NCBI GenBank assembly: GCA_026415395.1
Contig: JAOAHD010000002.1
Location: forward strand, 124,001-188,000
Direction of reading: 5' to 3'
DNA length: 64,000 bases
Origin: Candidatus Binatia bacterium
Lineage (GTDB): Bacteria > Desulfobacterota > Binatia > HRBIN30
Positions 1 through 64,000 of this stretch are shown in pieces. The position numbers and the translations under genes were made by a program. Position 1 is the first letter of the stretch. Every line of letters begins with the position of its first letter. The notes under the pieces were generated by a model, which saw nothing but the letters and a program-made list of their open reading frames with translations, was not told where the DNA came from and ran no database searches.

Positions 1-164
1 GAGTGCGCTTTGCGCCGGGAGGGATCCGCAAGGGCGCCGCAGGCTACGACGTGTGCTTCATCCACCCCAAAGGCAGCGAGGAATTCCCGCTGAGTGGCGA
101 AGGCGTGCTGATCGAGCTCGTACAGGCTCCTCCCGAAGTGATCGCCGCTCTTTCTAACTCATAG
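1..164 (+). CDS. VOC-family protein, methylmalonyl-CoA epimerase-like, C-terminal fragment
   Basis: The gene is cut by the left window edge; codons are in frame from base 3 and run to a TAG at 162-164, leaving about 53 residues. The end of the protein reads like the last beta strands of a vicinal-oxygen-chelate domain: an FIHPK segment followed by GVLIELVQ, where the Glu of the LIEL segment is the metal ligand typical of methylmalonyl-CoA epimerases and glyoxalases. Such enzymes act in the cytoplasm on 2-methylmalonyl-CoA in propionate metabolism. With only one third of the protein visible, other VOC activities (glyoxalase, dioxygenase) cannot be excluded. Downstream, 165-356 holds no gene I can support. 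Confidence 0.55.
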
Positions 165-356
165 CCTTGCCAATGTCGCCGCGGCCCGCACTTGGCTTGG
201 GCGCGGCAAAGGGCGTTAGCCTGCATGGCGAAGAGGACACAGAAAACAGGCGGTCAACTTCGCGACCGCTTTGTCCGTACTCACCCAAAGTTGCCATGCG
301 GGCGGCACCGTCGGGATGCGGCCCGTTGTGCAGTGGTGCGCCCGGCAAATGTGCGG

Positions 357-1097
357 TCAGACGGAAGAACGGTTCAGCCTTCGCCCGACGAACCGTGCGG
401 CACGGCTGACCGCGCTGTGCAAAATGTGGAGACCACGGCGTTGGAAACCGCGGATCCACGACTCCACTTGGTCCAGGCTGATTCCCAGTGTGGTGGCGAT
501 GTCTTCCTCGTCTTTCCCTTCGGCGGCGGAGAGCAGAACTTGCGCGAGCAAGCGACGCCCAGGGTGAGGCCCGTTCGCCCACGTTGCCAGCAACCGCTCC
601 ATGGCCGGCGTGAGCCGGATGCGCAGTTCACGCCCACGGCGCCAGTAGCGCTGGGGCAGGTCATGCCCCCGCAAAATTTGCCGCAAGCCTTCGACGCTGA
701 CGTCCTGCACGATCTGCTGCTCCAACAGGTACCCGCGCAGTCGCCGCAAGGACCACCGCGAGTGCGGTAGGCGCAACGAGCGCGGAGAAGTTTGCGCGAT
801 CTCCACGATTTTTGCCCGCACTTCGTCGCTAAACACAATTGGGCGCGTGGTGCCGGTGGCTGCATGGGTCAGCCCGGCAACTCCGAGTTCGTAAAAGCGG
901 AGCAGCCGGTTCCGCACGGTGTTCGGGTGCACCCCCAGACGCAGAGCGACCACCTTCAAGGGAAGGCCCTTGGCACGTGCTAACACGATTTGGGCATTGC
1001 GTTTTACCGCCTCGGGCCCGTTGTTTGCCAACCACTCGAGCTCTCGCCGAACGGATTCTGTGAGCTCCAGTGGCCGTCGAAGCGAACGTTTCGCCAT
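357..1097 (-). CDS. IS630-like DNA-binding protein without DDE domain (three HTH units)
   Basis: About 246 residues starting at an ATG preceded by GAGGAG (an in-frame GTG lies three codons upstream). Residues about 10-75 form a helix-turn-helix with the LGVHPNTVRNRL recognition helix typical of the IS630 transposase N-terminus, and residues about 85-150 match the second winged HTH of that family. Where the catalytic DDE domain should follow, the protein instead carries another HTH-like unit (about 155-225) with EEDIATTLGISLDQVESW, resembling a repeat of the first unit. No catalytic Asp/Asp/Glu region is present and no terminal inverted repeats were noticed. It may be a transposase remnant with an altered end or a domesticated DNA-binding protein; the frame is intact over its whole length. 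Confidence 0.6.
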   Translation of the reverse strand: MAKRSLRRPLELTESVRRELEWLANNGPEAVKRNAQIVLARAKGLPLKVVALRLGVHPNTVRNRLLRFYELGVAGLTHAATGTTRPIVFSDEVRAKIVEIAQTSPRSLRLPHSRWSLRRLRGYLLEQQIVQDVSVEGLRQILRGHDLPQRYWRRGRELRIRLTPAMERLLATWANGPHPGRRLLAQVLLSAAEGKDEEDIATTLGISLDQVESWIRGFQRRGLHILHSAVSRAARFVGRRLNRSSV

Positions 1098-1366
1098 GGC
1101 CTCCACTCCTCGCTTGGTGAGGTTTAGTCAGGACAAGCCGCCTACTGCATCCGGACAGCCATGTCAACAAGCAAGTCGGGGCGAATCGCAGTCACGCCGC
1201 CGACCGGGCGGCTTCTCTTACGCCATGACTGGCGCGGGGCGACAACAGTGATTAGAGAGTCGGGCGCTCTCGCTGGCAATGCAGCCAGGGGCGTTTCCAT
1301 CCGTAAGATTTCTCATGCCGGAAGGCACTGCTCCGGCGAGGTCGACAGGAGATGGAAGGAGGAATC

Positions 1367-2422
1367 ATGCGGATTGCACAGGTTGCACCTCTAATCGAAA
1401 GCGTTCCCCCAAAGCTCTACGGCGGCACGGAGCGGGTGGTTTCGTACCTTACCGAGGCGCTGGTCGACATGGGGCATGACGTGACCCTGTTTGCCAGTGG
1501 CGACTCGCACACGCGGGCCCGCCTCGTGTCCACGTGCTGCCGCGCCTTGCGGTTGGACGAGTCTGTGCGCGACCCTTTGCCGCACACCCTGCTGCTCCTC
1601 GAGCGCGCGCGGCAAATGGCAGACGAGTTCGACATTTTACACTTCCACGTCGATCTCCTGCATTTCCCCATATTCCGTCCGTTGCGTGAGCGCACGGTGA
1701 CGACCCTACACGGCCGCTTGGACCTTCCGGATCTCGTGCCCTTTGCCCGAGAGTTTGCCGATATGCCCGTGGTGTCGATTTCCACGGCGCAGCGCGCACC
1801 CTTGCCGTGGATGCGCTGGATGGCGACCGTCCCGCATGGGCTGCCGAAAGATCTTTTGCAGTTCCACCCGCAGCCGGGTGGTTACCTCGCGTTCCTCGGC
1901 CGCATCTCGCCGGAGAAGGGCCCAGAGCGTGCCATTCGCATCGCTCGCCGGGCAGGAATGCCGCTCAGGATTGCCGCGAAAGTGGATCGTGCCGATCAAG
2001 CGTATTACGAAACGGTGGTACGCCCAATGTTGCGCCAACCGGGCGTGGAGTTTCTGGGAGAGATCACCGAGGCAGAGAAGTCAGAATTCCTCGGCAACGC
2101 GGCGGCGTTGTTGTTTCCCGTGGATTGGCCAGAGCCCTTTGGCTTGGTGATGATCGAAGCGATGGCTTGCGGTACGCCGGTGATTGCCTTCCGCCGCGGC
2201 TCGGTGCCTGAAGTGCTCGAGGATGGCGTGACCGGGTTCATCGTGGAGCACGAAGGCGAGGCGGTGCGGGCGCTCGACCGCTTGGGCGACCTCGACCGCC
2301 ACACCATCCGGCGGGTATTCGAGCAGCGCTTTACAGCCGAGCGCATGGCTCGTGACTACTTGGCTTTGTACGAAGCGCTGCTTAGCCAGGAACAAAACGG
2401 GAGGCTGGAAGAGGCAGCATGA
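1367..2422 (+). CDS. Family 4 (GT-B) glycosyltransferase
   Basis: A 351-residue cytoplasmic glycosyltransferase. The start chosen is the ATG directly after GGAGGAATC; an in-frame ATG five codons upstream is less well placed. The N-terminal Rossmann lobe has a glycine loop (LYGGTERVV, about residue 20) and a DILHFH strand; the C-terminal lobe begins near FLGRISPEKGPE and contains the family 4 EX7E motif in EPFGLVMIEA followed by CGTPVIA, which binds the nucleotide sugar. The stop overlaps the start of the debranching-enzyme gene by 4 bp (ATGA), so the two are translated together. In other bacteria GT4 enzymes beside such glucosidases act on alpha-glucans or glucosyl-solutes; the exact acceptor is not visible from sequence. 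Confidence 0.88.
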   Translation: MRIAQVAPLIESVPPKLYGGTERVVSYLTEALVDMGHDVTLFASGDSHTRARLVSTCCRALRLDESVRDPLPHTLLLLERARQMADEFDILHFHVDLLHFPIFRPLRERTVTTLHGRLDLPDLVPFAREFADMPVVSISTAQRAPLPWMRWMATVPHGLPKDLLQFHPQPGGYLAFLGRISPEKGPERAIRIARRAGMPLRIAAKVDRADQAYYETVVRPMLRQPGVEFLGEITEAEKSEFLGNAAALLFPVDWPEPFGLVMIEAMACGTPVIAFRRGSVPEVLEDGVTGFIVEHEGEAVRALDRLGDLDRHTIRRVFEQRFTAERMARDYLALYEALLSQEQNGRLEEAA

Positions 2423-4584
2423 GCAACGAGCAGGAGACAGCCGGGCCCACGTTTTATATTCCCGCGCTGGGCTCGGGGGTCGAGCGCAGTCGCATTCTCA
2501 AACACGGCGATACGTTTGCGGTCTTTGACCTGCTGGGCGATTTGCCGGGTGAACCGCGAGCGGTGGAGGGCGTGTACCATTGCGACATGCGTCACCTGAA
2601 TTTCTTGCGTTTGCGGCTCGATGGCCGGTCGCCTCTGCTGTTGAGTTCTCATGTGCAACGCAACAACGCGCGCCTGAACGTCGATTTGACCAATCCGGAT
2701 TACTGGCAAAATGGTGTGCTGGTTTTGCCGCGGGATTCGCTGCACGTGGGGCGAATGAAATTCCTCTGGGAAAGCGGCGTGTACGAGAGCATTACCGTGC
2801 GGAATTACGCTGACCGCCCGCTGCTGGTGGTGCTCGAGTTCGAGTTTGGGGCCGATTTTTCCGACGTTTTCGAAGTGCGTGGGCTACGCCGCGCGCGGCG
2901 TGGAACCCTCGAGCAGGAGGTGCAGAACCCGTGCCGTGTGTGGTTCCGTTACACGGGTTTGGATGGCATCCAGCGCCTGACCCAAATCGAATTTACTCCC
3001 GCTCCCGCGGAGCTCACCAGCGAACGCGCGCGATTTACGTTCACCTTGAGACAAGGCGAGCGACTACGCTTGTTTCTCACGGTCCGCTGCCACCCGAACG
3101 GGATGCAAACCCAACGAGAGCTTGGGTTCGCAACCGGGGTACGCCGCGCGCATCGGGCACGCCTTATTGCCAGCCGTCGTTTTCCGACCGTCGCCACCGG
3201 TGACGAGTTGTTCAATGAGTGGCTGTGTCGGGCCACAGCGGATTTGGTCATGCTCGCCACCGACACGCCGTATGGCCCTTACCCCTACGCGGGCATCCCA
3301 TGGTTTTCTACTGTGTTCGGGCGCGACGGGATTCTCACCGCGCTGCAGGTATTGTGGGCCAATCCTGACTATGCACGGGGAGTGTTGCGCTTCTTGGCTG
3401 CGCACCAGGCCGATAAAACCGACCCAGCCTCGGCAGCCGAGCCGGGCAAGGTTTTGCACGAGATACGGCAAGGGGAAATGGCGCGCACGGGAGAAATTCC
3501 CTTTAGTGCCTATTACGGGAGCGTCGATGCGACCCCACTGTTCGTCTGGCTTGCGGCGGAGTACTTTCGCCGCACGGCTGACCTGGCCACAATTCGTTCG
3601 CTGTACCCACAAATCCAGCGTGCTTTGCAGTGGTTCGATAGTGCCGCAGATTCGATGGGCTTCTTACGATACCACGGTGAAAGCCAGCGGGGATTGAGAA
3701 ATCAAGGATGGAAAGATTCGGAAGACGCCGTCTTCCACGCCAATGGCGCGTTGGCCCGCGGCGCCATCGCGTTGTGCGAGGTGCAAGGATACCTGTATGC
3801 CGCCCGCCTCGGTGCTGCGGCCATTGCCCGCGCGCTCGGTGATCAACAATTGGCCCGCGCACAAGAGGCGAAGGCAGCGGCACTGCAGCAGCAATTCGAG
3901 GCCAACTTTTGGTTGCCCGAAAAGAACTTTTATGCGTTGGCGCTCGACGGTGAGAACCGGCCTTGTGCTGTGGCGGCTTCGAACGCCGGGCACTTGCTGC
4001 TGACTGGCATTTGCCATCCTGTTAGGGCGGATGCAGTTAGAGACGCATTGCTTTCGCCGCGCTTTTTTTCCGGCTGGGGCATTCGTACGGTGGCCGCCGG
4101 GGAAGCCCGTTACAACCCGATGTCGTACCACAACGGTTCCGTGTGGCCGCACGACAATGCGCTCATTGCCATGGGTTTGGCGCACCGCGGGGATGTGGCC
4201 GAATTCGTGGAAATTTTCCAAGCCCTCTTTGATGCGGCCGTGCACATGGAGCTGCGGCGTTTGCCGGAATTGTACTGCGGCTTTTCTCGCCGACGCGATG
4301 CCGGGCCCACGCTTTATCCCGTGGCCTGTTCCCCGCAAGCCTGGTCGGCGGCCGTACCGTGGGCGCTGCTCGGTGCGGCGTTGGGGGTGGAGGTGGACTC
4401 GTCGCGCTCCGCCGTGGTGCTGCGCCGGCCGATTTTGCCGCGCTTTCTCGATTGGGTGCGGATCCGCAATCTCCCGGTGTTGGGAGGCGAGCTCACACTG
4501 CATTTGCATCGGGCGGACCGCACGGTGGCCGTCGAAGTCGAGGAGGCTAGCCCCGGGCTGCGGGTGGAAGTGCAACCGTGTTGA
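2419..4584 (+). CDS. Glycogen debranching enzyme-like amylo-alpha-1,6-glucosidase
   Basis: 721 residues, cytoplasmic, no signal peptide. Residues about 15-220 form the beta-sandwich domain common at the N-terminus of bacterial debranching enzymes (GDE_N type, with HGDTFAVFDLLGD and VYHCDMRHL). Residues about 255-690 form an alpha/alpha barrel with the conserved patches WFSTVFGRDGI, NQGWKDSEDA and YNPMSYHNGSVWPHDNA, where acidic residues for hydrolysis are expected. The family hydrolyses alpha-1,6 branches of glycogen-like glucans or related glucosides. Coupled by ATGA overlap to the GT4 gene upstream, suggesting synthesis and trimming of one glucan or compatible solute. Substrate specificity inside this family is variable, so the EC-level activity is not certain. 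Confidence 0.85.
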   Translation: MSNEQETAGPTFYIPALGSGVERSRILKHGDTFAVFDLLGDLPGEPRAVEGVYHCDMRHLNFLRLRLDGRSPLLLSSHVQRNNARLNVDLTNPDYWQNGVLVLPRDSLHVGRMKFLWESGVYESITVRNYADRPLLVVLEFEFGADFSDVFEVRGLRRARRGTLEQEVQNPCRVWFRYTGLDGIQRLTQIEFTPAPAELTSERARFTFTLRQGERLRLFLTVRCHPNGMQTQRELGFATGVRRAHRARLIASRRFPTVATGDELFNEWLCRATADLVMLATDTPYGPYPYAGIPWFSTVFGRDGILTALQVLWANPDYARGVLRFLAAHQADKTDPASAAEPGKVLHEIRQGEMARTGEIPFSAYYGSVDATPLFVWLAAEYFRRTADLATIRSLYPQIQRALQWFDSAADSMGFLRYHGESQRGLRNQGWKDSEDAVFHANGALARGAIALCEVQGYLYAARLGAAAIARALGDQQLARAQEAKAAALQQQFEANFWLPEKNFYALALDGENRPCAVAASNAGHLLLTGICHPVRADAVRDALLSPRFFSGWGIRTVAAGEARYNPMSYHNGSVWPHDNALIAMGLAHRGDVAEFVEIFQALFDAAVHMELRRLPELYCGFSRRRDAGPTLYPVACSPQAWSAAVPWALLGAALGVEVDSSRSAVVLRRPILPRFLDWVRIRNLPVLGGELTLHLHRADRTVAVEVEEASPGLRVEVQPC

Positions 4585-4591
4585 ACAAGAT

Positions 4592-7288
4592 TCAAGCGGG
4601 CGCCAAGCGCATCCGCGTGTCCACAACCACTACACCTTGGCCAGGTGGTAATACCTTAACCGGATTGAGGTCGAGCTCCCGCAACTCGGGAACCACTTCC
4701 ACTAGAGCCGACACCCGTTGCACGAGTCTGATGAGCGCCTCTTTGTCTCCTGGAGGCATGCCCCGGTAGCCGGTCAGCAACGGCGCGGTTCGCAAGCTCT
4801 CGACCATTTCCCGTGCATCCACGTCGGTGACCGGGGTGAGCCGAAAGCGCACGTCGCGCAGCAACTCGACAAGGACGCCACCGAGACCGCAGACCAGGAG
4901 GGGGCCAAAGGTCGGGTCGGTCACCACTCCTACCATCGCTTCGTGCCCACCCATGATTTGGCGCTGCAGGAGAACGCGCTCGAGCGTGTAGCCGTGTTGG
5001 GCAAGATCCTCTTTCATCTCGGCCACCGCTGCTTCCACCTGCTGCGCAGCAAAAATGTTCAGGATCACGCCCCCGACGTCGCTCTTATGCACCAGGCCAG
5101 GGATTTGCGCCTTCATCACCAGCGGGTAGCCAAGCCGTTCCGCAGCTTCGAGCGCTTCTTCACACGGCACGGTTTCGCCCTCCGCCACTGGAATGCCGGC
5201 CGCCTTGAGGATCAGCGCGGTGTCGTGCTCGTCCACCCACACAGGCTCCGTAGCGCTCTGGAGGACGCGGTCGACCACAGCGCGGATGGTGCTTTCGGCA
5301 AAACGGTCCAAGCGCAGCTCCTCGCCCCGCGGTCGCTCCCGCCAGCGGCGGTAGTGCCACGCTTTGGCGAGCGCCCGTGCAGCGTCTTCCGGAAAGCGGA
5401 AGGAGGGAAGCGGTCCGCGCGGACCTTGGGCCAGCCGTGGCGGGATTCCCCGCGATGAGAGGAACACCGTGAGCACGGGCTTTTCTTCCGGGATTCGCCC
5501 TGCCCCGCGGGCAATGGCCGCCGCAGTTTCATCCACCTGCGTGAGAAAGAGCGGAATGTAGATGGCAACCACAGCATCCACTGCTGGGTCGTTGCCCACC
5601 ACTTCGAGGCTGCGTTCGAATTGCTCGGGTGTGGCTGAAGCAATGATGTCCACCGGATTCGCGACGCTTGCTTGTGGGGGAAGGAAGGTGCGCAACTGTT
5701 CTCTCGTGGCCTCCCCAAGTTCTGGCAGTTGCAACCCTTCTGCCTCGCAGGCATCGGCCAAGAGGATCCCAGGGCCACCGGCGTTGGTGACGACCCCCAC
5801 ACGCGGCCCCGGAGGAACCGGCTGCGTCGAGAGCAACGCCGCGACATCAAACATCTCTTCCAACGTATTCGTGCGCATCACCCCGGCCTGTTCGAACAGG
5901 GCATCCACCGCCACATCGAGGCTAGCCAGTGCCGCCGAATGCGATGCCGCTGCCCGGGTTCCCGCTGCGGAGCGGCCAGACTTCATGGCGATAATCGGTT
6001 TTTCGCGTGCGACCAACGGGGCGATACGGGCAAATTTTCGCGGGTTCCCAAAGCTCTCCAGGTACAGCAGGATGACGCGGGTGGTGGGGTCTTGGAACCA
6101 GTAGCACAAGAGATCGTTGCCCGACACGTCGGCCTTGTTTCCCACCGACACAAAAGTCGCAATGCCCACTCCGAGAGCGCTCACGGTGTCCAAAATGGCA
6201 ATGCCCAGGGCACCACTTTGCGACAGCATGCTGATGTTGCCTCGCGGCGGAAAGGTCGGCGCAAACGTAGCGTTCAGCGACACCTCCGGATCGGTGTTCA
6301 GCAAGCCGAGACAGTTCGGCCCCACCATCCGCATGCCGGAGTTGCGCACCAACTGGCGCAGCGCCTGTTCGCGCTCCCGGCCGGTGGGTCCGCTTTCCCC
6401 AAAACCAGCAGAGATGACCACGACCGCCCGTACCCCAACGCGGGCACAGTCAGACACCACCGCCTCGACAGTGGGCGCTGGTACAGCAATCACCGCGAGA
6501 TCCACCGGCCCGCCGATGTCCGTGATCTTCGCATAGGCCCGCAGCCCGGCGATTTCGGAGTAGCGGGGGTTGACGGGGTAAATCGGACCGTGAAAGCCAC
6601 AGTCTTTGAGATTTTTCACCAACGCATGCCCCACAGTGTTGGGCTTATTCGATGCGCCAATGACCGCGACGGACCGCGGGTAGAAAAACGGGCGGATGCT
6701 TTCCGCGATGGCTTGGCGCTCGCGCGTTTCCGCTGCAGCACGGAATTCTACAGTTTCTTCCGTGGGGAAGGAGACGTGTACGATGCCGCCCTCGACGGTC
6801 CGCGCGACGCGGAAGCCGCTACGCGCAAACACTTCGAGCATCTGGTTATTCTCCCCAAGCACGTTGGCTTCGAACTCAGTCACCCCGCGCTCCCGGGCGA
6901 TGCTGGCCAAGTGCTCGAGAAGGGCGGTGCCGATGCCTTTGCCCTGATACGCATCGGCAACCGCGAAAGCGACTTCAGCGCGACGTGGGTCGCCATGAGG
7001 CGGAATGATGTACCGACCGACGCCAATGATTCGTTCCTTGCCGTCTTCCAATCGGGTAGCCACGAGGGCAACGTGGGTGACGAAGTCCGGCTCGGTGAAC
7101 CGCACCAGTTCTTCATCGGTGAGCCGCTTCTTGGCACTAAAGAAGCGAAAGTACACGGAGCGCTCGCTCAAGCTGTTGAAGTGCTCCGTCAAGCGCTCTT
7201 TGTCGTCGGGCCGAATGGCGCGGATGCGAATGGAGGAGCCGTCGCGCAGCACAACGCTGGTGTCGTAATTGCGCGGGTCGATTGCCAT
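4592..7288 (-). CDS. GNAT acetyltransferase fused to NDP-forming acyl-CoA synthetase (Pat-like)
   Basis: 898 residues. Residues about 18-165 are a GNAT domain with the acetyl-CoA loop QGKGIG; about 195-300 a CoA-binding Rossmann domain (GASNKPNTVG); about 335-480 the succinyl-CoA-ligase-like domain with SQSGALG and SHSAALA, the His region phosphorylated in NDP-forming acyl-CoA synthetases; about 670-890 an ATP-grasp domain (KSDVGGV). Relatives are protein lysine acetyltransferases that acetylate acetyl-CoA synthetase and other enzymes; the synthetase half may be regulatory rather than catalytic. The GNAT part is N-terminal, the reverse of enterobacterial Pat and like the actinobacterial PatA arrangement. 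It is encoded opposite to the debranching gene (7 bp between stops) and divergent from the transhydrogenase operon. Confidence 0.85.
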   Translation of the reverse strand: MAIDPRNYDTSVVLRDGSSIRIRAIRPDDKERLTEHFNSLSERSVYFRFFSAKKRLTDEELVRFTEPDFVTHVALVATRLEDGKERIIGVGRYIIPPHGDPRRAEVAFAVADAYQGKGIGTALLEHLASIARERGVTEFEANVLGENNQMLEVFARSGFRVARTVEGGIVHVSFPTEETVEFRAAAETRERQAIAESIRPFFYPRSVAVIGASNKPNTVGHALVKNLKDCGFHGPIYPVNPRYSEIAGLRAYAKITDIGGPVDLAVIAVPAPTVEAVVSDCARVGVRAVVVISAGFGESGPTGREREQALRQLVRNSGMRMVGPNCLGLLNTDPEVSLNATFAPTFPPRGNISMLSQSGALGIAILDTVSALGVGIATFVSVGNKADVSGNDLLCYWFQDPTTRVILLYLESFGNPRKFARIAPLVAREKPIIAMKSGRSAAGTRAAASHSAALASLDVAVDALFEQAGVMRTNTLEEMFDVAALLSTQPVPPGPRVGVVTNAGGPGILLADACEAEGLQLPELGEATREQLRTFLPPQASVANPVDIIASATPEQFERSLEVVGNDPAVDAVVAIYIPLFLTQVDETAAAIARGAGRIPEEKPVLTVFLSSRGIPPRLAQGPRGPLPSFRFPEDAARALAKAWHYRRWRERPRGEELRLDRFAESTIRAVVDRVLQSATEPVWVDEHDTALILKAAGIPVAEGETVPCEEALEAAERLGYPLVMKAQIPGLVHKSDVGGVILNIFAAQQVEAAVAEMKEDLAQHGYTLERVLLQRQIMGGHEAMVGVVTDPTFGPLLVCGLGGVLVELLRDVRFRLTPVTDVDAREMVESLRTAPLLTGYRGMPPGDKEALIRLVQRVSALVEVVPELRELDLNPVKVLPPGQGVVVVDTRMRLAPA

Positions 7289-7459
7289 GGAGTCTCCTTC
7301 CTCGCTCCGAACAAAGCACGAAGCTTCTCAGCAGGGAACCGCAACAGCAAGAGAGAAAGTGCCGGCCTGTGACCATGCTGAGGGTGACAAACGCGCGAGA
7401 TTCGGTAAATTGAGGCAACTTTGCTGGATCTGAGCTCGGAAAGAGGAGGCCGTTTGCCG

Positions 7460-8620
7460 ATGTTGGTGGTTGGTGTTCCGCGCGAGTCGTTTCCTGGCGA
7501 GCAACGCGTGGCCTTGATTCCGGCCTCCGTGCCTGCGCTAACCAAGGCAGGCTTTACGGTCGTGTTGGAACGTGGGGCGGGTGAGCAGGCAGGATTTCCG
7601 GACGCCGCGTATGAAGAGAAAGGAGCAGAAATCCTCCCTGACCGCGCGGCTGTGTTTGCACGGGCCAACATCATTGTGCAGGTGCTGGGAATCGGGGCCA
7701 ACCCGCCGCGCGGGGCAGAAGATCTGACGCTTTTTCGCCCAGGGCAGGTGGTCGTGGGCTTCCTACGTCCGCTCGGGGCCCCCGAGGCCATCGAGCAACT
7801 TGCGCGTACTGGCGTGAGCGCCTTTGCCGTCGAACTCATGCCGCGCATCACCCGGGCACAGTCGATGGATGCCCTCACCTCGATGGCCACCATCGCCGGC
7901 TACAAAGCTGTCGTAGTGGCTGCACATGCGTTACCGAAGCTGTTCCCGTTGATGATGACTGCAGCGGGTACGTTGCGCCCTGCGAAGGTGTTGATCCTGG
8001 GTGCAGGTGTGGCTGGTCTGCAGGCAATTGCCACAGCCAGAAAGTTGGGTGGGGTGGTGTCGGCCTACGACATTCGCCCTGCAGCGAAAGAGCAGGTATT
8101 GAGTTTGGGGGCACGTTTTGTGGAGTTACCCTTGGAGGTCCAGGACGTCGAAGACAAAAGTGGCTACGCCAAGGCACAAGACGAGCGTTTTTATGAGCGC
8201 CAGCGCGAGTTGCTTGCTCGCGTCGTTGCCGACAGCGACGTGGTCATTACCACTGCCAACGTGCCGGGGCGGAAAGCGCCGGTGCTGGTGACTGACGAGA
8301 TGGTGGCGGGAATGGCTCCGGGCTCGGTGATCGTGGATTTAGCAGCAGAGCGCGGCGGCAACTGTTCGGTAACCCAAGCTGGAAAGGAAATCAGCTACAA
8401 GGGGGTGAGCGTGTTTGGGCCGATCAACATTGCAGGCACGGTTCCATATCACGCGAGCCAGATGTATTCGAACAACCTCGTTGCATTCTTGCTGCATGTG
8501 TTCCCCAAGGGGGAGATGCGTTTGAACTTGGAAGACGAAATTACCGCGGGGACCCTGGTGGCGCATGAAGGGCGGGTGGTGCATCCGGCGGTCCAACGAG
8601 CCTTAGCGCAGCCACATTAG
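7460..8620 (+). CDS. pntAA: Proton-translocating NAD(P) transhydrogenase, alpha subunit part 1
   Basis: 386 residues; the ATG follows GAGGAGG with about 9 nt spacing (an in-frame TTG 13 codons upstream is less convincing). The N-terminus (VGVPRESFPGEQRVALIP) matches the alanine dehydrogenase/PNT family, and the NAD-binding fold shows LGAGVAGLQA near residue 180 followed by AYDIRP. This soluble subunit binds NAD(H) and transfers hydride to NADP bound on the beta subunit, coupled to proton movement across the inner membrane. The alpha subunit is split, as in many proteobacteria: the membrane part follows as a separate gene 24 bp downstream and the beta subunit 4 bp after that. The three genes form one operon supplying NADPH. 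Confidence 0.93.
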   Translation: MLVVGVPRESFPGEQRVALIPASVPALTKAGFTVVLERGAGEQAGFPDAAYEEKGAEILPDRAAVFARANIIVQVLGIGANPPRGAEDLTLFRPGQVVVGFLRPLGAPEAIEQLARTGVSAFAVELMPRITRAQSMDALTSMATIAGYKAVVVAAHALPKLFPLMMTAAGTLRPAKVLILGAGVAGLQAIATARKLGGVVSAYDIRPAAKEQVLSLGARFVELPLEVQDVEDKSGYAKAQDERFYERQRELLARVVADSDVVITTANVPGRKAPVLVTDEMVAGMAPGSVIVDLAAERGGNCSVTQAGKEISYKGVSVFGPINIAGTVPYHASQMYSNNLVAFLLHVFPKGEMRLNLEDEITAGTLVAHEGRVVHPAVQRALAQPH

Positions 8621-8644
8621 GAGCAGCGGGGAGGGAGGCGGGCC

Positions 8645-8926
8645 ATGAGTGACTTCGTCGATATCCTGACGATCTTCGTCCTGGCGATTTTGGTGGGTTT
8701 CGAGGTCATCAGCAAAGTGCCACCGACGTTGCACACGCCGTTGATGTCCGGTTCCAATGCCATCTCCGGCATCACGATCGTGGGCGCGATCTTGTCGCTC
8801 GGCATGCAGCACACGGTGTTGACTGCGATTCTCGGTTTCGTGGCCGTGGTCTTTGCGATGATCAATGTCGTGGGTGGGTTTTTGGTGACGGATCGTATGC
8901 TCGGCATGTTCAAGAGAAAGGAATGA
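8645..8926 (+). CDS. pntAB: NAD(P) transhydrogenase, alpha subunit part 2 (membrane)
   Basis: 93 residues with three hydrophobic segments (from about residues 7, 38 and 63) and the characteristic VISKVPPTLHTPLMSGSNAISG stretch between the first two, shared by the membrane part of all transhydrogenase alpha chains. A strong purine-rich site (GGGAGGAGGCGG-like) precedes the ATG. It forms the proton channel together with the beta subunit. Located between pntAA and pntB with short spacers, it completes the three-gene form of the enzyme. Confidence 0.93.
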   Translation: MSDFVDILTIFVLAILVGFEVISKVPPTLHTPLMSGSNAISGITIVGAILSLGMQHTVLTAILGFVAVVFAMINVVGGFLVTDRMLGMFKRKE

Positions 8927-8930
8927 ACCG

Positions 8931-10325
8931 GTGTCCGCGGCCATCATCAATATCGCCTATCTCGTTGCTGCCCTTCTGTTCATTTGGGGCTTAAAGGAAC
9001 TTGCCCACCCGCGTACGGCGCGCCGGGGCAACGGGATTGCCGCCGTCGGGATGCTGATTGCGATCGTGTTCACGTTGCTCGATCGCCAAGTGTTATCTTA
9101 CGCGGCAATCTTCGTTGCCTTGGTCATCGGCTCCGCCATTGGTGCTGTGCTGGCCTACTACATCCGCATGACTGCCATGCCGCAAATGGTGGCCTTGCTG
9201 AACGGCTTTGGTGGTGGAGCATCAGTGCTCGTTGCCGGTGCGGCGTTGATCGAAGCGGTGGGCATTGTGGAGCGGCCGGTCACGCTGCAACTCACCATTT
9301 CCACAGCCGCCTCGGGGTTGATTGGCGCGGTGACCTTTTGGGGTTCGCTGGTCGCATTTGCGAAACTGCAAGAAATCATGCCTGGGCAACCGATTTTGTT
9401 GCCAGGGCGCCATGTCATCAATGCTGCGCTCGCCGCCGTGACGTTGGTCCTGGGAATGGCGCTTGTGCTTCACCCAGAGATGCTCTCGTTGTACTGGCTC
9501 GTCGTCATCGTGGCTTCGGTGTTGGGAGTGCTCACAGTCATCCCGATTGGCGGCGCCGACATGCCTGTGGTGATCTCGCTGTTGAACTCGTACTCGGGGT
9601 TGGCGGGGTGTGCCACCGGGTTTGTGCTCAACAACAACATGCTGATCATTGCCGGCTCTCTCGTGGGCGCGAGCGGGATTATTCTCACGCAGATTATGTG
9701 CAAGGCCATGAACCGTTCGTTGCCGAACGTGTTGTTTGGGGGGGTGGGCGTGGTTGCTGCTGCCGGTGGTGCAGAGGAGGACGTCTACGCCGGCCGCATC
9801 AAATCGGCCACCGCTGAAGAAGTGGCCATGCTCCTCGATGGGGCGCGGCGAGTGATGATTGTTCCCGGCTACGGCATGGCTGTATCCCAAGCACAGCACG
9901 CGGTGCGCGATTTGATGCGCCTTCTCGAGTCGCGCGGCACCGTAGTGGCGTTTGCCGTCCATCCCGTTGCTGGGCGCATGCCCGGGCACATGAACGTGCT
10001 TTTGGCGGAGGCGGACATCCCGTACGAAAAAATGCTCACCATGGAAGAGGCAAACCCACTGTTCGAGCAAACGGATGTGGCAATCGTCATCGGCGCAAAT
10101 GACGTGGTCAACCCACTAGCTCGAGAACAAGCAAGTGGACCGATTGCCGGCATGCCGATCCTCGACGTGGACAAGGCTCGCACTGTGGTGGTGGTCAAAC
10201 GTTCGCTTTCTCCCGGCTTTGCCGGCGTGCCCAACCCACTGTTCGCGGCGGACAATACCCTCATGTACTTCGCCGATGGCAAGAAGGCAATCTTGGATTT
10301 GATCAATGCCTTAAAGGACCTGTGA
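8931..10325 (+). CDS. pntB: NAD(P) transhydrogenase, beta subunit
   Basis: 464 residues, GTG start 4 nt after the pntAB stop. The first about 270 residues are a series of hydrophobic helices (membrane domain II) with the conserved GGADMPVVISLLNSYSGLAG stretch; the remainder is the NADP-binding domain with VPGYGMAVSQAQ, HPVAGRMPGHMNVLLAEA and IGANDVVNP. The full family length and all signature patches are present, so the enzyme should be functional. It exchanges reducing equivalents between NADH and NADP using the proton gradient. Only about 130 bp separate its stop from the convergent folK gene, and no clear terminator is visible. Confidence 0.94.
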   Translation: MSAAIINIAYLVAALLFIWGLKELAHPRTARRGNGIAAVGMLIAIVFTLLDRQVLSYAAIFVALVIGSAIGAVLAYYIRMTAMPQMVALLNGFGGGASVLVAGAALIEAVGIVERPVTLQLTISTAASGLIGAVTFWGSLVAFAKLQEIMPGQPILLPGRHVINAALAAVTLVLGMALVLHPEMLSLYWLVVIVASVLGVLTVIPIGGADMPVVISLLNSYSGLAGCATGFVLNNNMLIIAGSLVGASGIILTQIMCKAMNRSLPNVLFGGVGVVAAAGGAEEDVYAGRIKSATAEEVAMLLDGARRVMIVPGYGMAVSQAQHAVRDLMRLLESRGTVVAFAVHPVAGRMPGHMNVLLAEADIPYEKMLTMEEANPLFEQTDVAIVIGANDVVNPLAREQASGPIAGMPILDVDKARTVVVVKRSLSPGFAGVPNPLFAADNTLMYFADGKKAILDLINALKDL

Positions 10326-10455
10326 CTCCGTCACCTTTCTGACACCACTACATCACGGCCCGCCTCATTGCCTCACGTCCCTCTGCGGACTCAAACGAAT
10401 TTCGGGAGCTTGGGCTGCACCGCGCAACATTGATCCCGAGGGATCGCGTTGGCGC

Positions 10456-10953
10456 TCAACTGCCGCGGTACAAGTGGACGCGTTTGGTGTCCTTCGTGGT
10501 GGCGAGCAGTTCCGACACACTTTTGTGCAGCTCGGGATGGCGAAAGCTCGGGGCCAGTTCGCTGAGAGGCAGCAGCACGAACTTGCGGTTCGGTATCTCC
10601 GGATGGGGGATCTTGAGGTTGCGTTTGTTCAGCACCAGGCTCTCGTAAAAGAGAATATCGAGGTCGATGACACGGTTGTCCCCCTTCTTGCCCTTCACCC
10701 GCTTGCGACCCATCTCTTCCTCGATCGCCTGCAATTTGCGTAACAGCTCTTCGGGGGTGAGGTCGGTTTGCACCTCGATCACGGAATTTACGAACCATTC
10801 CGTAGCGTCTCCGTGTGGTTCGCTTTCGTAAAACGAAGATTGTTTGACGACCCGCGTGTGTGGCAGCTCCTGAATGCGGCGGATTGCTTCCAAGTGGTTG
10901 GCTTTGCGGTCGCCGAGGTTCGAGCCAATTGCGATGAACACCTGATGAGGCAT
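10456..10953 (-). CDS. folK: 2-amino-4-hydroxy-6-hydroxymethyldihydropteridine diphosphokinase
   Basis: 165 residues, the usual HPPK size. It opens with the family start VFIAIGSNLGDR and has the metal/ATP motif RVIDLDILFY around residues 93-102, then HPEIPNRKFVLLPLSELAP. It transfers pyrophosphate from ATP to 6-hydroxymethyl-7,8-dihydropterin in folate synthesis. A GGGGAGGAGGAG site lies upstream of the ATG. It stands alone: no folP or folB neighbour is in view, and the upstream region is shared with the divergent aminotransferase gene. Confidence 0.94.
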   Translation of the reverse strand: MPHQVFIAIGSNLGDRKANHLEAIRRIQELPHTRVVKQSSFYESEPHGDATEWFVNSVIEVQTDLTPEELLRKLQAIEEEMGRKRVKGKKGDNRVIDLDILFYESLVLNKRNLKIPHPEIPNRKFVLLPLSELAPSFRHPELHKSVSELLATTKDTKRVHLYRGS

Positions 10954-11343
10954 CGTCGCTCCTCCTCCCCTCGGGCTTTCCCTGCCCGACTTTCACCTCT
11001 CATCCCCGGTTGCCAGACGACCTCGTGCCCGCCAACCGGCGCCACCTGCTTGTGGACCCAACACACGTGGCCTTCAATATCGCGGTTTGCCGTGCTTGAC
11101 AACGTTCGCTCTTTTTTCGCCTGCCCGCGGTGCTGAGCACGCACTACTTTGGTTCCAGCGTGCATCAGTGGTCCTCCACCTTCGCATGGCCGAGCGTTGG
11201 CAACGGGGGCGCACCAGGTTCGTTTGGACCTTGTCCATCGACAGGAGTCGGGCCGCGGACAGGCTCCTTCGTTTCGGCGTCTCCGTTGTCGGGCGCTAGC
11301 CGTGGTGCTACGCGGCTTCGGCTTTTCCACGAGGAGGAGAGGT
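10954..11343. other. Divergent intergenic region between folK and dapL-like gene (390 bp)
   Basis: No convincing gene on either strand. Open frames here have no start site or family match and extend as shadows into the flanking genes. A TTGACA hexamer occurs at 11096-11101 but no matching -10 box stands at the proper distance. It should carry the promoters for both divergent genes. I looked for signal recognition particle RNA and tRNA folds here and saw none. Confidence 0.5.
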
Positions 11344-12513
11344 ATGCGGACAGCGGAACGGCTCAAGAAGATTCCGCCCTATTTGTTTATGGAGCTTCGC
11401 CAGAAGATTGCCCGCGCCCGTGCCGAAGGGGCCGATGTCATCAGTCTTGCCATCGGGGATCCGGTGGAACCGACTCCAGAGCCGGTTGTCGAGGAGCTCG
11501 CGCGCGCTGCACGAGACCCATTAAACCACCGCTATCCTACCGACGAAGAGAAGGGCATGCTGGCTTTCCGAGAGGCGGTGGCGCGCTGGTATGCGCGGCG
11601 ATACGGTGTGGAGGTCGATCCCGCAACGGAAGTCATTGCCCTAATTGGATCGAAAGAAGGTTGCCACCACTTCGTATTGGCGCGGGTAAATCCTGGCGAA
11701 ACTGTGCTGATGACCGATCCCGGTTACCCAGCCTACCGGGCCAGCATTTTGATCGGTGGCGGCGAGCCTTACAGTGTGCCGATTCGTGCGGAGGACGGTT
11801 ACTTACCACAGTTCGCCGACATTCCAACCGATGTTGCAAAGCGTGCCACGGCGATGTTCCTCAACTACCCCAACAATCCAACCGGCGCCACGGCGACGCG
11901 ACGTTTCTTGGCAGAATTGGTGGACTTTGCCCGCTCCTACGACATAGCGGTGTGTTACGACAACCCGTACAGCGAGATTGTCTTCGATGGCGAGCGGCCG
12001 CTGAGTTTCCTGGCGATTCCAGGCGCCAAGGATGTGGGGATCGAACTCAACTCGCTGTCAAAGCCATTCAACATGACCGGTTGGCGTTTGGGCATGGCGC
12101 TCGGCAACCGCGACCTGATTGCCGCAATCTCGAAAGTAAAGGAAAACACCGATTCGGGGGTGTTCAACGCCATTCAGTATGCCGGGATCGTCGCCCTCGA
12201 CCAGTGTAACGACAACATCCGGCACATGCTCGAAATCTACCAACGGCGGCGCAAACTCGTGCTGGAGACACTGACCGACTTGGGCATTCGCTTCACGCCA
12301 GGAAGAGGCACGTTTTACCTGTGGGTGCCGGTTCCTGAAGGGATGACGAGCATCGAGTTCGCTACCTTCCTGTTCGAGAAAGCCCATGTGGTCGTCGCTG
12401 CCGGGGCTGCGTACGGTCAGTACGGCGAGGGTTACGTGCGCTTTTCCCTATCAGTGAGTGACGACCGTTTAGCGGAGGCCATGCAGCGGATCCGCCGCGC
12501 CTTGAAGTCGTAG
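11344..12513 (+). CDS. dapL: LL-diaminopimelate aminotransferase-like class I/II aminotransferase
   Basis: 389 residues; ATG preceded by GAGGAGGAGAGG. The N-terminus (RTAERLKKIPPYLF) and SLAIGDPVEPTPE are characteristic of bacterial LL-diaminopimelate aminotransferases, and the fold-type I signatures NYPNNPTGA and SLSKPFNMTGWRLG are present; Lys240 in the latter is the expected PLP-binding lysine. DapL converts tetrahydrodipicolinate and glutamate directly to LL-diaminopimelate for lysine and peptidoglycan. Related enzymes act on aspartate or other amino acids, so the substrate is a good but not certain call; absence of dapC/D/E elsewhere in the genome would support it. It stands as a single gene. 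Confidence 0.8.
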   Translation: MRTAERLKKIPPYLFMELRQKIARARAEGADVISLAIGDPVEPTPEPVVEELARAARDPLNHRYPTDEEKGMLAFREAVARWYARRYGVEVDPATEVIALIGSKEGCHHFVLARVNPGETVLMTDPGYPAYRASILIGGGEPYSVPIRAEDGYLPQFADIPTDVAKRATAMFLNYPNNPTGATATRRFLAELVDFARSYDIAVCYDNPYSEIVFDGERPLSFLAIPGAKDVGIELNSLSKPFNMTGWRLGMALGNRDLIAAISKVKENTDSGVFNAIQYAGIVALDQCNDNIRHMLEIYQRRRKLVLETLTDLGIRFTPGRGTFYLWVPVPEGMTSIEFATFLFEKAHVVVAAGAAYGQYGEGYVRFSLSVSDDRLAEAMQRIRRALKS

Positions 12514-12522
12514 CCGGTGCCC

Positions 12523-13218
12523 TCAGCGAACCCGCCGGACGATCTCGGCAGTCCACGGGCAATAGCGGGCTACGGTGTGCAGCCAGTAGTCCAATTCTTC
12601 TTCGACGAACGACGGGCAGGCGTCGCAAAGCTCGATCGCGATATCTGCAAATCCCACGGTGGCAGGGTCCAAGTGCCAGCTCCACGGGCCGTTGAAGTTG
12701 CCGTGCCCGCAACGAAGCTCGCCAGTGACGATCTTCGGCTGCTCTTTGCCTGCGAGGATGCGCTCCGCGAGCTCGAGCGTTTCTGAGTCCTGGATGTGAA
12801 CGCGGAACCGCTCGTCACCGCACACTTGCACCTCGTATATCCCCCCGGCTTCGAGCGGGCAGCCTTGTAGGGCTGAACCTGCCCCAACAACCAGCTCGTC
12901 GATTGTTACCTCGCCGTTGCCGTCGCGATCCATGGGCGCACAGCGCGACAGAGACGAGCTGCCCAGGGCAATGAGCACACCCGCGATCAATTCCTCGATG
13001 GTGACTTCCGCGTCCGTGTTACAATCCCCAGCGCAAACTGGGATCGGGGCAGGGCAATCTTGCGCCATGGCGGCTCCGCTTCTCGGAGCCGGATTGTGGG
13101 CTCCCGCTGGGACCTGAACGAACGGTGAGGCCGGCCATGGTGAGAGGAGCAGCGCCGCTGCAGAAATGAGGACGCGAAGTGCTCGAGTTCGTCGGTCACG
13201 CGCCATTGTTCCAGCCAT
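12523..13218 (-). CDS. Secreted dockerin-like/BP74-domain protein
   Basis: About 231 residues from an ATG preceded by GAGG (a second ATG four codons in is possible). A hydrophobic signal segment ([14 protein letters not shown]) is followed by two calcium-loop repeats, [15 protein letters not shown] and [14 protein letters not shown], separated by a Cys-containing linker as in dockerins. The C-terminal about 100 residues resemble the N-terminal domain of the Dictyostelium calmodulin-binding protein BP74: [24 protein letters not shown] and YCPWTAEIV. The role is unknown; export to the periplasm or surface is expected. It is convergent with the dapL-like gene (9 bp) and divergent from the aminotransferase at 13382. 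Confidence 0.72.
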
Positions 13219-13381
13219 CTGCTGTACCTCGGCCACGAATGCGCCCCCGTCTAGCAGCTCGATCCGCTCACTTCCAAATGGAGCCTCCCTTCGCAGCAAG
13301 CAAACGGTGCGAAGGCTTGCCGTTGAATTTCCTTGCATCGCCTCGCTCGTTCGTTATGCGTGCCGCATTCGAGGGACTGCC

Positions 13382-14575
13382 ATGGGTAAGGACGACGTGT
13401 TTCCACCACCGACGCGTTTGTTGTTGGGGCCAGGCCCGAGCATGGTGCACCCCCGTGTGTTGCAAGCGATGAGTACGCATTTGGTCGGGCATCTGGATCC
13501 AGCTTTTCTCGCTATCATGGAGGAGAACAAGCGGTTGCTGCGCTGGCTCTTCGGTACCGCGAATGAGCTAACGATTCCGATCTCCGGAACGGGGAGCGCC
13601 GGAATGGAAGCGTGTTTCGTCAATTTGCTGGAACCGGATGACGAAGCCGTGGTCTGTGCAAACGGCCTCTTTGGCCAGCGCATGGCGGAGGTGGCGCGCC
13701 GTTGTGGCGCATCTGTCCATGAGGTGCAGGCACCCTGGGGGCGCATTGTCGATGCGGGGGACGTACGCAGCGCCCTGCGCTCGTGCCGCAAGCCCAAAGT
13801 GCTGGCCGTTGTCCATGCGGAAACCTCTACCGGTGTGCTGCAACCGCTCGAGGATTTGGCGGCGCTCGCACAGGAATATGGAGCTTTGTTCCTGGTCGAC
13901 ACCGTAACCTCGCTCGCCGGCCATCCCGTCCGAGTCGATGAGCTGCACATCGATGCGTGTTACAGCGGCAGCCAGAAATGTCTCAGTGCCCCGCCGGGGC
14001 TCGCGCCGATCACTTTCTCGGACAGCGCACGTTCGGCCATCAGGCGGCGCCAGCGGCCGGTACAAAGTTGGTACCTGGACGTGTCCTTGCTGTCTCAATA
14101 CTGGGGTTCGGAGCGGGTGTACCACCACACGGCGCCAATTACGATGAACTATGCCCTGTTGGAGGCGCTGCGGCTGATCGAAAGCGAGGGGTTGGAGGCA
14201 CGCTGGCGACGGCATCGCCGCAATCACGAAGCTTTGGTGGCGGGCTTGCATGCGCTTGGGATCGAGTTCGCGTCGCAGGAGGGGCATCGGCTGTGGACCC
14301 TCAATTGCGTGCGCATTCCGGAAGGAGTGGACGATGTTGGCGTACGCCGCGCGTTGCTCGACGACTTTGGTATCGAAATTGGCGGAGGCTTAGGCCCATT
14401 CAAAGGCCGTACTTGGCGTATTGGACTCATGGGTGAGTCGAGCACCGCAGCAAACGTCTTAGCTGTGCTGTCGGCCTTGGAACGAGTGCTCCCTCGTTTC
14501 GGGTTCGCTGTGAAAGCCGGGGAGTCGGTGGCCGCCGCCGAGCGTGTGTTGGCAGCCGAGAGCAACTCAGCCTGA
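13382..14575 (+). CDS. Alanine-glyoxylate/serine-glyoxylate-type aminotransferase (class V)
   Basis: 397 residues; ATG chosen because the family start ([21 protein letters not shown]) follows at once. The fold-type I, class V hallmarks are present: [10 protein letters not shown] near residue 65, [12 protein letters not shown] near 145, [12 protein letters not shown] near 175, and [10 protein letters not shown] with Lys199 as the expected PLP lysine. The family transfers amino groups between alanine or serine and glyoxylate. The last about 20 residues are Ala/Glu rich. It is close upstream of mltA (22 bp) in the same direction, probably a shared transcript without an obvious functional link. 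Exact donor and acceptor cannot be read from sequence. Confidence 0.86.
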
Positions 14576-14597
14576 CGGAGAGGTGTGTGGAGGAGCG

Positions 14598-15785
14598 ATG
14601 CGGAAGCTGTTTTTGTTGGTGTTCGTTGCGTGCTGGTGTGGTGCAAGTGGATGTGTCAGGCCGGCGAAAAACCCGGTGCCGGTGCTATCTGAAGGGCTTT
14701 CTTCCGGGTCTGGCGAGCTGGTCAGTTTGGTGGCGCTCGATGATGCAACGTGCCGCCAACGGTTACGGGATGATGCCACTCCGGACTCCCTGCAACAGGC
14801 AGCCGAACGGAATGCCGATTATTTGATGCGTTTCCCGCCGGAGCGCCGCTTGGCAGTTGCCGGGCGCGAGGTAACGATCGGAGCGCTGCTCGCCGTAACT
14901 CGCACCGTGTTGCAGCTTGGGGCCACAGCGCCGGATCGGCTGTGTGAGCAACTTCGGCTTTACCAGGTTCGATTGCCCGAGCCGCTCGTGGTGATGGGGT
15001 ACTACCAACCCGAACTGCGTGCGAGCCGGCGGCGCACGGAACGGTTCCGCTATCCCGTGTACCGCATCCCGGATGACTTGGTGGATGTCGACCTGCGAGC
15101 GGTCTGTTCCGAGTGCCCCGCCCGTGTCGTGCAAGGTCGGGTGAAGGATGGCCAGCTCGTTCCCTACTACACCCGCGCCGAAATCGAGCTCGGCGCGCTG
15201 AGCGGACGCGGCTACGAGCTTGCCTGGTTGGACGACCCGGTGGAAGCCTACTTCTTGCACGTGCAGGGTTCCGCGTTGCTCGAACTAGAAGATGGAGTGC
15301 GTTTGCAAATCAGCTACGCCGGCTCCAACGGTCACCCTTATCGCAGCCTCGCCAAGATATTGCGCGACCGGGGACAGCTTGGTTCGAGCGCCCTCACCCT
15401 ACGTGGGCTTAAGGACTACCTCCGGGCTCATCCTCAGGAACAATCTGAATTATTTGCCCACAATCCGCGGTGGGTTTTTTTCCGCGCGGTTGCAGCGGGT
15501 CCGATGGGGAGTTGCAGTATTCCTCTCACCCCCGGCCGCTCTGCTGCAGTGGATCCGGCTGCCTACCCGCATGGAGCACTGGCTTGGCTCGAAGTCGAAC
15601 CACGCCCGGGCGCAGCGCCCGGCAGCCGCGGGTTTCGCCGTTTGGTGTTCTTTCAAGACACGGGAACCACGATTACGGGCACTCAACGCGTGGATATCTT
15701 CTGGGGCAACGGGACAGTTGCTGAAGCGATAGCCACTGAACTGGAAAACCCGGGCCAGTTGTATCTGTTACTGCCTAAGGAGTAG
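14598..15785 (+). CDS. mltA: Membrane-bound lytic murein transglycosylase A
   Basis: 395 residues; ATG preceded by GGAGGAG. A lipoprotein signal peptide ends in the lipobox GASGC (Cys about residue 19), so the protein should be lipid-anchored in an outer membrane. MltA signatures follow: GYYQPELRASRR near 135, HVQGSALLELEDG near 220, ISYAGSNGHPYRS near 235, and the C-terminal QDTGTTITGTQRVDIFWGNG, which holds the catalytic aspartate (VDIF). It cleaves the MurNAc-GlcNAc bond of peptidoglycan to give 1,6-anhydro ends. It implies a Gram-negative envelope. Confidence 0.92.
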   Translation: MRKLFLLVFVACWCGASGCVRPAKNPVPVLSEGLSSGSGELVSLVALDDATCRQRLRDDATPDSLQQAAERNADYLMRFPPERRLAVAGREVTIGALLAVTRTVLQLGATAPDRLCEQLRLYQVRLPEPLVVMGYYQPELRASRRRTERFRYPVYRIPDDLVDVDLRAVCSECPARVVQGRVKDGQLVPYYTRAEIELGALSGRGYELAWLDDPVEAYFLHVQGSALLELEDGVRLQISYAGSNGHPYRSLAKILRDRGQLGSSALTLRGLKDYLRAHPQEQSELFAHNPRWVFFRAVAAGPMGSCSIPLTPGRSAAVDPAAYPHGALAWLEVEPRPGAAPGSRGFRRLVFFQDTGTTITGTQRVDIFWGNGTVAEAIATELENPGQLYLLLPKE

Positions 15786-15829
15786 GTTCGGAGCACTGCC
15801 GACCAAGGCCGAAAGAGGTTGATTCCTGA

Positions 15830-16027
15830 ATGGCAGAGACGGTGACTCTGGGCCACAAAGGCGAAGTTGTCTTACCGCGCAAGGTGCGAGGTGAATTGGG
15901 TCTCAAGCCAGGCGATGAACTCGAGTTGCGGCTTGAAGGGGACACGATTGTATTGCGCAAAAAGGCGGGCCACTTTGCGGCGTACTTGGAACGCTTAGGC
16001 CGGCGCAAGCAAGAACCGGAGAGATAG
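15830..16027 (+). CDS. AbrB/SpoVT-type swapped-hairpin DNA-binding protein
   Basis: 65 residues. The core (LGHKGEVVLPRKVRGELGLKPGDEL) is the AbrB/MazE swapped beta-hairpin, followed by a short basic tail (RRKQEPER). Such proteins are antitoxins or transition-state regulators. No PIN, MazF or other toxin gene adjoins it, so it is an orphan here; the following gene encodes a flavoprotein-like reductase 68 bp on. An AAGAGG purine stretch lies about 12 nt before the ATG. Confidence 0.8.
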   Translation: MAETVTLGHKGEVVLPRKVRGELGLKPGDELELRLEGDTIVLRKKAGHFAAYLERLGRRKQEPER

Positions 16028-16095
16028 CGGTTTTCGATGTACGGGCTTGTTTCCTAGACTCGAACCTTGTACGCACGGCCACCAGCGAGCCGGTG

Positions 16096-16770
16096 ATGGA
16101 ACGGCTTTACGAATGTGCGGTTGTGGGGATCGAGGAGGCGGCGCCGGGTGTGCGACGGATGGCTGTGGAGCGTCCGCCGGGTCTCAAATGGCTGCCCGGG
16201 CAGGATCTTGCTGTTGAGCTTCCCGGATCGACCGGACGCACGGCTTGGTACGCGATTGCGATTGCTCCAGAGGTGGCCGGCCCACTGGAGATTTTTGTGG
16301 ATGTTACGCGCCGCGGAGTCGGCCCTTCGTACATGGGACAGCTTGCGGTGGGGCAGACCCTGCGGTTTCGTGCCCCAGTGGGCGATTTTTTCCTCGACCG
16401 GGCGCCTGGGGCACCGCTGGTGCTCGCGGGTGTGGGGCTGGGCATTGTTGCGCTTCGCCCCATGGTGCAACGGCTGCTCCGCCACCGTTTGGCATTTCCG
16501 CTGCGCGTGCACCACTTCATCCAGGATCTCACCCAGCAGCTATTCCGGCCCGAATTGGTGCGCGAAGTGTTCCGGCACGAGCAGTTCGAATATGAACTCC
16601 TCTTCGACCTGCCGGTGGTCGATTACTTGTATGGCCGCTACGTCGGTGGCACGGTGGAGCGCAATTGGATTTTTTACTTGTGTGGCCCTGGGCCCGATGT
16701 GCGCAACGCTGGCGAACTGCTGATCGATGCCGGGTATCCTCAGGGCGCGATTCACCTGCAACAGTGGTGA
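16096..16770 (+). CDS. Ferredoxin-NADP reductase-like oxidoreductase, divergent
   Basis: 224 residues (GTG directly before the ATG is an alternative start). The order of elements follows the FNR fold: a beta-barrel with PGQDLAVELPG and RFRAPVGDFFLD, then a nucleotide domain opening with VLAGVGLGIVALRPM and ending in YLCGPGPDVRNA. The usual flavin motif RxYS is replaced by WYAIAI and the usual GTGIAP loop is changed, so FAD and NAD(P) binding may be altered. The cellular role and electron partner are unknown. Convergent with the hydrolase at 16785 (14 bp between stops). Confidence 0.7.
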   Translation: MERLYECAVVGIEEAAPGVRRMAVERPPGLKWLPGQDLAVELPGSTGRTAWYAIAIAPEVAGPLEIFVDVTRRGVGPSYMGQLAVGQTLRFRAPVGDFFLDRAPGAPLVLAGVGLGIVALRPMVQRLLRHRLAFPLRVHHFIQDLTQQLFRPELVREVFRHEQFEYELLFDLPVVDYLYGRYVGGTVERNWIFYLCGPGPDVRNAGELLIDAGYPQGAIHLQQW

Positions 16771-16784
16771 GCTCGCTTGGGGTT

Positions 16785-17576
16785 TTACGCTTGGGTGCCA
16801 GTGTGTAAGCGGGCCCGGAAGAAGGCGAGCACCCGTTCGAGCGCCTGTTTGGTTGGGTGGCCCTCCTGGTCGACAAAGTCGACCGTGAGCACCGAGTGCG
16901 CGCGCGGAGAGATCCCGTGCGGGTTTCCAGGGGAGGAATCGATCTCGATTGCCTCGAAGCCATTCCCCAATTCCTCGCGCAGCCGCTGAAAGCGCTCCGG
17001 CGGACAAGCGAAGTCGTGCGTGAACCTGAGCCCCAAGACCGGACAGCCGCTGCGCACGCGCTCCCTGACGATTTGCAGTTGCCGCGAGGCAAGATGCAGC
17101 GCTTGTCGGTGAGAAGGGCTGATGGGCAGCGGTAACGAAGGCTGGCTCAACACCGGCGCCTGCACCGCCGGATCGATCATCATGGCAAGGGCGAAATTGC
17201 CTGTAAGGCACATCCCCAACGCCCCCACGCCGGACCCGCCGCACTCGCGAAAAGCTTCGCGAGCCAGTGCGCGCAGCCAGTTCGTCACGGGGCTCGCCTC
17301 GTTGCGTGCCAGTACCTTGAATTCTCGGCTGATGCAGGCACGGAAGAACGAACTTGCGATGTAGCCAGAAGACACAGGCTTGCCGGGAACGCCGAACAAG
17401 TGAGGTAAGTACACCCGGAAACCGGCTTGGCGGACATAGCCCGCGAAGCGCAGCACCTCAGGAGTGATACCAGGAATCTCGTGCACAACGATGACTGCCG
17501 GCCCTTCTCCGGCGCGGTACACGTCGTGCTCAATGTTGTCGAAACGGAAACGGAAGCACTCGTAATCCGCCAACAT
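16785..17576 (-). CDS. Dienelactone hydrolase family protein
   Basis: 263 residues, cytoplasmic. Dienelactone-hydrolase features are in place: VVHEIPG near residue 31 with the conserved Glu, and the nucleophile elbow GMCLTG with Cys at residue 123, the same position as in the classical enzyme; a His in PRAHSVLT near 225 could complete the triad. The family opens lactones such as 4-carboxymethylenebutenolide in chloroaromatic degradation, but many members are general esterases. It lies directly upstream of nothing related; the next gene on the same strand (start 19113, stop 17587) is a stalked surface protein ending 10 bp before it. Confidence 0.85.
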   Translation of the reverse strand: MLADYECFRFRFDNIEHDVYRAGEGPAVIVVHEIPGITPEVLRFAGYVRQAGFRVYLPHLFGVPGKPVSSGYIASSFFRACISREFKVLARNEASPVTNWLRALAREAFRECGGSGVGALGMCLTGNFALAMMIDPAVQAPVLSQPSLPLPISPSHRQALHLASRQLQIVRERVRSGCPVLGLRFTHDFACPPERFQRLREELGNGFEAIEIDSSPGNPHGISPRAHSVLTVDFVDQEGHPTKQALERVLAFFRARLHTGTQA

Positions 17577-17586
17577 CAGCGCTGTG

Positions 17587-19113
17587 TTACGGCCAATCCG
17601 GTGGCAAACCGATCGTGGCTTCGCGCGAGCCTTCGAGGTAGGGCTCGTTGCTCGAAGTGGAGGGAACGCCGGACCCGGGTACCGTGAAGCGGTCGATCAC
17701 GAAACCAATCACCGGAACCTCCACGCCGCGCACAATCAGATGTGCCGTATTCGTTCCGATGCTGCTGAAGCGTAGTGCAGGAATGGTGCTGAAACTCCGT
17801 CGCTCCATGCAGCGGAACGAACTGGCTCCGGAAAAGGTTTGTTCCAATTCGTTGATCACCGCATATTGCAGGGTGACTGAGGAGAATACCTGGGTTTCCA
17901 GGTTTTGCGTGCATGGGACGAGGATGAGCTCGCTGTTTGAGGTGGCAGTTTGCGCCAGCACATTGAAATGGAGCCGGTCGGGGCAAGCCTCGTAATTCAC
18001 GCCGTCGAGCGCCACGAAGCTGGTGGGCGCATCGTCGCGCAGCTTGCGGAAGGCAATGGCGGAGTAGGCGATGCGCTGCCCTGTGTCGTCGGCAATGAGG
18101 GCACGACCGGTTAACGAATTTGTCGGCGCAAAGCATTTGAGCTCGCCGTCTCCCCGGAACGGTGGGGCAATCCGCCGGCCGTTGCCGTCGAGCCCAGTGC
18201 TCACCATCCACGAAAGCGGCCGTGCTGCTGCCCCGCCGCCACCAGAAGGGGCGATGGCCTGGAAGCCGATTTCCACGCAGTTGGTTGCGGTAATGTAAAA
18301 ACAGCGCGCGGCAGGTCCCGCCGACGTGGAAGACGAGGCAATTTCAATCCGCGTATCTGTGTTCGCGGAAGCACGCACGAGCGGGAAGATCAGCACCGCT
18401 GCAGCAAGTTTTTGTGCCGGCGGGTCGCCTTGCGCCACTACCCCGAGCGGATCCACCTCGCCACGGACCCGTGTGGGACGCGGCGTCGGTGACGAAGTCG
18501 GCGTTAAGCTCGGGCGCGGGGTCCAGGTTGGTACACGCGTAAACGTCGCCGTGGGTGTACGGGTCGGCGGCGGTGTACGCGTGAGGGTCGGCGTGCTCGT
18601 CGGTGGGAACGTGGGCGTTTGCGTACGCGTCGCGCTCGGTGTTCGAGAGGCGCTAGGACTCCAAGTTGCCGAGCGCGTTGCCGTGGCCGATGGCGTTGCC
18701 GTGAACGAGCGGGTCGCAGTTGCCGACCGAGTAGCCGTATGGGTCCAAGTGCTCGTCGGGGTGCGCGTGGTTGTGGCGCTCGGTCGCGGCGTGGCCGTCG
18801 AGCTTGGCGCTGGCGAAGGCGAGAACGTTCTTGTCGGCAGTTCGGTTCGTGTATGCGTGGCTGTCGCTGGTGGACGCGGGGACCAGGTGGGTGTGTACGT
18901 GGGCCAAGGAGTATTCGTTGGTGTCCCCGTTGCTCCGACCGGAGTAGGCGAAGGAGGTAGGTCCGTGGGCGACGGACTACGGTTGGAGGTCAGCGTTGCC
19001 ACAGGGGTCGCCGTTGCCGTTGGGCGCGGTGTGGCGGGAGACACCCCGTACTGCGCGAGCAATTGGTACCAAGCGAAGAGAAAGGCGGCGAGTCCGCTAA
19101 GAAGTTCGTTCAT
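17587..19113 (-). CDS. Stalked surface protein: membrane anchor, Thr/Pro stalk, conserved ectodomain
   Basis: 508 residues in three parts: a hydrophobic N-terminus (LLSGLAAFLFAWYQLLAQY) without an obvious cleavage site, a low-complexity Thr/Pro/Ser/Ala/Arg stalk (about residues 26-214), and a C-terminal domain of about 280 residues. That domain is a paralogue of the protein encoded immediately upstream (start 20054): shared patches include DTRIEI, GDGELKCF, YEACPDRLHFNVLA, NSELILVPCTQNL and the closing ATIGLP. No function is known to me. The start codon lies 5 bp after the stop of the paralogue and has no visible ribosome-binding site, so translational coupling is likely. Location at the cell surface is inferred. 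Confidence 0.75.
   Translation of the reverse strand: MNELLSGLAAFLFAWYQLLAQYGVSPATPRPTATATPVATLTSNRSPSPTDLPPSPTPVGATGTPTNTPWPTYTPTWSPRPPATATHTRTELPTRTFSPSPAPSSTATPRPSATTTRTPTSTWTHTATRSATATRSFTATPSATATRSATWSPSASRTPSATRTQTPTFPPTSTPTLTRTPPPTRTPTATFTRVPTWTPRPSLTPTSSPTPRPTRVRGEVDPLGVVAQGDPPAQKLAAAVLIFPLVRASANTDTRIEIASSSTSAGPAARCFYITATNCVEIGFQAIAPSGGGGAAARPLSWMVSTGLDGNGRRIAPPFRGDGELKCFAPTNSLTGRALIADDTGQRIAYSAIAFRKLRDDAPTSFVALDGVNYEACPDRLHFNVLAQTATSNSELILVPCTQNLETQVFSSVTLQYAVINELEQTFSGASSFRCMERRSFSTIPALRFSSIGTNTAHLIVRGVEVPVIGFVIDRFTVPGSGVPSTSSNEPYLEGSREATIGLPPDWP
18470..19038 (-). repeat. Coding low-complexity Thr/Pro/Ser repeat (stalk)
   Basis: Degenerate short repeats of the pattern T-x-T/S-x-T-P encoded within the stalked surface protein. 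The opposite strand shows as an artefactual long frame rich in Val/Gly/Arg. Likely an extended, possibly glycosylated spacer. Confidence 0.85.
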
Positions 19114-19118
19114 GGCAG

Positions 19119-20054
19119 CTATCGCGACCGGGGCACGGAAATGGTGGCGGTCCGGCCCCCCAGGAACATGGGTTCGTTGCCCGCCAAGCCGAACGTGGAG
19201 GCATACGGGATGCCGTCAATCACTAACCCGATGAGTGGCCCGCCCACGCCCCGAACGGAGATTTGCACGACGTCCGACCCGCCGATGCTTCGCTGCAACA
19301 CGTCGGCAATCGTGCTCAAGGTGCGGCGGAAGTAACAGCGGACTTGAAACGACGTCGACACGGTTTGCCCGAGTTCGGTGGTGAGCAGGAGTTGAGCGGT
19401 AACCGCCGTGGGCGACTGGAGCACCAAATCTTGGGAACAGGGAAGCAGGATCAACTCGCTATTGCCTGCAGGAGTGTCGGCCAGCACGGTAAACAGCAAA
19501 CGATCAGGGCACTGCGCGTATTCGTTGCCATCGAGCCGCAGTACACCGGTGTACTCGCCGCCGACGAATCGTTGGAACCCGTACGCAGTGTAAGAAACGG
19601 TGGAGCCATCGAGGCCGAACACCGTGGCTCGGCCCTGCACGGTGTTGTAAAGCTCCAGCGCGGGCTCCGGTGGCACGACGGCGCACTTGAGTTCGCCGAA
19701 GCCCCAAAACGGTGGTGCTGCCGTCCCATTGACGACGTTGCTCATTCCTTCGCTGGCGAGCCAAGCGAAGGGCTGATAAGGCGTGAGCGCCAGCACGAAG
19801 CCGACTTCGTTGCACGACGGGTCGTCGCCATTGACGAAGAAGCACTCGAGTTCGATCGGCACACCACTAAGATTGACAAGTTCGATCCGCGTGTCCCGCC
19901 CCGCTCCGGCTTCTACGTACGGGAACATCAACAGGGCCGCTGGCACTCGCTGGGCAGGCGGCCCCGGAGCTGCTCCGCCGACGGCAGGAAGGTAGGTGCT
20001 GGCAGCCGTTGCCACCACCACTGCTGCCAAAAACCGACCCAACCGTGCCGTCAT
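19119..20054 (-). CDS. Secreted protein, paralogue of the stalked protein ectodomain
   Basis: 311 residues; a GGGAGGA site precedes the ATG. A signal peptide (LAAVVVATAASTYLPAVGG) leads into one domain that matches, patch by patch, the C-terminal domain of the downstream gene: AALLMFPYVEAG, DTRIELVNLSG, FWGFGELKC, CPDRLLFTVLADTPAGNSELILLPC, and closing ATISVP. Several Cys pairs (ELECFFV with DPSCNEV, LLPC) are conserved between the two copies and suggest disulfides. The shared tandem arrangement indicates duplication followed by acquisition or loss of the stalk. Biochemical role unknown; probable export to periplasm or surface. Confidence 0.75.
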   Translation of the reverse strand: MTARLGRFLAAVVVATAASTYLPAVGGAAPGPPAQRVPAALLMFPYVEAGAGRDTRIELVNLSGVPIELECFFVNGDDPSCNEVGFVLALTPYQPFAWLASEGMSNVVNGTAAPPFWGFGELKCAVVPPEPALELYNTVQGRATVFGLDGSTVSYTAYGFQRFVGGEYTGVLRLDGNEYAQCPDRLLFTVLADTPAGNSELILLPCSQDLVLQSPTAVTAQLLLTTELGQTVSTSFQVRCYFRRTLSTIADVLQRSIGGSDVVQISVRGVGGPLIGLVIDGIPYASTFGLAGNEPMFLGGRTATISVPRSR

Positions 20055-20346
20055 AGTCCTCCCGCGTGATCCGCTATGCTACGCCGTGTCTCCGAGCAAT
20101 TCAATCGCAAAAGCAGGCTCTCCGTTCATCCATGGCTGTTGCGTTTGCCGACGTTATCGCAAGCGCCAAGGGCTTGTGGGCTGCGCACAGTGGGAGCAAG
20201 ACCAGCTTTTGTGCATTTGCCCCGAGGGACGGGCCAAACTCGCGCCGAACTCGATGTTGCAGTTGTGGCGGTAAGGCCACGCTGCGATCGAAGGCTCAAT
20301 CGCCGTTACCGCGGCCCGTTAGCCAGAGCTCTGTGGACTTCACAGG
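20055..20346. other. Intergenic region (292 bp)
   Basis: Upstream of the paralogue pair and downstream of the binding-protein gene, both on the minus strand. Open frames here overlap one another in several phases and show no family resemblance. The promoter for the pair must lie in it, but no clear hexamers are visible. Confidence 0.4.
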
Positions 20347-21198
20347 TTACTTAGCAGGAGGCGAAGGTGCGGTCTGGGCGGTGGGCCAGAAGACTTGCTC
20401 TCCGTCGATGCGAAACGAAGCAATGGCATGTTGGCCGGCGGGCGAAGTGAGCCAGAGAATCAGTTGGCGCGCTGCCTCCTGTCGGGCTGAGGGAGCATCC
20501 CCCCGTTTGGATAGGAAGATGCGGTACACGTTCCGCAGGGGTGGCTTGTTGCGTACTAAGACGCGCAAGCGTTCTCGGTTTCGGTATGCGAGGAAGGTGG
20601 CCCAGTCCGTGAGTGTGTAAGCGCGGCGTTCAGCGCTCATCATCAGTGCGGCGCCCATTCCCTGCCCGGCCTCTAAGTACCAGGGTCCGCTCGGCCGCAC
20701 CTCGGCTCGCGCCCACAGGTTCAGTTCCGCGGTGTGTGTACCCGAACGATCGCCACGCGACACGAAGGGCTGTCCTTCCGCCGCGATCGTTGCCATGGCT
20801 TTGGCGATGTCGTCCAGGCCGGTGATATGGGCAGGGTCGTTGGGCGGTCCGACGAGCACAAACTCATTTTCCATCACCACTCGTGGCTCCGCCACCACCC
20901 CTCGCGCCAGAGCTTCTTCCTCGAGCGACGGGGCATGAGTGAGCACGACGTCGGCATCGCCCCGCCCGGCCAGTTCCAGTGCCTGGCCGCTCCCGACGGG
21001 AAGTACGCGCACACGCACCCCGCTGGTGCGTTCAAACTGCGGCAAGAGGAAGGCGAGTAGGCCCGAATTTTCCACGCTGCTCGTGGTGGCGAGAAACACT
21101 TCGCGCGGTGCTGGGTGGCTTTGTCCTTGGCTGCCTGGCGTAGCCCCGAGGGCGAGAATCAGTGCGAATGGAGCAGCAGCGCGCAAGCGAAAGCTCAA
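20347..21198 (-). CDS. TupA-like (tungstate/oxyanion) periplasmic binding protein, orphan
   Basis: 283 residues from a TTG that overlaps the hydrolase stop (TTGA); a GTG 18 codons upstream is the alternative. A signal peptide (FALILALGATPGSQG) precedes a type II periplasmic binding fold: LATTSSVENSGLL, VLPVGSGQALELAGRGDADVVLTHA and FVSRGDRSGTH, all typical of tungstate-binding TupA proteins where the Thr/Ser residues bind the oxyanion. The permease and ATPase genes that normally follow (tupB, tupC) are absent, so it may share a distant transporter or act as a receptor. It is the last gene of the minus-strand run that includes the acyl synthase and histidine kinase. Confidence 0.75.
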   Translation of the reverse strand: MSFRLRAAAPFALILALGATPGSQGQSHPAPREVFLATTSSVENSGLLAFLLPQFERTSGVRVRVLPVGSGQALELAGRGDADVVLTHAPSLEEEALARGVVAEPRVVMENEFVLVGPPNDPAHITGLDDIAKAMATIAAEGQPFVSRGDRSGTHTAELNLWARAEVRPSGPWYLEAGQGMGAALMMSAERRAYTLTDWATFLAYRNRERLRVLVRNKPPLRNVYRIFLSKRGDAPSARQEAARQLILWLTSPAGQHAIASFRIDGEQVFWPTAQTAPSPPAK

Positions 21199-22082
21199 CG
21201 TTGGCTGGCTTGTTGTGCGACCCGGTGGATTGCTGCCACCATCTCGGGCCACAAGGGGCGCGGCATGTCGTGCCCCATATCCTCGAAGGCGAGAAGCTCG
21301 GCTCGTGGCAAGGCGCGAGCCGTCGCCTCGCCGGCAGCGAAGGGCACAAGTGGATCGATGCGGCCGTGGATCACCAGAGCCGGCTTATCGACTTTGCGTA
21401 GCGCCTCGGTACGGTTGCCCGACGCCAGGATGGCCGCCAACTGCCGCATGACACCGGCGGGATTGATGCCGCGATCAAATGCCCGCGCCGCCAGCTCGCG
21501 GATTTCCGCCTCGTCGAAATATTTCGGACTGCCAATGGTGCGAAAGATAAACACGCCACGCTCAATGGCTTCGTCGCGCGATGAGGGCTGCGGCGCGAGC
21601 AGCACGCTCAACGCTTCCGGCCGTGGCGGGGGCAAGGTGGGATCCCCCGTAGTAGACATGATGGAGGTGAGGCTGAGGGTCCGCTCCGGATACTCGATGG
21701 CGAAGGTTTGCGCGATCATGCCGCCCATGGAGGCGCCGACGATGTGGGCCCGCGGAATTCCCAACGCATCGAGCAAACCCGCAGTGTCGGCAGCCATATC
21801 GGAGAGTATGTAGGGAGCGTCGACCGGTTGACCTGCTGCCGCAGCAGCCATCAGGCCCATTACGTTGGGCAAGCCCAGGTGGTCGAGCCAAGTCGAGCGA
21901 CCCACGTCGCGGTTGTCGAAGCGAATGACCCGGTAGCCGCGCTCGACCAGCATCTGGCAGAAGTCGTCGCGCCACAGGATCATTTGCGCGCCCAGGCCCA
22001 TGATGAGCACCATTGGTTCGCCTTGTTCGGGGCCTAGGATTTCGTACTCGAGCTCGATGCCGTTCGTGCGTACCCGTGCCAT
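21195..22082 (-). CDS. Alpha/beta hydrolase
   Basis: 295 residues from the ATG preceded by GAGAAGAG (an ATG seven codons upstream is weaker). A complete alpha/beta hydrolase: oxyanion region IMGLGAQMILW, FDNRDVGRST, nucleophile elbow VGASMGGM (Ser), acid HGRIDPLVP and histidine EDMGHDMP. No signal peptide. The sequence resembles a large bacterial group that includes methylesterases of the RdmC type, but substrates are mostly unassigned. It starts 54 bp after the histidine kinase stop and overlaps the binding-protein start, consistent with one operon. If the locus makes an acylated signal, this enzyme could hydrolyse it; that is speculation from context. Confidence 0.85.
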   Translation of the reverse strand: MARVRTNGIELEYEILGPEQGEPMVLIMGLGAQMILWRDDFCQMLVERGYRVIRFDNRDVGRSTWLDHLGLPNVMGLMAAAAAGQPVDAPYILSDMAADTAGLLDALGIPRAHIVGASMGGMIAQTFAIEYPERTLSLTSIMSTTGDPTLPPPRPEALSVLLAPQPSSRDEAIERGVFIFRTIGSPKYFDEAEIRELAARAFDRGINPAGVMRQLAAILASGNRTEALRKVDKPALVIHGRIDPLVPFAAGEATARALPRAELLAFEDMGHDMPRPLWPEMVAAIHRVAQQASQR

Positions 22083-22136
22083 GATCTCTTCTCGAAAGCG
22101 CATTGCGCGTGAAGCGTCAACTCGGGGTCTGTGCCT

Positions 22137-24365
22137 TTAAGACTTGCGTCGCGTTTGTCGAGCTAACCGTAAAACCTCGGGGGGCAACTTGATATTGCCC
22201 ACAAGAGCCCGCACATGGGCTTCCTCTTCTGGGGTCAGTTTTGGCTCCGGAGGTTCGCCAGCCTCGATCAAGCGGGCGTGGATTTCCGCAATGAACTCAG
22301 GGAAGCCGGCGGCGAAGATTACGCCCCGCCCCTCAGGCTCGCGGATCTCGAGATAGCCTCCGTGGTCTTCGGCAATTTGCAGGCAAAGGGCAAGGCCGAG
22401 TCCGGTGCCGTCCGGTTTGGTGGTGAAAAATGGCTGAAACACTTTTTCGCGTAGTTCCTTGGGTAGGCCGGGTCCCGTATCCCGCACCCGGACCTCCCCG
22501 TAGCTACGCCCGTTTTTTGTCTCTCGTGCAACAATAAACGCCACTGTGGATCCACTGGGCGAAGCCTCGATCGCGTTGAGCCCCAAGTTGAACAACACTT
22601 GCCGAACGCGGTCGGCATCGGCAAACACGGTCACGGGTTCCGGCGGGGCATCAGCTTGGAGAAGCACGCGCACCTGCTTGGCGGCAGGTTTGAGCAAGTC
22701 AGCCACGTCGGTAACACACTTGTGTAAATCTACCGCGCCAAATCGGGGCGGCGTGGCCCGGGTGGCGTGCAGCAGCTCGTCGAGCAAGCGTTGCACCCGC
22801 TCAAGTTCGCTGATGATCACCGGTGCGCTGTTTTCGATCATCTCCGGCGAGCTCTTATGTTCGCGAGCCAACTGCATGAATGTGCTGAAGGCAACAAGTG
22901 GGTTGCGCACCTCGTGGACGATGCCGGCAACCATCGTGCCGATGGCACTGAGGCGTTCGACCCGTTCGAGCGCTTGCCGCGCAAACGCGGCCTGCTCGTG
23001 CAACTGGATATTGTCCAGCGCCAGGGCAAGTTCATCGCTCAGTCGTTCCAGAGCCTCGAGTTCCGTCAACATGTACCAGTCTCGGCCCTCTTTGAGGCCG
23101 AGGGCAAGAAATCCCAGCAACTGGCGATTCGCTTTGATCGGAACACACGCGGTCCAATGCAGCCGTTGCATGAGCTCGCCCACTTCGCGCGCGCGCGGGC
23201 GCTTGGACTCCGCCAACTCGCTTTGCAGCAAGGAAAGGGAGGCCTCTTCGAGTTCGGCTACTAGAGCACTGCTGAAAGGGAAGGTTGTCTCTGCTGGTTC
23301 CTGGCCGACATGATGGGCCAAACGCAAAACCCCAGCTTCCGGATGGCGTGTGAAGATGGCCACTGCGGGTGGTCTAAATACCGCCCAGAGGCCCCGCGCA
23401 ACTATGTCGAGCAGGCGTTCACGATTTTGTTCCTGCAGCACCGCCTTGCGCAGCATTTCCAAGGAGGCGTGCTGTTCAACCTTGTAAGGGAAGGCGCGCT
23501 TTGCGAACTCCTGTTCGAGCCGCCGCTGAAGGGCGGGGAACACTAGGGCGACGAACACCAACGACAAGAAGATCCCCGACGACACGTCGATTTGCGCGTG
23601 CCCGAGGGTGTAAATTTGCAACACCACGAGCAAGATGTAGGCGGGCACGATGGTGACGAGCCCGGCAACAAAGGCGGTGCCGAGGCGCGAGATCCAAATT
23701 TCCACGTCGAGCAGCCGATGCCGGACGATCGCGTAGGCGATGATCCCCGCCCACACGGCACTACCCAGGTTGCCAAGAGGATAGATGGGGATCTCGTAAG
23801 CGGGGAATAAGTTCGTGATCCCGAGCGGCAGCGCCACCGCCCCACTGATGAGCCAGAACCTAGCAACGAGGCGCTCTCGGGCATTTGTGGCACCTCTTAA
23901 ATCAGCCGCGCACAAGACTAGAGCTGAAGCAAAGCACAGTGCGACGTTGGCGGTGTACACATGGTAGAGCGGCCCTGTCAAAGAATAGCAGCCCAAGTGA
24001 TGATACTTCAACCCGCGAACGACCAAGCCGAAGGGATTGGCCGCAACCAGCACTACACAGCCCAGCACGTTGAGAGAGACCAGCGACTTCCAGAAGAGCG
24101 GTCTGCTGCGGAGGTCGTTCACGAAGGATAGGATGGCCGTTGGTAAAATGAGCCCTCCAACCCGGGAGATGTTCAAAAGCTCTGTAGAGGAGGACTCGCA
24201 TGGCAACGTGGAAAGGAGAAAGAAATGCAGATTCCACGCGCCGACCAGTAGGGCCATGAACGCAAATCCCTTAGCGGTCTTGTCCCGGCGCTGACTTACT
24301 ACCAGCACCGCGAGGCAAAGTGAGCTGCCGGCAGCCAGAAGGGTAACTACCGCCAGGAAAGTCAT
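22137..24365 (-). CDS. Membrane sensor histidine kinase (7TM, GAF, HisKA, HATPase)
   Basis: 742 residues. Residues 1 to about 270 are largely hydrophobic with about seven to nine transmembrane helices (7TM histidine-kinase sensor type), followed by a GAF domain (about 310-455), a dimerisation helix with the phospho-acceptor His484 in IVHEVRNPL, and an ATPase domain with the N box (NLGLNAIEAS), DTGPGLP, and GTGLGLALCLQI. The layout resembles PrsK kinases of PEP-CTERM systems but keeps a normal HisKA box. No response regulator gene adjoins it, so the partner is elsewhere. Its ATG overlaps the stop of the acyl synthase gene (ATGA), implying that synthase and sensor are made together. Confidence 0.88.
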   Translation of the reverse strand: MTFLAVVTLLAAGSSLCLAVLVVSQRRDKTAKGFAFMALLVGAWNLHFFLLSTLPCESSSTELLNISRVGGLILPTAILSFVNDLRSRPLFWKSLVSLNVLGCVVLVAANPFGLVVRGLKYHHLGCYSLTGPLYHVYTANVALCFASALVLCAADLRGATNARERLVARFWLISGAVALPLGITNLFPAYEIPIYPLGNLGSAVWAGIIAYAIVRHRLLDVEIWISRLGTAFVAGLVTIVPAYILLVVLQIYTLGHAQIDVSSGIFLSLVFVALVFPALQRRLEQEFAKRAFPYKVEQHASLEMLRKAVLQEQNRERLLDIVARGLWAVFRPPAVAIFTRHPEAGVLRLAHHVGQEPAETTFPFSSALVAELEEASLSLLQSELAESKRPRAREVGELMQRLHWTACVPIKANRQLLGFLALGLKEGRDWYMLTELEALERLSDELALALDNIQLHEQAAFARQALERVERLSAIGTMVAGIVHEVRNPLVAFSTFMQLAREHKSSPEMIENSAPVIISELERVQRLLDELLHATRATPPRFGAVDLHKCVTDVADLLKPAAKQVRVLLQADAPPEPVTVFADADRVRQVLFNLGLNAIEASPSGSTVAFIVARETKNGRSYGEVRVRDTGPGLPKELREKVFQPFFTTKPDGTGLGLALCLQIAEDHGGYLEIREPEGRGVIFAAGFPEFIAEIHARLIEAGEPPEPKLTPEEEAHVRALVGNIKLPPEVLRLARQTRRKS

Positions 24366-24979
24366 TTCCGCGCCCTCGCATCGATCACTGGGGTTGCTGC
24401 CTTCCGTGGTGCACCCCCACTGAGCGCTGCGGTAGGCTCATTGCACACTCGATCGTGCAGCGGGAGCCACATTGTGTAGACTGGCCCCCACTCTGGATCG
24501 AGGAAGTCTAGCGACTGGAGTCGTAGAAAACCGACCGCTCGATAGAGTTCTGCCACGGGTCGGCTAGGTGTGCGTAAATAGATAGCCGCGGCCGAGTGCC
24601 TCGTTGCGACCTCGAGTAATTTCGCGTAAAGCAGCCGGAAGAGTTCGCCAGAGCGCGCTCTTAATCTCCGAAAGTCCCTTCGCACCCAAAACCCGCCGGC
24701 CTGCAAGGCACGGTTTTCCAACGGTGGCGATCCCACAAAGCGAAACATTTCAAGCGGCAACGGTGATGGGCCGATGAGCCGAATCGCCGCCACCAGCTCG
24801 GTACCGGCAAATCCGGCAATGTGCAACGCCGTACGGTCGGCAAAGTCGATTCCCACTCGGCCAAGGTCCTGCAGGTAAATCTCTCGCCTGCTCGCCACGG
24901 TAAGCAAACGCTCCCTGGCATCGGCCACCTTGACGTAGACTCTGTCATCTACTTTGACATTGCCAAGGGTATAGGTCAC
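24362..24979 (-). CDS. GNAT-fold N-acyl amino acid/autoinducer synthase-like acyltransferase
   Basis: 205 residues with a GTG start. The pattern follows FeeM-type and LuxI-like synthases and the PEP-CTERM-associated acyltransferases: an early RREIYLQDLGR segment, DRTALHIAGFAG then LVAAIRLIG, LEMFRFVG, and GGFWVRRDFRRLRARSGEL where the acyl/pantetheine site lies, ending with ELYRAVGFLRL. Such enzymes move an acyl chain from acyl carrier protein to an amino acid or related amine. A dedicated ACP gene lies divergently 119 bp away and the histidine kinase is coupled downstream by ATGA. Whether the acceptor is an amino acid, a lactone precursor or another amine cannot be told from sequence. Confidence 0.72.
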   Translation of the reverse strand: MTYTLGNVKVDDRVYVKVADARERLLTVASRREIYLQDLGRVGIDFADRTALHIAGFAGTELVAAIRLIGPSPLPLEMFRFVGSPPLENRALQAGGFWVRRDFRRLRARSGELFRLLYAKLLEVATRHSAAAIYLRTPSRPVAELYRAVGFLRLQSLDFLDPEWGPVYTMWLPLHDRVCNEPTAALSGGAPRKAATPVIDARARK

Positions 24980-24990
24980 CTGGGCTGGTG

Positions 24991-25051
24991 CTCCAATGTA
25001 GGTGGGTCTCCAATGACCTTCGTAATGTGACTGGATTGGGGGTACCAGTCA
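24991..25051. promoter_or_regulatory. Candidate operator in the acyl-locus divergent promoter region
   Basis: Between the divergent starts at 24979 (minus) and 25099 (plus). A perfect inverted repeat TGACTGG (25028-25034) and CCAGTCA (25045-25051) is separated by 10 bp, and CTCCAATG occurs twice as a direct repeat (24991-24998 and 25008-25015). The symmetry fits a dimeric regulator controlling both transcripts. No regulator gene for it is visible in the window. Confidence 0.45.
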
Positions 25052-25098
25052 AGCGTGACGAAACAAGGTCTATGCCGGTTGAGGCAATGGGAGGAAAG

Positions 25099-25386
25099 AT
25101 GACTTCGCGAACCGAGATCGGGACGGATTTGACGCCTGCTGCCGTAGCCGAGCGAGTCCGACAACTGGTCCACGAAATCACCGGTATTCCCCTCGAGCAA
25201 ATTACCGAGGATGCCAGCTTCGACACCACGCTGGTGATGGAATCCGTGCAGTTAGTGGAGTTGCAGGTGGCGCTCGAGGAGGAATTTCAGACCGAGCTCG
25301 ATCCGTTGTACATGATCGAGCTCAACCGGTTTGGCGACATCGTGGATTACATTTATCGCCGGGCGCGCGGCGAGGAGGTGCCGTAA
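25099..25386 (+). CDS. Acyl carrier protein
   Basis: 95 residues from the ATG that follows GGGAGGAAAG; two upstream ATGs lack such a site. A four-helix ACP pattern is clear: VRQLVHEITGIPLEQITEDASF, then MESVQLVELQVALEEEF, where Ser49 is the phosphopantetheine site (ESV instead of the common DSL), and a last helix FGDIVDYIYRR. The acidic helix 2 is typical of fatty acid and polyketide carriers. Its stop overlaps the acyl-CoA dehydrogenase start by one base (TAATG), and the ketoacyl synthase follows, so it is likely a dedicated carrier for this locus rather than the housekeeping ACP. Confidence 0.88.
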   Translation: MTSRTEIGTDLTPAAVAERVRQLVHEITGIPLEQITEDASFDTTLVMESVQLVELQVALEEEFQTELDPLYMIELNRFGDIVDYIYRRARGEEVP

Positions 25387-26522
25387 TGGCCCTGTTTACT
25401 GAGGACCACGAGCAGTTCCGCAAGCAAACGCGGGCGCTCATCGAGACCGAGCTCGCACCAAGGGCGGCAGAGTTCGACGATCCCGAGACCGTCCGCTCGT
25501 GGTTTCCGCAGTTCGGTCGATGGGGCTGGCTCGGGCTTTCCGTCGCTAAGGAGTATGGCGGACGCGGCGGCGACTTTGGCCACGATGTGGTGCTCGCCGA
25601 GGAAATTCCGCGCGCCCGCACGATGGGCTTGGCTTTGAGCATGGCCGCGCAGTCTCAATTTGTGATTCCATACCTCATTACCCATGGCACGGAACAACAG
25701 CGCAGAGAGATTGTTGGTCCGTTGGTTCGCGGGGAAAAGGTTGCTGCTCTGGCGGCCACCGAGCCCACTGGCGGTACCGACCTCGTGCGTGCGGTTCGCT
25801 GTACCGCACGCGACGATGGTGATTTCTGGGTGATTAACGGCGAGAAAAAATTCACCACTAACGGCCCGATTGCCGACTACGTCCTGGCGCTGATCCGCAC
25901 GGCTTCGGCCTCGAGCACCAGCAGCTTTTCGCTGATTTTGATCCCGACGGATACCCCCGGATTTGAAGCAACGCGACTGCAAACGATGGGGATGAAGTCG
26001 TCGCCCACCGGCTGGCTCAAGTTTCGAGACTGTCGCGTGCCGAAATCCTTGACCATCGGCAAGCCCAATCTCGGGTTTTTGTATTTGATGAACGGGTTGC
26101 AGCGCGAACGGCTCATTGCGGCGGTGAGTGCCGTGGCCCTGGCGGATTTGGTGCTGCAGGAGACCATCGCCCGCGTCCGTGCACGGATGATTTATGAGCG
26201 GCCGCTGGCAGAACTACAAAGCGTGCGTCATCGGATTGCAGAGATGGCGGCAGAAATTGAAGCGAACCGACGTTTTGTCCGCTCGGTGGCCGAGTCGTAC
26301 CGCGATGGCCGCGTGGAAGGCAAAGAGATTTGCATGATCAAGTACCACGTGATGGAGAGCGTGCAGCGCATTCTTGGGCAGTGTTTGCAGTTGCATGGCG
26401 GAGAGGGGTATCTCGAGGAAAATTGGATTTCGCGCGCTTTTCGCGATGCCAGAGTGTTTACGATTGGTGGCGGTGTGTCGGAAGCAATGAAAGATCTGGT
26501 TGCAGGTTACCTCCGACTGTGA
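25386..26522 (+). CDS. Acyl-CoA dehydrogenase-like flavoprotein linked to ACP
   Basis: 378 residues with the normal three-part acyl-CoA dehydrogenase architecture: alpha helical N-terminus (WGWLGLSVAKEYGGRGGDF), beta domain with AATEPTGGTDLV and FWVINGEKKFTTNG, and C-terminal helices with GQCLQLHGGEGYLEENW. The usual catalytic Glu of the YEGTSE motif is replaced: the end reads TIGGGVSEAM, so the base may lie elsewhere or the enzyme may act on an unusual substrate. Encoded between an ACP and a ketoacyl synthase with no spacing, it probably desaturates or oxidises an ACP-bound chain, as FAD-dependent dehydrogenases do in some natural-product clusters. The substrate is inferred. Confidence 0.82.
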   Translation: MALFTEDHEQFRKQTRALIETELAPRAAEFDDPETVRSWFPQFGRWGWLGLSVAKEYGGRGGDFGHDVVLAEEIPRARTMGLALSMAAQSQFVIPYLITHGTEQQRREIVGPLVRGEKVAALAATEPTGGTDLVRAVRCTARDDGDFWVINGEKKFTTNGPIADYVLALIRTASASSTSSFSLILIPTDTPGFEATRLQTMGMKSSPTGWLKFRDCRVPKSLTIGKPNLGFLYLMNGLQRERLIAAVSAVALADLVLQETIARVRARMIYERPLAELQSVRHRIAEMAAEIEANRRFVRSVAESYRDGRVEGKEICMIKYHVMESVQRILGQCLQLHGGEGYLEENWISRAFRDARVFTIGGGVSEAMKDLVAGYLRL

Positions 26523-26528
26523 TGGGGC

Positions 26529-26536
26529 AAGGAGAG
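26529..26536 (+). promoter_or_regulatory. Ribosome-binding site that fixes a TTG start
   Basis: AAGGAGAG just after the dehydrogenase stop and two bases before TTG at 26539. Starting there places the ketoacyl synthase catalytic residues at exactly 163, 303 and 340, the numbering of E. coli FabF. Confidence 0.7.
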
Positions 26537-26538
26537 CT

Positions 26539-27780
26539 TTGAATCGTCGCGTCGTCATCACCGGCATCGGCTTTGTGAGCCCGGTTGGCTCGCAGTTGGA
26601 GTCCTTTTGGTCGGCTTTGATCGAAGGTCGCTCTGGCCTGCGCGTGATCGATCGCTTCGATCCATCGCCGTTTAACTGCCAACTGGGTGGGCAGGTGGAC
26701 GATGCTGAACTGCAAGCGCTCGATCCGCGTTACCTCCGCACCGTGACGCACGCGAGTCAGCTCGGGCTGTTGGCCGTAGAGCGAGCGTTGCAAGACGCCC
26801 AGTTACCGCCCGCCTCGTGGGAGAATCCCGGGGCTGTGGCGCTGCTCGTCGGTTGCGCGCTCGGTGGGCTTCGCAGTGGCGAGCAGCAATATGCGGTGAT
26901 CATGGAACGCGGCGTGCGGCGCGTGAACCCATTTCTGGCCAACGGCTCCCTCCCATTTGCCACTGCCGCCGAGCTGGCGGCAGTGGCGCGGGCGCAAGGG
27001 CCGCAACTGACCATTACCACCGGGTGCACGGCAAGCACCCAGGCTATCGCGCTCGGGCAACAGTTGATTGCGGCAGGCGAGGCGGAGGTGGTGATTGCCG
27101 GCGGCACGGAAAGCCCACTGACCGTATTCGTACTTGCTTCCATGGGCCGCACGATGGAGTTGGCGCGCGACAGCAGCGATCCACAACGAGCATCGCGCCC
27201 CTTCGATCGCCGCCACAATGGGATGGTGCTCAGCGAAGGCGCTTGCATGTTGGTGCTCGAGCCGCGCGAGCGTGCTTTGGCTCGCGGTGCTCACGTGTAT
27301 GCCGAGGTGCTCGGCGGTACGAGCTCGTGCGATGCTCGAGGCTTGTTTCCGACGGACCCTAGCGGCGAAGTGGGCGCTGCGGCGATTTGCGCTTTGCTGC
27401 GTCGATGCCGGCTCGGCCCCGGCAATGTGCAGTGGCTTTGCGCACATGCAAACGCGTCTCCAACGTTCGACAGCAAGGAAACCCGCGTGGCTAAGGCGGC
27501 CTTTGGCGAGTGGGCGGCAAAGTTGCCGGTGAGCTCGATCAAGGCAGTGCTCGGTCATCCGTTCGGCGCCTCAGGAGCATTTCAAACAGTGGCCGCCTGC
27601 TTAGCGCTGCGGCATCAGTTAATTCCTCCAACCCACTTCTTGGAGCAGCCAGCAGACGACTGCGACCTCGACTACGTGCCCAACGTCGCACGACCGGCAC
27701 AACTCGAGCACGTGTTGGTGAGTAGCTACGGTTACGGCGGCGCCAATGCTTATTTGCTCGTACGCCACCCTGAAGCTTGA
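26539..27780 (+). CDS. Beta-ketoacyl-ACP synthase II (FabF-like)
   Basis: 413 residues from TTG. The Cys-His-His triad is complete: Cys163 in TTGCTASTQA, His303 in CAHANASPTFDSKE, His340 in VLGHPFGASG, the same positions as in FabF. It opens with RRVVITGIGFVSPVG and ends with SSYGYGGANAYLLV. It condenses malonyl-ACP with an acyl chain in the cytoplasm. No fabG, fabZ or fabD is adjacent, so reduction and dehydration of its product must use other enzymes. As the third gene after the ACP and dehydrogenase, it likely extends the chain for the divergent acyl synthase rather than serving bulk fatty acid synthesis. Confidence 0.9.
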   Translation: MNRRVVITGIGFVSPVGSQLESFWSALIEGRSGLRVIDRFDPSPFNCQLGGQVDDAELQALDPRYLRTVTHASQLGLLAVERALQDAQLPPASWENPGAVALLVGCALGGLRSGEQQYAVIMERGVRRVNPFLANGSLPFATAAELAAVARAQGPQLTITTGCTASTQAIALGQQLIAAGEAEVVIAGGTESPLTVFVLASMGRTMELARDSSDPQRASRPFDRRHNGMVLSEGACMLVLEPRERALARGAHVYAEVLGGTSSCDARGLFPTDPSGEVGAAAICALLRRCRLGPGNVQWLCAHANASPTFDSKETRVAKAAFGEWAAKLPVSSIKAVLGHPFGASGAFQTVAACLALRHQLIPPTHFLEQPADDCDLDYVPNVARPAQLEHVLVSSYGYGGANAYLLVRHPEA

Positions 27781-28235
27781 GAGCTGAAAGCGCCGGCGAC
27801 AGCCGGCACAACCAGGAATGGGGCGTAGGCGAGGTGCCGCAGTCCCCAAAGGGTACCGCGACCGCCGCGCTCGGCCAGAACGTGTCGCGAGACCAGCGTA
27901 GGGGCGAGCGGCCCGTCGCGCCTCGCGACGCGCCAATCCCGCCGGCCGCCTTGGATGTCCTCACCATTCATGTCTCGTGACTCTCCTTTCCATTTCCCAC
28001 TTGCCGTTCGCGATTCACTTTTGGCAGCTCCCTACCACTCGCCACTCCCGACTCGCCAATCAGCTCTTCACCCGCGGCGAGAAGCGCAGCCTCGCACTCG
28101 GCGGCGGTGCGGGTAAGCTCGGATCGGAGAGCGAGCTCGCTTTAGTCCCCATACCTTCCTTGTCCGGAGATCTACCCCTGCTGCCCTGGCTTTGCGTTTG
28201 CACCCGCGCTGGCTTTACTGCAAGCTGAGGTAGCC
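27781..28235. other. Intergenic region (455 bp) with degenerate short repeats
   Basis: No gene supported on either strand. The stretch around 28000-28065 carries reiterated pyrimidine-rich words (CACTCGCCACTCCCGACTCGCC and relatives), a low-complexity type often seen between genes of GC-rich genomes. Immediately after the synthase stop, GCCGGC occurs twice within 20 bp and could fold into a short hairpin, but no T run follows. Minus-strand frames here overlap each other without a recognisable start. Confidence 0.4.
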
Positions 28236-28544
28236 ATGGCCGCGCAGCATAAGGCACCACAACGGCGACGGCTCCGCCCGAATTGTCATGCGGTGTACGA
28301 GCTCACTGCCGAGCTGTTGCTGGTGTTTAAGCCTCAGGGGCACAGGGAGGGGGAGCACATGCACGAGTACACGCAAACGCTGCGTGTACTCGCGGGGGCG
28401 CTCGAGGTGGTCGTGAAGGGAAAACCAAAGCGGCTCACCGCGCAAGCGGCACCGTTGGTGATCGAGGCCGGAGCTGTGCACTCTACGCGCGCTTTGGCCG
28501 ACACGTGGGTTGCGGTGCAGCGAGCGCAAGCCCGGCTTGCTTAG
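28236..28544 (+). CDS. Cupin-domain protein
   Basis: 102 residues, ATG preceded by GAGGT. A single small cupin barrel: the first motif EGEHMHEYTQTLRVLAGALEVVVKG has two His residues and Glu as possible metal ligands, and the second motif is IEAGAVHSTRALADT with a further His. Such one-domain cupins are sugar- or metal-binding proteins, isomerases or sensory domains; no specific role can be assigned. It stands alone between the intergenic region and the convergent gpsA group. Confidence 0.75.
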   Translation: MAAQHKAPQRRRLRPNCHAVYELTAELLLVFKPQGHREGEHMHEYTQTLRVLAGALEVVVKGKPKRLTAQAAPLVIEAGAVHSTRALADTWVAVQRAQARLA

Positions 28545-28571
28545 TGCGTGCCCGAAAGGAGATTTCCCTGC

Positions 28572-28796
28572 TCAGGCGCTCGCTTCGCGGGCTTCTTGTT
28601 TTCCGTACTCCTTGGCGAAGTGTTCTGCGCACAGGCCGCGCCGCTCTTGGCGCTTGCGGCAGCCTTCAGCGTTGCAAGTTTTGTAGCGGGGCTTGGGCAT
28701 GCGGCCTTTTCGCCACAAGCGGTAGTGCTTGGCGCAGTAGCGCTTCCCTTGTACCTCGCCATTACATCCTTCTACGCGGCAGATTCCTTTTCCCAT
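28572..28796 (-). CDS. Small Cys/His (zinc-ribbon-like) protein
   Basis: 74 residues with two copies of a Cys-x4-Cys ... Cys-x2-His unit: CRVEGCNGEVQGKRYCAKHY and CNAEGCRKRQERRGLCAEHF. The repeat of ligands suggests two zinc sites. The rest is strongly basic (RLWRKGRMPKPRYK), compatible with nucleic-acid binding. Similar small proteins occur in deltaproteobacterial genomes without known function. It follows gpsA on the same strand with a 13-bp gap and is probably co-transcribed. Confidence 0.65.
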   Translation of the reverse strand: MGKGICRVEGCNGEVQGKRYCAKHYRLWRKGRMPKPRYKTCNAEGCRKRQERRGLCAEHFAKEYGKQEAREASA

Positions 28797-28809
28797 CGTG
28801 ACACTACTC

Positions 28810-29814
28810 TCAACTCCAGAACTCGGGTTTTGCCTCGCGGCGCAGTAGGTCGTTCAAGACTTGCAGGGCAGACTTCCCCTCGTGCAGCAGCAGCCGCACT
28901 TGCTCGGTGATAGGCATTTCCACGCCGGCTTTGCGTGCGAGTTCTGAAATGCTGATGCTATTTCGGACGCCTTCCGCCACTTCGTGCATGCTGCTCAGGA
29001 TCGCTTCCAAGGGCTCGCCGCGGCCGAGGCGCAAGCCGAGAGAGCGGTTACGGCTTAAGTCGCCAGTGCAGGTCAGCACGAGATCGCCGACTCCAGAGAG
29101 TCCAGAAACGGTTTGCGCGCTTCCGCCCAAACGCACCACGAGCCGGGCAATTTCCGCCACCCCACGGGTGATCAACGCCGCTCGGCTACTGTGTCCGAGA
29201 CCCAGGCCGTCGCTCACTCCGGCGGCGATGGCAATCACATTCTTGGTTGCGCCACCGAGTTCCACGCCGATGACATCGTCGTGGGTGTACACCCGAAAGG
29301 TGCTGCCCTGAAAGGCCGCCTGTGTTGCTTTGGCGGCCGCCAGGTTGCGGCTGGCGGTGGTGACTGCCGTCGGTTTGCCGGCGGCAACTTCCTTGGCGAA
29401 GCTCGGCCCGGAGAGCACGGCAATGCGGTGCGCGTAGCTCGTCCCCAGCACTTCTTCAAGCACTTGCGACATTCGCAGCAGGCTTTCTTCTTCCACGCCT
29501 TTCACGGCGCTCACCACCCACGCACCTTCAGCGAGGTGCGCCCGGGTGCTCTCCATCACCTTCCGCACTACATGGGAGGGCACTGCGACCACGACCATTT
29601 CGGCACCGCGCACCGCTTCGTTGCAGTCAGCTGTCGCCTGGAGGGTTACAGGCAAAGGAATTCCGGGGAGGTAAAGGGTGTTTTCGTGCCGCGCACAAAT
29701 CTCGCTGGCATGCTCCGTACGGCGGCACCATAGCCGCACCTCGTGCCCGTTTTCGCACAGTAGCTTCGCTAGCGCCGTGCCGAAGCTCCCCGCACCGAGC
29801 ACACTCACCCGCAT
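28810..29814 (-). CDS. gpsA: NAD(P)-dependent glycerol-3-phosphate dehydrogenase
   Basis: 334 residues. N-terminal Rossmann fold opens with VLGAGSFGTALA; substrate and catalytic patches include LSGPSFAKEVAAGKPTAV, GVELGGATKNVIAIAAG with the catalytic Lys in ATKN, and GVGDLVLTCTGDLSRNR. It reduces dihydroxyacetone phosphate to sn-glycerol 3-phosphate for phospholipid synthesis in the cytoplasm. All family elements and the normal length are present. Confidence 0.95.
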   Translation of the reverse strand: MRVSVLGAGSFGTALAKLLCENGHEVRLWCRRTEHASEICARHENTLYLPGIPLPVTLQATADCNEAVRGAEMVVVAVPSHVVRKVMESTRAHLAEGAWVVSAVKGVEEESLLRMSQVLEEVLGTSYAHRIAVLSGPSFAKEVAAGKPTAVTTASRNLAAAKATQAAFQGSTFRVYTHDDVIGVELGGATKNVIAIAAGVSDGLGLGHSSRAALITRGVAEIARLVVRLGGSAQTVSGLSGVGDLVLTCTGDLSRNRSLGLRLGRGEPLEAILSSMHEVAEGVRNSISISELARKAGVEMPITEQVRLLLHEGKSALQVLNDLLRREAKPEFWS

Positions 29815-29872
29815 GGCCGTGGTCCGTTTGCTTTACACAAAGGCAACGGTGGCACAAGCGATGGGAGGCACG

Positions 29873-31774
29873 TCAGGGAACGCGGATGATGATCTTCGCT
29901 GGTCGTCCATAATTCCCATTGCGGTCGCGCCAGCGCACGATCAGGGTGGTGCTTCCCGATGGGAACCGCATCTCGGTGCCGATCACCCCGTCGGTGCACA
30001 CTTGAGTAGTGGTATCGGCAGACACGTATGCGGGGCGCTCGCGCTCGTCGAGCGTGCACGGATCGATGGTGTTGTTGGCCAGTCGGCAGGCAAAATCGTT
30101 CATCGCGTCGGTCACCGCTTGCGAGGGGTCGTCGAGGTTTAATGCCGGGAATCCCGGAACTCCGCCCAGCGGAAACGGGGGCGGTCCTTTATCGCACACC
30201 TCGGTGCTCCCATTGCCCAGCGGTCGGGAAGAAAGAATCTGCACGTCCGGTCGGGAGTTCGGGTCCGACGGGTTGTACAAGTTGCGGGTGTCGGGGGCAC
30301 TGTTGCTCGTGCCCGGTTTTGCCTCGATCACGAGGAAAAACCCGGCCCCGAACGGGCGCTCGAAGATCGGCACTCCCTGATCATCCGTGCCCGCTGGGGC
30401 GATCAGGTGGTTATCGGCGGTGGTGATACCGAAGTAAGTGATCACGGGCCCTGCCAGCGGTGGCAGCGTGGCTGTGGGAGTGCGGGTAACCGTGGGGGTA
30501 CGGGTGGCGGTACCAGTTTGCGTGACGGTGGGCGTGTTCGTTTGGGTGCGCGTTTGCGTGGGGGTGCGCGTAATGGTTGGTGTAGCCGTTTGAGTGGGTG
30601 TCCAGGTCGGGCTCCCGGTGGCCGTCGCCGTGCGGGTGTTGGTTTGCGTACGCGTCGCGGTGGTTGTCGGAGTCGGTGATGGGGTCCAAGTGAACGTTGC
30701 GGTTGCTGAGGGTGTGCGCGTGAGCGACGGCGTGCGTGTCCCCATATCCGTGCGCGTTGGCGTGCTGGAAGGGGTTGGCGAGAATGTTGCCGTGGTTGTG
30801 CGGGTGCGCGTGGCCGATGGCGTGCGCGTGGGTGTTGGCGACGGGGTTTCAGTTGCCGTGGCTGTGGCCGAGCGCGTAGAGCTCGGCGTTCGCGACGGCG
30901 AAGGCGGGCGGGTAAAGGTGGCCGTTGCGCTCGGAAGGGGCGTGAACGTCGGGCTCGGCGGTGAAGGGAGAGGCGAGACGCTGGTCACCGTGGGGCTGGG
31001 CGTGGGAGAAGGGCTCGCGCCTTCCGTGGTGGTGGAAGTGGGGGACCGTGTAGGGAGAACAGGTGTGGTCGTGGGGCTTGCCGTCAGTGACGGGCTGCTG
31101 GGCGTTGTTGCGGTCGGAGTGGATGACGGTGAGGGGAAGATCGGAGGTGTTTCAGTCGGTGTTCGGGAAGGCGACAAGCTGGGTACTGTGGGCGTCACGG
31201 TTTGTGTAGCTGTGGACGGGGTTGCGCTCGGTGACGGAGTGGGCACGGGGCTACTCGTCGGCGTGGCGCTGGGTTCTGGGGAGGCAAGGGCTGAGGCCGT
31301 AGGTGTGGCCGACGGAGTCGAAGTGTTCGGCACTCGATCGCTCGGCGTCGGGCTCGGGCTTGCCGATTCCGTAGGCGTGGGCGTCATTGTGGGGGTTGAA
31401 GTCAAGGCCGCGGCGAGAACGCTCACCAGGCTCACCAAGTCGGCTGCGCTTGCGCTGCCGTCGTTGTTGGCGTCCACCTCAATGCAGGAAAACGTCGGGG
31501 CAAAGATGGCCGCACTCAGCGCTTGGAGGTCTTCTTCATCCACCAGGCCATCACAGTTGGCGTCGCCAAACAGGCTGGTTTCGAGGTCTAGAGCAGCCTG
31601 CCCTATCCAGAGGGAAACGCTGGTTGCTGCCGGATCGCGAAAAAAGGAACCCCGCTGGTGTGCCTCGCTCCCTAAGGTGGGCATGGGCAGTGTGAGCAGA
31701 CACAGGCCCACTACCCACAGGAACTTTGCCGCAAACCCCGAAGCCGCCGCCATGCGTCGGCAGCATGCATACAA
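29873..31774 (-). CDS. Secreted dockerin-like protein with long Thr/Pro stalk
   Basis: 633 residues (a second ATG seven codons in is equally possible). After a signal peptide (FLWVVGLCLLTLPMPTLGS) come two dockerin-like calcium loops, GDANCDGLVDEEDLQALS and DANNDGSASAADLVSLVS. A Thr/Pro/Ser stalk fills about residues 125-436, and a C-terminal domain of about 195 residues follows, beginning GPVITYFGITTADNHL and ending GNYGRPAKIIIRVP. The last domain has a Cys pair (PCTLDER and TQVCTDG) and may be an immunoglobulin-like fold; I do not recognise it. It is probably exported and extends from the surface. Orientation is the same as gpsA, with 58 bp between. Confidence 0.75.
   Translation of the reverse strand: MYACCRRMAAASGFAAKFLWVVGLCLLTLPMPTLGSEAHQRGSFFRDPAATSVSLWIGQAALDLETSLFGDANCDGLVDEEDLQALSAAIFAPTFSCIEVDANNDGSASAADLVSLVSVLAAALTSTPTMTPTPTESASPSPTPSDRVPNTSTPSATPTASALASPEPSATPTSSPVPTPSPSATPSTATQTVTPTVPSLSPSRTPTETPPIFPSPSSTPTATTPSSPSLTASPTTTPVLPTRSPTSTTTEGASPSPTPSPTVTSVSPLPSPPSPTFTPLPSATATFTRPPSPSRTPSSTRSATATATETPSPTPTRTPSATRTRTTTATFSPTPSSTPTRTDMGTRTPSLTRTPSATATFTWTPSPTPTTTATRTQTNTRTATATGSPTWTPTQTATPTITRTPTQTRTQTNTPTVTQTGTATRTPTVTRTPTATLPPLAGPVITYFGITTADNHLIAPAGTDDQGVPIFERPFGAGFFLVIEAKPGTSNSAPDTRNLYNPSDPNSRPDVQILSSRPLGNGSTEVCDKGPPPFPLGGVPGFPALNLDDPSQAVTDAMNDFACRLANNTIDPCTLDERERPAYVSADTTTQVCTDGVIGTEMRFPSGSTTLIVRWRDRNGNYGRPAKIIIRVP
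30465..31400 (-). repeat. Coding low-complexity Thr/Pro/Ser repeat (stalk)
   Basis: About 310 residues of degenerate T-x-T/S-x-T-P units. The complementary strand gives a long frame of Val/Gly repeats that is not a gene. Copies differ at nearly every unit, arguing against recent slippage expansion. Confidence 0.85.
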
Positions 31775-31815
31775 CGATTTCTCAGGGAGCGCTACTCACG
31801 AATTGGTTTGCCACT

Positions 31816-33246
31816 TCAGTTGCCACAGAAACGGAATTCGGTGACCAGGTCTGCGCCTTGTAGTGCGTGGAGGACGGGAGCCGCGAGCACAAAGCAGCCA
31901 GCGCCGTTCGGGTTCGTCCAGTCTTGACAAGAGAAGTTTTCGCCCTTGGTGGTGAAAACGAGCTGGTGCCCGCACACACCCTTGCCCGGGCCATCGGCAT
32001 GGTCGCAGTCGCTGTCCTGCGTACATGCCGAGTTGTCGCTGCAAAGGCCGAACTCATTGCTGACATTTTTCACCGTCGCCCGCGCCGTGCCCGTGGTGAA
32101 CGCGAACGACTGGCTAAACCCGGCGGACACTGGCTCGTCCCCACAGGGGAGCGCTTGCTCGAAGGATAACTCCACAGGCACGCCGTTCAGGCCGAAGACG
32201 GGGGCGAGCACAGCGGCTCCGGCCCCGCTGTCTTCTCCCACGGAGCCTGCAGTGAGGGGGCCGTTGCACACTCCGGGGTGGACCGCGCGACCGCCGCACT
32301 GCCCGTCTTCGGCGTTGGGTGCCGTGTCGCAGTCACCGTCGTTGCGGCACGGGGCACCCGACTGCCCGACGGTGCAGGTGGCCTGCTCTGTACAACGGCC
32401 CGAAGCTTCGGCGGTACGGCAATCATCGTCGCTCGTGCAGGTCTCGCCGTGCTTTGCCCCGACGCAGTAGCGGCCGAGGCCGCAGCGACCATCGCCGGCA
32501 CCCGTCAGCGTATCGCAATCGGAATCCCTACGGCAGGTTTCGCCCACCGCGCCAGCAGCACAAATCTGCGTGGGGCCTTCCACTTGCCCGCACACCGTGC
32601 CGTTACAAACCGATAAACAGTCGGCGAGCGTAAACCCGTCTTGGCCCAACTGGCCGACGTGGTGGTCCGTTTCCAGGGCGATGCTGTAGTCGAGTCCCCC
32701 GTTGCACTGCACGACGCCCGCGCGCGCAACCGGTAGAAGCGGCCGGACGCAAACGAGCAGGTTCGCGACTTGGGCTTGGACGAAGAAGTAATCCGACCCG
32801 TCGACAATGTCGATGGTTGCGACCCCTGACTCGTCCGGCTCGCCCGCGCGCAGCACGAAGTACGCATCGCCCGTCTCGCCGTTTTTCTGCCCGCGGAAGT
32901 TACCCAAGGCGAGGCGGAAGCCACTGCTGAGAATTGCGCTAAACTGGCTTCGCTGGCTGAAAGTGAAGCGACGATCTCCCAGCGCTCCACCCGTAGTTGG
33001 GCAAGAAGCCAAGAGGTTGTTCACGGCGGCGACGATTTCATCGACGGTAATGGTGCCGTCACCGTCGCGATCCCCGGCTGGGCACGTGCTTGCGCTGGCG
33101 TTACCCAAAGCCACGTTGACCATCGAAATGATTTCATCGACGGTCACTCCCCCATCGCTATTACAGTCGCCCGTGCATTGGGCAACAACGCTCGACGAGC
33201 TACCCAGAAGCCAAGCCAAAACTGTCACCGAAAGCCAACGCCGCAT
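31816..33246 (-). CDS. Secreted dockerin-like protein with Cys-rich modules
   Basis: 476 residues from an ATG preceded by GGGGTGCCTCC, with signal peptide WLSVTVLAWLLGSSSSVVAQ. Two dockerin-like loops follow: GDCNSDGGVTVDEIISMVNVALG and DRDGDGTITVDEIVAAVNNLL. The centre is an unrecognised domain containing the patch FRLALGNFRG; then come Cys-rich modules of the pattern GxxCxxDxDC (GETCRRDSDC, GETCTSDDDC, GAPCRNDGDC, NSACTQDSDC). The final part ends in LVTEFRFCGN. Disulfide-stabilised extracellular location is likely. Function unknown; the calcium-loop repeats suggest calcium binding rather than cellulosome attachment, as no cohesin is in the window. Confidence 0.75.
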   Translation of the reverse strand: MRRWLSVTVLAWLLGSSSSVVAQCTGDCNSDGGVTVDEIISMVNVALGNASASTCPAGDRDGDGTITVDEIVAAVNNLLASCPTTGGALGDRRFTFSQRSQFSAILSSGFRLALGNFRGQKNGETGDAYFVLRAGEPDESGVATIDIVDGSDYFFVQAQVANLLVCVRPLLPVARAGVVQCNGGLDYSIALETDHHVGQLGQDGFTLADCLSVCNGTVCGQVEGPTQICAAGAVGETCRRDSDCDTLTGAGDGRCGLGRYCVGAKHGETCTSDDDCRTAEASGRCTEQATCTVGQSGAPCRNDGDCDTAPNAEDGQCGGRAVHPGVCNGPLTAGSVGEDSGAGAAVLAPVFGLNGVPVELSFEQALPCGDEPVSAGFSQSFAFTTGTARATVKNVSNEFGLCSDNSACTQDSDCDHADGPGKGVCGHQLVFTTKGENFSCQDWTNPNGAGCFVLAAPVLHALQGADLVTEFRFCGN

Positions 33247-33367
33247 GGAGGCACCCCTTGGAAGGAAAAGAATGTCGGTCAGGTACCTGGTTGTGCAGCG
33301 TAACGCAACCACCGGACCGCAAGCGGCCAAAGGAGGCGGCGCAACCGTCAAAAAAGAGCCCTGTGAG

Positions 33368-34120
33368 CTACCAGTGCATGCGCGAACGGAGAGAACGGGT
33401 TTGCGCCCGGCTCAGTTCAAGTTCGGAGCCGCGCTGGTCCTTCATCACCAACTTGTAGCGGCCGCCGAACCACGGCACGATTGCCTTGACGTGCTTGAGG
33501 TTCACTAAGCGCGACTTGTGTGCGCGGAAGAACACGTTGGGGTCGAGTCGTTCTTCTAGTTCTCGCAGGGTAAAGTTGGTCATGAAGCGATCGCCGTCGA
33601 CGTACGCGAACACGATCCGGTCTTCGACCTCGAACCAGAGAATTTGTTCGGTGGACAAGACCACGATGTTGCGCCCCCTTTGCGCCGGCACTTGTTGGAT
33701 GTACCGCCGCTCGCGGGCTTCCAGCGCGGCGAGAATCTCTTCGATCGCGGGTGGTGCGGTTTGGTTCACGAGTCGGTCGCGGACACGCCGCATGGTTTCC
33801 GCCAAGCGCTCTTTGGAAATGGGCTTGAGCAAGTAGTCTACGGCACAGACTTCGAACGCGCGAATCGCGTATTGGTCGTAGGCAGTGGCGAACACCACTT
33901 GCGGGCGGTGCCGCACTGCTTGCAGCACGCCGAAACCATCCACGCCCGGCATTTGCACGTCGAGGAACACAACGTCGGGCTTCAAGCTGTCGATAGCCTG
34001 GATTGCTTGGGGGCCGTTTTTGGCGGTGCCGACGATTTCCACCTCTGCGAAGTCGCGCAAAAAAGTTTGCAACCGTTCCCGTGCTAAACGCTCATCGTCG
34101 ACAATGAGGGTCCGAATCAT
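33368..34120 (-). CDS. LytTR-family response regulator
   Basis: 250 residues. Receiver domain (about 1-120) with the acidic pair in LIVDDERLARE, the phospho-acceptor Asp in DVVFLDVQMPG, and Lys in LLKPISKERL. The C-terminal LytTR DNA-binding domain (about 145-250) has VEDRIVFAYVDGDRF, FRAHKSRLVNLKHVKAI and ends in SRAQTRSLRSRMHW. Its ATG overlaps the stop of the sensor kinase (ATGA), a tight two-component pair. Target genes are unknown; the surrounding exported-protein genes are candidates by position only. Confidence 0.93.
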   Translation of the reverse strand: MIRTLIVDDERLARERLQTFLRDFAEVEIVGTAKNGPQAIQAIDSLKPDVVFLDVQMPGVDGFGVLQAVRHRPQVVFATAYDQYAIRAFEVCAVDYLLKPISKERLAETMRRVRDRLVNQTAPPAIEEILAALEARERRYIQQVPAQRGRNIVVLSTEQILWFEVEDRIVFAYVDGDRFMTNFTLRELEERLDPNVFFRAHKSRLVNLKHVKAIVPWFGGRYKLVMKDQRGSELELSRAQTRSLRSRMHW

Positions 34121-35367
34121 CGCGCTGCCTCATGATGGCTTTGCAAAGGAAAGCGCAGCCTCACGGTCGTGCCTTGGCCTGCGACCGAATCGATCTCCGG
34201 GGCGTGCCGTTCTCCGTAAAGTCTTACCAAGCGATCCCGCACACTGCGGAGCCCGAGCCCGCGTTCATACAATCGGCCATCGTCGGTGATCCCCACGCCC
34301 GTGTCTTCGACTTCGATCTGGAGCTCGCGCTCGCGCACACGCGCACGGATCACCAGCGTTCCCCCGTCGATTTTTTTGGAAATGCCGTGTTTCACTGCGT
34401 TTTCCACGAGCGGTTGCAAAATGAGGCTCGGCACCGTCTGGCGCCGTGCGGCAGGTTCGACGTCCCATTCCACGGTGAGCTCGTCGCCGAAACGAGCCGT
34501 TTCGATTTCCAAGTACGCGTGGGCAAAGCGTAACTCCTCGTCCAACGGCACGAACTCCGTACCCGAGCGCGAAAGTAAATACCGAAAGACCTCGGCCAAG
34601 CGCTCCACGCAGCGCTCGGCTTGATCCGGATGGATGCGGATCAATTGTGCGATGGAGTTCAGGCTGTTGAAAAAAAAGTGCGGGTGGATTTGTGCCCGTA
34701 GTGCGGCGAGCTGGGCTGAGGCGGCTGCGTCTTCCAATGCGCGAGCGCGTGCTTGCATAACCAGGATGCGCCACCAATGGAGGTTAAAGCCCACGACGCA
34801 GAGAATGGCGGTAGGCACGATGGGGATGAGGAAATAGATCACGGGCGCGTGTCGCAGTGCACTCGCCGGAATGGTGATCGTACGATCTGGCCCGTTATAG
34901 GGATTCAAGATGGAGTGTCCGCCAAAGAGAAAGGAATTGGCTTCGACAGTGAGGAACGATAGCGCCGCAATGGCAACCGCGGAGGTGAGAATTTGTGCGG
35001 CCAATCGCAGTGGAAAGCGCAGGTTGGCAAAACGCGGTAACACCCAAATCCACAACCCGAGAATGACCGTGCATGACAACAGTGTGGCACCAAGGAAAAA
35101 GAAAAACGCTCGTGGTGAGCCCCAGAGGTATAAGTGGACCAGCGCGAGATGGAGGCCAATGGCGAGGCCGGTGAGATACAAAAAGCTTACTTGCAAAACT
35201 TGCGAAGGTGCAGAACGTGGCGGATCCGCCCCTAGTACTGTTGCAGGCGAGGGCCGCGGGGCTGACGGGCTCCGCAGCCGGGGCTCAAAAAGCGACTCCT
35301 TTGCGTGAGTTTGATCCGGCGTGCGCGCCAATGGCGGCCCTTGTCCCTTGACGACGGAAATTGACAT
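34117..35367 (-). CDS. LytS/YehU-type sensor histidine kinase
   Basis: 416 residues (the open frame continues upstream, but the alignment and the position of the divergent promoter favour this ATG). Four hydrophobic helices (about residues 57-195) form the membrane sensor. The kinase part is of the His_kinase family (LytS type): ALRAQIHPHFFFNSLNSIAQLI contains the phospho-acceptor His, followed by FVPLDEELRFAHAYLEIETARFG, LILQPLVENAVKHGI (N box) and a GLGLRSVRDRL ATP region. It transfers phosphate to the overlapping LytTR regulator. No ligand domain outside the membrane is evident. Confidence 0.9.
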   Translation of the reverse strand: MSISVVKGQGPPLARTPDQTHAKESLFEPRLRSPSAPRPSPATVLGADPPRSAPSQVLQVSFLYLTGLAIGLHLALVHLYLWGSPRAFFFFLGATLLSCTVILGLWIWVLPRFANLRFPLRLAAQILTSAVAIAALSFLTVEANSFLFGGHSILNPYNGPDRTITIPASALRHAPVIYFLIPIVPTAILCVVGFNLHWWRILVMQARARALEDAAASAQLAALRAQIHPHFFFNSLNSIAQLIRIHPDQAERCVERLAEVFRYLLSRSGTEFVPLDEELRFAHAYLEIETARFGDELTVEWDVEPAARRQTVPSLILQPLVENAVKHGISKKIDGGTLVIRARVRERELQIEVEDTGVGITDDGRLYERGLGLRSVRDRLVRLYGERHAPEIDSVAGQGTTVRLRFPLQSHHEAAR

Positions 35368-35388
35368 AACTGCGCTCCGGCGCATACT
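35361..35388 (+). promoter_or_regulatory. Candidate sigma-70 promoter giving a near-leaderless transcript
   Basis: TTGACA at 35361-35366 and CATACT at 35383-35388 are spaced by 16 bp. Transcription would begin near 35394-35396, two to four bases before the ATG at 35398, and there is no ribosome-binding site in between. The -35 box overlaps the kinase start codon on the other strand. Confidence 0.45.
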
Positions 35389-35397
35389 AGTGCAGCT

Positions 35398-35766
35398 ATG
35401 AGTGCAAAAAAAGCAGGTTGGTTTGCAGGCTTCTTCGTGACGCTTTTGGGTGTCTCCGCGTTGGTGGCCGTTGCCCAGGAAGAGGTCAAACTGCAAGGCG
35501 AGGTCGTGGATCTGGCTTGCTACATGGCTAAGGGCGCGAAAGGAAGTGGCCACAAGAGTTGCGCACAGATGTGCGCGAAGAAGGGGGTGCCCCTGGGACT
35601 GCTCACCGATGCTGGTGAGCTGTACCTTTTGGTAGATGACCACAACAACGAGGCACCCTACAACGAGGTGAAGAAGCTTGCCGGTGAACGTGCCGAGGTG
35701 ACGGGAAAGAAGTACCTCCGGAACAATTTGCCGGGCATCGTTGTCGAAGGCGTGAAGGGGCTGTAG
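35398..35766 (+). CDS. Small exported Cys/His-containing protein
   Basis: 122 residues with a signal peptide (FAGFFVTLLGVSALVAVAQ). The mature part contains VVDLACYMAKG and GHKSCAQMCAKKG: three Cys and a His in an arrangement that could bind metal or form disulfides. The rest (LYLLVDDHNNEAPYNEVKKLAGERAEVTGKKYLR) reads like a small beta fold related to OB-type domains that follow an added ligand. I recognise no established function. It is divergent from the kinase gene by 30 bp and followed by the tandem CX4CH lipoprotein 25 bp on, so those two may be co-expressed and could be regulated by the two-component pair. Confidence 0.65.
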   Translation: MSAKKAGWFAGFFVTLLGVSALVAVAQEEVKLQGEVVDLACYMAKGAKGSGHKSCAQMCAKKGVPLGLLTDAGELYLLVDDHNNEAPYNEVKKLAGERAEVTGKKYLRNNLPGIVVEGVKGL

Positions 35767-35791
35767 CGCCCGCGACGGCCGCACACTTACA

Positions 35792-36646
35792 GTGCGCAAA
35801 TTGTTGTTTCAGAGGGCTGCCCGAGCCGCGGGGTTTTGGTTTGTCCTCGCCTCGCTGGGCTGTGCTGGTGATGGGCCGCCGCCAACGGCGTCTACGGGAA
35901 ACACGTTTGCTGAGTTGCAAGCGAGCGTGTTCACTCGATACTGCGCGGTTGGGCCGTGCCATTCGGCGGGTGTAGGCGCTGGCGGGTTGGTTCTCGAAGG
36001 ACCAAGTGCGTATGACCAGTTGGTGAACGCTCCGCCGGAAAATTCTGCGGCGCTTGAGGTGGGATGGCAGCGTGTCGTTCCTGGCGTGCCCGACCGGAGC
36101 TTTTTGTGGATCAAGCTTACGGGGCCGGGTCTAGGCCAGGGAAGTCGCATGCCTCTCGGGGCGCCCCCGCTGCCCGAGCAAGAACTTCGGCGGATCGAGG
36201 AGTGGATCTTGGCGGGCGCACCGCGCGGCGGGGAAGCCGTTGGTGGAGTTGGAACGCCAACTCCGTCACCCTCGCCTTCGCCGACACCGATCGCAACCCT
36301 GAATCCGCCGAGTGCCTCCTTTGCCGCACTGGAGAGCCAAGTGCTCCGGCCTCGCTGTGCGGTAGCGTTTTGCCACGATGCGACGACTCGAGCCGGCGGG
36401 TTGGATTTGACCGCGGCATACGACGACTTGGTGGGTGTGCCGCCGACGAACGTTGCAGCGCGCGATGCGGGCTGGCTGCGCGTTACGCCGGGGCAGCCGC
36501 AAGCAAGTTTCCTACTGGTGAAACTCACGCTGAGTGCCTTCGACGAGCGTTGGGGGAGCCCCATGCCGCTGGTCGGCGCGCGGCTCGAACCGCTATGGAT
36601 TGAGGCGCTAACGGCATGGATCGAGGCAGGCGCGCCCAATAATTAG
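35792..36646 (+). CDS. Lipoprotein with tandem CX4CH cytochrome-like domains
   Basis: 284 residues from GTG. The signal peptide ends in a lipobox (LASLGC), so the protein is probably lipid-anchored. Two homologous domains of about 110 residues (45-155 and 175-283) are joined by a Pro/Ser/Thr linker (TPTPSPSPSPTP). Each has a CAVxxCH motif (CAVGPCH, CAVAFCH), GG(L)xL, a Tyr-Asp-x-Leu-Val patch, a Gly-Trp-x-Arg-Val-x-Pro-Gly patch and ends in an alpha-helical W-I-x-A-G-A-P element. The layout resembles the cytochrome-like domains of planctomycetes and myxobacteria, but the heme motif has four instead of two residues between the Cys. Heme binding is therefore possible, not certain. Confidence 0.7.
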   Translation: MRKLLFQRAARAAGFWFVLASLGCAGDGPPPTASTGNTFAELQASVFTRYCAVGPCHSAGVGAGGLVLEGPSAYDQLVNAPPENSAALEVGWQRVVPGVPDRSFLWIKLTGPGLGQGSRMPLGAPPLPEQELRRIEEWILAGAPRGGEAVGGVGTPTPSPSPSPTPIATLNPPSASFAALESQVLRPRCAVAFCHDATTRAGGLDLTAAYDDLVGVPPTNVAARDAGWLRVTPGQPQASFLLVKLTLSAFDERWGSPMPLVGARLEPLWIEALTAWIEAGAPNN

Positions 36647-36738
36647 CCTGCTCTTCCGATCAAAAGCCCTGTGATGCGCTCGATGTAGGACGCAGTGGTC
36701 GCGCCTCCGCCCATCAGGCGTGCTCCGGGCAAGCGGGC

Positions 36739-38901
36739 TCATTCGATTAAGCAGTAGTCCATGCTGTCTGAGCCGTGGGCGGTTCGCACTTCGAGCCGGA
36801 CTGGCTTAAAGCACGTAAAGGGCATACGAACGAAAAGAGTGGTTGGTGTGGCTGCTTCGACGGGAGCGGGAACTTGGTCAACGTACACACAGATTCCCTG
36901 GTAACAAGGGTTGGCATCGCGAACACAGGTGGGGGTAGGAGGTGAGCTTGGGAAGAAGCGATGTCCAAGAATTCGTATGAGTGCTCCGGCCGGAGCGGCC
37001 CGGGGACGTGCCGCTTGGATTCGAGGAGGCTCACGGAGAGCCAGGGGCAGTGCTGGTTCGAGACCAATGCCCGTGGTGGTCCCACCGATATCTCGCTCGA
37101 GCACGACGTCCTCACATCCTGGACTCTGGATGCAGTGTTCCCAATGATTTGCGCGAGCCGAAACGGGCTGATTGTTCAGCACCAGCAAGTTGGGCCGCGC
37201 TAAGCTCAAGCCGTTCCAAGCGAAGAGATTGCTCCCGACGGCATGGAAGGGCCCACCGCCAAAATCAGCACGGCTTCCGGCTTCGACGGCGAATCCGGCA
37301 GCCTGGTTGCACACGAATGCGTTGCCGTTGGCTTGCAGGGATGGACTTCCAGTGTCTTCGACTTTTTGGATGCGGCCACCATCGCGCCCATTGCCGCTAA
37401 AAAAGTTGCTTTGGAGGAAGGCAGCGGAGAGAGCGCGAATGAGCACGCCCGCCCCGGCGTTTGCTCGCACGAGATTGCCTTCGGCAGCGAACAAGGCGGG
37501 ATCTTCGGGAGTAGAAGGATGGGCGCCATTGACTGCGATGCCATTCTGGGCAGTGGCTCCCTCGTTGAGCTCGATGAGGTTGTCCCGCGCGAAAGCTCGG
37601 CCGCCGAGCGTGGCTTGTACGCCACCGTTGGCATTGTGCAGCACCCAGTTTCTCTCGATGCGGGCGTAGGCACCGGCGGTCACTTTGATCCCCTTGTCGC
37701 TTGCACCACGGATCACACAATCCCGGACGACGTTGCTTTTACTGGCAAAATCCTCTCCGGCATGGTTGTCGATCCCCACCGCGTCTCCGGTGGCCGACCC
37801 TTCGATCAGACAATGTTCGACTACGTTGCCGAAGGCAGCAGGACTAGAAATCGAAAGAACATCGCGATCGGCACCGCCGACGTTGCGCAAAACGAGGCCA
37901 ATGATCTGATTGTAAGGGCCACGGATCGCCAGCACGGGAAAAGGGCCGCCATTGGCGTCGATCACACGCATCCAAGTGTTCCCGAGGGCATCGCGGCCGT
38001 CGATGGTGACGTGGCCAGCACTTAGGGTAGGTAAGGGGCCACGGAGCACAATGGTCGACACTTGTCCGGGCGGAAACACTCCATCATCAAAGCGGATGAG
38101 CACGGGTGGGGCCGATGCGTTGGCTAATTCGAGGGCCGAGCGGAAGGACAGTCCGGAATCCGTGCCGTCGCTCGCCGTGGTGACCGTGAACACGGAGGAG
38201 TAGAGGCGCCACCGCTGCCGATTCGCGCGCGTGCCTCCGATGACCATACTTTGTGCGTGCTGTACTTGCCCGACTGCAGGCTCGCCCACCGCAATGTGGT
38301 GCACCCAGATGCCGGGAGCCAAGTTTTCGAAGTGGGCGGGCGCCGGTGCGGTGAGTACGCTGGAGTAAGAGGGCGCCAATGCTGGGCCAGCTTGGCAACT
38401 TGGGAACAGCAGCTCACCTCGGATCTCGGCGGTTGCGTGCGATAAAATAGCGCTGTTTTCGAACTCCACGACTAAACGGGCGCCAGAATCCGGAGGGCAC
38501 GGCTGGGGTGTGGGGGTTATGGTGGGGGTTGGCGTGTGCGTAGGTGTGAGGCTGGGTGTTGGGGTTGCTGTCCTGGTGGGTGTAAAGGAGGGTGTAGGTG
38601 TTGTTGTCGGTGTGGCGGTCGCACTCGGAGTGTAAGAAGCTGTAGGGGTACCGAGCCAAGGCGTTGGCGAGAAAGCCTGGTTGCGCAGGAGAATGACGAG
38701 GGTCCAGTCGGCGACCGACACCACTCCATCGCCGTTCCAATCGAAGCATTCCGGTCTGGGTCGGATCTCAAATAAAGGGGCAAAGTCGAAGCCAGGTTCT
38801 GGTTCGTCAACGGGGCATACTTCTCCTAAGCTTCGGCTGGTACTTGCCAAAAAGAACGCCGGAATGGCGAGGAGGACGAACGCGAGTGTTTGGATCACCA
38901 T
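36739..38901 (-). CDS. Secreted right-handed beta-helix protein with Thr/Pro linker
   Basis: 720 residues with an N-terminal signal segment (TLAFVLLAIPAFFLAST). A short calcium-loop element DWNGDGVVSVADWTLVILLR precedes a Thr/Pro linker (about 83-133). A beta-sandwich-like region follows, then a parallel beta-helix (about 245-600) with periodic asparagine-containing turns such as GNVVEHCLIEGSATGDAVGIDN and SNVVRDCVIRGASDKGIKV, as in pectate-lyase-like or CSLREA-type exported proteins. The C-terminal about 100 residues (PRIQAARPRAAPAGALIRILGHRFF) look like an IPT/TIG fold. The catalytic activity, if any, is unknown. The start lacks a clear ribosome-binding site. Confidence 0.78.
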   Translation of the reverse strand: MVIQTLAFVLLAIPAFFLASTSRSLGEVCPVDEPEPGFDFAPLFEIRPRPECFDWNGDGVVSVADWTLVILLRNQAFSPTPWLGTPTASYTPSATATPTTTPTPSFTPTRTATPTPSLTPTHTPTPTITPTPQPCPPDSGARLVVEFENSAILSHATAEIRGELLFPSCQAGPALAPSYSSVLTAPAPAHFENLAPGIWVHHIAVGEPAVGQVQHAQSMVIGGTRANRQRWRLYSSVFTVTTASDGTDSGLSFRSALELANASAPPVLIRFDDGVFPPGQVSTIVLRGPLPTLSAGHVTIDGRDALGNTWMRVIDANGGPFPVLAIRGPYNQIIGLVLRNVGGADRDVLSISSPAAFGNVVEHCLIEGSATGDAVGIDNHAGEDFASKSNVVRDCVIRGASDKGIKVTAGAYARIERNWVLHNANGGVQATLGGRAFARDNLIELNEGATAQNGIAVNGAHPSTPEDPALFAAEGNLVRANAGAGVLIRALSAAFLQSNFFSGNGRDGGRIQKVEDTGSPSLQANGNAFVCNQAAGFAVEAGSRADFGGGPFHAVGSNLFAWNGLSLARPNLLVLNNQPVSARANHWEHCIQSPGCEDVVLERDIGGTTTGIGLEPALPLALREPPRIQAARPRAAPAGALIRILGHRFFPSSPPTPTCVRDANPCYQGICVYVDQVPAPVEAATPTTLFVRMPFTCFKPVRLEVRTAHGSDSMDYCLIE
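38500..38655 (-). repeat. Coding low-complexity Thr/Pro linker
   Basis: About 50 residues of TPT/TPS units inside the beta-helix protein, much shorter than the stalks at 18470-19038 and 30465-31400. It separates the calcium-loop element from the rest. Confidence 0.8.
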
Positions 38902-38953
38902 GTGTGCGGTTGCTTCTATGGGGACACTCGCCCGCCAGACGCAACCGTAAAAC

Positions 38954-39193
38954 CTACAAATTTGCGCCCCGCCGACGTGTGAGCTCGAGCAGACCTTCGT
39001 TCAGCAATGCGGTTACGAGTGCGGTTCGCGTCACACCGAGCTGCTCTGCGAGTTCGTGAGCCTCCCGCAAAAGCTCGACCGGAATTTTCAGATGAACCGT
39101 TGGCCCGTGATTCAGCGTTGTGCCCCGACGGAGTAGTTCTTCGATGGTGAACGTCGAGAGCGACACCGGCGTGTGCCGCGGCTTCTGACCCAT
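38954..39193 (-). CDS. Ribbon-helix-helix DNA-binding protein
   Basis: 79 residues; AAGGGGG precedes the ATG. The C-terminal half fits a ribbon-helix-helix fold: strand THTVHLKIPVELL-like (PTVHLKIPVELLREA), then helices AHELAEQLGVTRTALVTALLNEGLLEL. It is related to small antitoxin/repressor proteins, but no toxin gene is beside it. The inverted repeat at 39260-39309 lies upstream and could be its operator, though that is unproven. Confidence 0.65.
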   Translation of the reverse strand: MGQKPRHTPVSLSTFTIEELLRRGTTLNHGPTVHLKIPVELLREAHELAEQLGVTRTALVTALLNEGLLELTRRRGANL

Positions 39194-39516
39194 GTATACC
39201 CCCTTCGAATTCTACGCCTGGAACAACATCGAACAGATTGAATCTTATCGTTGATGCCGTCAAGCCTCCGAGGCCGCAGCTCGCAGTGGCAGGGCCGGAG
39301 GAGGCTTGAGGTCCGAGGAAGGCCGGGGCTCAGGGAAGGGACCGATCCCCAACGGAATCGTGAGTGCTCGTGTTCAGGGCGAGAACCCCCCAACCTTTAG
39401 GGCGGGACCTGGCAATGTAAGCATTGGTGGGCAAGGGTAGCGTTGACTTACCGGTGTGCCGCTTTCTAACGTGACGGCATTTCCGCAGGGCATTCCGTGG
39501 CATGGAGGGAAGAACA
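39194..39516. other. Divergent intergenic region (323 bp) before fructose-bisphosphate aldolase
   Basis: No gene seen. It contains a perfect 10-bp inverted repeat (listed separately) and, about 70 bp before the aldolase start, a weak TTGACT (39443-39448) with TAACGT 18 bp downstream that may be its promoter. The ribosome-binding site GGAGGGA stands just before the aldolase ATG. Confidence 0.45.
39260..39309. repeat. Perfect 10-bp inverted repeat, 30-bp spacer
   Basis: TCAAGCCTCC at 39260-39269 is exactly complementary to GGAGGCTTGA at 39300-39309. The spacer is GC-rich. It might form a stem-loop on a transcript or serve as a regulator site for the divergent genes; no T-run follows on the plus strand, so terminator activity there is not suggested. 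Confidence 0.5.
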
Positions 39517-40440
39517 ATGACCGAGCGCGTGCGCGAGATCCTCAGTTGGTATCGAAGCGAGAACCCAGGAGTCCTCACGAATATCGCCCGTTTGTTGAAT
39601 CACGGGCGGTTGGGCGGCACTGGGAAACTGGTGATTTTGCCCGTCGATCAGGGCTTCGAGCACGGGCCGGCGCGCAGTTTTGCACCCAATCCCCCGGCCT
39701 ATGACCCGCGGTATCACTTTGAATTGGCCATCGAGGCTGGATGCAATGCGTACGCTGCTCCTTTGGGTTTCCTAGAAGCTGGGGCAGCGGAGTTTGCGGG
39801 GGAAATTCCCCTGATCCTCAAGTTGAACAACTCGGATACGCTGTACACCGGGACGGATCCTTGCCCGGCTGTGACTGGTAGCGTGGACGATGCGTTGCGG
39901 CTTGGCTGTGTTGCCATTGGGTTCACGATTTACCCTGGTTCGGCGGCGCGCAACGAGATGTATGGCCAACTGCGGGCCTTGGCCGAGGAAGCGAAACGGA
40001 AAGGGTTGGCGGTGGTGGTGTGGTCGTATCCTCGCGGGTCGGGCTTGAGCAAGGCCGGCGAGACTGCCGTGGATGTGGTCGCCTATGCTGCGCAAATTGC
40101 GGCGCAACTCGGGGCGCACCTGATCAAAGTGAAACCCCCGACAGCTCACCTCGAGCAAGACTCGGCCCGCAAGGTGTACGAGAAGGAGCGGATCCCCATC
40201 GAGACCTTGGCCGACCGTGTACGGCACGTCGTGCAGAGTGCGTTCAATGGGCGGCGGATTGTCATTTTCTCGGGAGGCGAGGCCAAGGAAACCAGCGCCA
40301 TTCTGGATGAAATTCGCGCCATTCGTGATGGCGGCGGGTTTGGCTCCATCATCGGCCGGAACTCGTTCCAGCGGCCACGCCGTGAGGCGATCGAGTTTCT
40401 GCACACGGTGATGGACATTTATGCGGGCAAGGTGAAGTAA
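39517..40440 (+). CDS. Class I fructose-bisphosphate aldolase (FbaB/DhnA family)
   Basis: 307 residues; the ATG after GGAGGGAAGAACA is preferred to one five codons earlier. The family blocks are present: LVILPVDQGFEHGPARSF near residue 35, NDVGxx-like PLILKLNNSDTLY, CVAIGFTIYPGS, AHLIKVKPPTAHLEQ with the expected Schiff-base lysine (IKVK), and IFSGGEAKE phosphate-binding region. Cleaves or forms fructose 1,6-bisphosphate in glycolysis/gluconeogenesis, matching the GlpX fructose-bisphosphatase at 47732. It stands as a single gene. Confidence 0.9.
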   Translation: MTERVREILSWYRSENPGVLTNIARLLNHGRLGGTGKLVILPVDQGFEHGPARSFAPNPPAYDPRYHFELAIEAGCNAYAAPLGFLEAGAAEFAGEIPLILKLNNSDTLYTGTDPCPAVTGSVDDALRLGCVAIGFTIYPGSAARNEMYGQLRALAEEAKRKGLAVVVWSYPRGSGLSKAGETAVDVVAYAAQIAAQLGAHLIKVKPPTAHLEQDSARKVYEKERIPIETLADRVRHVVQSAFNGRRIVIFSGGEAKETSAILDEIRAIRDGGGFGSIIGRNSFQRPRREAIEFLHTVMDIYAGKVK

Positions 40441-40519
40441 AACGCTGCCTGGAACTCCGGCACCGAATCTTGTGATGGCTGCCGCCGTGTGCATCGGCTA
40501 GGACTGACCCGAGTAGTGG

Positions 40520-41662
40520 TCAGCTCTTGAGAAGATTGCGTGCGATGACCACCCGCTGGATTTGCGAAGTCCCCTCGTAAATTTGCAGCAACTTCGCGTC
40601 GCGCATGAGCTTCTCCACGGGGTATTCCCGCATGTAGCCGTAACCTCCGAAGATTTGCACCGCGTCCGTCGTGATGCGCATGCACGCATCGGCCCCAAAT
40701 GCCTTCGCATAGCTGGAGACGATGGGGGCTCCAGCTCCTTGATCGAGAAGCCACGCCGCCTTGTACGTAAGCAAGCGCATCGCCTCGATCTCGATTGCCA
40801 TGTCCGCAAGCATGAACTGGATCGCCTGGAAATTCGCGATCGGCTGTCCAAACGCCTGGCGCTCGAGCGCGTACTTCTTGGCTTCGTCGAGCGCTCGCTG
40901 AGAAATACCGATAGCGATGGCCCCGATTTCTGGCCGGGTGTGATCGAAGGTTTGCATGGCGAGCTTAAATCCCTGGCCCTCCTCGCCCACGAGCGCGCTT
41001 TTGGGAACCACGACCTCTTCGAATACGACCTCTGCAGTGTCGGCCGCGCGTTGCCCGAGCTTCCCGTGCATTCGGCGGCGACGAATGCCTGGGGTATCTG
41101 CCGGCAGGACGAAGCAGGAAATGCCTTGGTGGCGGAGATTACGGTCACGGGTAGCAAACACCGTGTACCAGTGGGCCATGGAGCCATTGGAAATGAAGTG
41201 TTTGACGCCATTGATCACGAAGTCATCCCCAACGCGTCGATAGGTTGTCGACATTCCCGCCACATCGGAGCCAGCGCCCGGTTCTGTGGTGCAAAAAGCG
41301 GCGAAGGTAAATTCGTGAGCCAGCATGCCCAAGTACTTTTTCTTTTGTTCCTCGCTGCCCGCTTTGATGAGCGGCACCGCGGCCAAGCCATTGGCGGCCA
41401 GTGCGTTGGTAATGCCCGCGCAGCCGTAGTTCAGCTCCTCGAGGATCAGGATTGTATCGAGCACGCCGAGGCCTGGTCCGCCGTACTCTTTGGGCACTTC
41501 CAGGTTCATCAAGCCCAGTTCCCAAGCTTTACGGCATACCTCTACAGGAAACGTTTCCGTTTCGTCGCACTTTGCGGCAATCGGGATGATTTCCTCCGCC
41601 GCAAATTTCCGTGCGAGCTCCTTCATTTCGCGTTGCTCAGGGCTCATTTCGAATGAAAACAT
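40520..41662 (-). CDS. Acyl-CoA dehydrogenase
   Basis: 380 residues from the ATG that follows GCAAGGAGGTATTCC, an excellent ribosome-binding site. Full architecture of short/medium-chain dehydrogenases: EYGGPGLGVLDTILILEEL, FCTTEPGAGSDVAGM, FVINGVKHFISNG, QFMLADMAIEIEAM, and the catalytic-Glu motif LLQIYEGTSQIQR intact. It oxidises acyl-CoA at C2-C3 and passes electrons to ETF. No beta-oxidation partners adjoin it here, so the chain-length preference is unclear. Confidence 0.92.
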   Translation of the reverse strand: MFSFEMSPEQREMKELARKFAAEEIIPIAAKCDETETFPVEVCRKAWELGLMNLEVPKEYGGPGLGVLDTILILEELNYGCAGITNALAANGLAAVPLIKAGSEEQKKKYLGMLAHEFTFAAFCTTEPGAGSDVAGMSTTYRRVGDDFVINGVKHFISNGSMAHWYTVFATRDRNLRHQGISCFVLPADTPGIRRRRMHGKLGQRAADTAEVVFEEVVVPKSALVGEEGQGFKLAMQTFDHTRPEIGAIAIGISQRALDEAKKYALERQAFGQPIANFQAIQFMLADMAIEIEAMRLLTYKAAWLLDQGAGAPIVSSYAKAFGADACMRITTDAVQIFGGYGYMREYPVEKLMRDAKLLQIYEGTSQIQRVVIARNLLKS

Positions 41663-41923
41663 GGAATACCTCCTTGCCCCGCGGGCGGGATGGGTTCGGG
41701 TTGCGTTCGCGGCAGTAGCACGTGGCGAGGCCAGCAATCCAGGGTGGTGACAAAGGTGCTTGCTTTAGACCGGCAGTTGTGCGCTAAAGGCGGCTTCGAC
41801 TGCGCGGAATCTTTTTGTTTGACAAACCTGGTGCGGGGTTGAAGAAAGGAGCCCGCAATCTGCAATGGCCCGAAGGCAAAGAATTTGGTAAGCCGGTCGC
41901 GATCCAAACGAGGAGAACGGTAG

Positions 41924-44629
41924 ATGAGGTGTACAGTCCATAGTTTTCTCGCACTCGTTGCGGTTGGGGTATTTGGAGCAGGTTCACTCTCAGCGCAGGT
42001 TTCCTTCATTCCTGGAGAGCAACGGCAGGTTCCAAACGGCCCGACCTATGTCACAGGTGGGGACTTCAACGGCGACGGGATCAATGACGTCGTGGTATCC
42101 AGCACGGTACGCGACCGGGTGTCGGTGCTGTTTGGCAGCCCGACGGGAATTTTTCTCTCTGCTCTCGAGATTCCCGTGGGTACGCTGCTGCGCGGCGTCG
42201 CTGTTGGTGACTTCAACGGGGACAATATCAACGATATTGCCGTGACGGACCCGAACGTCGGTAAGCTGTTTATCATTCGCGGTGAGGGGAGCAACGGCCG
42301 AAACGATGGCCGCTTTGCCGCTCCTCAGCCGTTCGACGTGACGCGACGGGGACCGGTGTGGGTCGCCACAGGATACTTCGATAGCGACAATCGCACGCGG
42401 CTGGATGCGGCAACGGCAAACGGCGCGGCAGACTCCTTTACGGTTCTGGTCAATCAGGGTGGAAATCGCGGATTGAATCGCGTCGGCACCTTCCCAGTCA
42501 GCCCGAATGCCAACCCACGGGTAATCTTGGCTCACGACCTAAACGGCGACCGTTTCGACGACCTCATCTTGCTCAATACTGGGACGAGGGGAACGGACGA
42601 GGTGTCGGTGTTTCTCAACACCGGAACGGGATCGTTCGCCGGTGTGGTGGGGCAACGTTTCGTCGTTGGCACCGACGCCATTGGCATGACCAAGGGCGAC
42701 TTCAATAACGACGGGCGGATCGATCTGGCGGTTGTGAACCGCGATCTGCAGTCGACGAACCAATTCTCGATCTCGATCCTAATCGGTGGCGAGAGCCCGC
42801 GATTCCGGGTGTTGCCGCCGCTGCGTTTGTCATGCCCCTCACGGATTAACGGCGTCGCCGTTGTTTGTACGCCTCAAGACATTGCCTCAGCCGACTTCGA
42901 TTTGGACACTCGGCAGGACTTGGCTGTGTCTTTCAGCACCCGCTCGGCTGACAATAATTCCGTGACAGCCGGTTTCGTGAATGTTTACGCCGGCTTGGGG
43001 GACGGGCGGTTCGAATTTGCGACGCAAGTGATTGTTGGCCTCGGCCCGCGACGTCTTGCCGCTATGGATTTTACCGGAGATGCCATCCCTGACATTGCGG
43101 TTGCTGAGTTTTCTAACAACTCCGTGCGTGTGCTGCGGGCGCGCGAAATTCCGCCACGGCCGAATGGCGCCGCCTGTACAGTAGGGCGACAGTGTGAATC
43201 CGGTGCCTGCGTGAACAATACCTGCTGCAGCACGCCGAGCTGCCCGGAAGGCGAGCGCTGCGATATTCTGCCGCCGCGGGCGACGACCTTGGACGGTGTG
43301 TGCCGGCCGCCGGCTCCTAACGGCAGCCGTTGCACATTAGGAGCTCAGTGTGAATCTGGCCGCTGTGTCGATGGCTTCTGCTGTGCTTCTGCGTCCTGCC
43401 CTGAAGGCCAATTTTGCAACACGGGTACATGCGGGCCCCCGGCGGGCAACGGTACACCGTGTTCCGGTCCGGAACAGTGCGCTTCTGGCTTCTGTACCGA
43501 CGGCGTGTGTTGTTCCGATCCTCTGTGCGCAGTCAACGCTGCTTGCAATATTCCGGGCTCGGAAGGTGTTTGTACCACGCGGCTGCCGCCAGGAAGTCCC
43601 TGCACGGACGCTGCGCAGTGTTGCACGAGCGTGGACGACCCAACGCAGTGCGACCCGTCCTACTGCATCGATGGATTCTGCTGCGAGCGCCAGTGCACGA
43701 GCAGCGAGACGTGCGGTGCCCCCGGACGGGAGGGCCTGTGCGTGCCGAAGCCGACAGCAACGCCGACTCCGATTTTCACACCTACACCGCTGCCCATTGG
43801 CTTCCCTTGCACCTCCGATGCGCGTTGCATCAGCGGCTTCTGCACCGACGGTGTGTGCTGTCGCGAGCGATTATGCCCGGCTGGGCAGTCTTGCGGAGTT
43901 CCCGGGTTTGCCGGAACGTGCCAGTTGAAGCAGGCAACCGGCTCTCCGTGTGACAGTAACGACGACTGTGAAACTGGCTTTTGCCGACCCACCGGAGGTG
44001 GAGCAGGCGTGTGCGATATTCCGCCGCCAACGCCGACACCGACACGTGTGCCACCCGGTGGCCCGTGCTCGGATACTTCACAGTGCGACTCCTTCTTCTT
44101 CTGTAACACCGTCGAGGGTGGGGTGTGCTGCAACCAAAACGAGTGTCCGGCAGGCCAATCCTGTCGCGTTCCTGGGCAAGCCGGTTTCTGCCAGCCGATT
44201 CCGCCAACCCCCACGCCGCGCCGCGGTCTGGGCGAGGCGTGCTCGCGGGCAGATCAGTGCGAATCTGGCTTCTGCGTGCAAAACGTTTGCTGCGAGGTCG
44301 AGCAGTGCGAGGATCCAGGTGAGCGGTGTGATATCACAGGATTCCGCGGATTCTGCGTCCCGCCCTTTGACGTCGGTGAGGTCTGTCAAAAGAATTCCGA
44401 CTGCATCACGAATCTCTGTCTAGCCGGATTCTGCCAGGCGCCGCCAACCGCTCCACCAACGCCACCGACTCCTTTGCCAGCGACCCCAACCCCAGAGATC
44501 GTGACTCGGGTCGACCGCAGCGGCGGCTGTCACGTCGCCCCAGCCGACAGCGGCAACTCCTGGTGGTTGCTCGTGAGCATCGCTGCACTCACCTGGATAC
44601 GGCGGCAGCGCTCAGCGCGTTGGCGCTAG
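41924..44629 (+). CDS. Secreted FG-GAP/Cys-rich protein with C-terminal sorting-type tail
   Basis: 901 residues; ATG preceded by GAGGAGAA. A signal peptide (SFLALVAVGVFGAGSLSAQ) is followed by about seven FG-GAP-type calcium loops (about residues 45-405), for example GDFNGDGINDVVV, GDFNNDGRIDLAV and MDFTGDAIPDIAV. The next about 450 residues are Cys-rich modules of the pattern C-x2-G-x2-C-x-S-G-x-C ... CC ... C-P-x-G (CESGACVNNTCC, CESGRCVDGFCC, CASGFCTDGVCC and others) separated by Pro/Thr linkers. The C-terminus has a Gly-Gly-Cys motif, a hydrophobic helix (WWLLVSIAALTWI) and Arg-rich end (RRQRSARWR), resembling MYXO-CTERM-type anchoring tails. The role is unknown; surface display is likely. 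Confidence 0.8.
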   Translation: MRCTVHSFLALVAVGVFGAGSLSAQVSFIPGEQRQVPNGPTYVTGGDFNGDGINDVVVSSTVRDRVSVLFGSPTGIFLSALEIPVGTLLRGVAVGDFNGDNINDIAVTDPNVGKLFIIRGEGSNGRNDGRFAAPQPFDVTRRGPVWVATGYFDSDNRTRLDAATANGAADSFTVLVNQGGNRGLNRVGTFPVSPNANPRVILAHDLNGDRFDDLILLNTGTRGTDEVSVFLNTGTGSFAGVVGQRFVVGTDAIGMTKGDFNNDGRIDLAVVNRDLQSTNQFSISILIGGESPRFRVLPPLRLSCPSRINGVAVVCTPQDIASADFDLDTRQDLAVSFSTRSADNNSVTAGFVNVYAGLGDGRFEFATQVIVGLGPRRLAAMDFTGDAIPDIAVAEFSNNSVRVLRAREIPPRPNGAACTVGRQCESGACVNNTCCSTPSCPEGERCDILPPRATTLDGVCRPPAPNGSRCTLGAQCESGRCVDGFCCASASCPEGQFCNTGTCGPPAGNGTPCSGPEQCASGFCTDGVCCSDPLCAVNAACNIPGSEGVCTTRLPPGSPCTDAAQCCTSVDDPTQCDPSYCIDGFCCERQCTSSETCGAPGREGLCVPKPTATPTPIFTPTPLPIGFPCTSDARCISGFCTDGVCCRERLCPAGQSCGVPGFAGTCQLKQATGSPCDSNDDCETGFCRPTGGGAGVCDIPPPTPTPTRVPPGGPCSDTSQCDSFFFCNTVEGGVCCNQNECPAGQSCRVPGQAGFCQPIPPTPTPRRGLGEACSRADQCESGFCVQNVCCEVEQCEDPGERCDITGFRGFCVPPFDVGEVCQKNSDCITNLCLAGFCQAPPTAPPTPPTPLPATPTPEIVTRVDRSGGCHVAPADSGNSWWLLVSIAALTWIRRQRSARWR

Positions 44630-46495
44630 TCGCGGCGACCGGAGCAGTGTAGCGCATGCGGCCCGCCACTCTTCCATGAGGGTGGCGGGCCATGTTTTGT
44701 CTGCGGGGAGGCGCAACAGGGTTCCGCCATCGGTTTTTCTATCGCGAAGGAAGGCCGCCAAGATGACCGTAGCGTCGACCCTCTCTGCGCAGCCACGAAC
44801 ACTTCTCGGACCCCAAGCTTGCTCGCGGAGCCACTGCTCGAGTTCGGCCGGGTGGGAAATGGCTGTGCGGGCCACGAGCTCGCCCCCGAGCAGCAAATAG
44901 GCATCGATTGCCTCGTCGTTGCTGCGGGGTAAGAGCAACAAAAAATTCTGGTGGCAGTGCAGCCAGCCTAGAAAGCCAACGCGTGCGCTGAGGCGTTCGA
45001 AGAAAAGCAAATCGTCGTTTAGGCGCTGCGCTGCCTCGAAGCGTTCGCGTTGTGCCATGCGCTCCCGCTCCGCGATGAGGTAGGCGCGCGTCTGTTCTCC
45101 ATTTGAAGCGATGTCACGGAGCAGAGAGGTCACGTTGGCGCGGTAGCCTTCGGCGTCGATTCGTGCCGCGCATGGCATCGCGCACAGGCCGGTTTGTCCT
45201 TGGAAACACGGGGAATTCTGCGGCGACGGCCGAAGTTCTCCACGGCAGGTCCGAAGACCGTACAGGCGCAGCCAAATCTTCAGCAGGCGTTCCGCTTCGA
45301 GCCGGGAGCGCAAAGGACCAATGAGCGTGACGTTTTTGCCGTGGGGCCTCGATGTGATCGAGATGCGAGGGAATGGCTGCTCTCGCCCTATTTTGAGGTA
45401 AGCAACTTGGGGCAGGTGCTTGGAGCGCTCATTGTACGGAGGCTTGGTGCGGCGAATCTCCTCTGCTTCGCGTAACGCCGCTTCGAGTTCAGAGGGGCAC
45501 CGTTCCACTCGAACACTGTGGATGTGTCGAATGAGGTCGAGGGTTTTGGGGGAGTGGTGCTCGGAGTTGCTCAAGTACGACGACACTCGGCGCCGTAAGT
45601 CCTTCGCGCGGCCGACGTACAGCAGCTTGCCGGTCTCGTCGTAAAAGCGATAAATGCCCGGACTCGCAGGTAGCTCCTCTACCGCTGATCGCGGCAAGGG
45701 GCAGAAAAAAGGACGGCCGTCTCGCCCCTCATGTTGCACGGCGAGGAGTTGGTCGACACGATTGAGCCCGCGAGCCTTGGCTCGCTCGAAGAGATGGAAG
45801 AGAACCTCGGTTGTGATCAGCGCATCCCCGAGTGCGCGGTGGCGGCGTTCCGTGGAGATGCCAAAGAACTCAGCCAAGCTGTCGAGCCCCCGCTTGCGGA
45901 TCTCCGGAACGAGGCGGCGAGCGAGTTTCAAGGTGCACAAGTAGGTGTCGGTGAGGCGCACGCCGGTCAACGACTGCGAGGCAAGGTTTAGATAGCTCAG
46001 GTCGAAGCTCGCGTTGTGGGCGACGAGCACCGAGTCCTGCACGAAAGCACAGAACTCGTCCCACACCTCGGCGATCGCGGGTTGGTGGCGCAACATGTCC
46101 CAGGTGATGCCGGTTAAGCGCACGATAAACGGGGGTGGCCGCTTGCTCGGGCGAACTAAGCGCTCAAATTGCCGTACGACTCTCCCTCGTTCTACCCGTA
46201 CGGCACCGATCTCCATGATACCACCCGCATCCGGGGTCAGACCGGTGGTTTCCAGATCGACGATCACAAACGAGCACTCCTCGAACGGTTGAGCTAGGTA
46301 GTCGAATTTCCTGAGTTTCCAGCGGTTTAGCGCGGTATCCCAAACAAACCGCGGGTCGGGTTCGAGTAAGAGCTTCACAAAGTACGGGCGAACCTCCGGG
46401 TCGTTACCTGGGTGGGTGAACATAAGCTCGAGGAGTTCCTCGGCTGTGGCCCCTGCCGGACGTTGCTCGAGGTAAGCGTAAATCTTGTCGCGCAT
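44612..46495 (-). CDS. DnaQ-type exonuclease fused to UvrC-like GIY-YIG endonuclease
   Basis: 627 residues. A small N-terminal winged-helix-like part (1-70) is followed by a DEDDh exonuclease domain (about 75-235) with FVIVDLETTGL, LVAHNASFDLSYL and HRALGDALITTEVLFHLF, then a GIY-YIG nuclease (about 280-360: GIYRFYDETGKLLYVGRAKDLRRRVSSYL) and the central region of UvrC/Cho-like proteins (GLCAMPC). The usual UvrC C-terminal helix-hairpin-helix region is absent. Related fusions occur in Mycobacterium and are thought to act in DNA repair. Its 3' end overlaps the end of the convergent FG-GAP gene by 18 bp. Confidence 0.85.
   Translation of the reverse strand: MRDKIYAYLEQRPAGATAEELLELMFTHPGNDPEVRPYFVKLLLEPDPRFVWDTALNRWKLRKFDYLAQPFEECSFVIVDLETTGLTPDAGGIMEIGAVRVERGRVVRQFERLVRPSKRPPPFIVRLTGITWDMLRHQPAIAEVWDEFCAFVQDSVLVAHNASFDLSYLNLASQSLTGVRLTDTYLCTLKLARRLVPEIRKRGLDSLAEFFGISTERRHRALGDALITTEVLFHLFERAKARGLNRVDQLLAVQHEGRDGRPFFCPLPRSAVEELPASPGIYRFYDETGKLLYVGRAKDLRRRVSSYLSNSEHHSPKTLDLIRHIHSVRVERCPSELEAALREAEEIRRTKPPYNERSKHLPQVAYLKIGREQPFPRISITSRPHGKNVTLIGPLRSRLEAERLLKIWLRLYGLRTCRGELRPSPQNSPCFQGQTGLCAMPCAARIDAEGYRANVTSLLRDIASNGEQTRAYLIAERERMAQRERFEAAQRLNDDLLFFERLSARVGFLGWLHCHQNFLLLLPRSNDEAIDAYLLLGGELVARTAISHPAELEQWLREQAWGPRSVRGCAERVDATVILAAFLRDRKTDGGTLLRLPADKTWPATLMEEWRAACATLLRSPRLAPTR
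44660..44691 (+). terminator. Probable hairpin terminator for the FG-GAP gene
   Basis: GGCCCGCCAC (44660-44669) and GTGGCGGGCC (44682-44691) form a perfect 10-bp GC stem with a 12-nt loop, followed by a short T-rich run (ATGTTTTG). It lies 30 bp after the plus-strand stop and inside the 3' end of the convergent nuclease gene, so the coding sequence there also codes for residues of that protein. Confidence 0.45.
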
Positions 46496-46530
46496 GGGCG
46501 CGCTGACTCCTCAGCTCCGTGACCGCGGTA

Positions 46531-47677
46531 TCATTTCTTCTGTGGTGCGGACTCGCTCGCCTGTTTGCGTAAATAGGCCTCGATGAAGGGATCGATTTCA
46601 CCGTCTAACACCGCGTCGGCGTTGCCGATTTCCACTCCTGTACGGTGGTCCTTCACTAAGCGGTACGGTTGGAGGACGTACGAGCGGATTTGGTTTCCCC
46701 AAGCAATGTCCCGTTGCGACTCGGTCAGTTCTGCAATCTGCTCTTGTCGCTTCTTGAGCTCGAGCTCGTAAAGGCGAGCGCGCAAGATTCGCATCGCCAT
46801 CGACTTGTTCTTGTATTGGGAGCGTTCGTTCTGGCAGGTGACCACAATTCCGGTGGGAATGTGAGTGATGCGCACCGCGGAGTCGGTTTTGTTCACGTGT
46901 TGCCCGCCCGCCCCACTGGCTCGGAAGGTGTCGATGCGCAAGTCCTTTTCGTCGATCTCGATCTCAATATCCTCGCCCAAATCGGGGTAGACGAACACCG
47001 ATGCGAAAGACGTGTGCCGGCGCGCATTCGCATCGAAGGGTGATATCCGAACTAAACGATGCACCCCGACTTCTGCCTTTAGATATCCGTATGCGTATGG
47101 GCCCTCGACGGCAACAGTCGCGCTCTTAATTCCCGCACCTTCGCCCGGTTGCAAATCTAAAATCTCGGTTTTGAAGCCCCGGCGCTCGGCCCAACGCAGA
47201 TACATGCGCAGTAACATTTCCGCCCAATCCTGAGCTTCTAGGCCGCCGGCGCCTGGGTGGATGGTGAGAATGGCGTTGCCACTATCGTGCTCGCCCGACA
47301 GCAGCCGCTCTAGCTCAAGGCGTTCGGTTCGCTCACGGAGTTGGGCGAGAAGCCGCTTAAGCTCTTGGAGTGACTCGGCGTCTCCCTCCCGCGCAAATTC
47401 GAGTAGAACGCGTGCGTCTTCCAGTTGCCGCGTTAGCTCGTGCCAAGTCTCGACCAAACGCTGAAGCTCGGCGCGCTCCCGCTGCACTTCACGGGCGCGC
47501 TCACGATCGTTCCAAAATTCGGGGGAGGCCGCCAGTGCGTCTAGTTCCGCGAGGCGGCGTTCGCGTCCGGCAACGTCAAAGATAGCTCCCGAGTGTGTTG
47601 ATGCGGTGCGCTAACTCTTCCATGTGAGTGGCTAGCGCCTCGTCGAAAACAGCAATGTCTACGGTACGGTTTTGCAT
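46531..47677 (-). CDS. prfB: Peptide chain release factor 2 with programmed +1 frameshift
   Basis: The main open frame starts only at 47487, but the missing N-terminus is present upstream in a different phase: an ATG at 47677 opens a 33-codon frame ending in CTT TGA C, and shifting +1 there continues directly into the main frame (DVAGRERR...). Together they give about 381 residues with the RF2 tripeptide SPF ([10 protein letters not shown]) and the GGQ loop ([17 protein letters not shown]). RF2 reads UAA/UGA stop codons; the in-frame UGA makes its synthesis self-regulating. Another ATG at 47623 is a possible start. A prediction without the shift would lose the N-terminal domain part. Confidence 0.93.
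47575..47590 (-). promoter_or_regulatory. prfB programmed frameshift site
   Basis: The transcript reads GGGAG, four bases, CUUUGAC: the classic RF2 slippery site (CUU followed by UGA C) with an upstream Shine-Dalgarno-like GGGAG that stimulates the shift. When RF2 is scarce, the ribosome slips +1 at CUU; when RF2 is plentiful it terminates at UGA (47576-47578). Confidence 0.92.
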
Positions 47678-47731
47678 GTTCCCGGTTTTAGTGATTGGGC
47701 CGATTCCCGCAAGCGCTCGCAGCAGTGGGCG

Positions 47732-48727
47732 TCAGAACTCAACCACCGCATCCGGAGAGCCGTCCAGATGCACCGTGTCGACGAACCGAATAATGCGTTC
47801 GCGCAAGGTCATGACCACGGAGTAGGTGCGAGCACCATGCCCGAAGAAGCGCACGCCACGCAGCAGTGCGCCGTCGGTCACACCGGTGGCGGCGAAGAGG
47901 ATGTCCGGGCCGGGGGCGAGATCACGCTCGGTGTATATCCGATTCGGGTCGGTAATACCCATTCCGCGCAGGCGTTCTTCGAATTTTTTCCGTTCTTCCG
48001 CCCCAGGTTTGGCTGGTACGAGCCGCCCCTCCATGCCGCCGTTGAGGCAGCGCAGTGCAGCAGCGGTGAGCACCCCTTCCGGGGCGCCGCCGATTCCCAT
48101 CACCGCGTGTACGTTCGTGCGGCGGATGGCCGCCGAAATTCCTGCTGAGAGATCACCGTCGCTAATTAAGCGAATGCGCGCCCCAGCGCTGCGAATGTCT
48201 TCGATGAGCTTTTCGTGCCGCGGGCGGTCGAGCACAATGACCACCAGGTCGCGCACCGAGCGATCGAGGCGCTGGGCGATGGCGGTCAGGTTTTCTTTTA
48301 CCGTGGCATCGAGATGCACAGCCCCGCGCGCAGCCGGCCCGACGATGATTTTCTCCATGTAGCAATCGGGCGCGTGCAAGAGGCCCCCCTTGTTGGCAGC
48401 AGCTAAGACGGCAATCGCCCCCGGTGCTCCCGTTGCGCACAGATTCGTGCCCTCTAAGGGATCGACAGCGATATCCACCTCCGGGTCGTCGTCGCGTTGG
48501 CGGCCGACGCGCTCGCCGATGTACAACATGGGAGCCTCGTCGCGTTCTCCTTCGCCAATCACGACGGTACCGCGCATCGGCAGTGCGTCCATCGCTTTGC
48601 GCATTGCCTCTACCGCCACTCGGTCGGAGCGCTTGCGGTCTCCTTGCCCCATGGTGCGGGCGGCGGCAATTGCCGCTTCCTCAACAACACGCAAAAATTC
48701 TCGCGACAGCAACCCTTCGAAAGACAC
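47732..48727 (-). CDS. glpX: Fructose-1,6-bisphosphatase class II (GlpX)
   Basis: 331 residues from a GTG preceded by GAGGAGGGG. Class II FBPase features: [20 protein letters not shown] at the start, [13 protein letters not shown], the metal site [27 protein letters not shown], and [20 protein letters not shown]. It removes the 1-phosphate of fructose 1,6-bisphosphate in gluconeogenesis. It is divergent from thiD by about 120 bp and stands 54 bp upstream of prfB on the same strand. Confidence 0.94.
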
Positions 48728-48848
48728 GAACCGTCCCCTCCTCGGCCATGGGCAGTGCCCACGTCCTCGCACAAGTTACCAGCCAAGGCAACTTGGCATT
48801 CGGTGGCGAGGGTTGGATTCGCGGGTTTGCAGCAGTTACGAAGAGGGC

Positions 48849-49640
48849 ATGGTGCCACGTGCCCTTTCCATTGCTGGCTCGGACTCTAGCGGCGGGGCGG
48901 GAATTCAAGCGGATCTCAAAACCTTCACGGTGTTCCGTGTCTACGGTATGACCGCCGTCACTGCCCTAACCGCGCAGAACACCTCTGGAGTGGAGGCTGT
49001 GATGGTCATGCCGGCCGACTTTGTCGCGGCGCAAATTCGCGCCGTGGTCGATGATCTCGGTCCGGCACCCACGAAAACTGGGATGTTGGCCACCGCCGAG
49101 ATCATCGACACCGTGGCTGCTGCGGTGGAGCGCTACGGGTTGCAGCCCTTGGTGGTGGATCCAGTCATGGTTGCGCAAAGTGGTGCTTCCCTTTTGGAGC
49201 CCGAAGCTGTTGCCACGCTGCGCTCTCGCCTACTGCCGCTCGCGACCCTGGTCACGCCCAACGTACCAGAGGCGGAAACGTTGCTCGGCCGTCGGATCCG
49301 ATCGGTTGCGGATATGCGAGAAGCCGCACGCGCACTCGTGGAACTGGGAGCTGGAAGTTGCCTGTTGAAAGGTGGGCATTTGGAAGGCGAGCGCGCGATC
49401 GACGTGTTCGATGACGGGCGGCAGGCGACTCTTTTGGAAGCCCCCCGTATCGCGACTCCACACACCCATGGCACTGGTTGTCAACTTTCGGCGGCAATTG
49501 TGGCTGGCCTAGCCAAAGGCATGGTTCTGGGTGAAGCCGTGCAGTTGGCTAAACAGTTCATTCAGCGGGCAATTGCGAGCGCGCTGCCGCTCGGTCGAGG
49601 GCGCGGACCCGCGAACGCCCTGGCGTGGCTCGCTTCTTGA
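48849..49640 (+). CDS. thiD: Hydroxymethylpyrimidine/phosphomethylpyrimidine kinase
   Basis: 263 residues; the ATG follows AGAGGG. The ribokinase-fold signature is complete: [22 protein letters not shown] at the start, [49 protein letters not shown]-type [12 protein letters not shown], and the anion hole [12 protein letters not shown]. It phosphorylates HMP and HMP-P in thiamine synthesis. No other thi genes are adjacent. Confidence 0.94.
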
Positions 49641-49762
49641 GCTGAGCGTCCGACACGACCGTTCGCCCGAAAATGTGCGCCTGTGCCAAGCTCACGGTGG
49701 CTGCCTCTCCTCAGAGTGCAGCCGGATCTTGTTGTTTGCGCTGCGGGTCCAGCCGACCAGCG

Positions 49763-51568
49763 TCAGTGGCGCTGGCCATTCAAATGAGCTTCGATCACAG
49801 ATGCAGGGATCTGCTTGCGGGCGAGTTCACGCGCGGCAGGGAGTCGCGAGGCGTGGAAGGCCGCGAGTGCAACACAAAAGCCGCTACCGACCACTGCGAG
49901 CACAGGGATGGCGCCGGGGTCAACATCCAAGCTCCGCACTTGGCTGAAGGCAAAGACGAGCGCCGTAACTCCGCACACGAGTGCCCCCAGTGCTGACCGC
50001 CATGCCGACCTGATGGGTGCCGTGGCCGAGCCCTCCAGGTAGGAGAGGAGTTCTCGACGAGAGAAGTAATCCAGGAACCAGCCCATCTGTTCGTCCACAA
50101 CACGCTGACTGGGCGGAGGGAGGGTGCGGCCCGTCAGCGGGTCGATTGCCGGGTAACCCTCGCGGTGGAGCGCAATGCCGCGCAGAATTTCGCGGTGCAC
50201 TTGCTCGGAAATGGGGAAACGGAGAGCAATGAGGAAGGCAAGGCAGGCAAAGGCTGCGGGTGTCAGGGCAAAGATAGCCTTGATGGCAAACACCACCTCG
50301 GGTGTCTGCGGTTGATTGGGCACGTAGCCGATCGACCCCAGAATGGCGATGGGAACCGCGGCGCTTGGAATCGCGACCAGCTTGGGGAGCATGCTCCAAA
50401 ACGCGGAGTACTGAGCCTCGCGCCGTCTTCCCGTGTGTAACTCGTCGTAGTCGATGACGTCGGCTTGCATTGCTGGTCCGAGAAACAATCCCGCCCCAAA
50501 GCTCGAACCGGCCCAAGCGACTAGAAGGACTGCGGGAGCAAGGTCTCCCGGGCCGAGGAAAAATAGCGCTGCCCCTCCAGTGATGCCCATGAAAAAGCTG
50601 GCGAGCCACGCGCCTTTCTTGCCCACGCGCCGAGCGAGAAAAATCCAGCCGGGTAAGCAAATGAACGCAGCCGAGAAGTAGACGGCGAGCAAAATGGCCA
50701 ACCATCCGGCTTCGTTTGTGGGGCGGAGAACGTAAGCGTTGTAGTACGGCATGAGCGTGCCCGGGATTGCCCCCGTGATGCTCGACACCACATACGTTGC
50801 GAGCAAGATGCGAAAGGGTTGGTTGCGCAATGCCCGCCTGATGCCCGGTGCGAATGGATTCGAGGTGCGCTCTGCGAACTCCGCGCGCTCACGCACAAAC
50901 GCCACCACGGCATAGCAGGCAATGACGAGAAGCACGGCGAAGACGATGCCAATCCAGCCGAAGGCTTGGCGGTCGTTGAAGCCAAAGTAACCGACCAGAA
51001 TCCCGGGGGCGACCGAAGCGCAAATGGTGCCGAGAATGCTGAACCCCTCGCGTACGCCAAAGAGTTTCGAACGCTCATGGTAGTCTAGAGTGAGTTCTGC
51101 GCCCAATGCCCAATAGGGAAGCCCATACGCCGTGTGGAACACGGAGTACAGGACGAACATGGTGCCGAACCAAACTGCGGCGGCTTGTGGCGAAAGCGAG
51201 CGCGGCGGATCGAAGAGCGCAAAAAACGCCAACGCGCAGAGTGGAGACCAGAGGGCGATGTAGGGAAGTCGGCGCCCGAAGCGGGTGCTGTGGTCAGTAA
51301 GCCAGCCGAAAAACGGATCCGCGAGTGCATCGATCGCGCGGGCCACTGCGATGGCAATCGCGAGGTACCCGAGTGGGACGAGCACAACGTCCGAGTAGAA
51401 TTTCGGCATGTGAATGAGAATTGGCACGAGCATGGCCGCGCCAGCAAAACTGGGCGCTCCGTAAACCAACAGCGTGCGCAGCGAGACGCGCTCGCCGTCG
51501 GGTGCAGCGGTCCTGAGTTCCGGACGTTCGTCTGCAACGGGCTCCGTCGACGAAGCGGCGAGACTCAT
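49763..51568 (-). CDS. GPH-type sugar:cation symporter (MFS) with C-terminal extension
   Basis: 601 residues. The first about 480 residues hold about twelve hydrophobic helices of the glycoside-pentoside-hexuronide family: DALADPFFGWLTDHSTRFGRRLPYI is the conserved cytoplasmic loop, PYWALGAELTLDYHERSKL the second. The remaining about 115 residues contain two more hydrophobic helices (ALGALVCGVTALVFAF and VLAVVGSGFCVALAAF) not found in standard members. It moves a solute across the inner membrane with H+ or Na+. Its ATG overlaps the stop of the upstream acyl-CoA dehydrogenase (ATGA), an unusual partnership that suggests an uptake system for a substrate oxidised as a CoA thioester; the substrate is unknown. 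Confidence 0.83.
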   Translation of the reverse strand: MSLAASSTEPVADERPELRTAAPDGERVSLRTLLVYGAPSFAGAAMLVPILIHMPKFYSDVVLVPLGYLAIAIAVARAIDALADPFFGWLTDHSTRFGRRLPYIALWSPLCALAFFALFDPPRSLSPQAAAVWFGTMFVLYSVFHTAYGLPYWALGAELTLDYHERSKLFGVREGFSILGTICASVAPGILVGYFGFNDRQAFGWIGIVFAVLLVIACYAVVAFVRERAEFAERTSNPFAPGIRRALRNQPFRILLATYVVSSITGAIPGTLMPYYNAYVLRPTNEAGWLAILLAVYFSAAFICLPGWIFLARRVGKKGAWLASFFMGITGGAALFFLGPGDLAPAVLLVAWAGSSFGAGLFLGPAMQADVIDYDELHTGRRREAQYSAFWSMLPKLVAIPSAAVPIAILGSIGYVPNQPQTPEVVFAIKAIFALTPAAFACLAFLIALRFPISEQVHREILRGIALHREGYPAIDPLTGRTLPPPSQRVVDEQMGWFLDYFSRRELLSYLEGSATAPIRSAWRSALGALVCGVTALVFAFSQVRSLDVDPGAIPVLAVVGSGFCVALAAFHASRLPAARELARKQIPASVIEAHLNGQRH

Positions 51569-53304
51569 GGAGTCGGTGCAGCCTCCGCATCGATGCCGAG
51601 AATTTTGTCGTAGCGCGTCAACCGCTTCACGTCGCCGCTTTGAATTCTGCGCGCACCCATTTCGATGGCCAGGGCCCGGCGATCGAGAAAACTCCGCGCT
51701 GCCAGGCGCTTTCCCTCGGAGCGTTTGGCTTGGTGCAATAGTTCCACTGCAGCGATGATGTCGATGACCATCTCGACAAGGCGCTTTGCGTTCAGTAAGG
51801 CGTAACGCGGGTCTTCAAGCAAGGAGGGAAGCGAACCTTGGATCCATTTGTTGGTCAGTTCTTCGATGCGCTGGCAGTCTTCCGGATATGCGCTTTTGAG
51901 CTCCTGCACTTCGGCAACAATTTGGTCGAGCACCGTAAACAGGCTACCCTTGCTCATCTCCTTGAGGGCGAAGCTCGCTTGGATTTCCGACGTGCCTTCG
52001 TAAATCGTCGTAATAATCGAGTCGCAGTGGAGGTGCGCGACGTGCGACTCTGCCATGTACCCCAGCCCCCCATGAATCTGAATCGCTTTGCGGGCGACGT
52101 CGTTACTGATCTCGGTTGCGTAGTACTTGCAGAGCGGAGTGAGTAGCCGCACGGTTTGCGTGAGCAGCTCAAACTCCTGCCGCCACTCTGCCGGGGGAGA
52201 GGATCCAGCCGATGCCAATGCGCGCCGCAGGCTTTCCAGCCGGTCAACGAGAGCCGACGTGCGGTAGAGTAACGCGCGCGCCGCTTGTAAATTGATGGTC
52301 ATTTGCGTGAGCATCGACTTTACCAGCGGCTGCTGGATGATCGGCGCGTCGAACTGGACGCGCTGCTTGGCGTAGTTCAACGCTTCCTCGAAGGCTGCTT
52401 GGCCGAGCCCTAGCGCTTGCGCAGCAACTCCGAGCCGCGCACTGTTCATCAGATCGAGCATGGCGCGAAAACCTCGTCCGCGAGTGCCGAGAATGAAGCC
52501 CTCCGCGTGGTCGAATTCTACGGCGCAAGTAGGAGAACCGTGCAATCCCATTTTCCGCTCGACACGCGTGACCCGCATCCGGTTTCGGCTGCCGTCGGGT
52601 AAGAACGCGGGAACCAAAACCAAACTGAGGCCATTGGTTGTCCCGCGCGTTTCCTGAAACATTCCTGCCTCGCGGGCGAGCACGAGATGAACCTGCGAAC
52701 CGCCGTTGGTAATGAAGATTTTTTCTCCGTCGAGAAAAAAGCGGCCTTGCTCTTCGGTCACGCGAGTCACGATCCCACCGAGGTCGGAGCCGGCGTTGGG
52801 CTCGGTGAGGTCCATGCTGCCTTGCCATTCGCCACTCGTGAGTTTGGGCAGGTAGCGCTGTTTGATGTCTTCTGAGCCGTAACGCTCAATGTCGCCAGCG
52901 ACGCCGGTTTGCAGGCCGACAATGGTCATCAAGCTGGAGTTGGCCCGCGCGAGCATTTCCAGATAAAACGTGTTGATCAGGAACGGCAACCCGTAACCGC
53001 CGAAGTCGGGAGAAATTGGTAAACAGACGAGACCTGCCTGGCGCAGTCGTTCGTAGCCGGCGGCAATGAAAGGGGGGACTTTGACCTCGTCATCCACGAG
53101 TTGCGCCTCTTCGTGCCAATGCAGTCGGCATTCCTTTTCAAGGTCGCGGCAAATGGCGTCGGCCGTTTCTAGAGTTGCGGTATAGGTTGCGAGCTCATCG
53201 TCCACCGACACCGCGCTGCGCCCTTGGATGCGAAGAAGATCTGACCAATCGACGCGGTTGCGGAGGAACCACTGCATGTCCTCGTGGAAAAATGCCTCGC
53301 TCAT
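51565..53304 (-). CDS. Long acyl-CoA dehydrogenase (DmdC-like)
   Basis: 579 residues with ATG preceded by GGAGGTAAGATC. Compared with ordinary dehydrogenases it has an about 180-residue C-terminal extension (after YEGTSEIQASFALKEM) as in AidB- and DmdC-type enzymes. Motifs: SPDFGGYGLP, GSMDLTEPNAGSDLGGIV, FFLDGEKIFITNGG, KAIQIHGGLGYM and an intact catalytic Glu in TTIYEGTSEIQ. Overlaps the transporter gene by ATGA. Probable substrates are branched or sulfur-containing acyl-CoAs, but this is family-level inference. Confidence 0.88.
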   Translation of the reverse strand: MSEAFFHEDMQWFLRNRVDWSDLLRIQGRSAVSVDDELATYTATLETADAICRDLEKECRLHWHEEAQLVDDEVKVPPFIAAGYERLRQAGLVCLPISPDFGGYGLPFLINTFYLEMLARANSSLMTIVGLQTGVAGDIERYGSEDIKQRYLPKLTSGEWQGSMDLTEPNAGSDLGGIVTRVTEEQGRFFLDGEKIFITNGGSQVHLVLAREAGMFQETRGTTNGLSLVLVPAFLPDGSRNRMRVTRVERKMGLHGSPTCAVEFDHAEGFILGTRGRGFRAMLDLMNSARLGVAAQALGLGQAAFEEALNYAKQRVQFDAPIIQQPLVKSMLTQMTINLQAARALLYRTSALVDRLESLRRALASAGSSPPAEWRQEFELLTQTVRLLTPLCKYYATEISNDVARKAIQIHGGLGYMAESHVAHLHCDSIITTIYEGTSEIQASFALKEMSKGSLFTVLDQIVAEVQELKSAYPEDCQRIEELTNKWIQGSLPSLLEDPRYALLNAKRLVEMVIDIIAAVELLHQAKRSEGKRLAARSFLDRRALAIEMGARRIQSGDVKRLTRYDKILGIDAEAAPTP

Positions 53305-53355
53305 GATCTTACCTCCTGCAGTTGGCCACCGGCGGACAACGGTCGCAGCCAGCTC

Positions 53356-54585
53356 TTACTCGGTCGAGCCCGTCGCTCCGTTGCGATGGAGAACTGTTTC
53401 GTAAAGCAAATATGCCTTTCCACTGCCGGCAGGGCAAATCTCTTTGTGGGCGCAAGGCGTCGTTCCGTAAATGCGCACAAGAAGGTGCTCCGGGCCGAAG
53501 TCCAGCACCGCAAAGCCGTGTTTTGCTGCTGCAAAAACCGCCTTTGGGTTCTTCCGTACCGGCGAGCAATATGCACCGCTGCCGACAATGAGTTCGAATG
53601 GCAGGCCTCGCTCGCTTGGCGGCAGGAACTGCAAGCTGTGATCGTGGCCCGCCAAGAATAGATCCACCGCCCCCGGGTGTTCCCGGAACGCCTGCTCGAG
53701 TGCACGCCGATAACGCTGGTAACGGAACGAGTAGGCATCTTGGGAGAGCCCGGAAAACGGCGGCAAGCCGGCCGCAGCAAGGAAGTGAACGGGGAACAGG
53801 GTGAAGCTGAATGGCTTGCGGAGACCCTCCGGGAAGGTGCCGTCGTGGGTTCCGAACGTACGAAGGGGATGGTGGGCCGCAACAATGCGCCACGCGTATT
53901 GCGCGTGATCGCGCTGAACGATGGTTGCCAACTCTCTGATCGATGCTGCCAGAGCGAGCCGATCTTGCAGCATGGGTTCGCTGTCCAGCAACAGGATTTG
54001 GACCCGTGCCGCCTCGAGTTCGAGCGCCTGCGGGGCGCCGTGGTGGAAGCGCCACAGCGGACCCCAGCGTTGCTCGGTTGGTAGAAACTGGTCCAATTGC
54101 GCTTGGTTGGCGAGAGCGACTGGGCCACACCCATGATCGTGGTTCCCAGCAACGGCGACGACGGGGATCCCCCGCTCGCGGAAAAACGCATAGGGTCCCA
54201 GGACAGCTTCGATCTGCTGCCGCAGGGCTTCGGGATGGGTGGTGGCTGCGTTGCAGTGACCTTCGACCCCGACAAGCCCACGCGGGTAGAAATTATCCCC
54301 GAGGAGCAAGACGAGGGCGGGGGGATTGCTGTTTGTGCTGGAGTCGAGGAAATCGCGCACCGCTTCGGCCACGTTCCGGTTCCGTCCTTGGAAGTCAGCA
54401 CCAAAGTCTCCAAGAACCACGAGCCGACCGAGCGGCACCGATGGCAGATGCGGTGCGGGCGCATCTCCCGCCGATAAGCATCCGCAAACCACCGGCATCC
54501 CCAACCAAGCGCAGCCCGCTTGTGCCAGGGTAGAAGCGAGCCACGCAACCATCGTGGCGACTCGAACTCGGGAAGATAGGCGCAT
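53356..54585 (-). CDS. Lipoprotein-type metallophosphatase
   Basis: 409 residues. The signal region (MVAWLASTLAQAGC) ends in a lipobox, so export with lipid attachment is likely. Calcineurin-like metal motifs are in order: LVVLGDFGADF (GD), LLLGDNFYPRG (GDN), VAVAGNHDHGC (GNHD), AAHHP and LFLAGHDHSLQF (GHDH). It is expected to hydrolyse phosphate esters in the periplasm; the closest types are purple-acid-phosphatase-like proteins. A long frame in another phase (53301-54548, same strand) is a shadow because all motifs lie in this phase. Confidence 0.86.
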   Translation of the reverse strand: MRLSSRVRVATMVAWLASTLAQAGCAWLGMPVVCGCLSAGDAPAPHLPSVPLGRLVVLGDFGADFQGRNRNVAEAVRDFLDSSTNSNPPALVLLLGDNFYPRGLVGVEGHCNAATTHPEALRQQIEAVLGPYAFFRERGIPVVAVAGNHDHGCGPVALANQAQLDQFLPTEQRWGPLWRFHHGAPQALELEAARVQILLLDSEPMLQDRLALAASIRELATIVQRDHAQYAWRIVAAHHPLRTFGTHDGTFPEGLRKPFSFTLFPVHFLAAAGLPPFSGLSQDAYSFRYQRYRRALEQAFREHPGAVDLFLAGHDHSLQFLPPSERGLPFELIVGSGAYCSPVRKNPKAVFAAAKHGFAVLDFGPEHLLVRIYGTTPCAHKEICPAGSGKAYLLYETVLHRNGATGSTE

Positions 54586-54668
54586 AGGGAGAGTCCGGCA
54601 GTTTATGGATTCGCCTCAGAGAAGTCTACGGAATTGCTGTTCGGGGGAGGCCGTTGTACAGGCGGAGC

Positions 54669-55433
54669 ATGAAACGGCTTGAGGGCGAAGTGGCATTGGT
54701 GACGGGTGGCGCGAGTGGCATCGGGCGCGCCTCTGCGGAAAAATTGGCCGCTCTGGGAGCCGCCGTTGCGATTGCTGACCGCAACGCAGAAGGGGCGGAG
54801 CAGGTGGCAAATTTGTTGCGCGAAGCCGGAAGCCCAGCGCTGGCCGTGGCCATGGATGTGACGAGTCGCTCTGCGGTGCAGGAAGGGGTGGAACAGGTTC
54901 GGAGCGCCTTCGGACCAATCTCGATCCTCGTCAGCGCCGCTGGTTGGGACCGGATGGAGCCCTTCACGCAGAACTCTCCGGAACTTTGGGAGCAGCTTGT
55001 TGCCATCAACCTCATGGGTCCGATTTTTGTGGCTCGCGCGGTCATCGACGACATGATCCATGCAGAGCGTGGCCGGCTCGTGTTTGTCAGTTCCGACGCT
55101 GCCCGAGTGGGCAGTAGTGGCGAAGCGGTGTATGCTGCCGCCAAGGGTGGAGTGATTTCCTTTGCCAAGACGTTGGCCCGCGAGCTTGCACGCTATCGGA
55201 TCACCGTGAATGTTGTCTGCCCCGGGCCGACAGAAACCCGTTTGCTGGAGGAGGTGACGCGCACGGAAGCAGGCGCCAAAATTATCGCGGCGATCACCAG
55301 AGCGGTGCCACTGGGCCGATTGGCAAAGCCTGAGGAGGTTGCCGCTGCGATTGCGTTTTTTGCCTCGCCAGACGCGAGTTTCGTTACCGGACAAGTCTTA
55401 AGCGTGAGCGGTGGCCTCACCATGGTTGGGTGA
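54669..55433 (+). CDS. Short-chain dehydrogenase, BadH-like
   Basis: 254 residues (the earlier TTG is not favoured). TGGASGIGRA near residue 13 binds NAD(P); catalytic Ser in VSSDAARVGSSG and the YAAAKGG Tyr/Lys pair are present. Its sequence is very close in pattern to BadH, 2-hydroxycyclohexanecarboxyl-CoA dehydrogenase: SDAARVGSSGEAVYAAAKGG, ITVNVVCPGPTET and the last residues TGQVLSVSGGLTM. That reaction belongs to alicyclic carboxylate degradation. No other bad genes are adjacent, so involvement in cyclohexane or aromatic breakdown is plausible but not demonstrated; general FabG-like activity remains possible. Confidence 0.8.
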   Translation: MKRLEGEVALVTGGASGIGRASAEKLAALGAAVAIADRNAEGAEQVANLLREAGSPALAVAMDVTSRSAVQEGVEQVRSAFGPISILVSAAGWDRMEPFTQNSPELWEQLVAINLMGPIFVARAVIDDMIHAERGRLVFVSSDAARVGSSGEAVYAAAKGGVISFAKTLARELARYRITVNVVCPGPTETRLLEEVTRTEAGAKIIAAITRAVPLGRLAKPEEVAAAIAFFASPDASFVTGQVLSVSGGLTMVG

Positions 55434-55516
55434 ATTCCGGAGCGTGGATTGCCGGCTCGGTGGGCTCGAGGCGTTGCTTGCCGTCGACAGCCGGGTGGGC
55501 TAAGCGGAGCCGGCCA

Positions 55517-55969
55517 ATGAAGAGAAGCGCAATACTGGTCCTCGCCTCTATTCTCGCGCTTGGCGCTTTCGGTTGCTCAAGGCTCATGCGGCCGGAGCAA
55601 AGCAACGTTGGTGCGGTAGCCGCTAGTCCCTTGCTTTTGCGGCAGGTGCAGGTGGTGAGCGGGGCCGAGCAAGGTGGAAAAGCAGTGATCCTGCGCTTGT
55701 CGCGAGCGCCGGATGTTGTGCGGCACGAAGGCAAAGCCCGGCCGGCGCGCGTGGTCATCGAAGCCTCGGCGGTGAATGCCGGTGAGGATCTCCCGGAACG
55801 AACGATTCCACAAGCCGATCCGGACTTGAAGGGTGTGAGGGTATTGCGAAAAGGCGGCGTGCTGCGGGTGACACTGGAACTGTCGCGGGATGAGCCGCCA
55901 CCGTACTCGGTGCGCGAAATGGCTGATTGGATCCTCATTCAGCTCGGGACGCCGAGGAGCAGTAGCTAA
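55517..55969 (+). CDS. AMIN-domain lipoprotein
   Basis: 150 residues; signal peptide with lipobox ALGAFGC. The mature part (VQVVSGAEQGGKAVILRLSRAPDVV, VVIEASAV, VRVLRKGGVLRVTLEL, and last VREMADWILIQL) has the beta-strand pattern of AMIN domains, which localise periplasmic enzymes to the cell wall (as in amidase and PilQ). It precedes the HEAT-repeat gene by 10 bp in one apparent operon. Confidence 0.6.
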   Translation: MKRSAILVLASILALGAFGCSRLMRPEQSNVGAVAASPLLLRQVQVVSGAEQGGKAVILRLSRAPDVVRHEGKARPARVVIEASAVNAGEDLPERTIPQADPDLKGVRVLRKGGVLRVTLELSRDEPPPYSVREMADWILIQLGTPRSSS

Positions 55970-55979
55970 GGGCGCACAC

Positions 55980-56681
55980 ATGCGGTCGAGTTTGAGGCGG
56001 ACCCGGTGGCTCTGGCTGCACTGGCAGTACGCATCGCTGCTGGCCGTACTGCTCTGGGTCATGCCGATGCTTGCTAGCGCGCAGTTTACAAGCCGCACGA
56101 TGCAGCAAAGGAACAAGGCGCAAAGCGGTTCCTTTGACGAGCATATTCGCAAACTGAACAATGCGGACCCAGATGTGCGTTTCGAAGCCGTGCGGCAACT
56201 GGCAAATTCCCGCGATAAGAAGGCGGTGGAATACCTGATCCAATCCGTGGGGGATCCGGATGTGCGCGTGCGCGCCAAGGCCATTGAAGCCTTGGGCGAA
56301 ATGCGTGCGGCCGATGCCACGCAGGTGCTCGTGCAGCAACTATTCTTGCGAACGAGCGAGCCGGCGCTCAAACAGCGAATTTTAGCTGCCTTAGGAAAGA
56401 TTGGAGATCCGCGCGCCGCACGCCCGCTGCTGGAATTCCTGCAACTCGATTTGGACCTGGCCACTAAAGGCACCGCAATTTATGCGCTTGGTGAGATTGG
56501 TTCCGTGGAGGCGTTGGACGTGCTCCAGCAGCTCGCTAATACCGAGCAGGACCCGACGCTCCGCCGCTTGGCTCAGGAGGCGACCGCGAAGATCGAATAC
56601 TATCAGTCTTCGAAAGCACGCGAGGCGAAAGGCCCGACGGATACATTTCTCCCAAAGCCGCCGCGGCAGCAGCCGCAGTGA
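55980..56681 (+). CDS. Exported HEAT-repeat (PBS-lyase type) protein
   Basis: 233 residues starting at the ATG ten bases after the AMIN gene stop. A hydrophobic signal region (WLHWQYASLLAVLLWVMPMLASAQ) precedes four or five helical repeats of the HEAT/PBS lyase type: LNNADPDVRFEAVRQLANSRDKKAVEYLIQSV, GDPDVRVRAKAIEALGEMRAADATQVLVQQL, ALKQRILAALGKIGDPRAARPLLEFL, TKGTAIYALGEIGSVEALDVLQQL. Such domains bind partner proteins. Its place next to an AMIN lipoprotein suggests a periplasmic protein-interaction role. Confidence 0.78.
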   Translation: MRSSLRRTRWLWLHWQYASLLAVLLWVMPMLASAQFTSRTMQQRNKAQSGSFDEHIRKLNNADPDVRFEAVRQLANSRDKKAVEYLIQSVGDPDVRVRAKAIEALGEMRAADATQVLVQQLFLRTSEPALKQRILAALGKIGDPRAARPLLEFLQLDLDLATKGTAIYALGEIGSVEALDVLQQLANTEQDPTLRRLAQEATAKIEYYQSSKAREAKGPTDTFLPKPPRQQPQ

Positions 56682-56746
56682 GCCCTTCCGGACCTGACGA
56701 GTTGCAGGGTCCAGGGGCAATTCGTTAGGGAAGGTTGCCGGTTCAT

Positions 56747-56829
56747 GCCCCAGTGGTGGAATGGCAGACACGGCAGACTCAAAATCTGCTCCGGGTAACC
56801 GGGTGGGGGTTCAAGTCCCTCCTGGGGCA
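56747..56829 (+). tRNA. tRNA-Leu (anticodon CAA)
   Basis: A complete class II tRNA fold: acceptor GCCCCAG pairs with CTGGGGC, the anticodon loop reads CTCAAAA (anticodon CAA, decoding UUG), a long variable arm TCCGGGTAACCGGGT is typical of leucine tRNAs, and the T arm contains GGTTCAAGTCC. The 3' CCA is not encoded. Confidence 0.93.
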
Positions 56830-56868
56830 CTAACTTCGAACCCGGACTCAGGTCGGGCGAAACTCTGG

Positions 56869-58653
56869 TTGTGGTTGGCTTGCGGGTTGGCGGTTTACGC
56901 ACTCGCCCCCGCGTTCGCGACGGCCTTACTGCAGCATCAGTCGGGCTGGGGGCTTTTCATCGCCGCCACCGACTACGTGGTAACCTTCAGCCTCGGTGTC
57001 ACGTTCCTCTTAGCGACCAGTCGTCTTGGCCGAGCGGCCGGCCTGGCCTCAGGAACTGTGTGCGTCGTGGCAGGATTGTACGGAACGATTCTGTGGGGCC
57101 TGATTGTCTACTGGATTTGGTCGGGCCACCAACTCGATGTGCGTTTTGCGCTCGATGCCGAGAGCGATGTGGTTCGCACGCTCAAAACAAGCTTAAGATG
57201 GCGGTTGCCACTCCTGCTGGCCATGGCCGCTGGATGCGCGGGGATCTTGTGGCAGTTTTGGCGACAGGGTTCCCGGTGGCTTCGGCGTAACCCTTTGCAG
57301 TTCTTTCGCTCATGGACCATTGTAGTACCGTTGGGTTTGCAAGTGCTTCTTTGGAGCCTCTGCGCGCACGAGCAGCGCATGGTCTGGCCGGAGCTTGCCG
57401 CCGTGCTTGCGCGTGCAGCCGATGAACCGATCGTGGCACCGCTGTTCCCTGAGACCAGCGATTGGGACGTGGTGGGAGGAGAAAGCGTGTATTTGCTTCA
57501 GCTCGAGTCTGGCAGCGCTCACGCTTTGAGCGGCACGCTCAAGTTCGAGGGCCGGAGGTATGATGGAGACTACATGCCGAATCTCCGACGCGTGGCGCGG
57601 GACGGGGTGTTCTTCCCCTTTTTTTGGAGCAACAGCGTGCAGTCAAACCGGGCGTTAGAAAACATCCTCTGTGGAATCACCAATAACGTAGGGCAAGCAC
57701 TCTCCTACAATCCAGGAAAAATTCTTTCCGAGTGCCTGCCCTCGGTTTTACGCCGAGCGGGCTACCGTACGCTCTTTTATGTTGCGTTTGACGATCCGAA
57801 CTTCATGAACTATCGCAATTTCGCGCGTGCGCTGGGCTTTGACGAATTTCGCGATGGCCCGTCGCTTGGATTCGTGAGCGATCTGAGTTCGTGGGGAATT
57901 GACGATTGCCGTTTTTACGATGCCGTGTTTGACGATCTCGAGCGGCGGGGACAGGACGAAAAGCAGTTTGTCTACATCGAGGTCAGCGCTCACCATTACC
58001 CTTTTGCCGGTCGCGCTGGTTACGCTCACCTGCACCCATTTCCGCTGCCGCAAAACCCGGTCGAGTGGTACCTGAACTCGTGGGTCGAGCAAGACCATTG
58101 CGTGGCGCACTTTTACGCTCGCTACCAAAAGCTCACTCAGGGCGACGCTCATCTCATCATCACGCCGGACCACTCCTGGCCAGTTGGGATGCACGGTAAC
58201 CACTTGAATGATTACGGCTGGTTCGCGGAGAATTTTGCCATCCCTTTTGTGTACGTTCCACCACGGGCGCGTGCGGCGGAGTTTCGCGTGGGGGAAGTTG
58301 TGGGCGTGCAACCTAGCCTCGCCGATCTTCCGCCAACAGTTTTGGAACTCCTCGACGGCCGGCGGCGTGCGCATTCGTTTGCCTGGCTACTGAAGCGGTC
58401 ATCTGCCGATGCGGCCGTGGAAAGCGCGGAGCTCTGCCACATCTTGGTGCAGCCCTACAGCGGCGGGCAGATCGTGATCCAGCGCCCCGGGGAAAAGTTC
58501 GTCTATCATCTCAAACGGCAACGGCTGGAACGATATGATCTGGTGGCGGACCCAGAGGAGCGCTCACCCGAGGTGGTGGCGGAGCGGATGAGTTACCCTG
58601 AGTTCCGGCAGAGCTATTTTTGCGAGCGCTACCGCACCGCAGCGAGGCGGTGA
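56869..58653 (+). CDS. LTA-synthase/sulfatase-family membrane protein
   Basis: About 594 residues, start uncertain: the frame stays open back through the tRNA, but the first codons after it are CTA and two TTG candidates near 56869 with a weak AGGTCGGG site before them. The N-terminal third has five hydrophobic segments, then a sulfatase-type catalytic domain: LLQLESGSAHAL (nucleophile region), FWSNSVQSNRALENILCGI, VYIEVSAHHYPFAG, and ITPDHSWPVGMHGNH (metal ligands Asp/His). The family transfers phosphoglycerol or phosphoethanolamine groups to envelope glycans or lipids. It abuts tRNA-Leu by less than 50 bp. Gram-negative relatives act in periplasmic glucan or lipid A-type modification. Confidence 0.75.
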   Translation: MWLACGLAVYALAPAFATALLQHQSGWGLFIAATDYVVTFSLGVTFLLATSRLGRAAGLASGTVCVVAGLYGTILWGLIVYWIWSGHQLDVRFALDAESDVVRTLKTSLRWRLPLLLAMAAGCAGILWQFWRQGSRWLRRNPLQFFRSWTIVVPLGLQVLLWSLCAHEQRMVWPELAAVLARAADEPIVAPLFPETSDWDVVGGESVYLLQLESGSAHALSGTLKFEGRRYDGDYMPNLRRVARDGVFFPFFWSNSVQSNRALENILCGITNNVGQALSYNPGKILSECLPSVLRRAGYRTLFYVAFDDPNFMNYRNFARALGFDEFRDGPSLGFVSDLSSWGIDDCRFYDAVFDDLERRGQDEKQFVYIEVSAHHYPFAGRAGYAHLHPFPLPQNPVEWYLNSWVEQDHCVAHFYARYQKLTQGDAHLIITPDHSWPVGMHGNHLNDYGWFAENFAIPFVYVPPRARAAEFRVGEVVGVQPSLADLPPTVLELLDGRRRAHSFAWLLKRSSADAAVESAELCHILVQPYSGGQIVIQRPGEKFVYHLKRQRLERYDLVADPEERSPEVVAERMSYPEFRQSYFCERYRTAARR

Positions 58654-58672
58654 AACGTCGCGACGCGTGGGA

Positions 58673-59002
58673 TTACGAGGCGCGGTGCGGCTCCTGTGCG
58701 TGGCAGCACGGGCACAGTTCGCGCAAGTATGCGTAGGTGTAGATACCCGTTTCGTGTCCGTCGCGCCAGCGCAAGTTCAGAGCGTAGCGGCCAACCAGGG
58801 CGACACGCTCGAGCTGCGCGGTCGGGGTCGAGACAAATCGTCGGGTGCCGCTATGTCCCTGACACTGCGCACAGGGGCACCACCCCCGCAGGTAGCTCCA
58901 GGCGTAGCGGCTGGTGTGGCCGTCGTTCCAGACGACCTCCATGAACTCGCCATCGACCTGCCGGCGAACTTCGACCGGGTAAGGTTGTCTTGCTATAGCC
59001 AT
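58673..59002 (-). CDS. DUF971/gamma-butyrobetaine-hydroxylase N-terminal-like protein
   Basis: 109 residues. Small conserved domain with the signature VVWNDGHTSRYAWSYLRGWCPCAQC and a second half LNLRWRDGHETGIYTYAYLRELCPCC. The two Cys pairs (CPCAQC, CPCC) may bind zinc or iron-sulfur. In bacteria this domain is a stand-alone protein often near mrp/apbC iron-sulfur genes, which are not visible here. Convergent with the sulfatase gene (19 bp). Confidence 0.82.
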   Translation of the reverse strand: MAIARQPYPVEVRRQVDGEFMEVVWNDGHTSRYAWSYLRGWCPCAQCQGHSGTRRFVSTPTAQLERVALVGRYALNLRWRDGHETGIYTYAYLRELCPCCHAQEPHRAS

Positions 59003-59018
59003 TGCTCTGTTGGCAGCC

Positions 59019-59651
59019 TCACGAAGCCGGAGGGGTCGGTTCCGGCTTACGCCCGATGACGATTACGTAGGTTTGGTCTTCTGCGAGGTCAAAGCCGATC
59101 CAGTTGGGATTTTCTGCCTTCTTCTGCCGGTAAAACTCTCGGTAACCGCGGCCTGACTGGGTGATTTCGATTCCCGCATCCTGCAAGGCCTGCTGCGCCA
59201 TGCCCACGTAGGAGGGCGGATCTTCGTCGGCGGCGAACACATACACACCCGGCTTCATGCGGAAGCGCACCGGGGCATTGCCTTTCACGATCCAGCCCGC
59301 CTCTTCAAAGGCGCTTTGGAGCTCCTTTTGAAAAGCGGCAGCCTCTGGATCGTTGGGGACGGTGGCAAACCAAACTGGATTGGCCAGGCTGGAATTCGGT
59401 CCACCCAAGCCGCGAACGAGGGCGGCGCGTTGTTCCGCGGAGAGTTTGCGGTCGGGCCCGGCAACACGGGGCGGGGTGGCGCTAGTTTGCATGGACGCTG
59501 CCGGCCGTGCATTCCTCTCCGGTGCGGACGTGACCCTTCGCAGCTCCTGCTTCAGCCGGGCCACTTCCGAGCGCAGTTCGGTGACGTACCAGCCTAAGCC
59601 GGCCAACAGAACTAAGCTCGTCAGTAGTGCCGGTAACGCAAGATTCTGCAT
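59019..59651 (-). CDS. Membrane-anchored protein of unknown function
   Basis: 210 residues; the ATG is fixed by TAGGAGGGTTT just before it (the open frame continues upstream). One N-terminal hydrophobic helix (LALPALLTSLVLLAGLGWYV) is followed by a short coiled segment (ELRSEVARLKQELRR), a linker and a C-terminal domain of about 115 residues (SAEQRAALVRGL to the end) containing AFQKELQSAFEEAGWIVKGN and VYVFAADEDPPSYVG. I do not recognise the domain. It lies 16 bp downstream of the DUF971 gene on the same strand, read in the same direction. Confidence 0.6.
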   Translation of the reverse strand: MQNLALPALLTSLVLLAGLGWYVTELRSEVARLKQELRRVTSAPERNARPAASMQTSATPPRVAGPDRKLSAEQRAALVRGLGGPNSSLANPVWFATVPNDPEAAAFQKELQSAFEEAGWIVKGNAPVRFRMKPGVYVFAADEDPPSYVGMAQQALQDAGIEITQSGRGYREFYRQKKAENPNWIGFDLAEDQTYVIVIGRKPEPTPPAS

Positions 59652-59792
59652 AAACCCTCCTAAAACCTTGCGCTTTGTAGCCAAGACTCGTGGCCACCAA
59701 CAGGTGGCGGGAAAAACGTTCTGCTCAGTTGATTTGCGCGCAGAACTGGCCAATCATTTGCCGTTTCGAGGCGCACCGAGAAAGGCGACACC

Positions 59793-61022
59793 ATGGATTT
59801 AGCGTACCCGCCGGAGTACGAAGCGTTTCGGCGCAAGTTTCGAGAGTGGTTACGGAAAAATCTCGCCACGTGGCGCCGCGCGCAGGGCCATCTCGAGTAC
59901 GATGACCCACTGCGGATCGAACGGGCCAAACAATGGCAACGCAAACTGTACGCGGCAGGCTATGTGGCGCTGAGTTGGCCTAAGGAATACGGGGGTCAGG
60001 GAGCCGACGTGCTCACGCAAGCAATTGTCGACGAAGAGCTTGCGCGTGCTCAGGCCCCTGCGTTGATCGGGCAGATGGGCATTCAAATGGTCGGGCCCAC
60101 GCTCATCCAGTTTGGAACGGAGGAGCAGAAGCGTCGATTCCTCCCGAAGATCCTCACTGCCGAGGAAATTTGGTGCCAAGGTTACTCGGAGCCAAACGCA
60201 GGGTCGGACCTGGCTTCGTTGCAAACCCGCGCAGATCTGGTCGGCGATGAGTTTATCGTGAACGGGCACAAGATTTGGACCTCCAACGCCCAGTTCGCGG
60301 ACTGGATGTTTTGCCTCGTCCGCACCGATCCAAACGCTCCGAAGCACAGGGGGATTTCGTACCTCCTGATCGATATGAAATCGCCCGGGATCACCGTGCG
60401 CCCACTAGTGCAGATCACCGGGGAGCGCGGCTTCAACGAGGTGTGGTTTGAAAATGTGCGGGTGCCGAGGAGCAATCTGGTTGGTGAGCTGAATCAGGGC
60501 TGGCAAGTTGCCAATGCCACTCTGCTCCATGAGCGGAATATGCTCGGCTCGGCGACACGGACCGTCGAGCTGTTCTCCGGCCTGGTCCGCCTGGCCAAAC
60601 TCTCGATGCGCCAAGGGCATCCCGCAATCGAAGATCCACTGGTGCGCCAACGCCTTGCAGGGCTGGCGATGCGTGTGGAAGCGATGCGGTATCATGCGTA
60701 CCGGCAGTTGACCGACACGGTCTGGGGCCGACCACGAGGGATCGCCGCGTCGGTGAACAAATTGGTGTCGACGGAACTGAATCATGAGATCGCTGCCTGT
60801 GCGCTCGACCTGCTCGGGGGCTACGCCACCCAAGCTCCGATATCGAAGTTTGCCGTCGAGCGTGGAAAGTGGATGCGCGAGTTCATGTTCACGCTCGGTA
60901 TGATTATCGGCGGGGGGACTTCCGAGATCCAAAAAAATATCATCGGCGAGCGCGGGCTCGGTCTACCACGGGAGCCAGCGGCGATGCCGAGGAAAACCGC
61001 GGAAGAGGTGGGCGCCGCTTGA
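59793..61022 (+). CDS. Acyl-CoA dehydrogenase, first subunit of a probable heteromer
   Basis: 409 residues. ATG start. Acyl-CoA dehydrogenase signatures: LSWPKEYGGQGADVL, QGYSEPNAGSDLASL, FIVNGHKIWTSNAQF, and the C-terminal end MIIGGGTSEIQKNIIGERGLGLPR. The catalytic Glu of the YEGTSE motif is missing (GGGTSE), as in subunits of the actinobacterial alpha2beta2 dehydrogenases for steroid side chains. The next dehydrogenase gene overlaps its stop by the TTGA arrangement, so the two subunits are made together. Confidence 0.85.
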   Translation: MDLAYPPEYEAFRRKFREWLRKNLATWRRAQGHLEYDDPLRIERAKQWQRKLYAAGYVALSWPKEYGGQGADVLTQAIVDEELARAQAPALIGQMGIQMVGPTLIQFGTEEQKRRFLPKILTAEEIWCQGYSEPNAGSDLASLQTRADLVGDEFIVNGHKIWTSNAQFADWMFCLVRTDPNAPKHRGISYLLIDMKSPGITVRPLVQITGERGFNEVWFENVRVPRSNLVGELNQGWQVANATLLHERNMLGSATRTVELFSGLVRLAKLSMRQGHPAIEDPLVRQRLAGLAMRVEAMRYHAYRQLTDTVWGRPRGIAASVNKLVSTELNHEIAACALDLLGGYATQAPISKFAVERGKWMREFMFTLGMIIGGGTSEIQKNIIGERGLGLPREPAAMPRKTAEEVGAA

Positions 61023-62152
61023 ACTTCGGATTGTCACCTGAACAAGAGTTGTTGCAAAAGACCGCGCGGGATTTTCTGGCGGTCGAGTGGCCACCGTCTG
61101 CAGCACGGGCGGTGCTCGCTGACGATCATGATGGCTATCCGCGGCAGCTCTACGAAGCCATGGCTCGCCTTGGTTGGGTGGGTGTATTGGCGCCCACCGA
61201 ATTCGGTGGACTCGGTGGCACCTGTCTCGATGCCGCAGTGCTTGCCGAAGAACTGGGCCGCGCGGCGGTTCCGGGACCTCATCTTGCGAACACCTTGGCC
61301 ATTTTGACGTTGCGGCACGCGCCGGGGGCGACCATGCGGCGCGACTGGCTGCCGCGGCTGGCAGCTGGCCAAGCGGTCGGCTCGTTGGCGTGGTTCGAGG
61401 GCGATGCGTCGGCTTGGCCCTTTCCGTTGCAAACACGGGGCACGGTAGGGCGATTTGGGATTCGACTACAAGGCGTCAAACGCTTCGTTTTGGATGCCCA
61501 CGTGGCCGACGTGTTGCTCGTCGTGTGCACTTTGGTAGACGCTGGCACGCGTTCCACTGGCATCGTCTTGGTGCCGCGCGAGCAAGCTGGCCTCAGCGTG
61601 CGGTTTATGGAGGATGTAGACCGTACGCACCGCCCGTGTGAAGTCGCTTTCGAGGGAGTGACCGTGTCGCGCCGTTGGCTCCTTGCAGCCGGCCCCCAAG
61701 CCGAGAAGCTCTTGGCACGAGTGCAGAATGCCGCCGCGGTGCTGTTGGCCGCCGACTGTCTCGGCGGCGCCGAGCGGCTGCTGGAAATGTCGGTAGAATA
61801 CGCGAAAGTTCGCCAGCAATTCGGCCGCCCCATAGGTTCGTTTCAAGCCGTTAAGCACCGCTGCGCAGAGATGGCGGCGGAGATCGAACTGGCCCGCTCC
61901 CTGGTGTGGTACGCAGCGTACGCTATGGATGCTCTGCCTCGGCAAGCAGCGTACGCAGCCTCGTTGGCAAAGGGCCATCTCTCCGAAGTTTTCTGCCGGG
62001 TCGCCGAAAGCGCCTTGCGCGTGCACGGAGGGATTGGCTTTACCTGGGAACACCCCTTACACATTTGGTTCAAGCGGGCGCAGTGGAACCGCTACGCATT
62101 TGGAAGCCCGGAGTGGCATCGCGAACGCGTGGCGCAAGAGTCTGGGTGGTAG
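61019..62152 (+). CDS. Acyl-CoA dehydrogenase, second subunit of a probable heteromer
   Basis: 377 residues from a TTG that overlaps the previous stop (TTGA) and follows GAGGTGGG. It starts at the family N-terminus LNFGLSPEQELLQKTARDF and includes WVGVLAPTEFGGLGG and IELARSLVWYAAYAM, but the Glu/Gly-rich loops of the flavin site are weaker than in the partner, and the C-terminal end reads LRVHGGIGFTWEHPLHIW. Two complementary degenerate halves forming one heteromer explain this. Substrates of known relatives are steroid side-chain or ring acyl-CoAs; here the substrate is unknown. Confidence 0.8.
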   Translation: MNFGLSPEQELLQKTARDFLAVEWPPSAARAVLADDHDGYPRQLYEAMARLGWVGVLAPTEFGGLGGTCLDAAVLAEELGRAAVPGPHLANTLAILTLRHAPGATMRRDWLPRLAAGQAVGSLAWFEGDASAWPFPLQTRGTVGRFGIRLQGVKRFVLDAHVADVLLVVCTLVDAGTRSTGIVLVPREQAGLSVRFMEDVDRTHRPCEVAFEGVTVSRRWLLAAGPQAEKLLARVQNAAAVLLAADCLGGAERLLEMSVEYAKVRQQFGRPIGSFQAVKHRCAEMAAEIELARSLVWYAAYAMDALPRQAAYAASLAKGHLSEVFCRVAESALRVHGGIGFTWEHPLHIWFKRAQWNRYAFGSPEWHRERVAQESGW

Positions 62153-62219
62153 TGGGCGAGGTGGCTCGCAAGCCCTCGGAGCAGTTCAATCTTGTCCGGT
62201 GCAAACGAATTCCAGTAGG

Positions 62220-62963
62220 ATGCCTGCTGTGATCCAAAGGGTCGAGCGTAGAGCTGATGGCGTGCGGGTGATCCGAAAGGATGCCACGCGGTCGCGCTGG
62301 ATCCTTGCATTGGTCGTGCTCGCGCTTGGCAGTGCTGCCGTCTTGCTTTGGTGGAATGCGCGCGTGGGGGCTCCGGCCTTCGATGGATCTGTCTCTGGAA
62401 GCAGCGAGCGAGCCGCTCCGGTCGAGGGGTTTCGGCAGGAGGGAGGAACAAAGCTTGACCGAGTGGCTATTCGGGACTCCAGACGTGAAATCGGCGGCGC
62501 GTTAAAGCCGACGGATGTGCAAGAGCGCCACGCTCCAGGACGTGCCCCAGCACCTTCGCAAACTTCAGCGAGTGCGGAAAAGGGCACCACGGAAGCTGAA
62601 CCCGCAGGAGCCTCTGGGGGCGACGAGCCGAGTGGCATTGCATTGTTCCCACCGCCTGGAACAAACCCGCCGAAAAGTGGCCTGATTGTGCCCGACGACT
62701 TCGAACTTCCTCCCGGTTACATGCGCCATTACCAAGTGACCGACGATGGCAAACCGCTTCCACCAATTCTGATGTTTCACCCGGATGCGGAACTCTACGA
62801 TACGGCGGGAAACCGCATTCCTTTGCCGGAGGATCTTGTTGTTCCCGCGGGGTTAGCCCCTCCGGGACTACCGCAGAAAATGCTCGAAGTCCCCGAGTCT
62901 GGTGTGCCCCTGTTCGAACCGCCCCCTCGAGAGGAAGTAGCGCCATCCCTGAGCAATGAGTGA
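62220..62963 (+). CDS. Membrane-anchored proline-rich protein
   Basis: 247 residues; ATG preceded by AGTAGG. One N-terminal transmembrane helix (WILALVVLALGSAAVLLWW) is followed by a long disordered, Ala/Gly/Pro/Glu-rich region and a short ordered stretch (LIVPDDFELPPGYMRHYQVTDDGKPLPPI) before a Pro-rich tail. I recognise no family. It overlaps the next gene by 8 bp, so it is expressed with the apolipoprotein N-acyltransferase. Confidence 0.6.
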   Translation: MPAVIQRVERRADGVRVIRKDATRSRWILALVVLALGSAAVLLWWNARVGAPAFDGSVSGSSERAAPVEGFRQEGGTKLDRVAIRDSRREIGGALKPTDVQERHAPGRAPAPSQTSASAEKGTTEAEPAGASGGDEPSGIALFPPPGTNPPKSGLIVPDDFELPPGYMRHYQVTDDGKPLPPILMFHPDAELYDTAGNRIPLPEDLVVPAGLAPPGLPQKMLEVPESGVPLFEPPPREEVAPSLSNE

Positions 62964-64000
62964 ACCGGTGCCAGCGGTCGAGTCCTCCCGAAGCCTGGCG
63001 CTGCTGCGTGATGCGGTGATGGGCGTGTTGGGGCGACTCCTTGGCATTGTTGTCGGTGCGGTCCTGGTCCGCCTGTATGCAGCCGGTCAATGGCCCCATG
63101 TGTGCGTTGGCTGGGTTGTGCTCGTTCCGTGGCTGGTGCTGTGGAGACGCTGTGGCTCGATCGGCAAGCTGGTTGTTTGGTCCGTTGTTGCAACTGTCTT
63201 GTTCACGCTGTCGGCTTTTGGCTGGTTTGTCGACGCAGTGGCGGCATACACGGGCTGGTCGTATGCAACAGCCGCAGCACTGTTGAGCGGCGCCGCTTTG
63301 TTCGTGCAACCACAACTCGTGGCACTCGCGCTCACGACGCATGCGCTGCAACGGCAGAGGTCACCCGCGCTGCACGGGTACTTCGCTTCGGCGTTTCTGG
63401 GAGCGGCGGTGTATACAGCCTGCGACTGGTTTGCGCCGACAAAGCTGCTGGGCGATACGCTCGGTCTTGGCTTGTGGCCCATGTTAGCTTGGGCTCAAGC
63501 GGCAGACTTGGGCGGTGTGTACCTGCTGACGTTCATTCTCCTGTGTGTGAACATTTGGATTGCCGGCGGGCTAGATGAGTTGGTGTTCCGGAGGAGCCTT
63601 CGCACGGGGCTTGCGAGCTTCGGCCTGGCGGGAGCGACGATTGCCGCAGTGTGGCTTTACGGGTGGGCTCGACTTGTACAGTTGGAGAGAACTGCGGGGG
63701 TTGGGGCACAGCATGAAGTTCGGGTAGGGGTTGTTCAGGGAAACATCTCGCACTACGAACGCTTGAGGCAGGAGCTCGGTGCCTTCGAAGCCGTAAGGCA
63801 AATCCTCCAGCGGTACTTGAGCCTGAGCGCAACATTGGACGGCGAGGTCGACCTTTGGACTTGGCCCGAAACCGTGTATCCAACCACCTTCGCGCGTCCG
63901 AAAAGCCGCGAAGGGGCTCTGTTCGATCGGGAAATTGCGGCCTTCGTCCAGTTTCACCGCCGCCCGTTGGTCTTCGGCGCTTATGATCGCGACGACAAAG
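62956..64000 (+). CDS. lnt: Apolipoprotein N-acyltransferase, 5' part
   Basis: 348 codons in view; the gene runs off the window with no stop. ATG start at 62956 overlaps the previous stop. Seven or so hydrophobic helices (about residues 20-235) lead to the nitrilase-type catalytic domain that begins near residue 255 with VRVGVVQGNISHYE and carries the family active-site motif TWPETVYP; Glu305 is the expected catalytic Glu. It transfers an acyl chain to the N-terminal Cys of lipoproteins in the inner membrane, in agreement with the several lipoproteins predicted here. Confidence 0.82.
   Translation, partial: MSEPVPAVESSRSLALLRDAVMGVLGRLLGIVVGAVLVRLYAAGQWPHVCVGWVVLVPWLVLWRRCGSIGKLVVWSVVATVLFTLSAFGWFVDAVAAYTGWSYATAAALLSGAALFVQPQLVALALTTHALQRQRSPALHGYFASAFLGAAVYTACDWFAPTKLLGDTLGLGLWPMLAWAQAADLGGVYLLTFILLCVNIWIAGGLDELVFRRSLRTGLASFGLAGATIAAVWLYGWARLVQLERTAGVGAQHEVRVGVVQGNISHYERLRQELGAFEAVRQILQRYLSLSATLDGEVDLWTWPETVYPTTFARPKSREGALFDREIAAFVQFHRRPLVFGAYDRDDK

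Follow-up and report, generated by a model that had tools for sequence, protein, structure and literature searches.

The window analysed here, the whole 64,000-nt stretch, belongs to a Binatia genome labelled G000 (genomes of relatives are labelled G001 onward). It contains a compact divergent locus of the following seven ORFs, whose coordinates in the ORF list agree with those given in a preliminary description of this DNA.

20347..21252, minus strand: TupA-like periplasmic (tungstate/oxyanion) binding protein (solved TupA 3lr1, E 1.1e-57)
21195..22103, minus strand: alpha/beta hydrolase, macrolide-esterase/ORF17-like (family matches)
22137..24365, minus strand: sensor histidine kinase, HK (Pfam; orthologue alignment; model)
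24362..24979, minus strand: GNAT acyltransferase with a predicted FeeM/LuxI fold and a remodelled active-site motif (orthologue Pfam matches, predicted fold, motifs)
25099..25386, ORF open from 24988, plus strand: acyl carrier protein, ACP (PF00550, E 1e-10)
25386..26522, plus strand: acyl-CoA/ACP dehydrogenase, ACAD, LCAD/isovaleryl-type (Pfam, Glu alignment)
26539..27780, plus strand: FabF-type ketoacyl-ACP synthase, KAS (NCBIfam/Pfam, alignment to solved FabF)

The gene couplings described earlier are likewise present: GNAT and HK overlap by ATGA (24362–24365), hydrolase and binding protein by TTGA (21195–21198), and ACP and ACAD by TAATG (25384–25388), while KAS follows ACAD after 16 nt, starting at TTG 26539 and preceded by AGGAGAG. 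The 54-nt gap between HK and hydrolase holds with the hydrolase start at ATG 22082, and the alternative start at ATG 22103 gives a gap of 33 nt. The binding protein likely starts at TTG 21198. The ACP probably starts near ATG 25099, because orthologues align only from residue 41–60 of the long ORF. Pfam agrees with the domain calls made from the letters alone for HK (HisKA_7TM, HisKA and HATPase), hydrolase, binding protein, ACP, ACAD and ketoacyl synthase; the GAF domain of HK scores slightly below its Pfam cut-off.

The structural model of HK comprises seven transmembrane helices (7TM), of which helices 4 and 5 are separated by a strand pair, then two further helices and GAF, HisKA and HATPase domains, and the H-, N- and G-boxes are conserved in the orthologue alignment. 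A fold search with the 7TM domain returns GPCR-like structures among the best 50 matches listed, but none has E <= 0.001 and their TM-scores are below 0.5, so we take the likeness as a common arrangement only. HK matches the PrsK model TIGR02916 with 140.7 bits over residues 186–686, short of the curated cut-off of 300 bits. No response regulator is found among the annotated ORFs adjoining HK in the window, the nearest pair lying at 33–36 kb, and the PrsR model (TIGR02915) has 28 matches in the window genome, none of them over the cut-off and none an adjoining partner.

Among the plus-strand genes, the ACP carries a Ser at the pantetheine position (motif M-E-S-V), and the Cys-His-His and Lys of KAS align to those of FabF 6okg, which we take to be catalytic. 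KAS scores 365.3 bits against TIGR03150, under the cut-off of 493.75. In ACAD, the Glu of the QRERL segment, presumably the catalytic one, aligns with the LCAD Glu, and there is no Glu at the MCAD/SCAD site.

Conservation of the gene set

We compared 15 genomes of the order (Binatia, HRBIN30-type). The GNAT gene adjoins the 7TM-GAF HK gene in 10 of the 15, which is every genome with HK; GNAT is truncated by a contig end in G004 and its frame is broken in G007. In the eight genomes with GNAT and HK both intact, and with the start codons used here, the two genes overlap by up to 4 nt or stand up to 16 nt apart. ACP directly adjoins GNAT/HK in 8 of the 10 genomes, in G009 on the GNAT's strand. 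ACAD was not found adjoining the cluster in G009, G010 and G012, and in G012 no ACP lies close to GNAT or KAS.

The module KAS is distinct from the order's remaining FabF-like genes (50–100% versus 34–39% identity). It occurs in 11 of the 15 genomes and HK in 10: both are present in 10 genomes, KAS alone in one (G011, at a contig end), and neither in four. Thus, KAS is found in all 10 genomes with HK and is not found in four of the five without it, where absence of HK means no match at 1e-120 with seven candidates scored per genome (one-sided hypergeometric 11/3003 = 0.004, calculated by hand and ignoring relatedness). Routine separation of the two halves had been named as evidence against a common system, and on this point the result is mixed: they lie apart in two of the 10 genomes (G004 and G012), but both are retained there, and they lie together in the others (in G001 across a contig break). 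The recurrence of the core in 10 of 15 genomes is beyond chance.

The hydrolase and the binding protein are genus-level neighbours of this module. G001 and G002 carry the hydrolase at 90–91% identity, but the other neighbourhoods retrieved, outside the window's genus, did not reveal it; its proposed place in the system thus does not extend to the module in general. The binding protein is present in two of the three genus genomes (G000 and G002) and scores 160.2 bits against the NF041772 equivalog, below the cut-off of 400. Given its TupA (tungstate)-type homology to 3lr1, we reject it as the acyl sensor that it had been suggested to be.

An MMPL gene lies beside KAS in G003, G007, G008 and G012, and also in G004, as read from the ORF end adjoining KAS. 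Full-length MMPL orthologues (62–77% identity) occur in G011, G013 and G014, where HK was not found, and an orthologue also lies elsewhere in the window genome. We therefore reject MMPL as a fixed part of the module, and its link to the module may be positional. No sigma-54-like promoter motif scores above threshold in nine intergenic stretches. The window genome has two short exosortase-family matches, both outside the window, and no match to the PEP-CTERM domain, a result that carries no weight since the controls also failed to match.

Outside the order, the comparison covered 16 of the 20 class genomes that carry this HK (G034 among them), with adjacency counted for this HK type alone. GNAT lies beside HK in five, KAS in four and either in eight; neither is near HK in the other eight, two of which are at contig ends. 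Of 31 named loci without a match to the order, 4 have KAS less than 6 kb from an HK of this type. Some of the genomes examined, both within Binatia and in other phyla, have related 7TM kinases next to KAS or FeeM-type GNATs. As a module, the pairing of a putative acyl-ACP-dependent synthase with a candidate sensor has good support. In an Omnitrophota locus (L071), ACP follows a 7TM ORF without a kinase.

A remodelled GNAT and its divergence

The window GNAT has no Pfam or NCBIfam family match at E 0.001, and no match to PF21926 (FeeM) even at a maximum E of 10. Its identity as a GNAT follows from its orthologues, five of seven of which match PF13444 and/or PF21926 at E 0.001, and from its predicted fold. 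The PF21926 gathering cut-off of 27 bits is passed by two of the seven (G008, 33.9; G009, 29.4). FeeM (2G0B) ranks second in a Foldseek search with the model (E 3.8e-7) and aligns over 160 residues (VIA-align Z 15.8, rmsd 2.9); ordinary GNATs match the model as strongly, so the fold alone is not FeeM-specific. Similarly, a profile search returns the AHL synthases TofI (1.6e-5) and MesI (0.0045), and the ordinary GNAT 1q2y (2.4e-5) does nearly as well as TofI. PF00765 (LuxI) has no match in the window genome, and the control queries gave none either.

Residues D45, D48, R67, Y146 and F151 are invariant in all eight order GNATs. Among these, D45, D48 and R67 keep the D/D/R set of FeeM and LuxI (D45/D48/R68 in what we take to be EsaI numbering). 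In contrast to this set, the E-x-S-R motif of FeeM/LuxI is replaced in the window GNAT by Q93-A-G-G-F-W, accompanied by R136-T137 on a later strand, and the active-site Glu is lost. In alignments, Q93 falls on the Glu of the TofI motif E-L-S-R-F and on a Glu in 11 of 11 relatives outside the order; it presumably occupies the position of FeeM Glu95, in agreement with the residue ranges of the structure alignment. The position holds Q in G000, G001, G002 and G010, Y in G003, and L in G009 and G012, so that Glu is kept only in G008, which retains E-I-S-R-F in a module of the same gene order. These 11 relatives belong to other Binatia families and to Omnitrophota; all retain E-x-[STN]-R-[FL], and the six of them tested pass the FeeM cut-off. 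Glu95 of FeeM and Glu103 of Nas354 are described as the catalytic Glu, and replacement of the latter as abolishing activity (PMC4897644). Four order GNATs share Q-x-G-G-[FL]-W together with RT; a shared new motif alongside invariant residues is as expected of a changed, not a dead, active site. Sequence and model together suggest that the window GNAT is a remodelled member of the FeeM/LuxI group and a candidate acyl synthase.

Within the genus, GNAT identity is 36.7–37.9%, versus 81–84% for KAS, 84–90% for ACP and 90–91% for the hydrolase, and GNAT is the least conserved of the window ORFs judged to be genes (41 of 46 ORFs matched in G001 and 29 of 46 in G002). The sole ORF below it against G001 (54603–55394, 35.0%) was judged non-coding from its translation, and we attribute four lower G002 matches (24.9–29.8%) to paralogues, as the fetched contig lacks their neighbourhood.

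The HK sensor domain is 53–58% identical and the kinase domain 76–80%. These values are no further apart than in our one control, a LytS-type kinase of the window compared with G001 (58% versus 83%), so we find no receptor-specific sign of quorum sensing, and we reject quorum-style co-divergence of the receptor. In addition, the outer and inner halves of the 7TM helices show no significant difference in divergence (six pairs), and the partial distance correlation between GNAT and 7TM is borderline (r 0.37, permutation p 0.0502, eight taxa). The distance tests omit G007, with GNAT and HK frames broken, and G004, with GNAT cut by the contig end.

A proposed two-part acyl module and its alternatives

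Gene content, coupling, conservation and co-presence, the predicted GNAT fold and the aligned active-site residues of KAS and ACAD are the observations from which our preferred reading starts. It is a two-part module, to which we give an even chance, combining a dedicated acyl supply, a remodelled GNAT and a 7TM-GAF HK responding to the product or to the state of the pathway. Specifically, the plus-strand half (ACP, the dedicated KAS and, where present, ACAD) would provide a special acyl chain carried by the module's ACP, and the GNAT would take this chain and join it to an acceptor. HK, co-translated with GNAT, would respond either to the product or to how far the pathway is charged, and its output, through an unlinked response regulator, would adjust gene expression. 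We infer that the ACP donates the acyl chain, that acylation takes place and that the product is sensed.

The MMPL genes beside KAS suit an unlikely alternative, that the locus makes a lipid for the membrane or for export, with MMPL as its possible carrier, and that the kinase senses the state of the envelope with no signalling involved. The N-acyl amino acid of a FeeM-type enzyme is described as surface active (PMC4897644), and the GNAT TyzA lies near mmpL9 (PMC10404671), both in line with such a pathway. However, MMPL orthologues also occur in genomes without HK and elsewhere in the window genome, and the tight coupling of GNAT and HK implies a closer tie than general envelope sensing. That same coupling, found in all eight complete cases, would also fit a GNAT that has given up synthesis for a regulatory role, binding acyl-ACP or an acyl ligand and reporting to HK. 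Such a change of function would explain both the loss of the Glu in seven of eight order GNATs and their fast divergence; yet the five invariant residues, the coordinated new motif in four GNATs and the intact motif of G008 argue for a changed site over a dead one, and we regard this possibility as unlikely.

Taken in full, the preliminary description amounts to signalling of the quorum type: the product would be released, the kinase or the binding protein would sense it, and the hydrolase would destroy it. Synthase–receptor coupling, the fast-evolving synthase and its AHL-synthase-type residues are compatible with it, but the binding protein is TupA-like, it and the hydrolase were seen only in the genus, and neither the sensor domain nor the outer 7TM halves diverge beyond their comparisons, which leaves it distinctly improbable. 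What stands of that account is the FeeM/LuxI-type fold of the GNAT, the adjoining ACP and chain-building enzymes, the kinase made with GNAT and the conserved module; the binding-protein sensor and a general hydrolase fall away. We do not commit to cell-to-cell signalling and consider autoregulation of an acyl product the safer reading.

The two-part module suggests that uncultured bacteria may make a fatty product that they themselves sense, and offers a compact acyl circuit from an uncultured phylum. With its remodelled active site, the GNAT may yield a class of product unlike those of FeeM or LuxI. If HK reads the product of its synthase, this would provide a concrete ligand candidate for 7TM kinases, whose stimulus was termed obscure for PrsK in 2006 (PMC1569441). 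In a bolder version, a self-contained acyl-signal circuit of a new type, dedicated ACP, KAS and ACAD would feed a remodelled LuxI/FeeM-type synthase, and the GPCR-like 7TM HK would read the species-specific product of this synthase. We regard this version as speculative and unlikely; if true, acyl products would be the stimulus of HisKA_7TM/PrsK-like kinases.

Comparison with known systems

In a literature search that reached mostly non-subscription papers, none of the titles and abstract openings listed describes this gene set. In the DSF/RpfC system, an unsaturated acyl signal is sensed by a membrane histidine kinase, as may be the case here, but its synthase RpfF is a crotonase and not a GNAT. 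FeeM-type N-acyl amino acid synthases (PF21926) share the fold and an ACP next door, whereas in the window GNAT Q replaces the Glu and Pfam gives no match; such synthases have been linked to PEP-CTERM/exosortase systems (as cited in PMC4897644 and PMC11072679). The tyz cluster of Mycobacterium tuberculosis likewise has a FeeM/BjaI-like GNAT, TyzA, near the MMPL gene mmpL9, but it makes acyl-oxazolones, and the account of it that we draw on names no kinase, ACP or KAS (PMC10404671). PrsK/PrsR resembles the locus in its membrane kinase, which HK matches in part (140.7 bits), but the PrsK cut-off of 300 is missed and no PrsR partner is adjacent to the window HK. LuxI with its cognate receptor provides the parallel of a GNAT synthase beside a sensor, with profile matches to TofI and MesI; unlike in that system, E-x-S-R is not kept, the sensor is a membrane kinase instead of LuxR, and the synthase is adjoined by its own ACP, KAS and ACAD.

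Gene layout and conservation within the order

On re-reading the sequence, we re-found all seven ORFs of the divergent locus that the preliminary description had proposed to make, sense and remove an acyl-chain signal, with the same overlaps and gaps. Domain searches agree for every part except the putative acyltransferase of FeeM/LuxI fold (GNAT), which matched no family.

20347-21252, minus strand, binding protein, likely start TTG 21198
21195-22103, minus strand, alpha/beta hydrolase; a start at ATG 22082 gives a 54-nt gap
22137-24365, minus strand, histidine kinase (7TM-GAF sensor)
24362-24979, minus strand, GNAT; no Pfam or NCBIfam family matched
probable start 25099, plus strand, acyl carrier protein (ACP)
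25386-26522, plus strand, acyl-CoA dehydrogenase
26539-27780, plus strand, ketoacyl synthase (KAS)

Alignment places the FabF catalytic residues in the KAS and the Glu of long-chain/isovaleryl type in the dehydrogenase. Homology search identifies the binding protein as TupA-like, and the nearest relatives of the hydrolase are 8pzg ORF17 and macrolide esterases.

Among the 15 genomes sampled from the order, including the window's own (G000; 25 contigs, 3.69 Mb), the proposed gene order is retained in part. The kinase is found in ten, and the GNAT adjoins it in all ten, with the ACP directly beyond the GNAT in eight (exceptions G004 and G012; in G009 it lies on the same strand as the GNAT). Within the neighbourhoods examined, the hydrolase and the binding protein were seen in the genus alone (3/3 and 2/3 genomes). 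The GNAT and kinase are complete in G000, G001, G002, G003, G008, G009, G010 and G012, with a spacing, given our choice of starts, between a 4-nt overlap and a 16-nt gap, and the pair is cut by a contig end in G004. In G007 (locus L157:3484-6155), GNAT and kinase matches are scattered over different frames beside an intact ACP and dehydrogenase, reflecting either a sequencing error or one half in decay.

The dehydrogenase is present at the cluster in 6/10 genomes, and G004 has it in the half that lies apart; in G001 it is a fragment at a contig start, with the remainder on a different contig. The KAS shares a contig with the kinase and GNAT in seven of the ten. In G001 it lies at a contig break that matches. 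In G012 it is 43 kb from the GNAT and kinase, and neither ACP nor dehydrogenase was seen in the two stretches examined; in G004 it is on a separate contig, where the ACP is mid-contig with no adjoining GNAT.

Orthologues of the window KAS (50-100% identity; other FabF-like genes listed, 34-39%) occur in 11/15 order genomes. Neither KAS orthologue nor kinase was found in G005, G006, G013 and G014 (kinase among the best seven candidates per genome), and G011 has only a KAS fragment at a contig end, without a kinase match. Co-presence of KAS and kinase is above chance (11/3003, a hand calculation that ignores relatedness and takes the kinase from the best seven candidates per genome). Genomes without them come from both family f1 and family f4, so the two genes were probably lost or gained together more than once.

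An MMPL gene adjoins the KAS in G003, G007, G008 and G012, and by our reading of the translation an MMPL-like ORF ends by the KAS in G004; MMPL orthologues also occur away from the locus in G000 and in genomes in which we did not find the module. Directly downstream of the G009 kinase is an AMP-binding enzyme of acyl-activating type (L015:3341-5026), which could load the ACP. Beside the window's locus, two adjacent proteins (17587-20054) without Pfam match share ~38-40% likeness over ~280 residues and are 78-92% conserved within the genus; one of the two contains an extended Thr/Pro-rich region. Elsewhere in this genome, exosortase-family matches fall in short open frames (C7:183441-183869 and C16:37728-38186); no PEP-CTERM domain was matched there, in a search whose control was uninformative.

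A divergent GNAT related to FeeM synthases

PF13444 is matched at E < 0.001 by five of seven GNAT orthologues tested, three exceeding its cut-off; those of G008 and G009 also pass the FeeM family cut-off, and the two same-genus orthologues match no family. The predicted model of the window GNAT (mean pLDDT 72.5, built from six sequences) has a GNAT fold. FeeM ranks second in Foldseek, and among the leading VIA-align matches its alignment is one of the longest (Z 15.8 over 160 residues), but its score is equalled by ordinary acetyltransferases. A profile search returns the AHL synthases TofI (1.6e-5) and MesI (0.0045) together with ordinary GNATs (2.4e-5 and 1e-4).

In the alignment, D45, D48 and R67 are invariant in 8/8 order GNATs. 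The Glu and Arg of an E-x-S-R-F strand are present in all 11 aligned relatives from outside the order, and G008, inside it, retains E-I-S-R-F. At this strand, Q-x-G-G-[FL]-W is found in the GNATs of G000, G001, G002 and G010, all four of which also have R-T on a later strand; in G003, G009 and G012 the Glu position is occupied by Y or L. Since the equivalent Glu is required in Nas354 (PMC4897644), the window protein, which lacks it, is not classed as a FeeM synthase; judged by its residues, it appears to be a remodelled relative of these enzymes. Its within-genus identity is only 36.7-37.9%, against 81-84% for the KAS, 84-90% for the ACP, 77% for the dehydrogenase and 90-91% for the hydrolase. 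Among 41 window ORFs matched in G001 it is near-lowest, with one apparent non-gene lower.

The 7TM kinase and its wider distribution

The kinase has intact His, Asn and Gly boxes by alignment and is PrsK-like, scoring below the curated PrsK cut-off. The model of its 7TM domain (pLDDT 81) shows seven helices, the fourth and fifth separated by a strand pair, followed by two further helices. Its closest structural neighbours among the matches listed are class C GPCRs, with TM-scores under 0.5 and E slightly over 0.001; we therefore make no family claim for this domain. The sensor domain evolves faster than the kinase domain, by an excess no larger than that of the single control kinase. The window also carries, at 33368-35799, a kinase with its regulator of LytS/LytTR type (66% and 88% identity in G001). 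The kinase C-terminus (22137-22205) carries a conserved tail, LVGNIKLPPEVLRLARQTR, possibly a docking motif; G008 and G010 end shorter but similarly (LPLRYGRMAKL). Immediately after the G004 kinase comes a sigma-54 activator (L048:3052-5442) whose N-terminal part is a HisKA_7TM domain; from its domains, this activator appears to be a one-component partner with the same sensor type.

Across the class, 24/148 genomes match the order GNAT profile at 1e-5 and 30/148 the kinase profile at 1e-120; in 395 sampled phylum genomes the GNAT profile finds two at 1e-12, G000 among them (best eight candidates per genome). We examined 16 of the 20 class genomes outside the order that have the kinase, leaving out G037, G110, G119 and G136. 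A FeeM-type GNAT adjoins the kinase in divergent orientation in G021, G034, G047, G054 and G104, and a KAS adjoins the kinase in G021, G043, G131 and G132; neither was seen nearby in the remaining eight, two of them at contig ends. In G021, a single stretch (L138:6851-14304) combines GNAT, 7TM kinase and KAS with a further, related kinase.

A scan of named genomes gave 35 loci, or 31 without four from order genomes. In 4/31 (L066, L069, L074 and L075), a raw count, such a kinase has a KAS no more than 6 kb away. 7TM PrsK-like kinases also lie at or near FabF-like KAS genes at L139, L142 and L145; taken with the preceding four, the hosts of these loci include another Binatia family, a Deltaproteobacteria MAG and Omnitrophota. 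In Omnitrophota L071, the gene immediately after a 7TM ORF that has no kinase part encodes an ACP. A wider kinase-acyl link is possible.

Proposed role and comparison with described systems

We found no published description of this gene set in literature searched without most subscription papers. A Binatota survey (PMC8262859) lists the order HRBin30, and a search of its main text gave no hit for 'histidine kinase', 'quorum' or 'N-acyl'. The most likely reading is that an acyl line dedicated to the purpose would feed the GNAT as synthase, which would be made together with a sensor of its product or of the pathway state; here we infer the acyl donor, the acceptor, the product and the sensing step. 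Such a module could serve either as a signal between cells or in self-regulation of a lipid.
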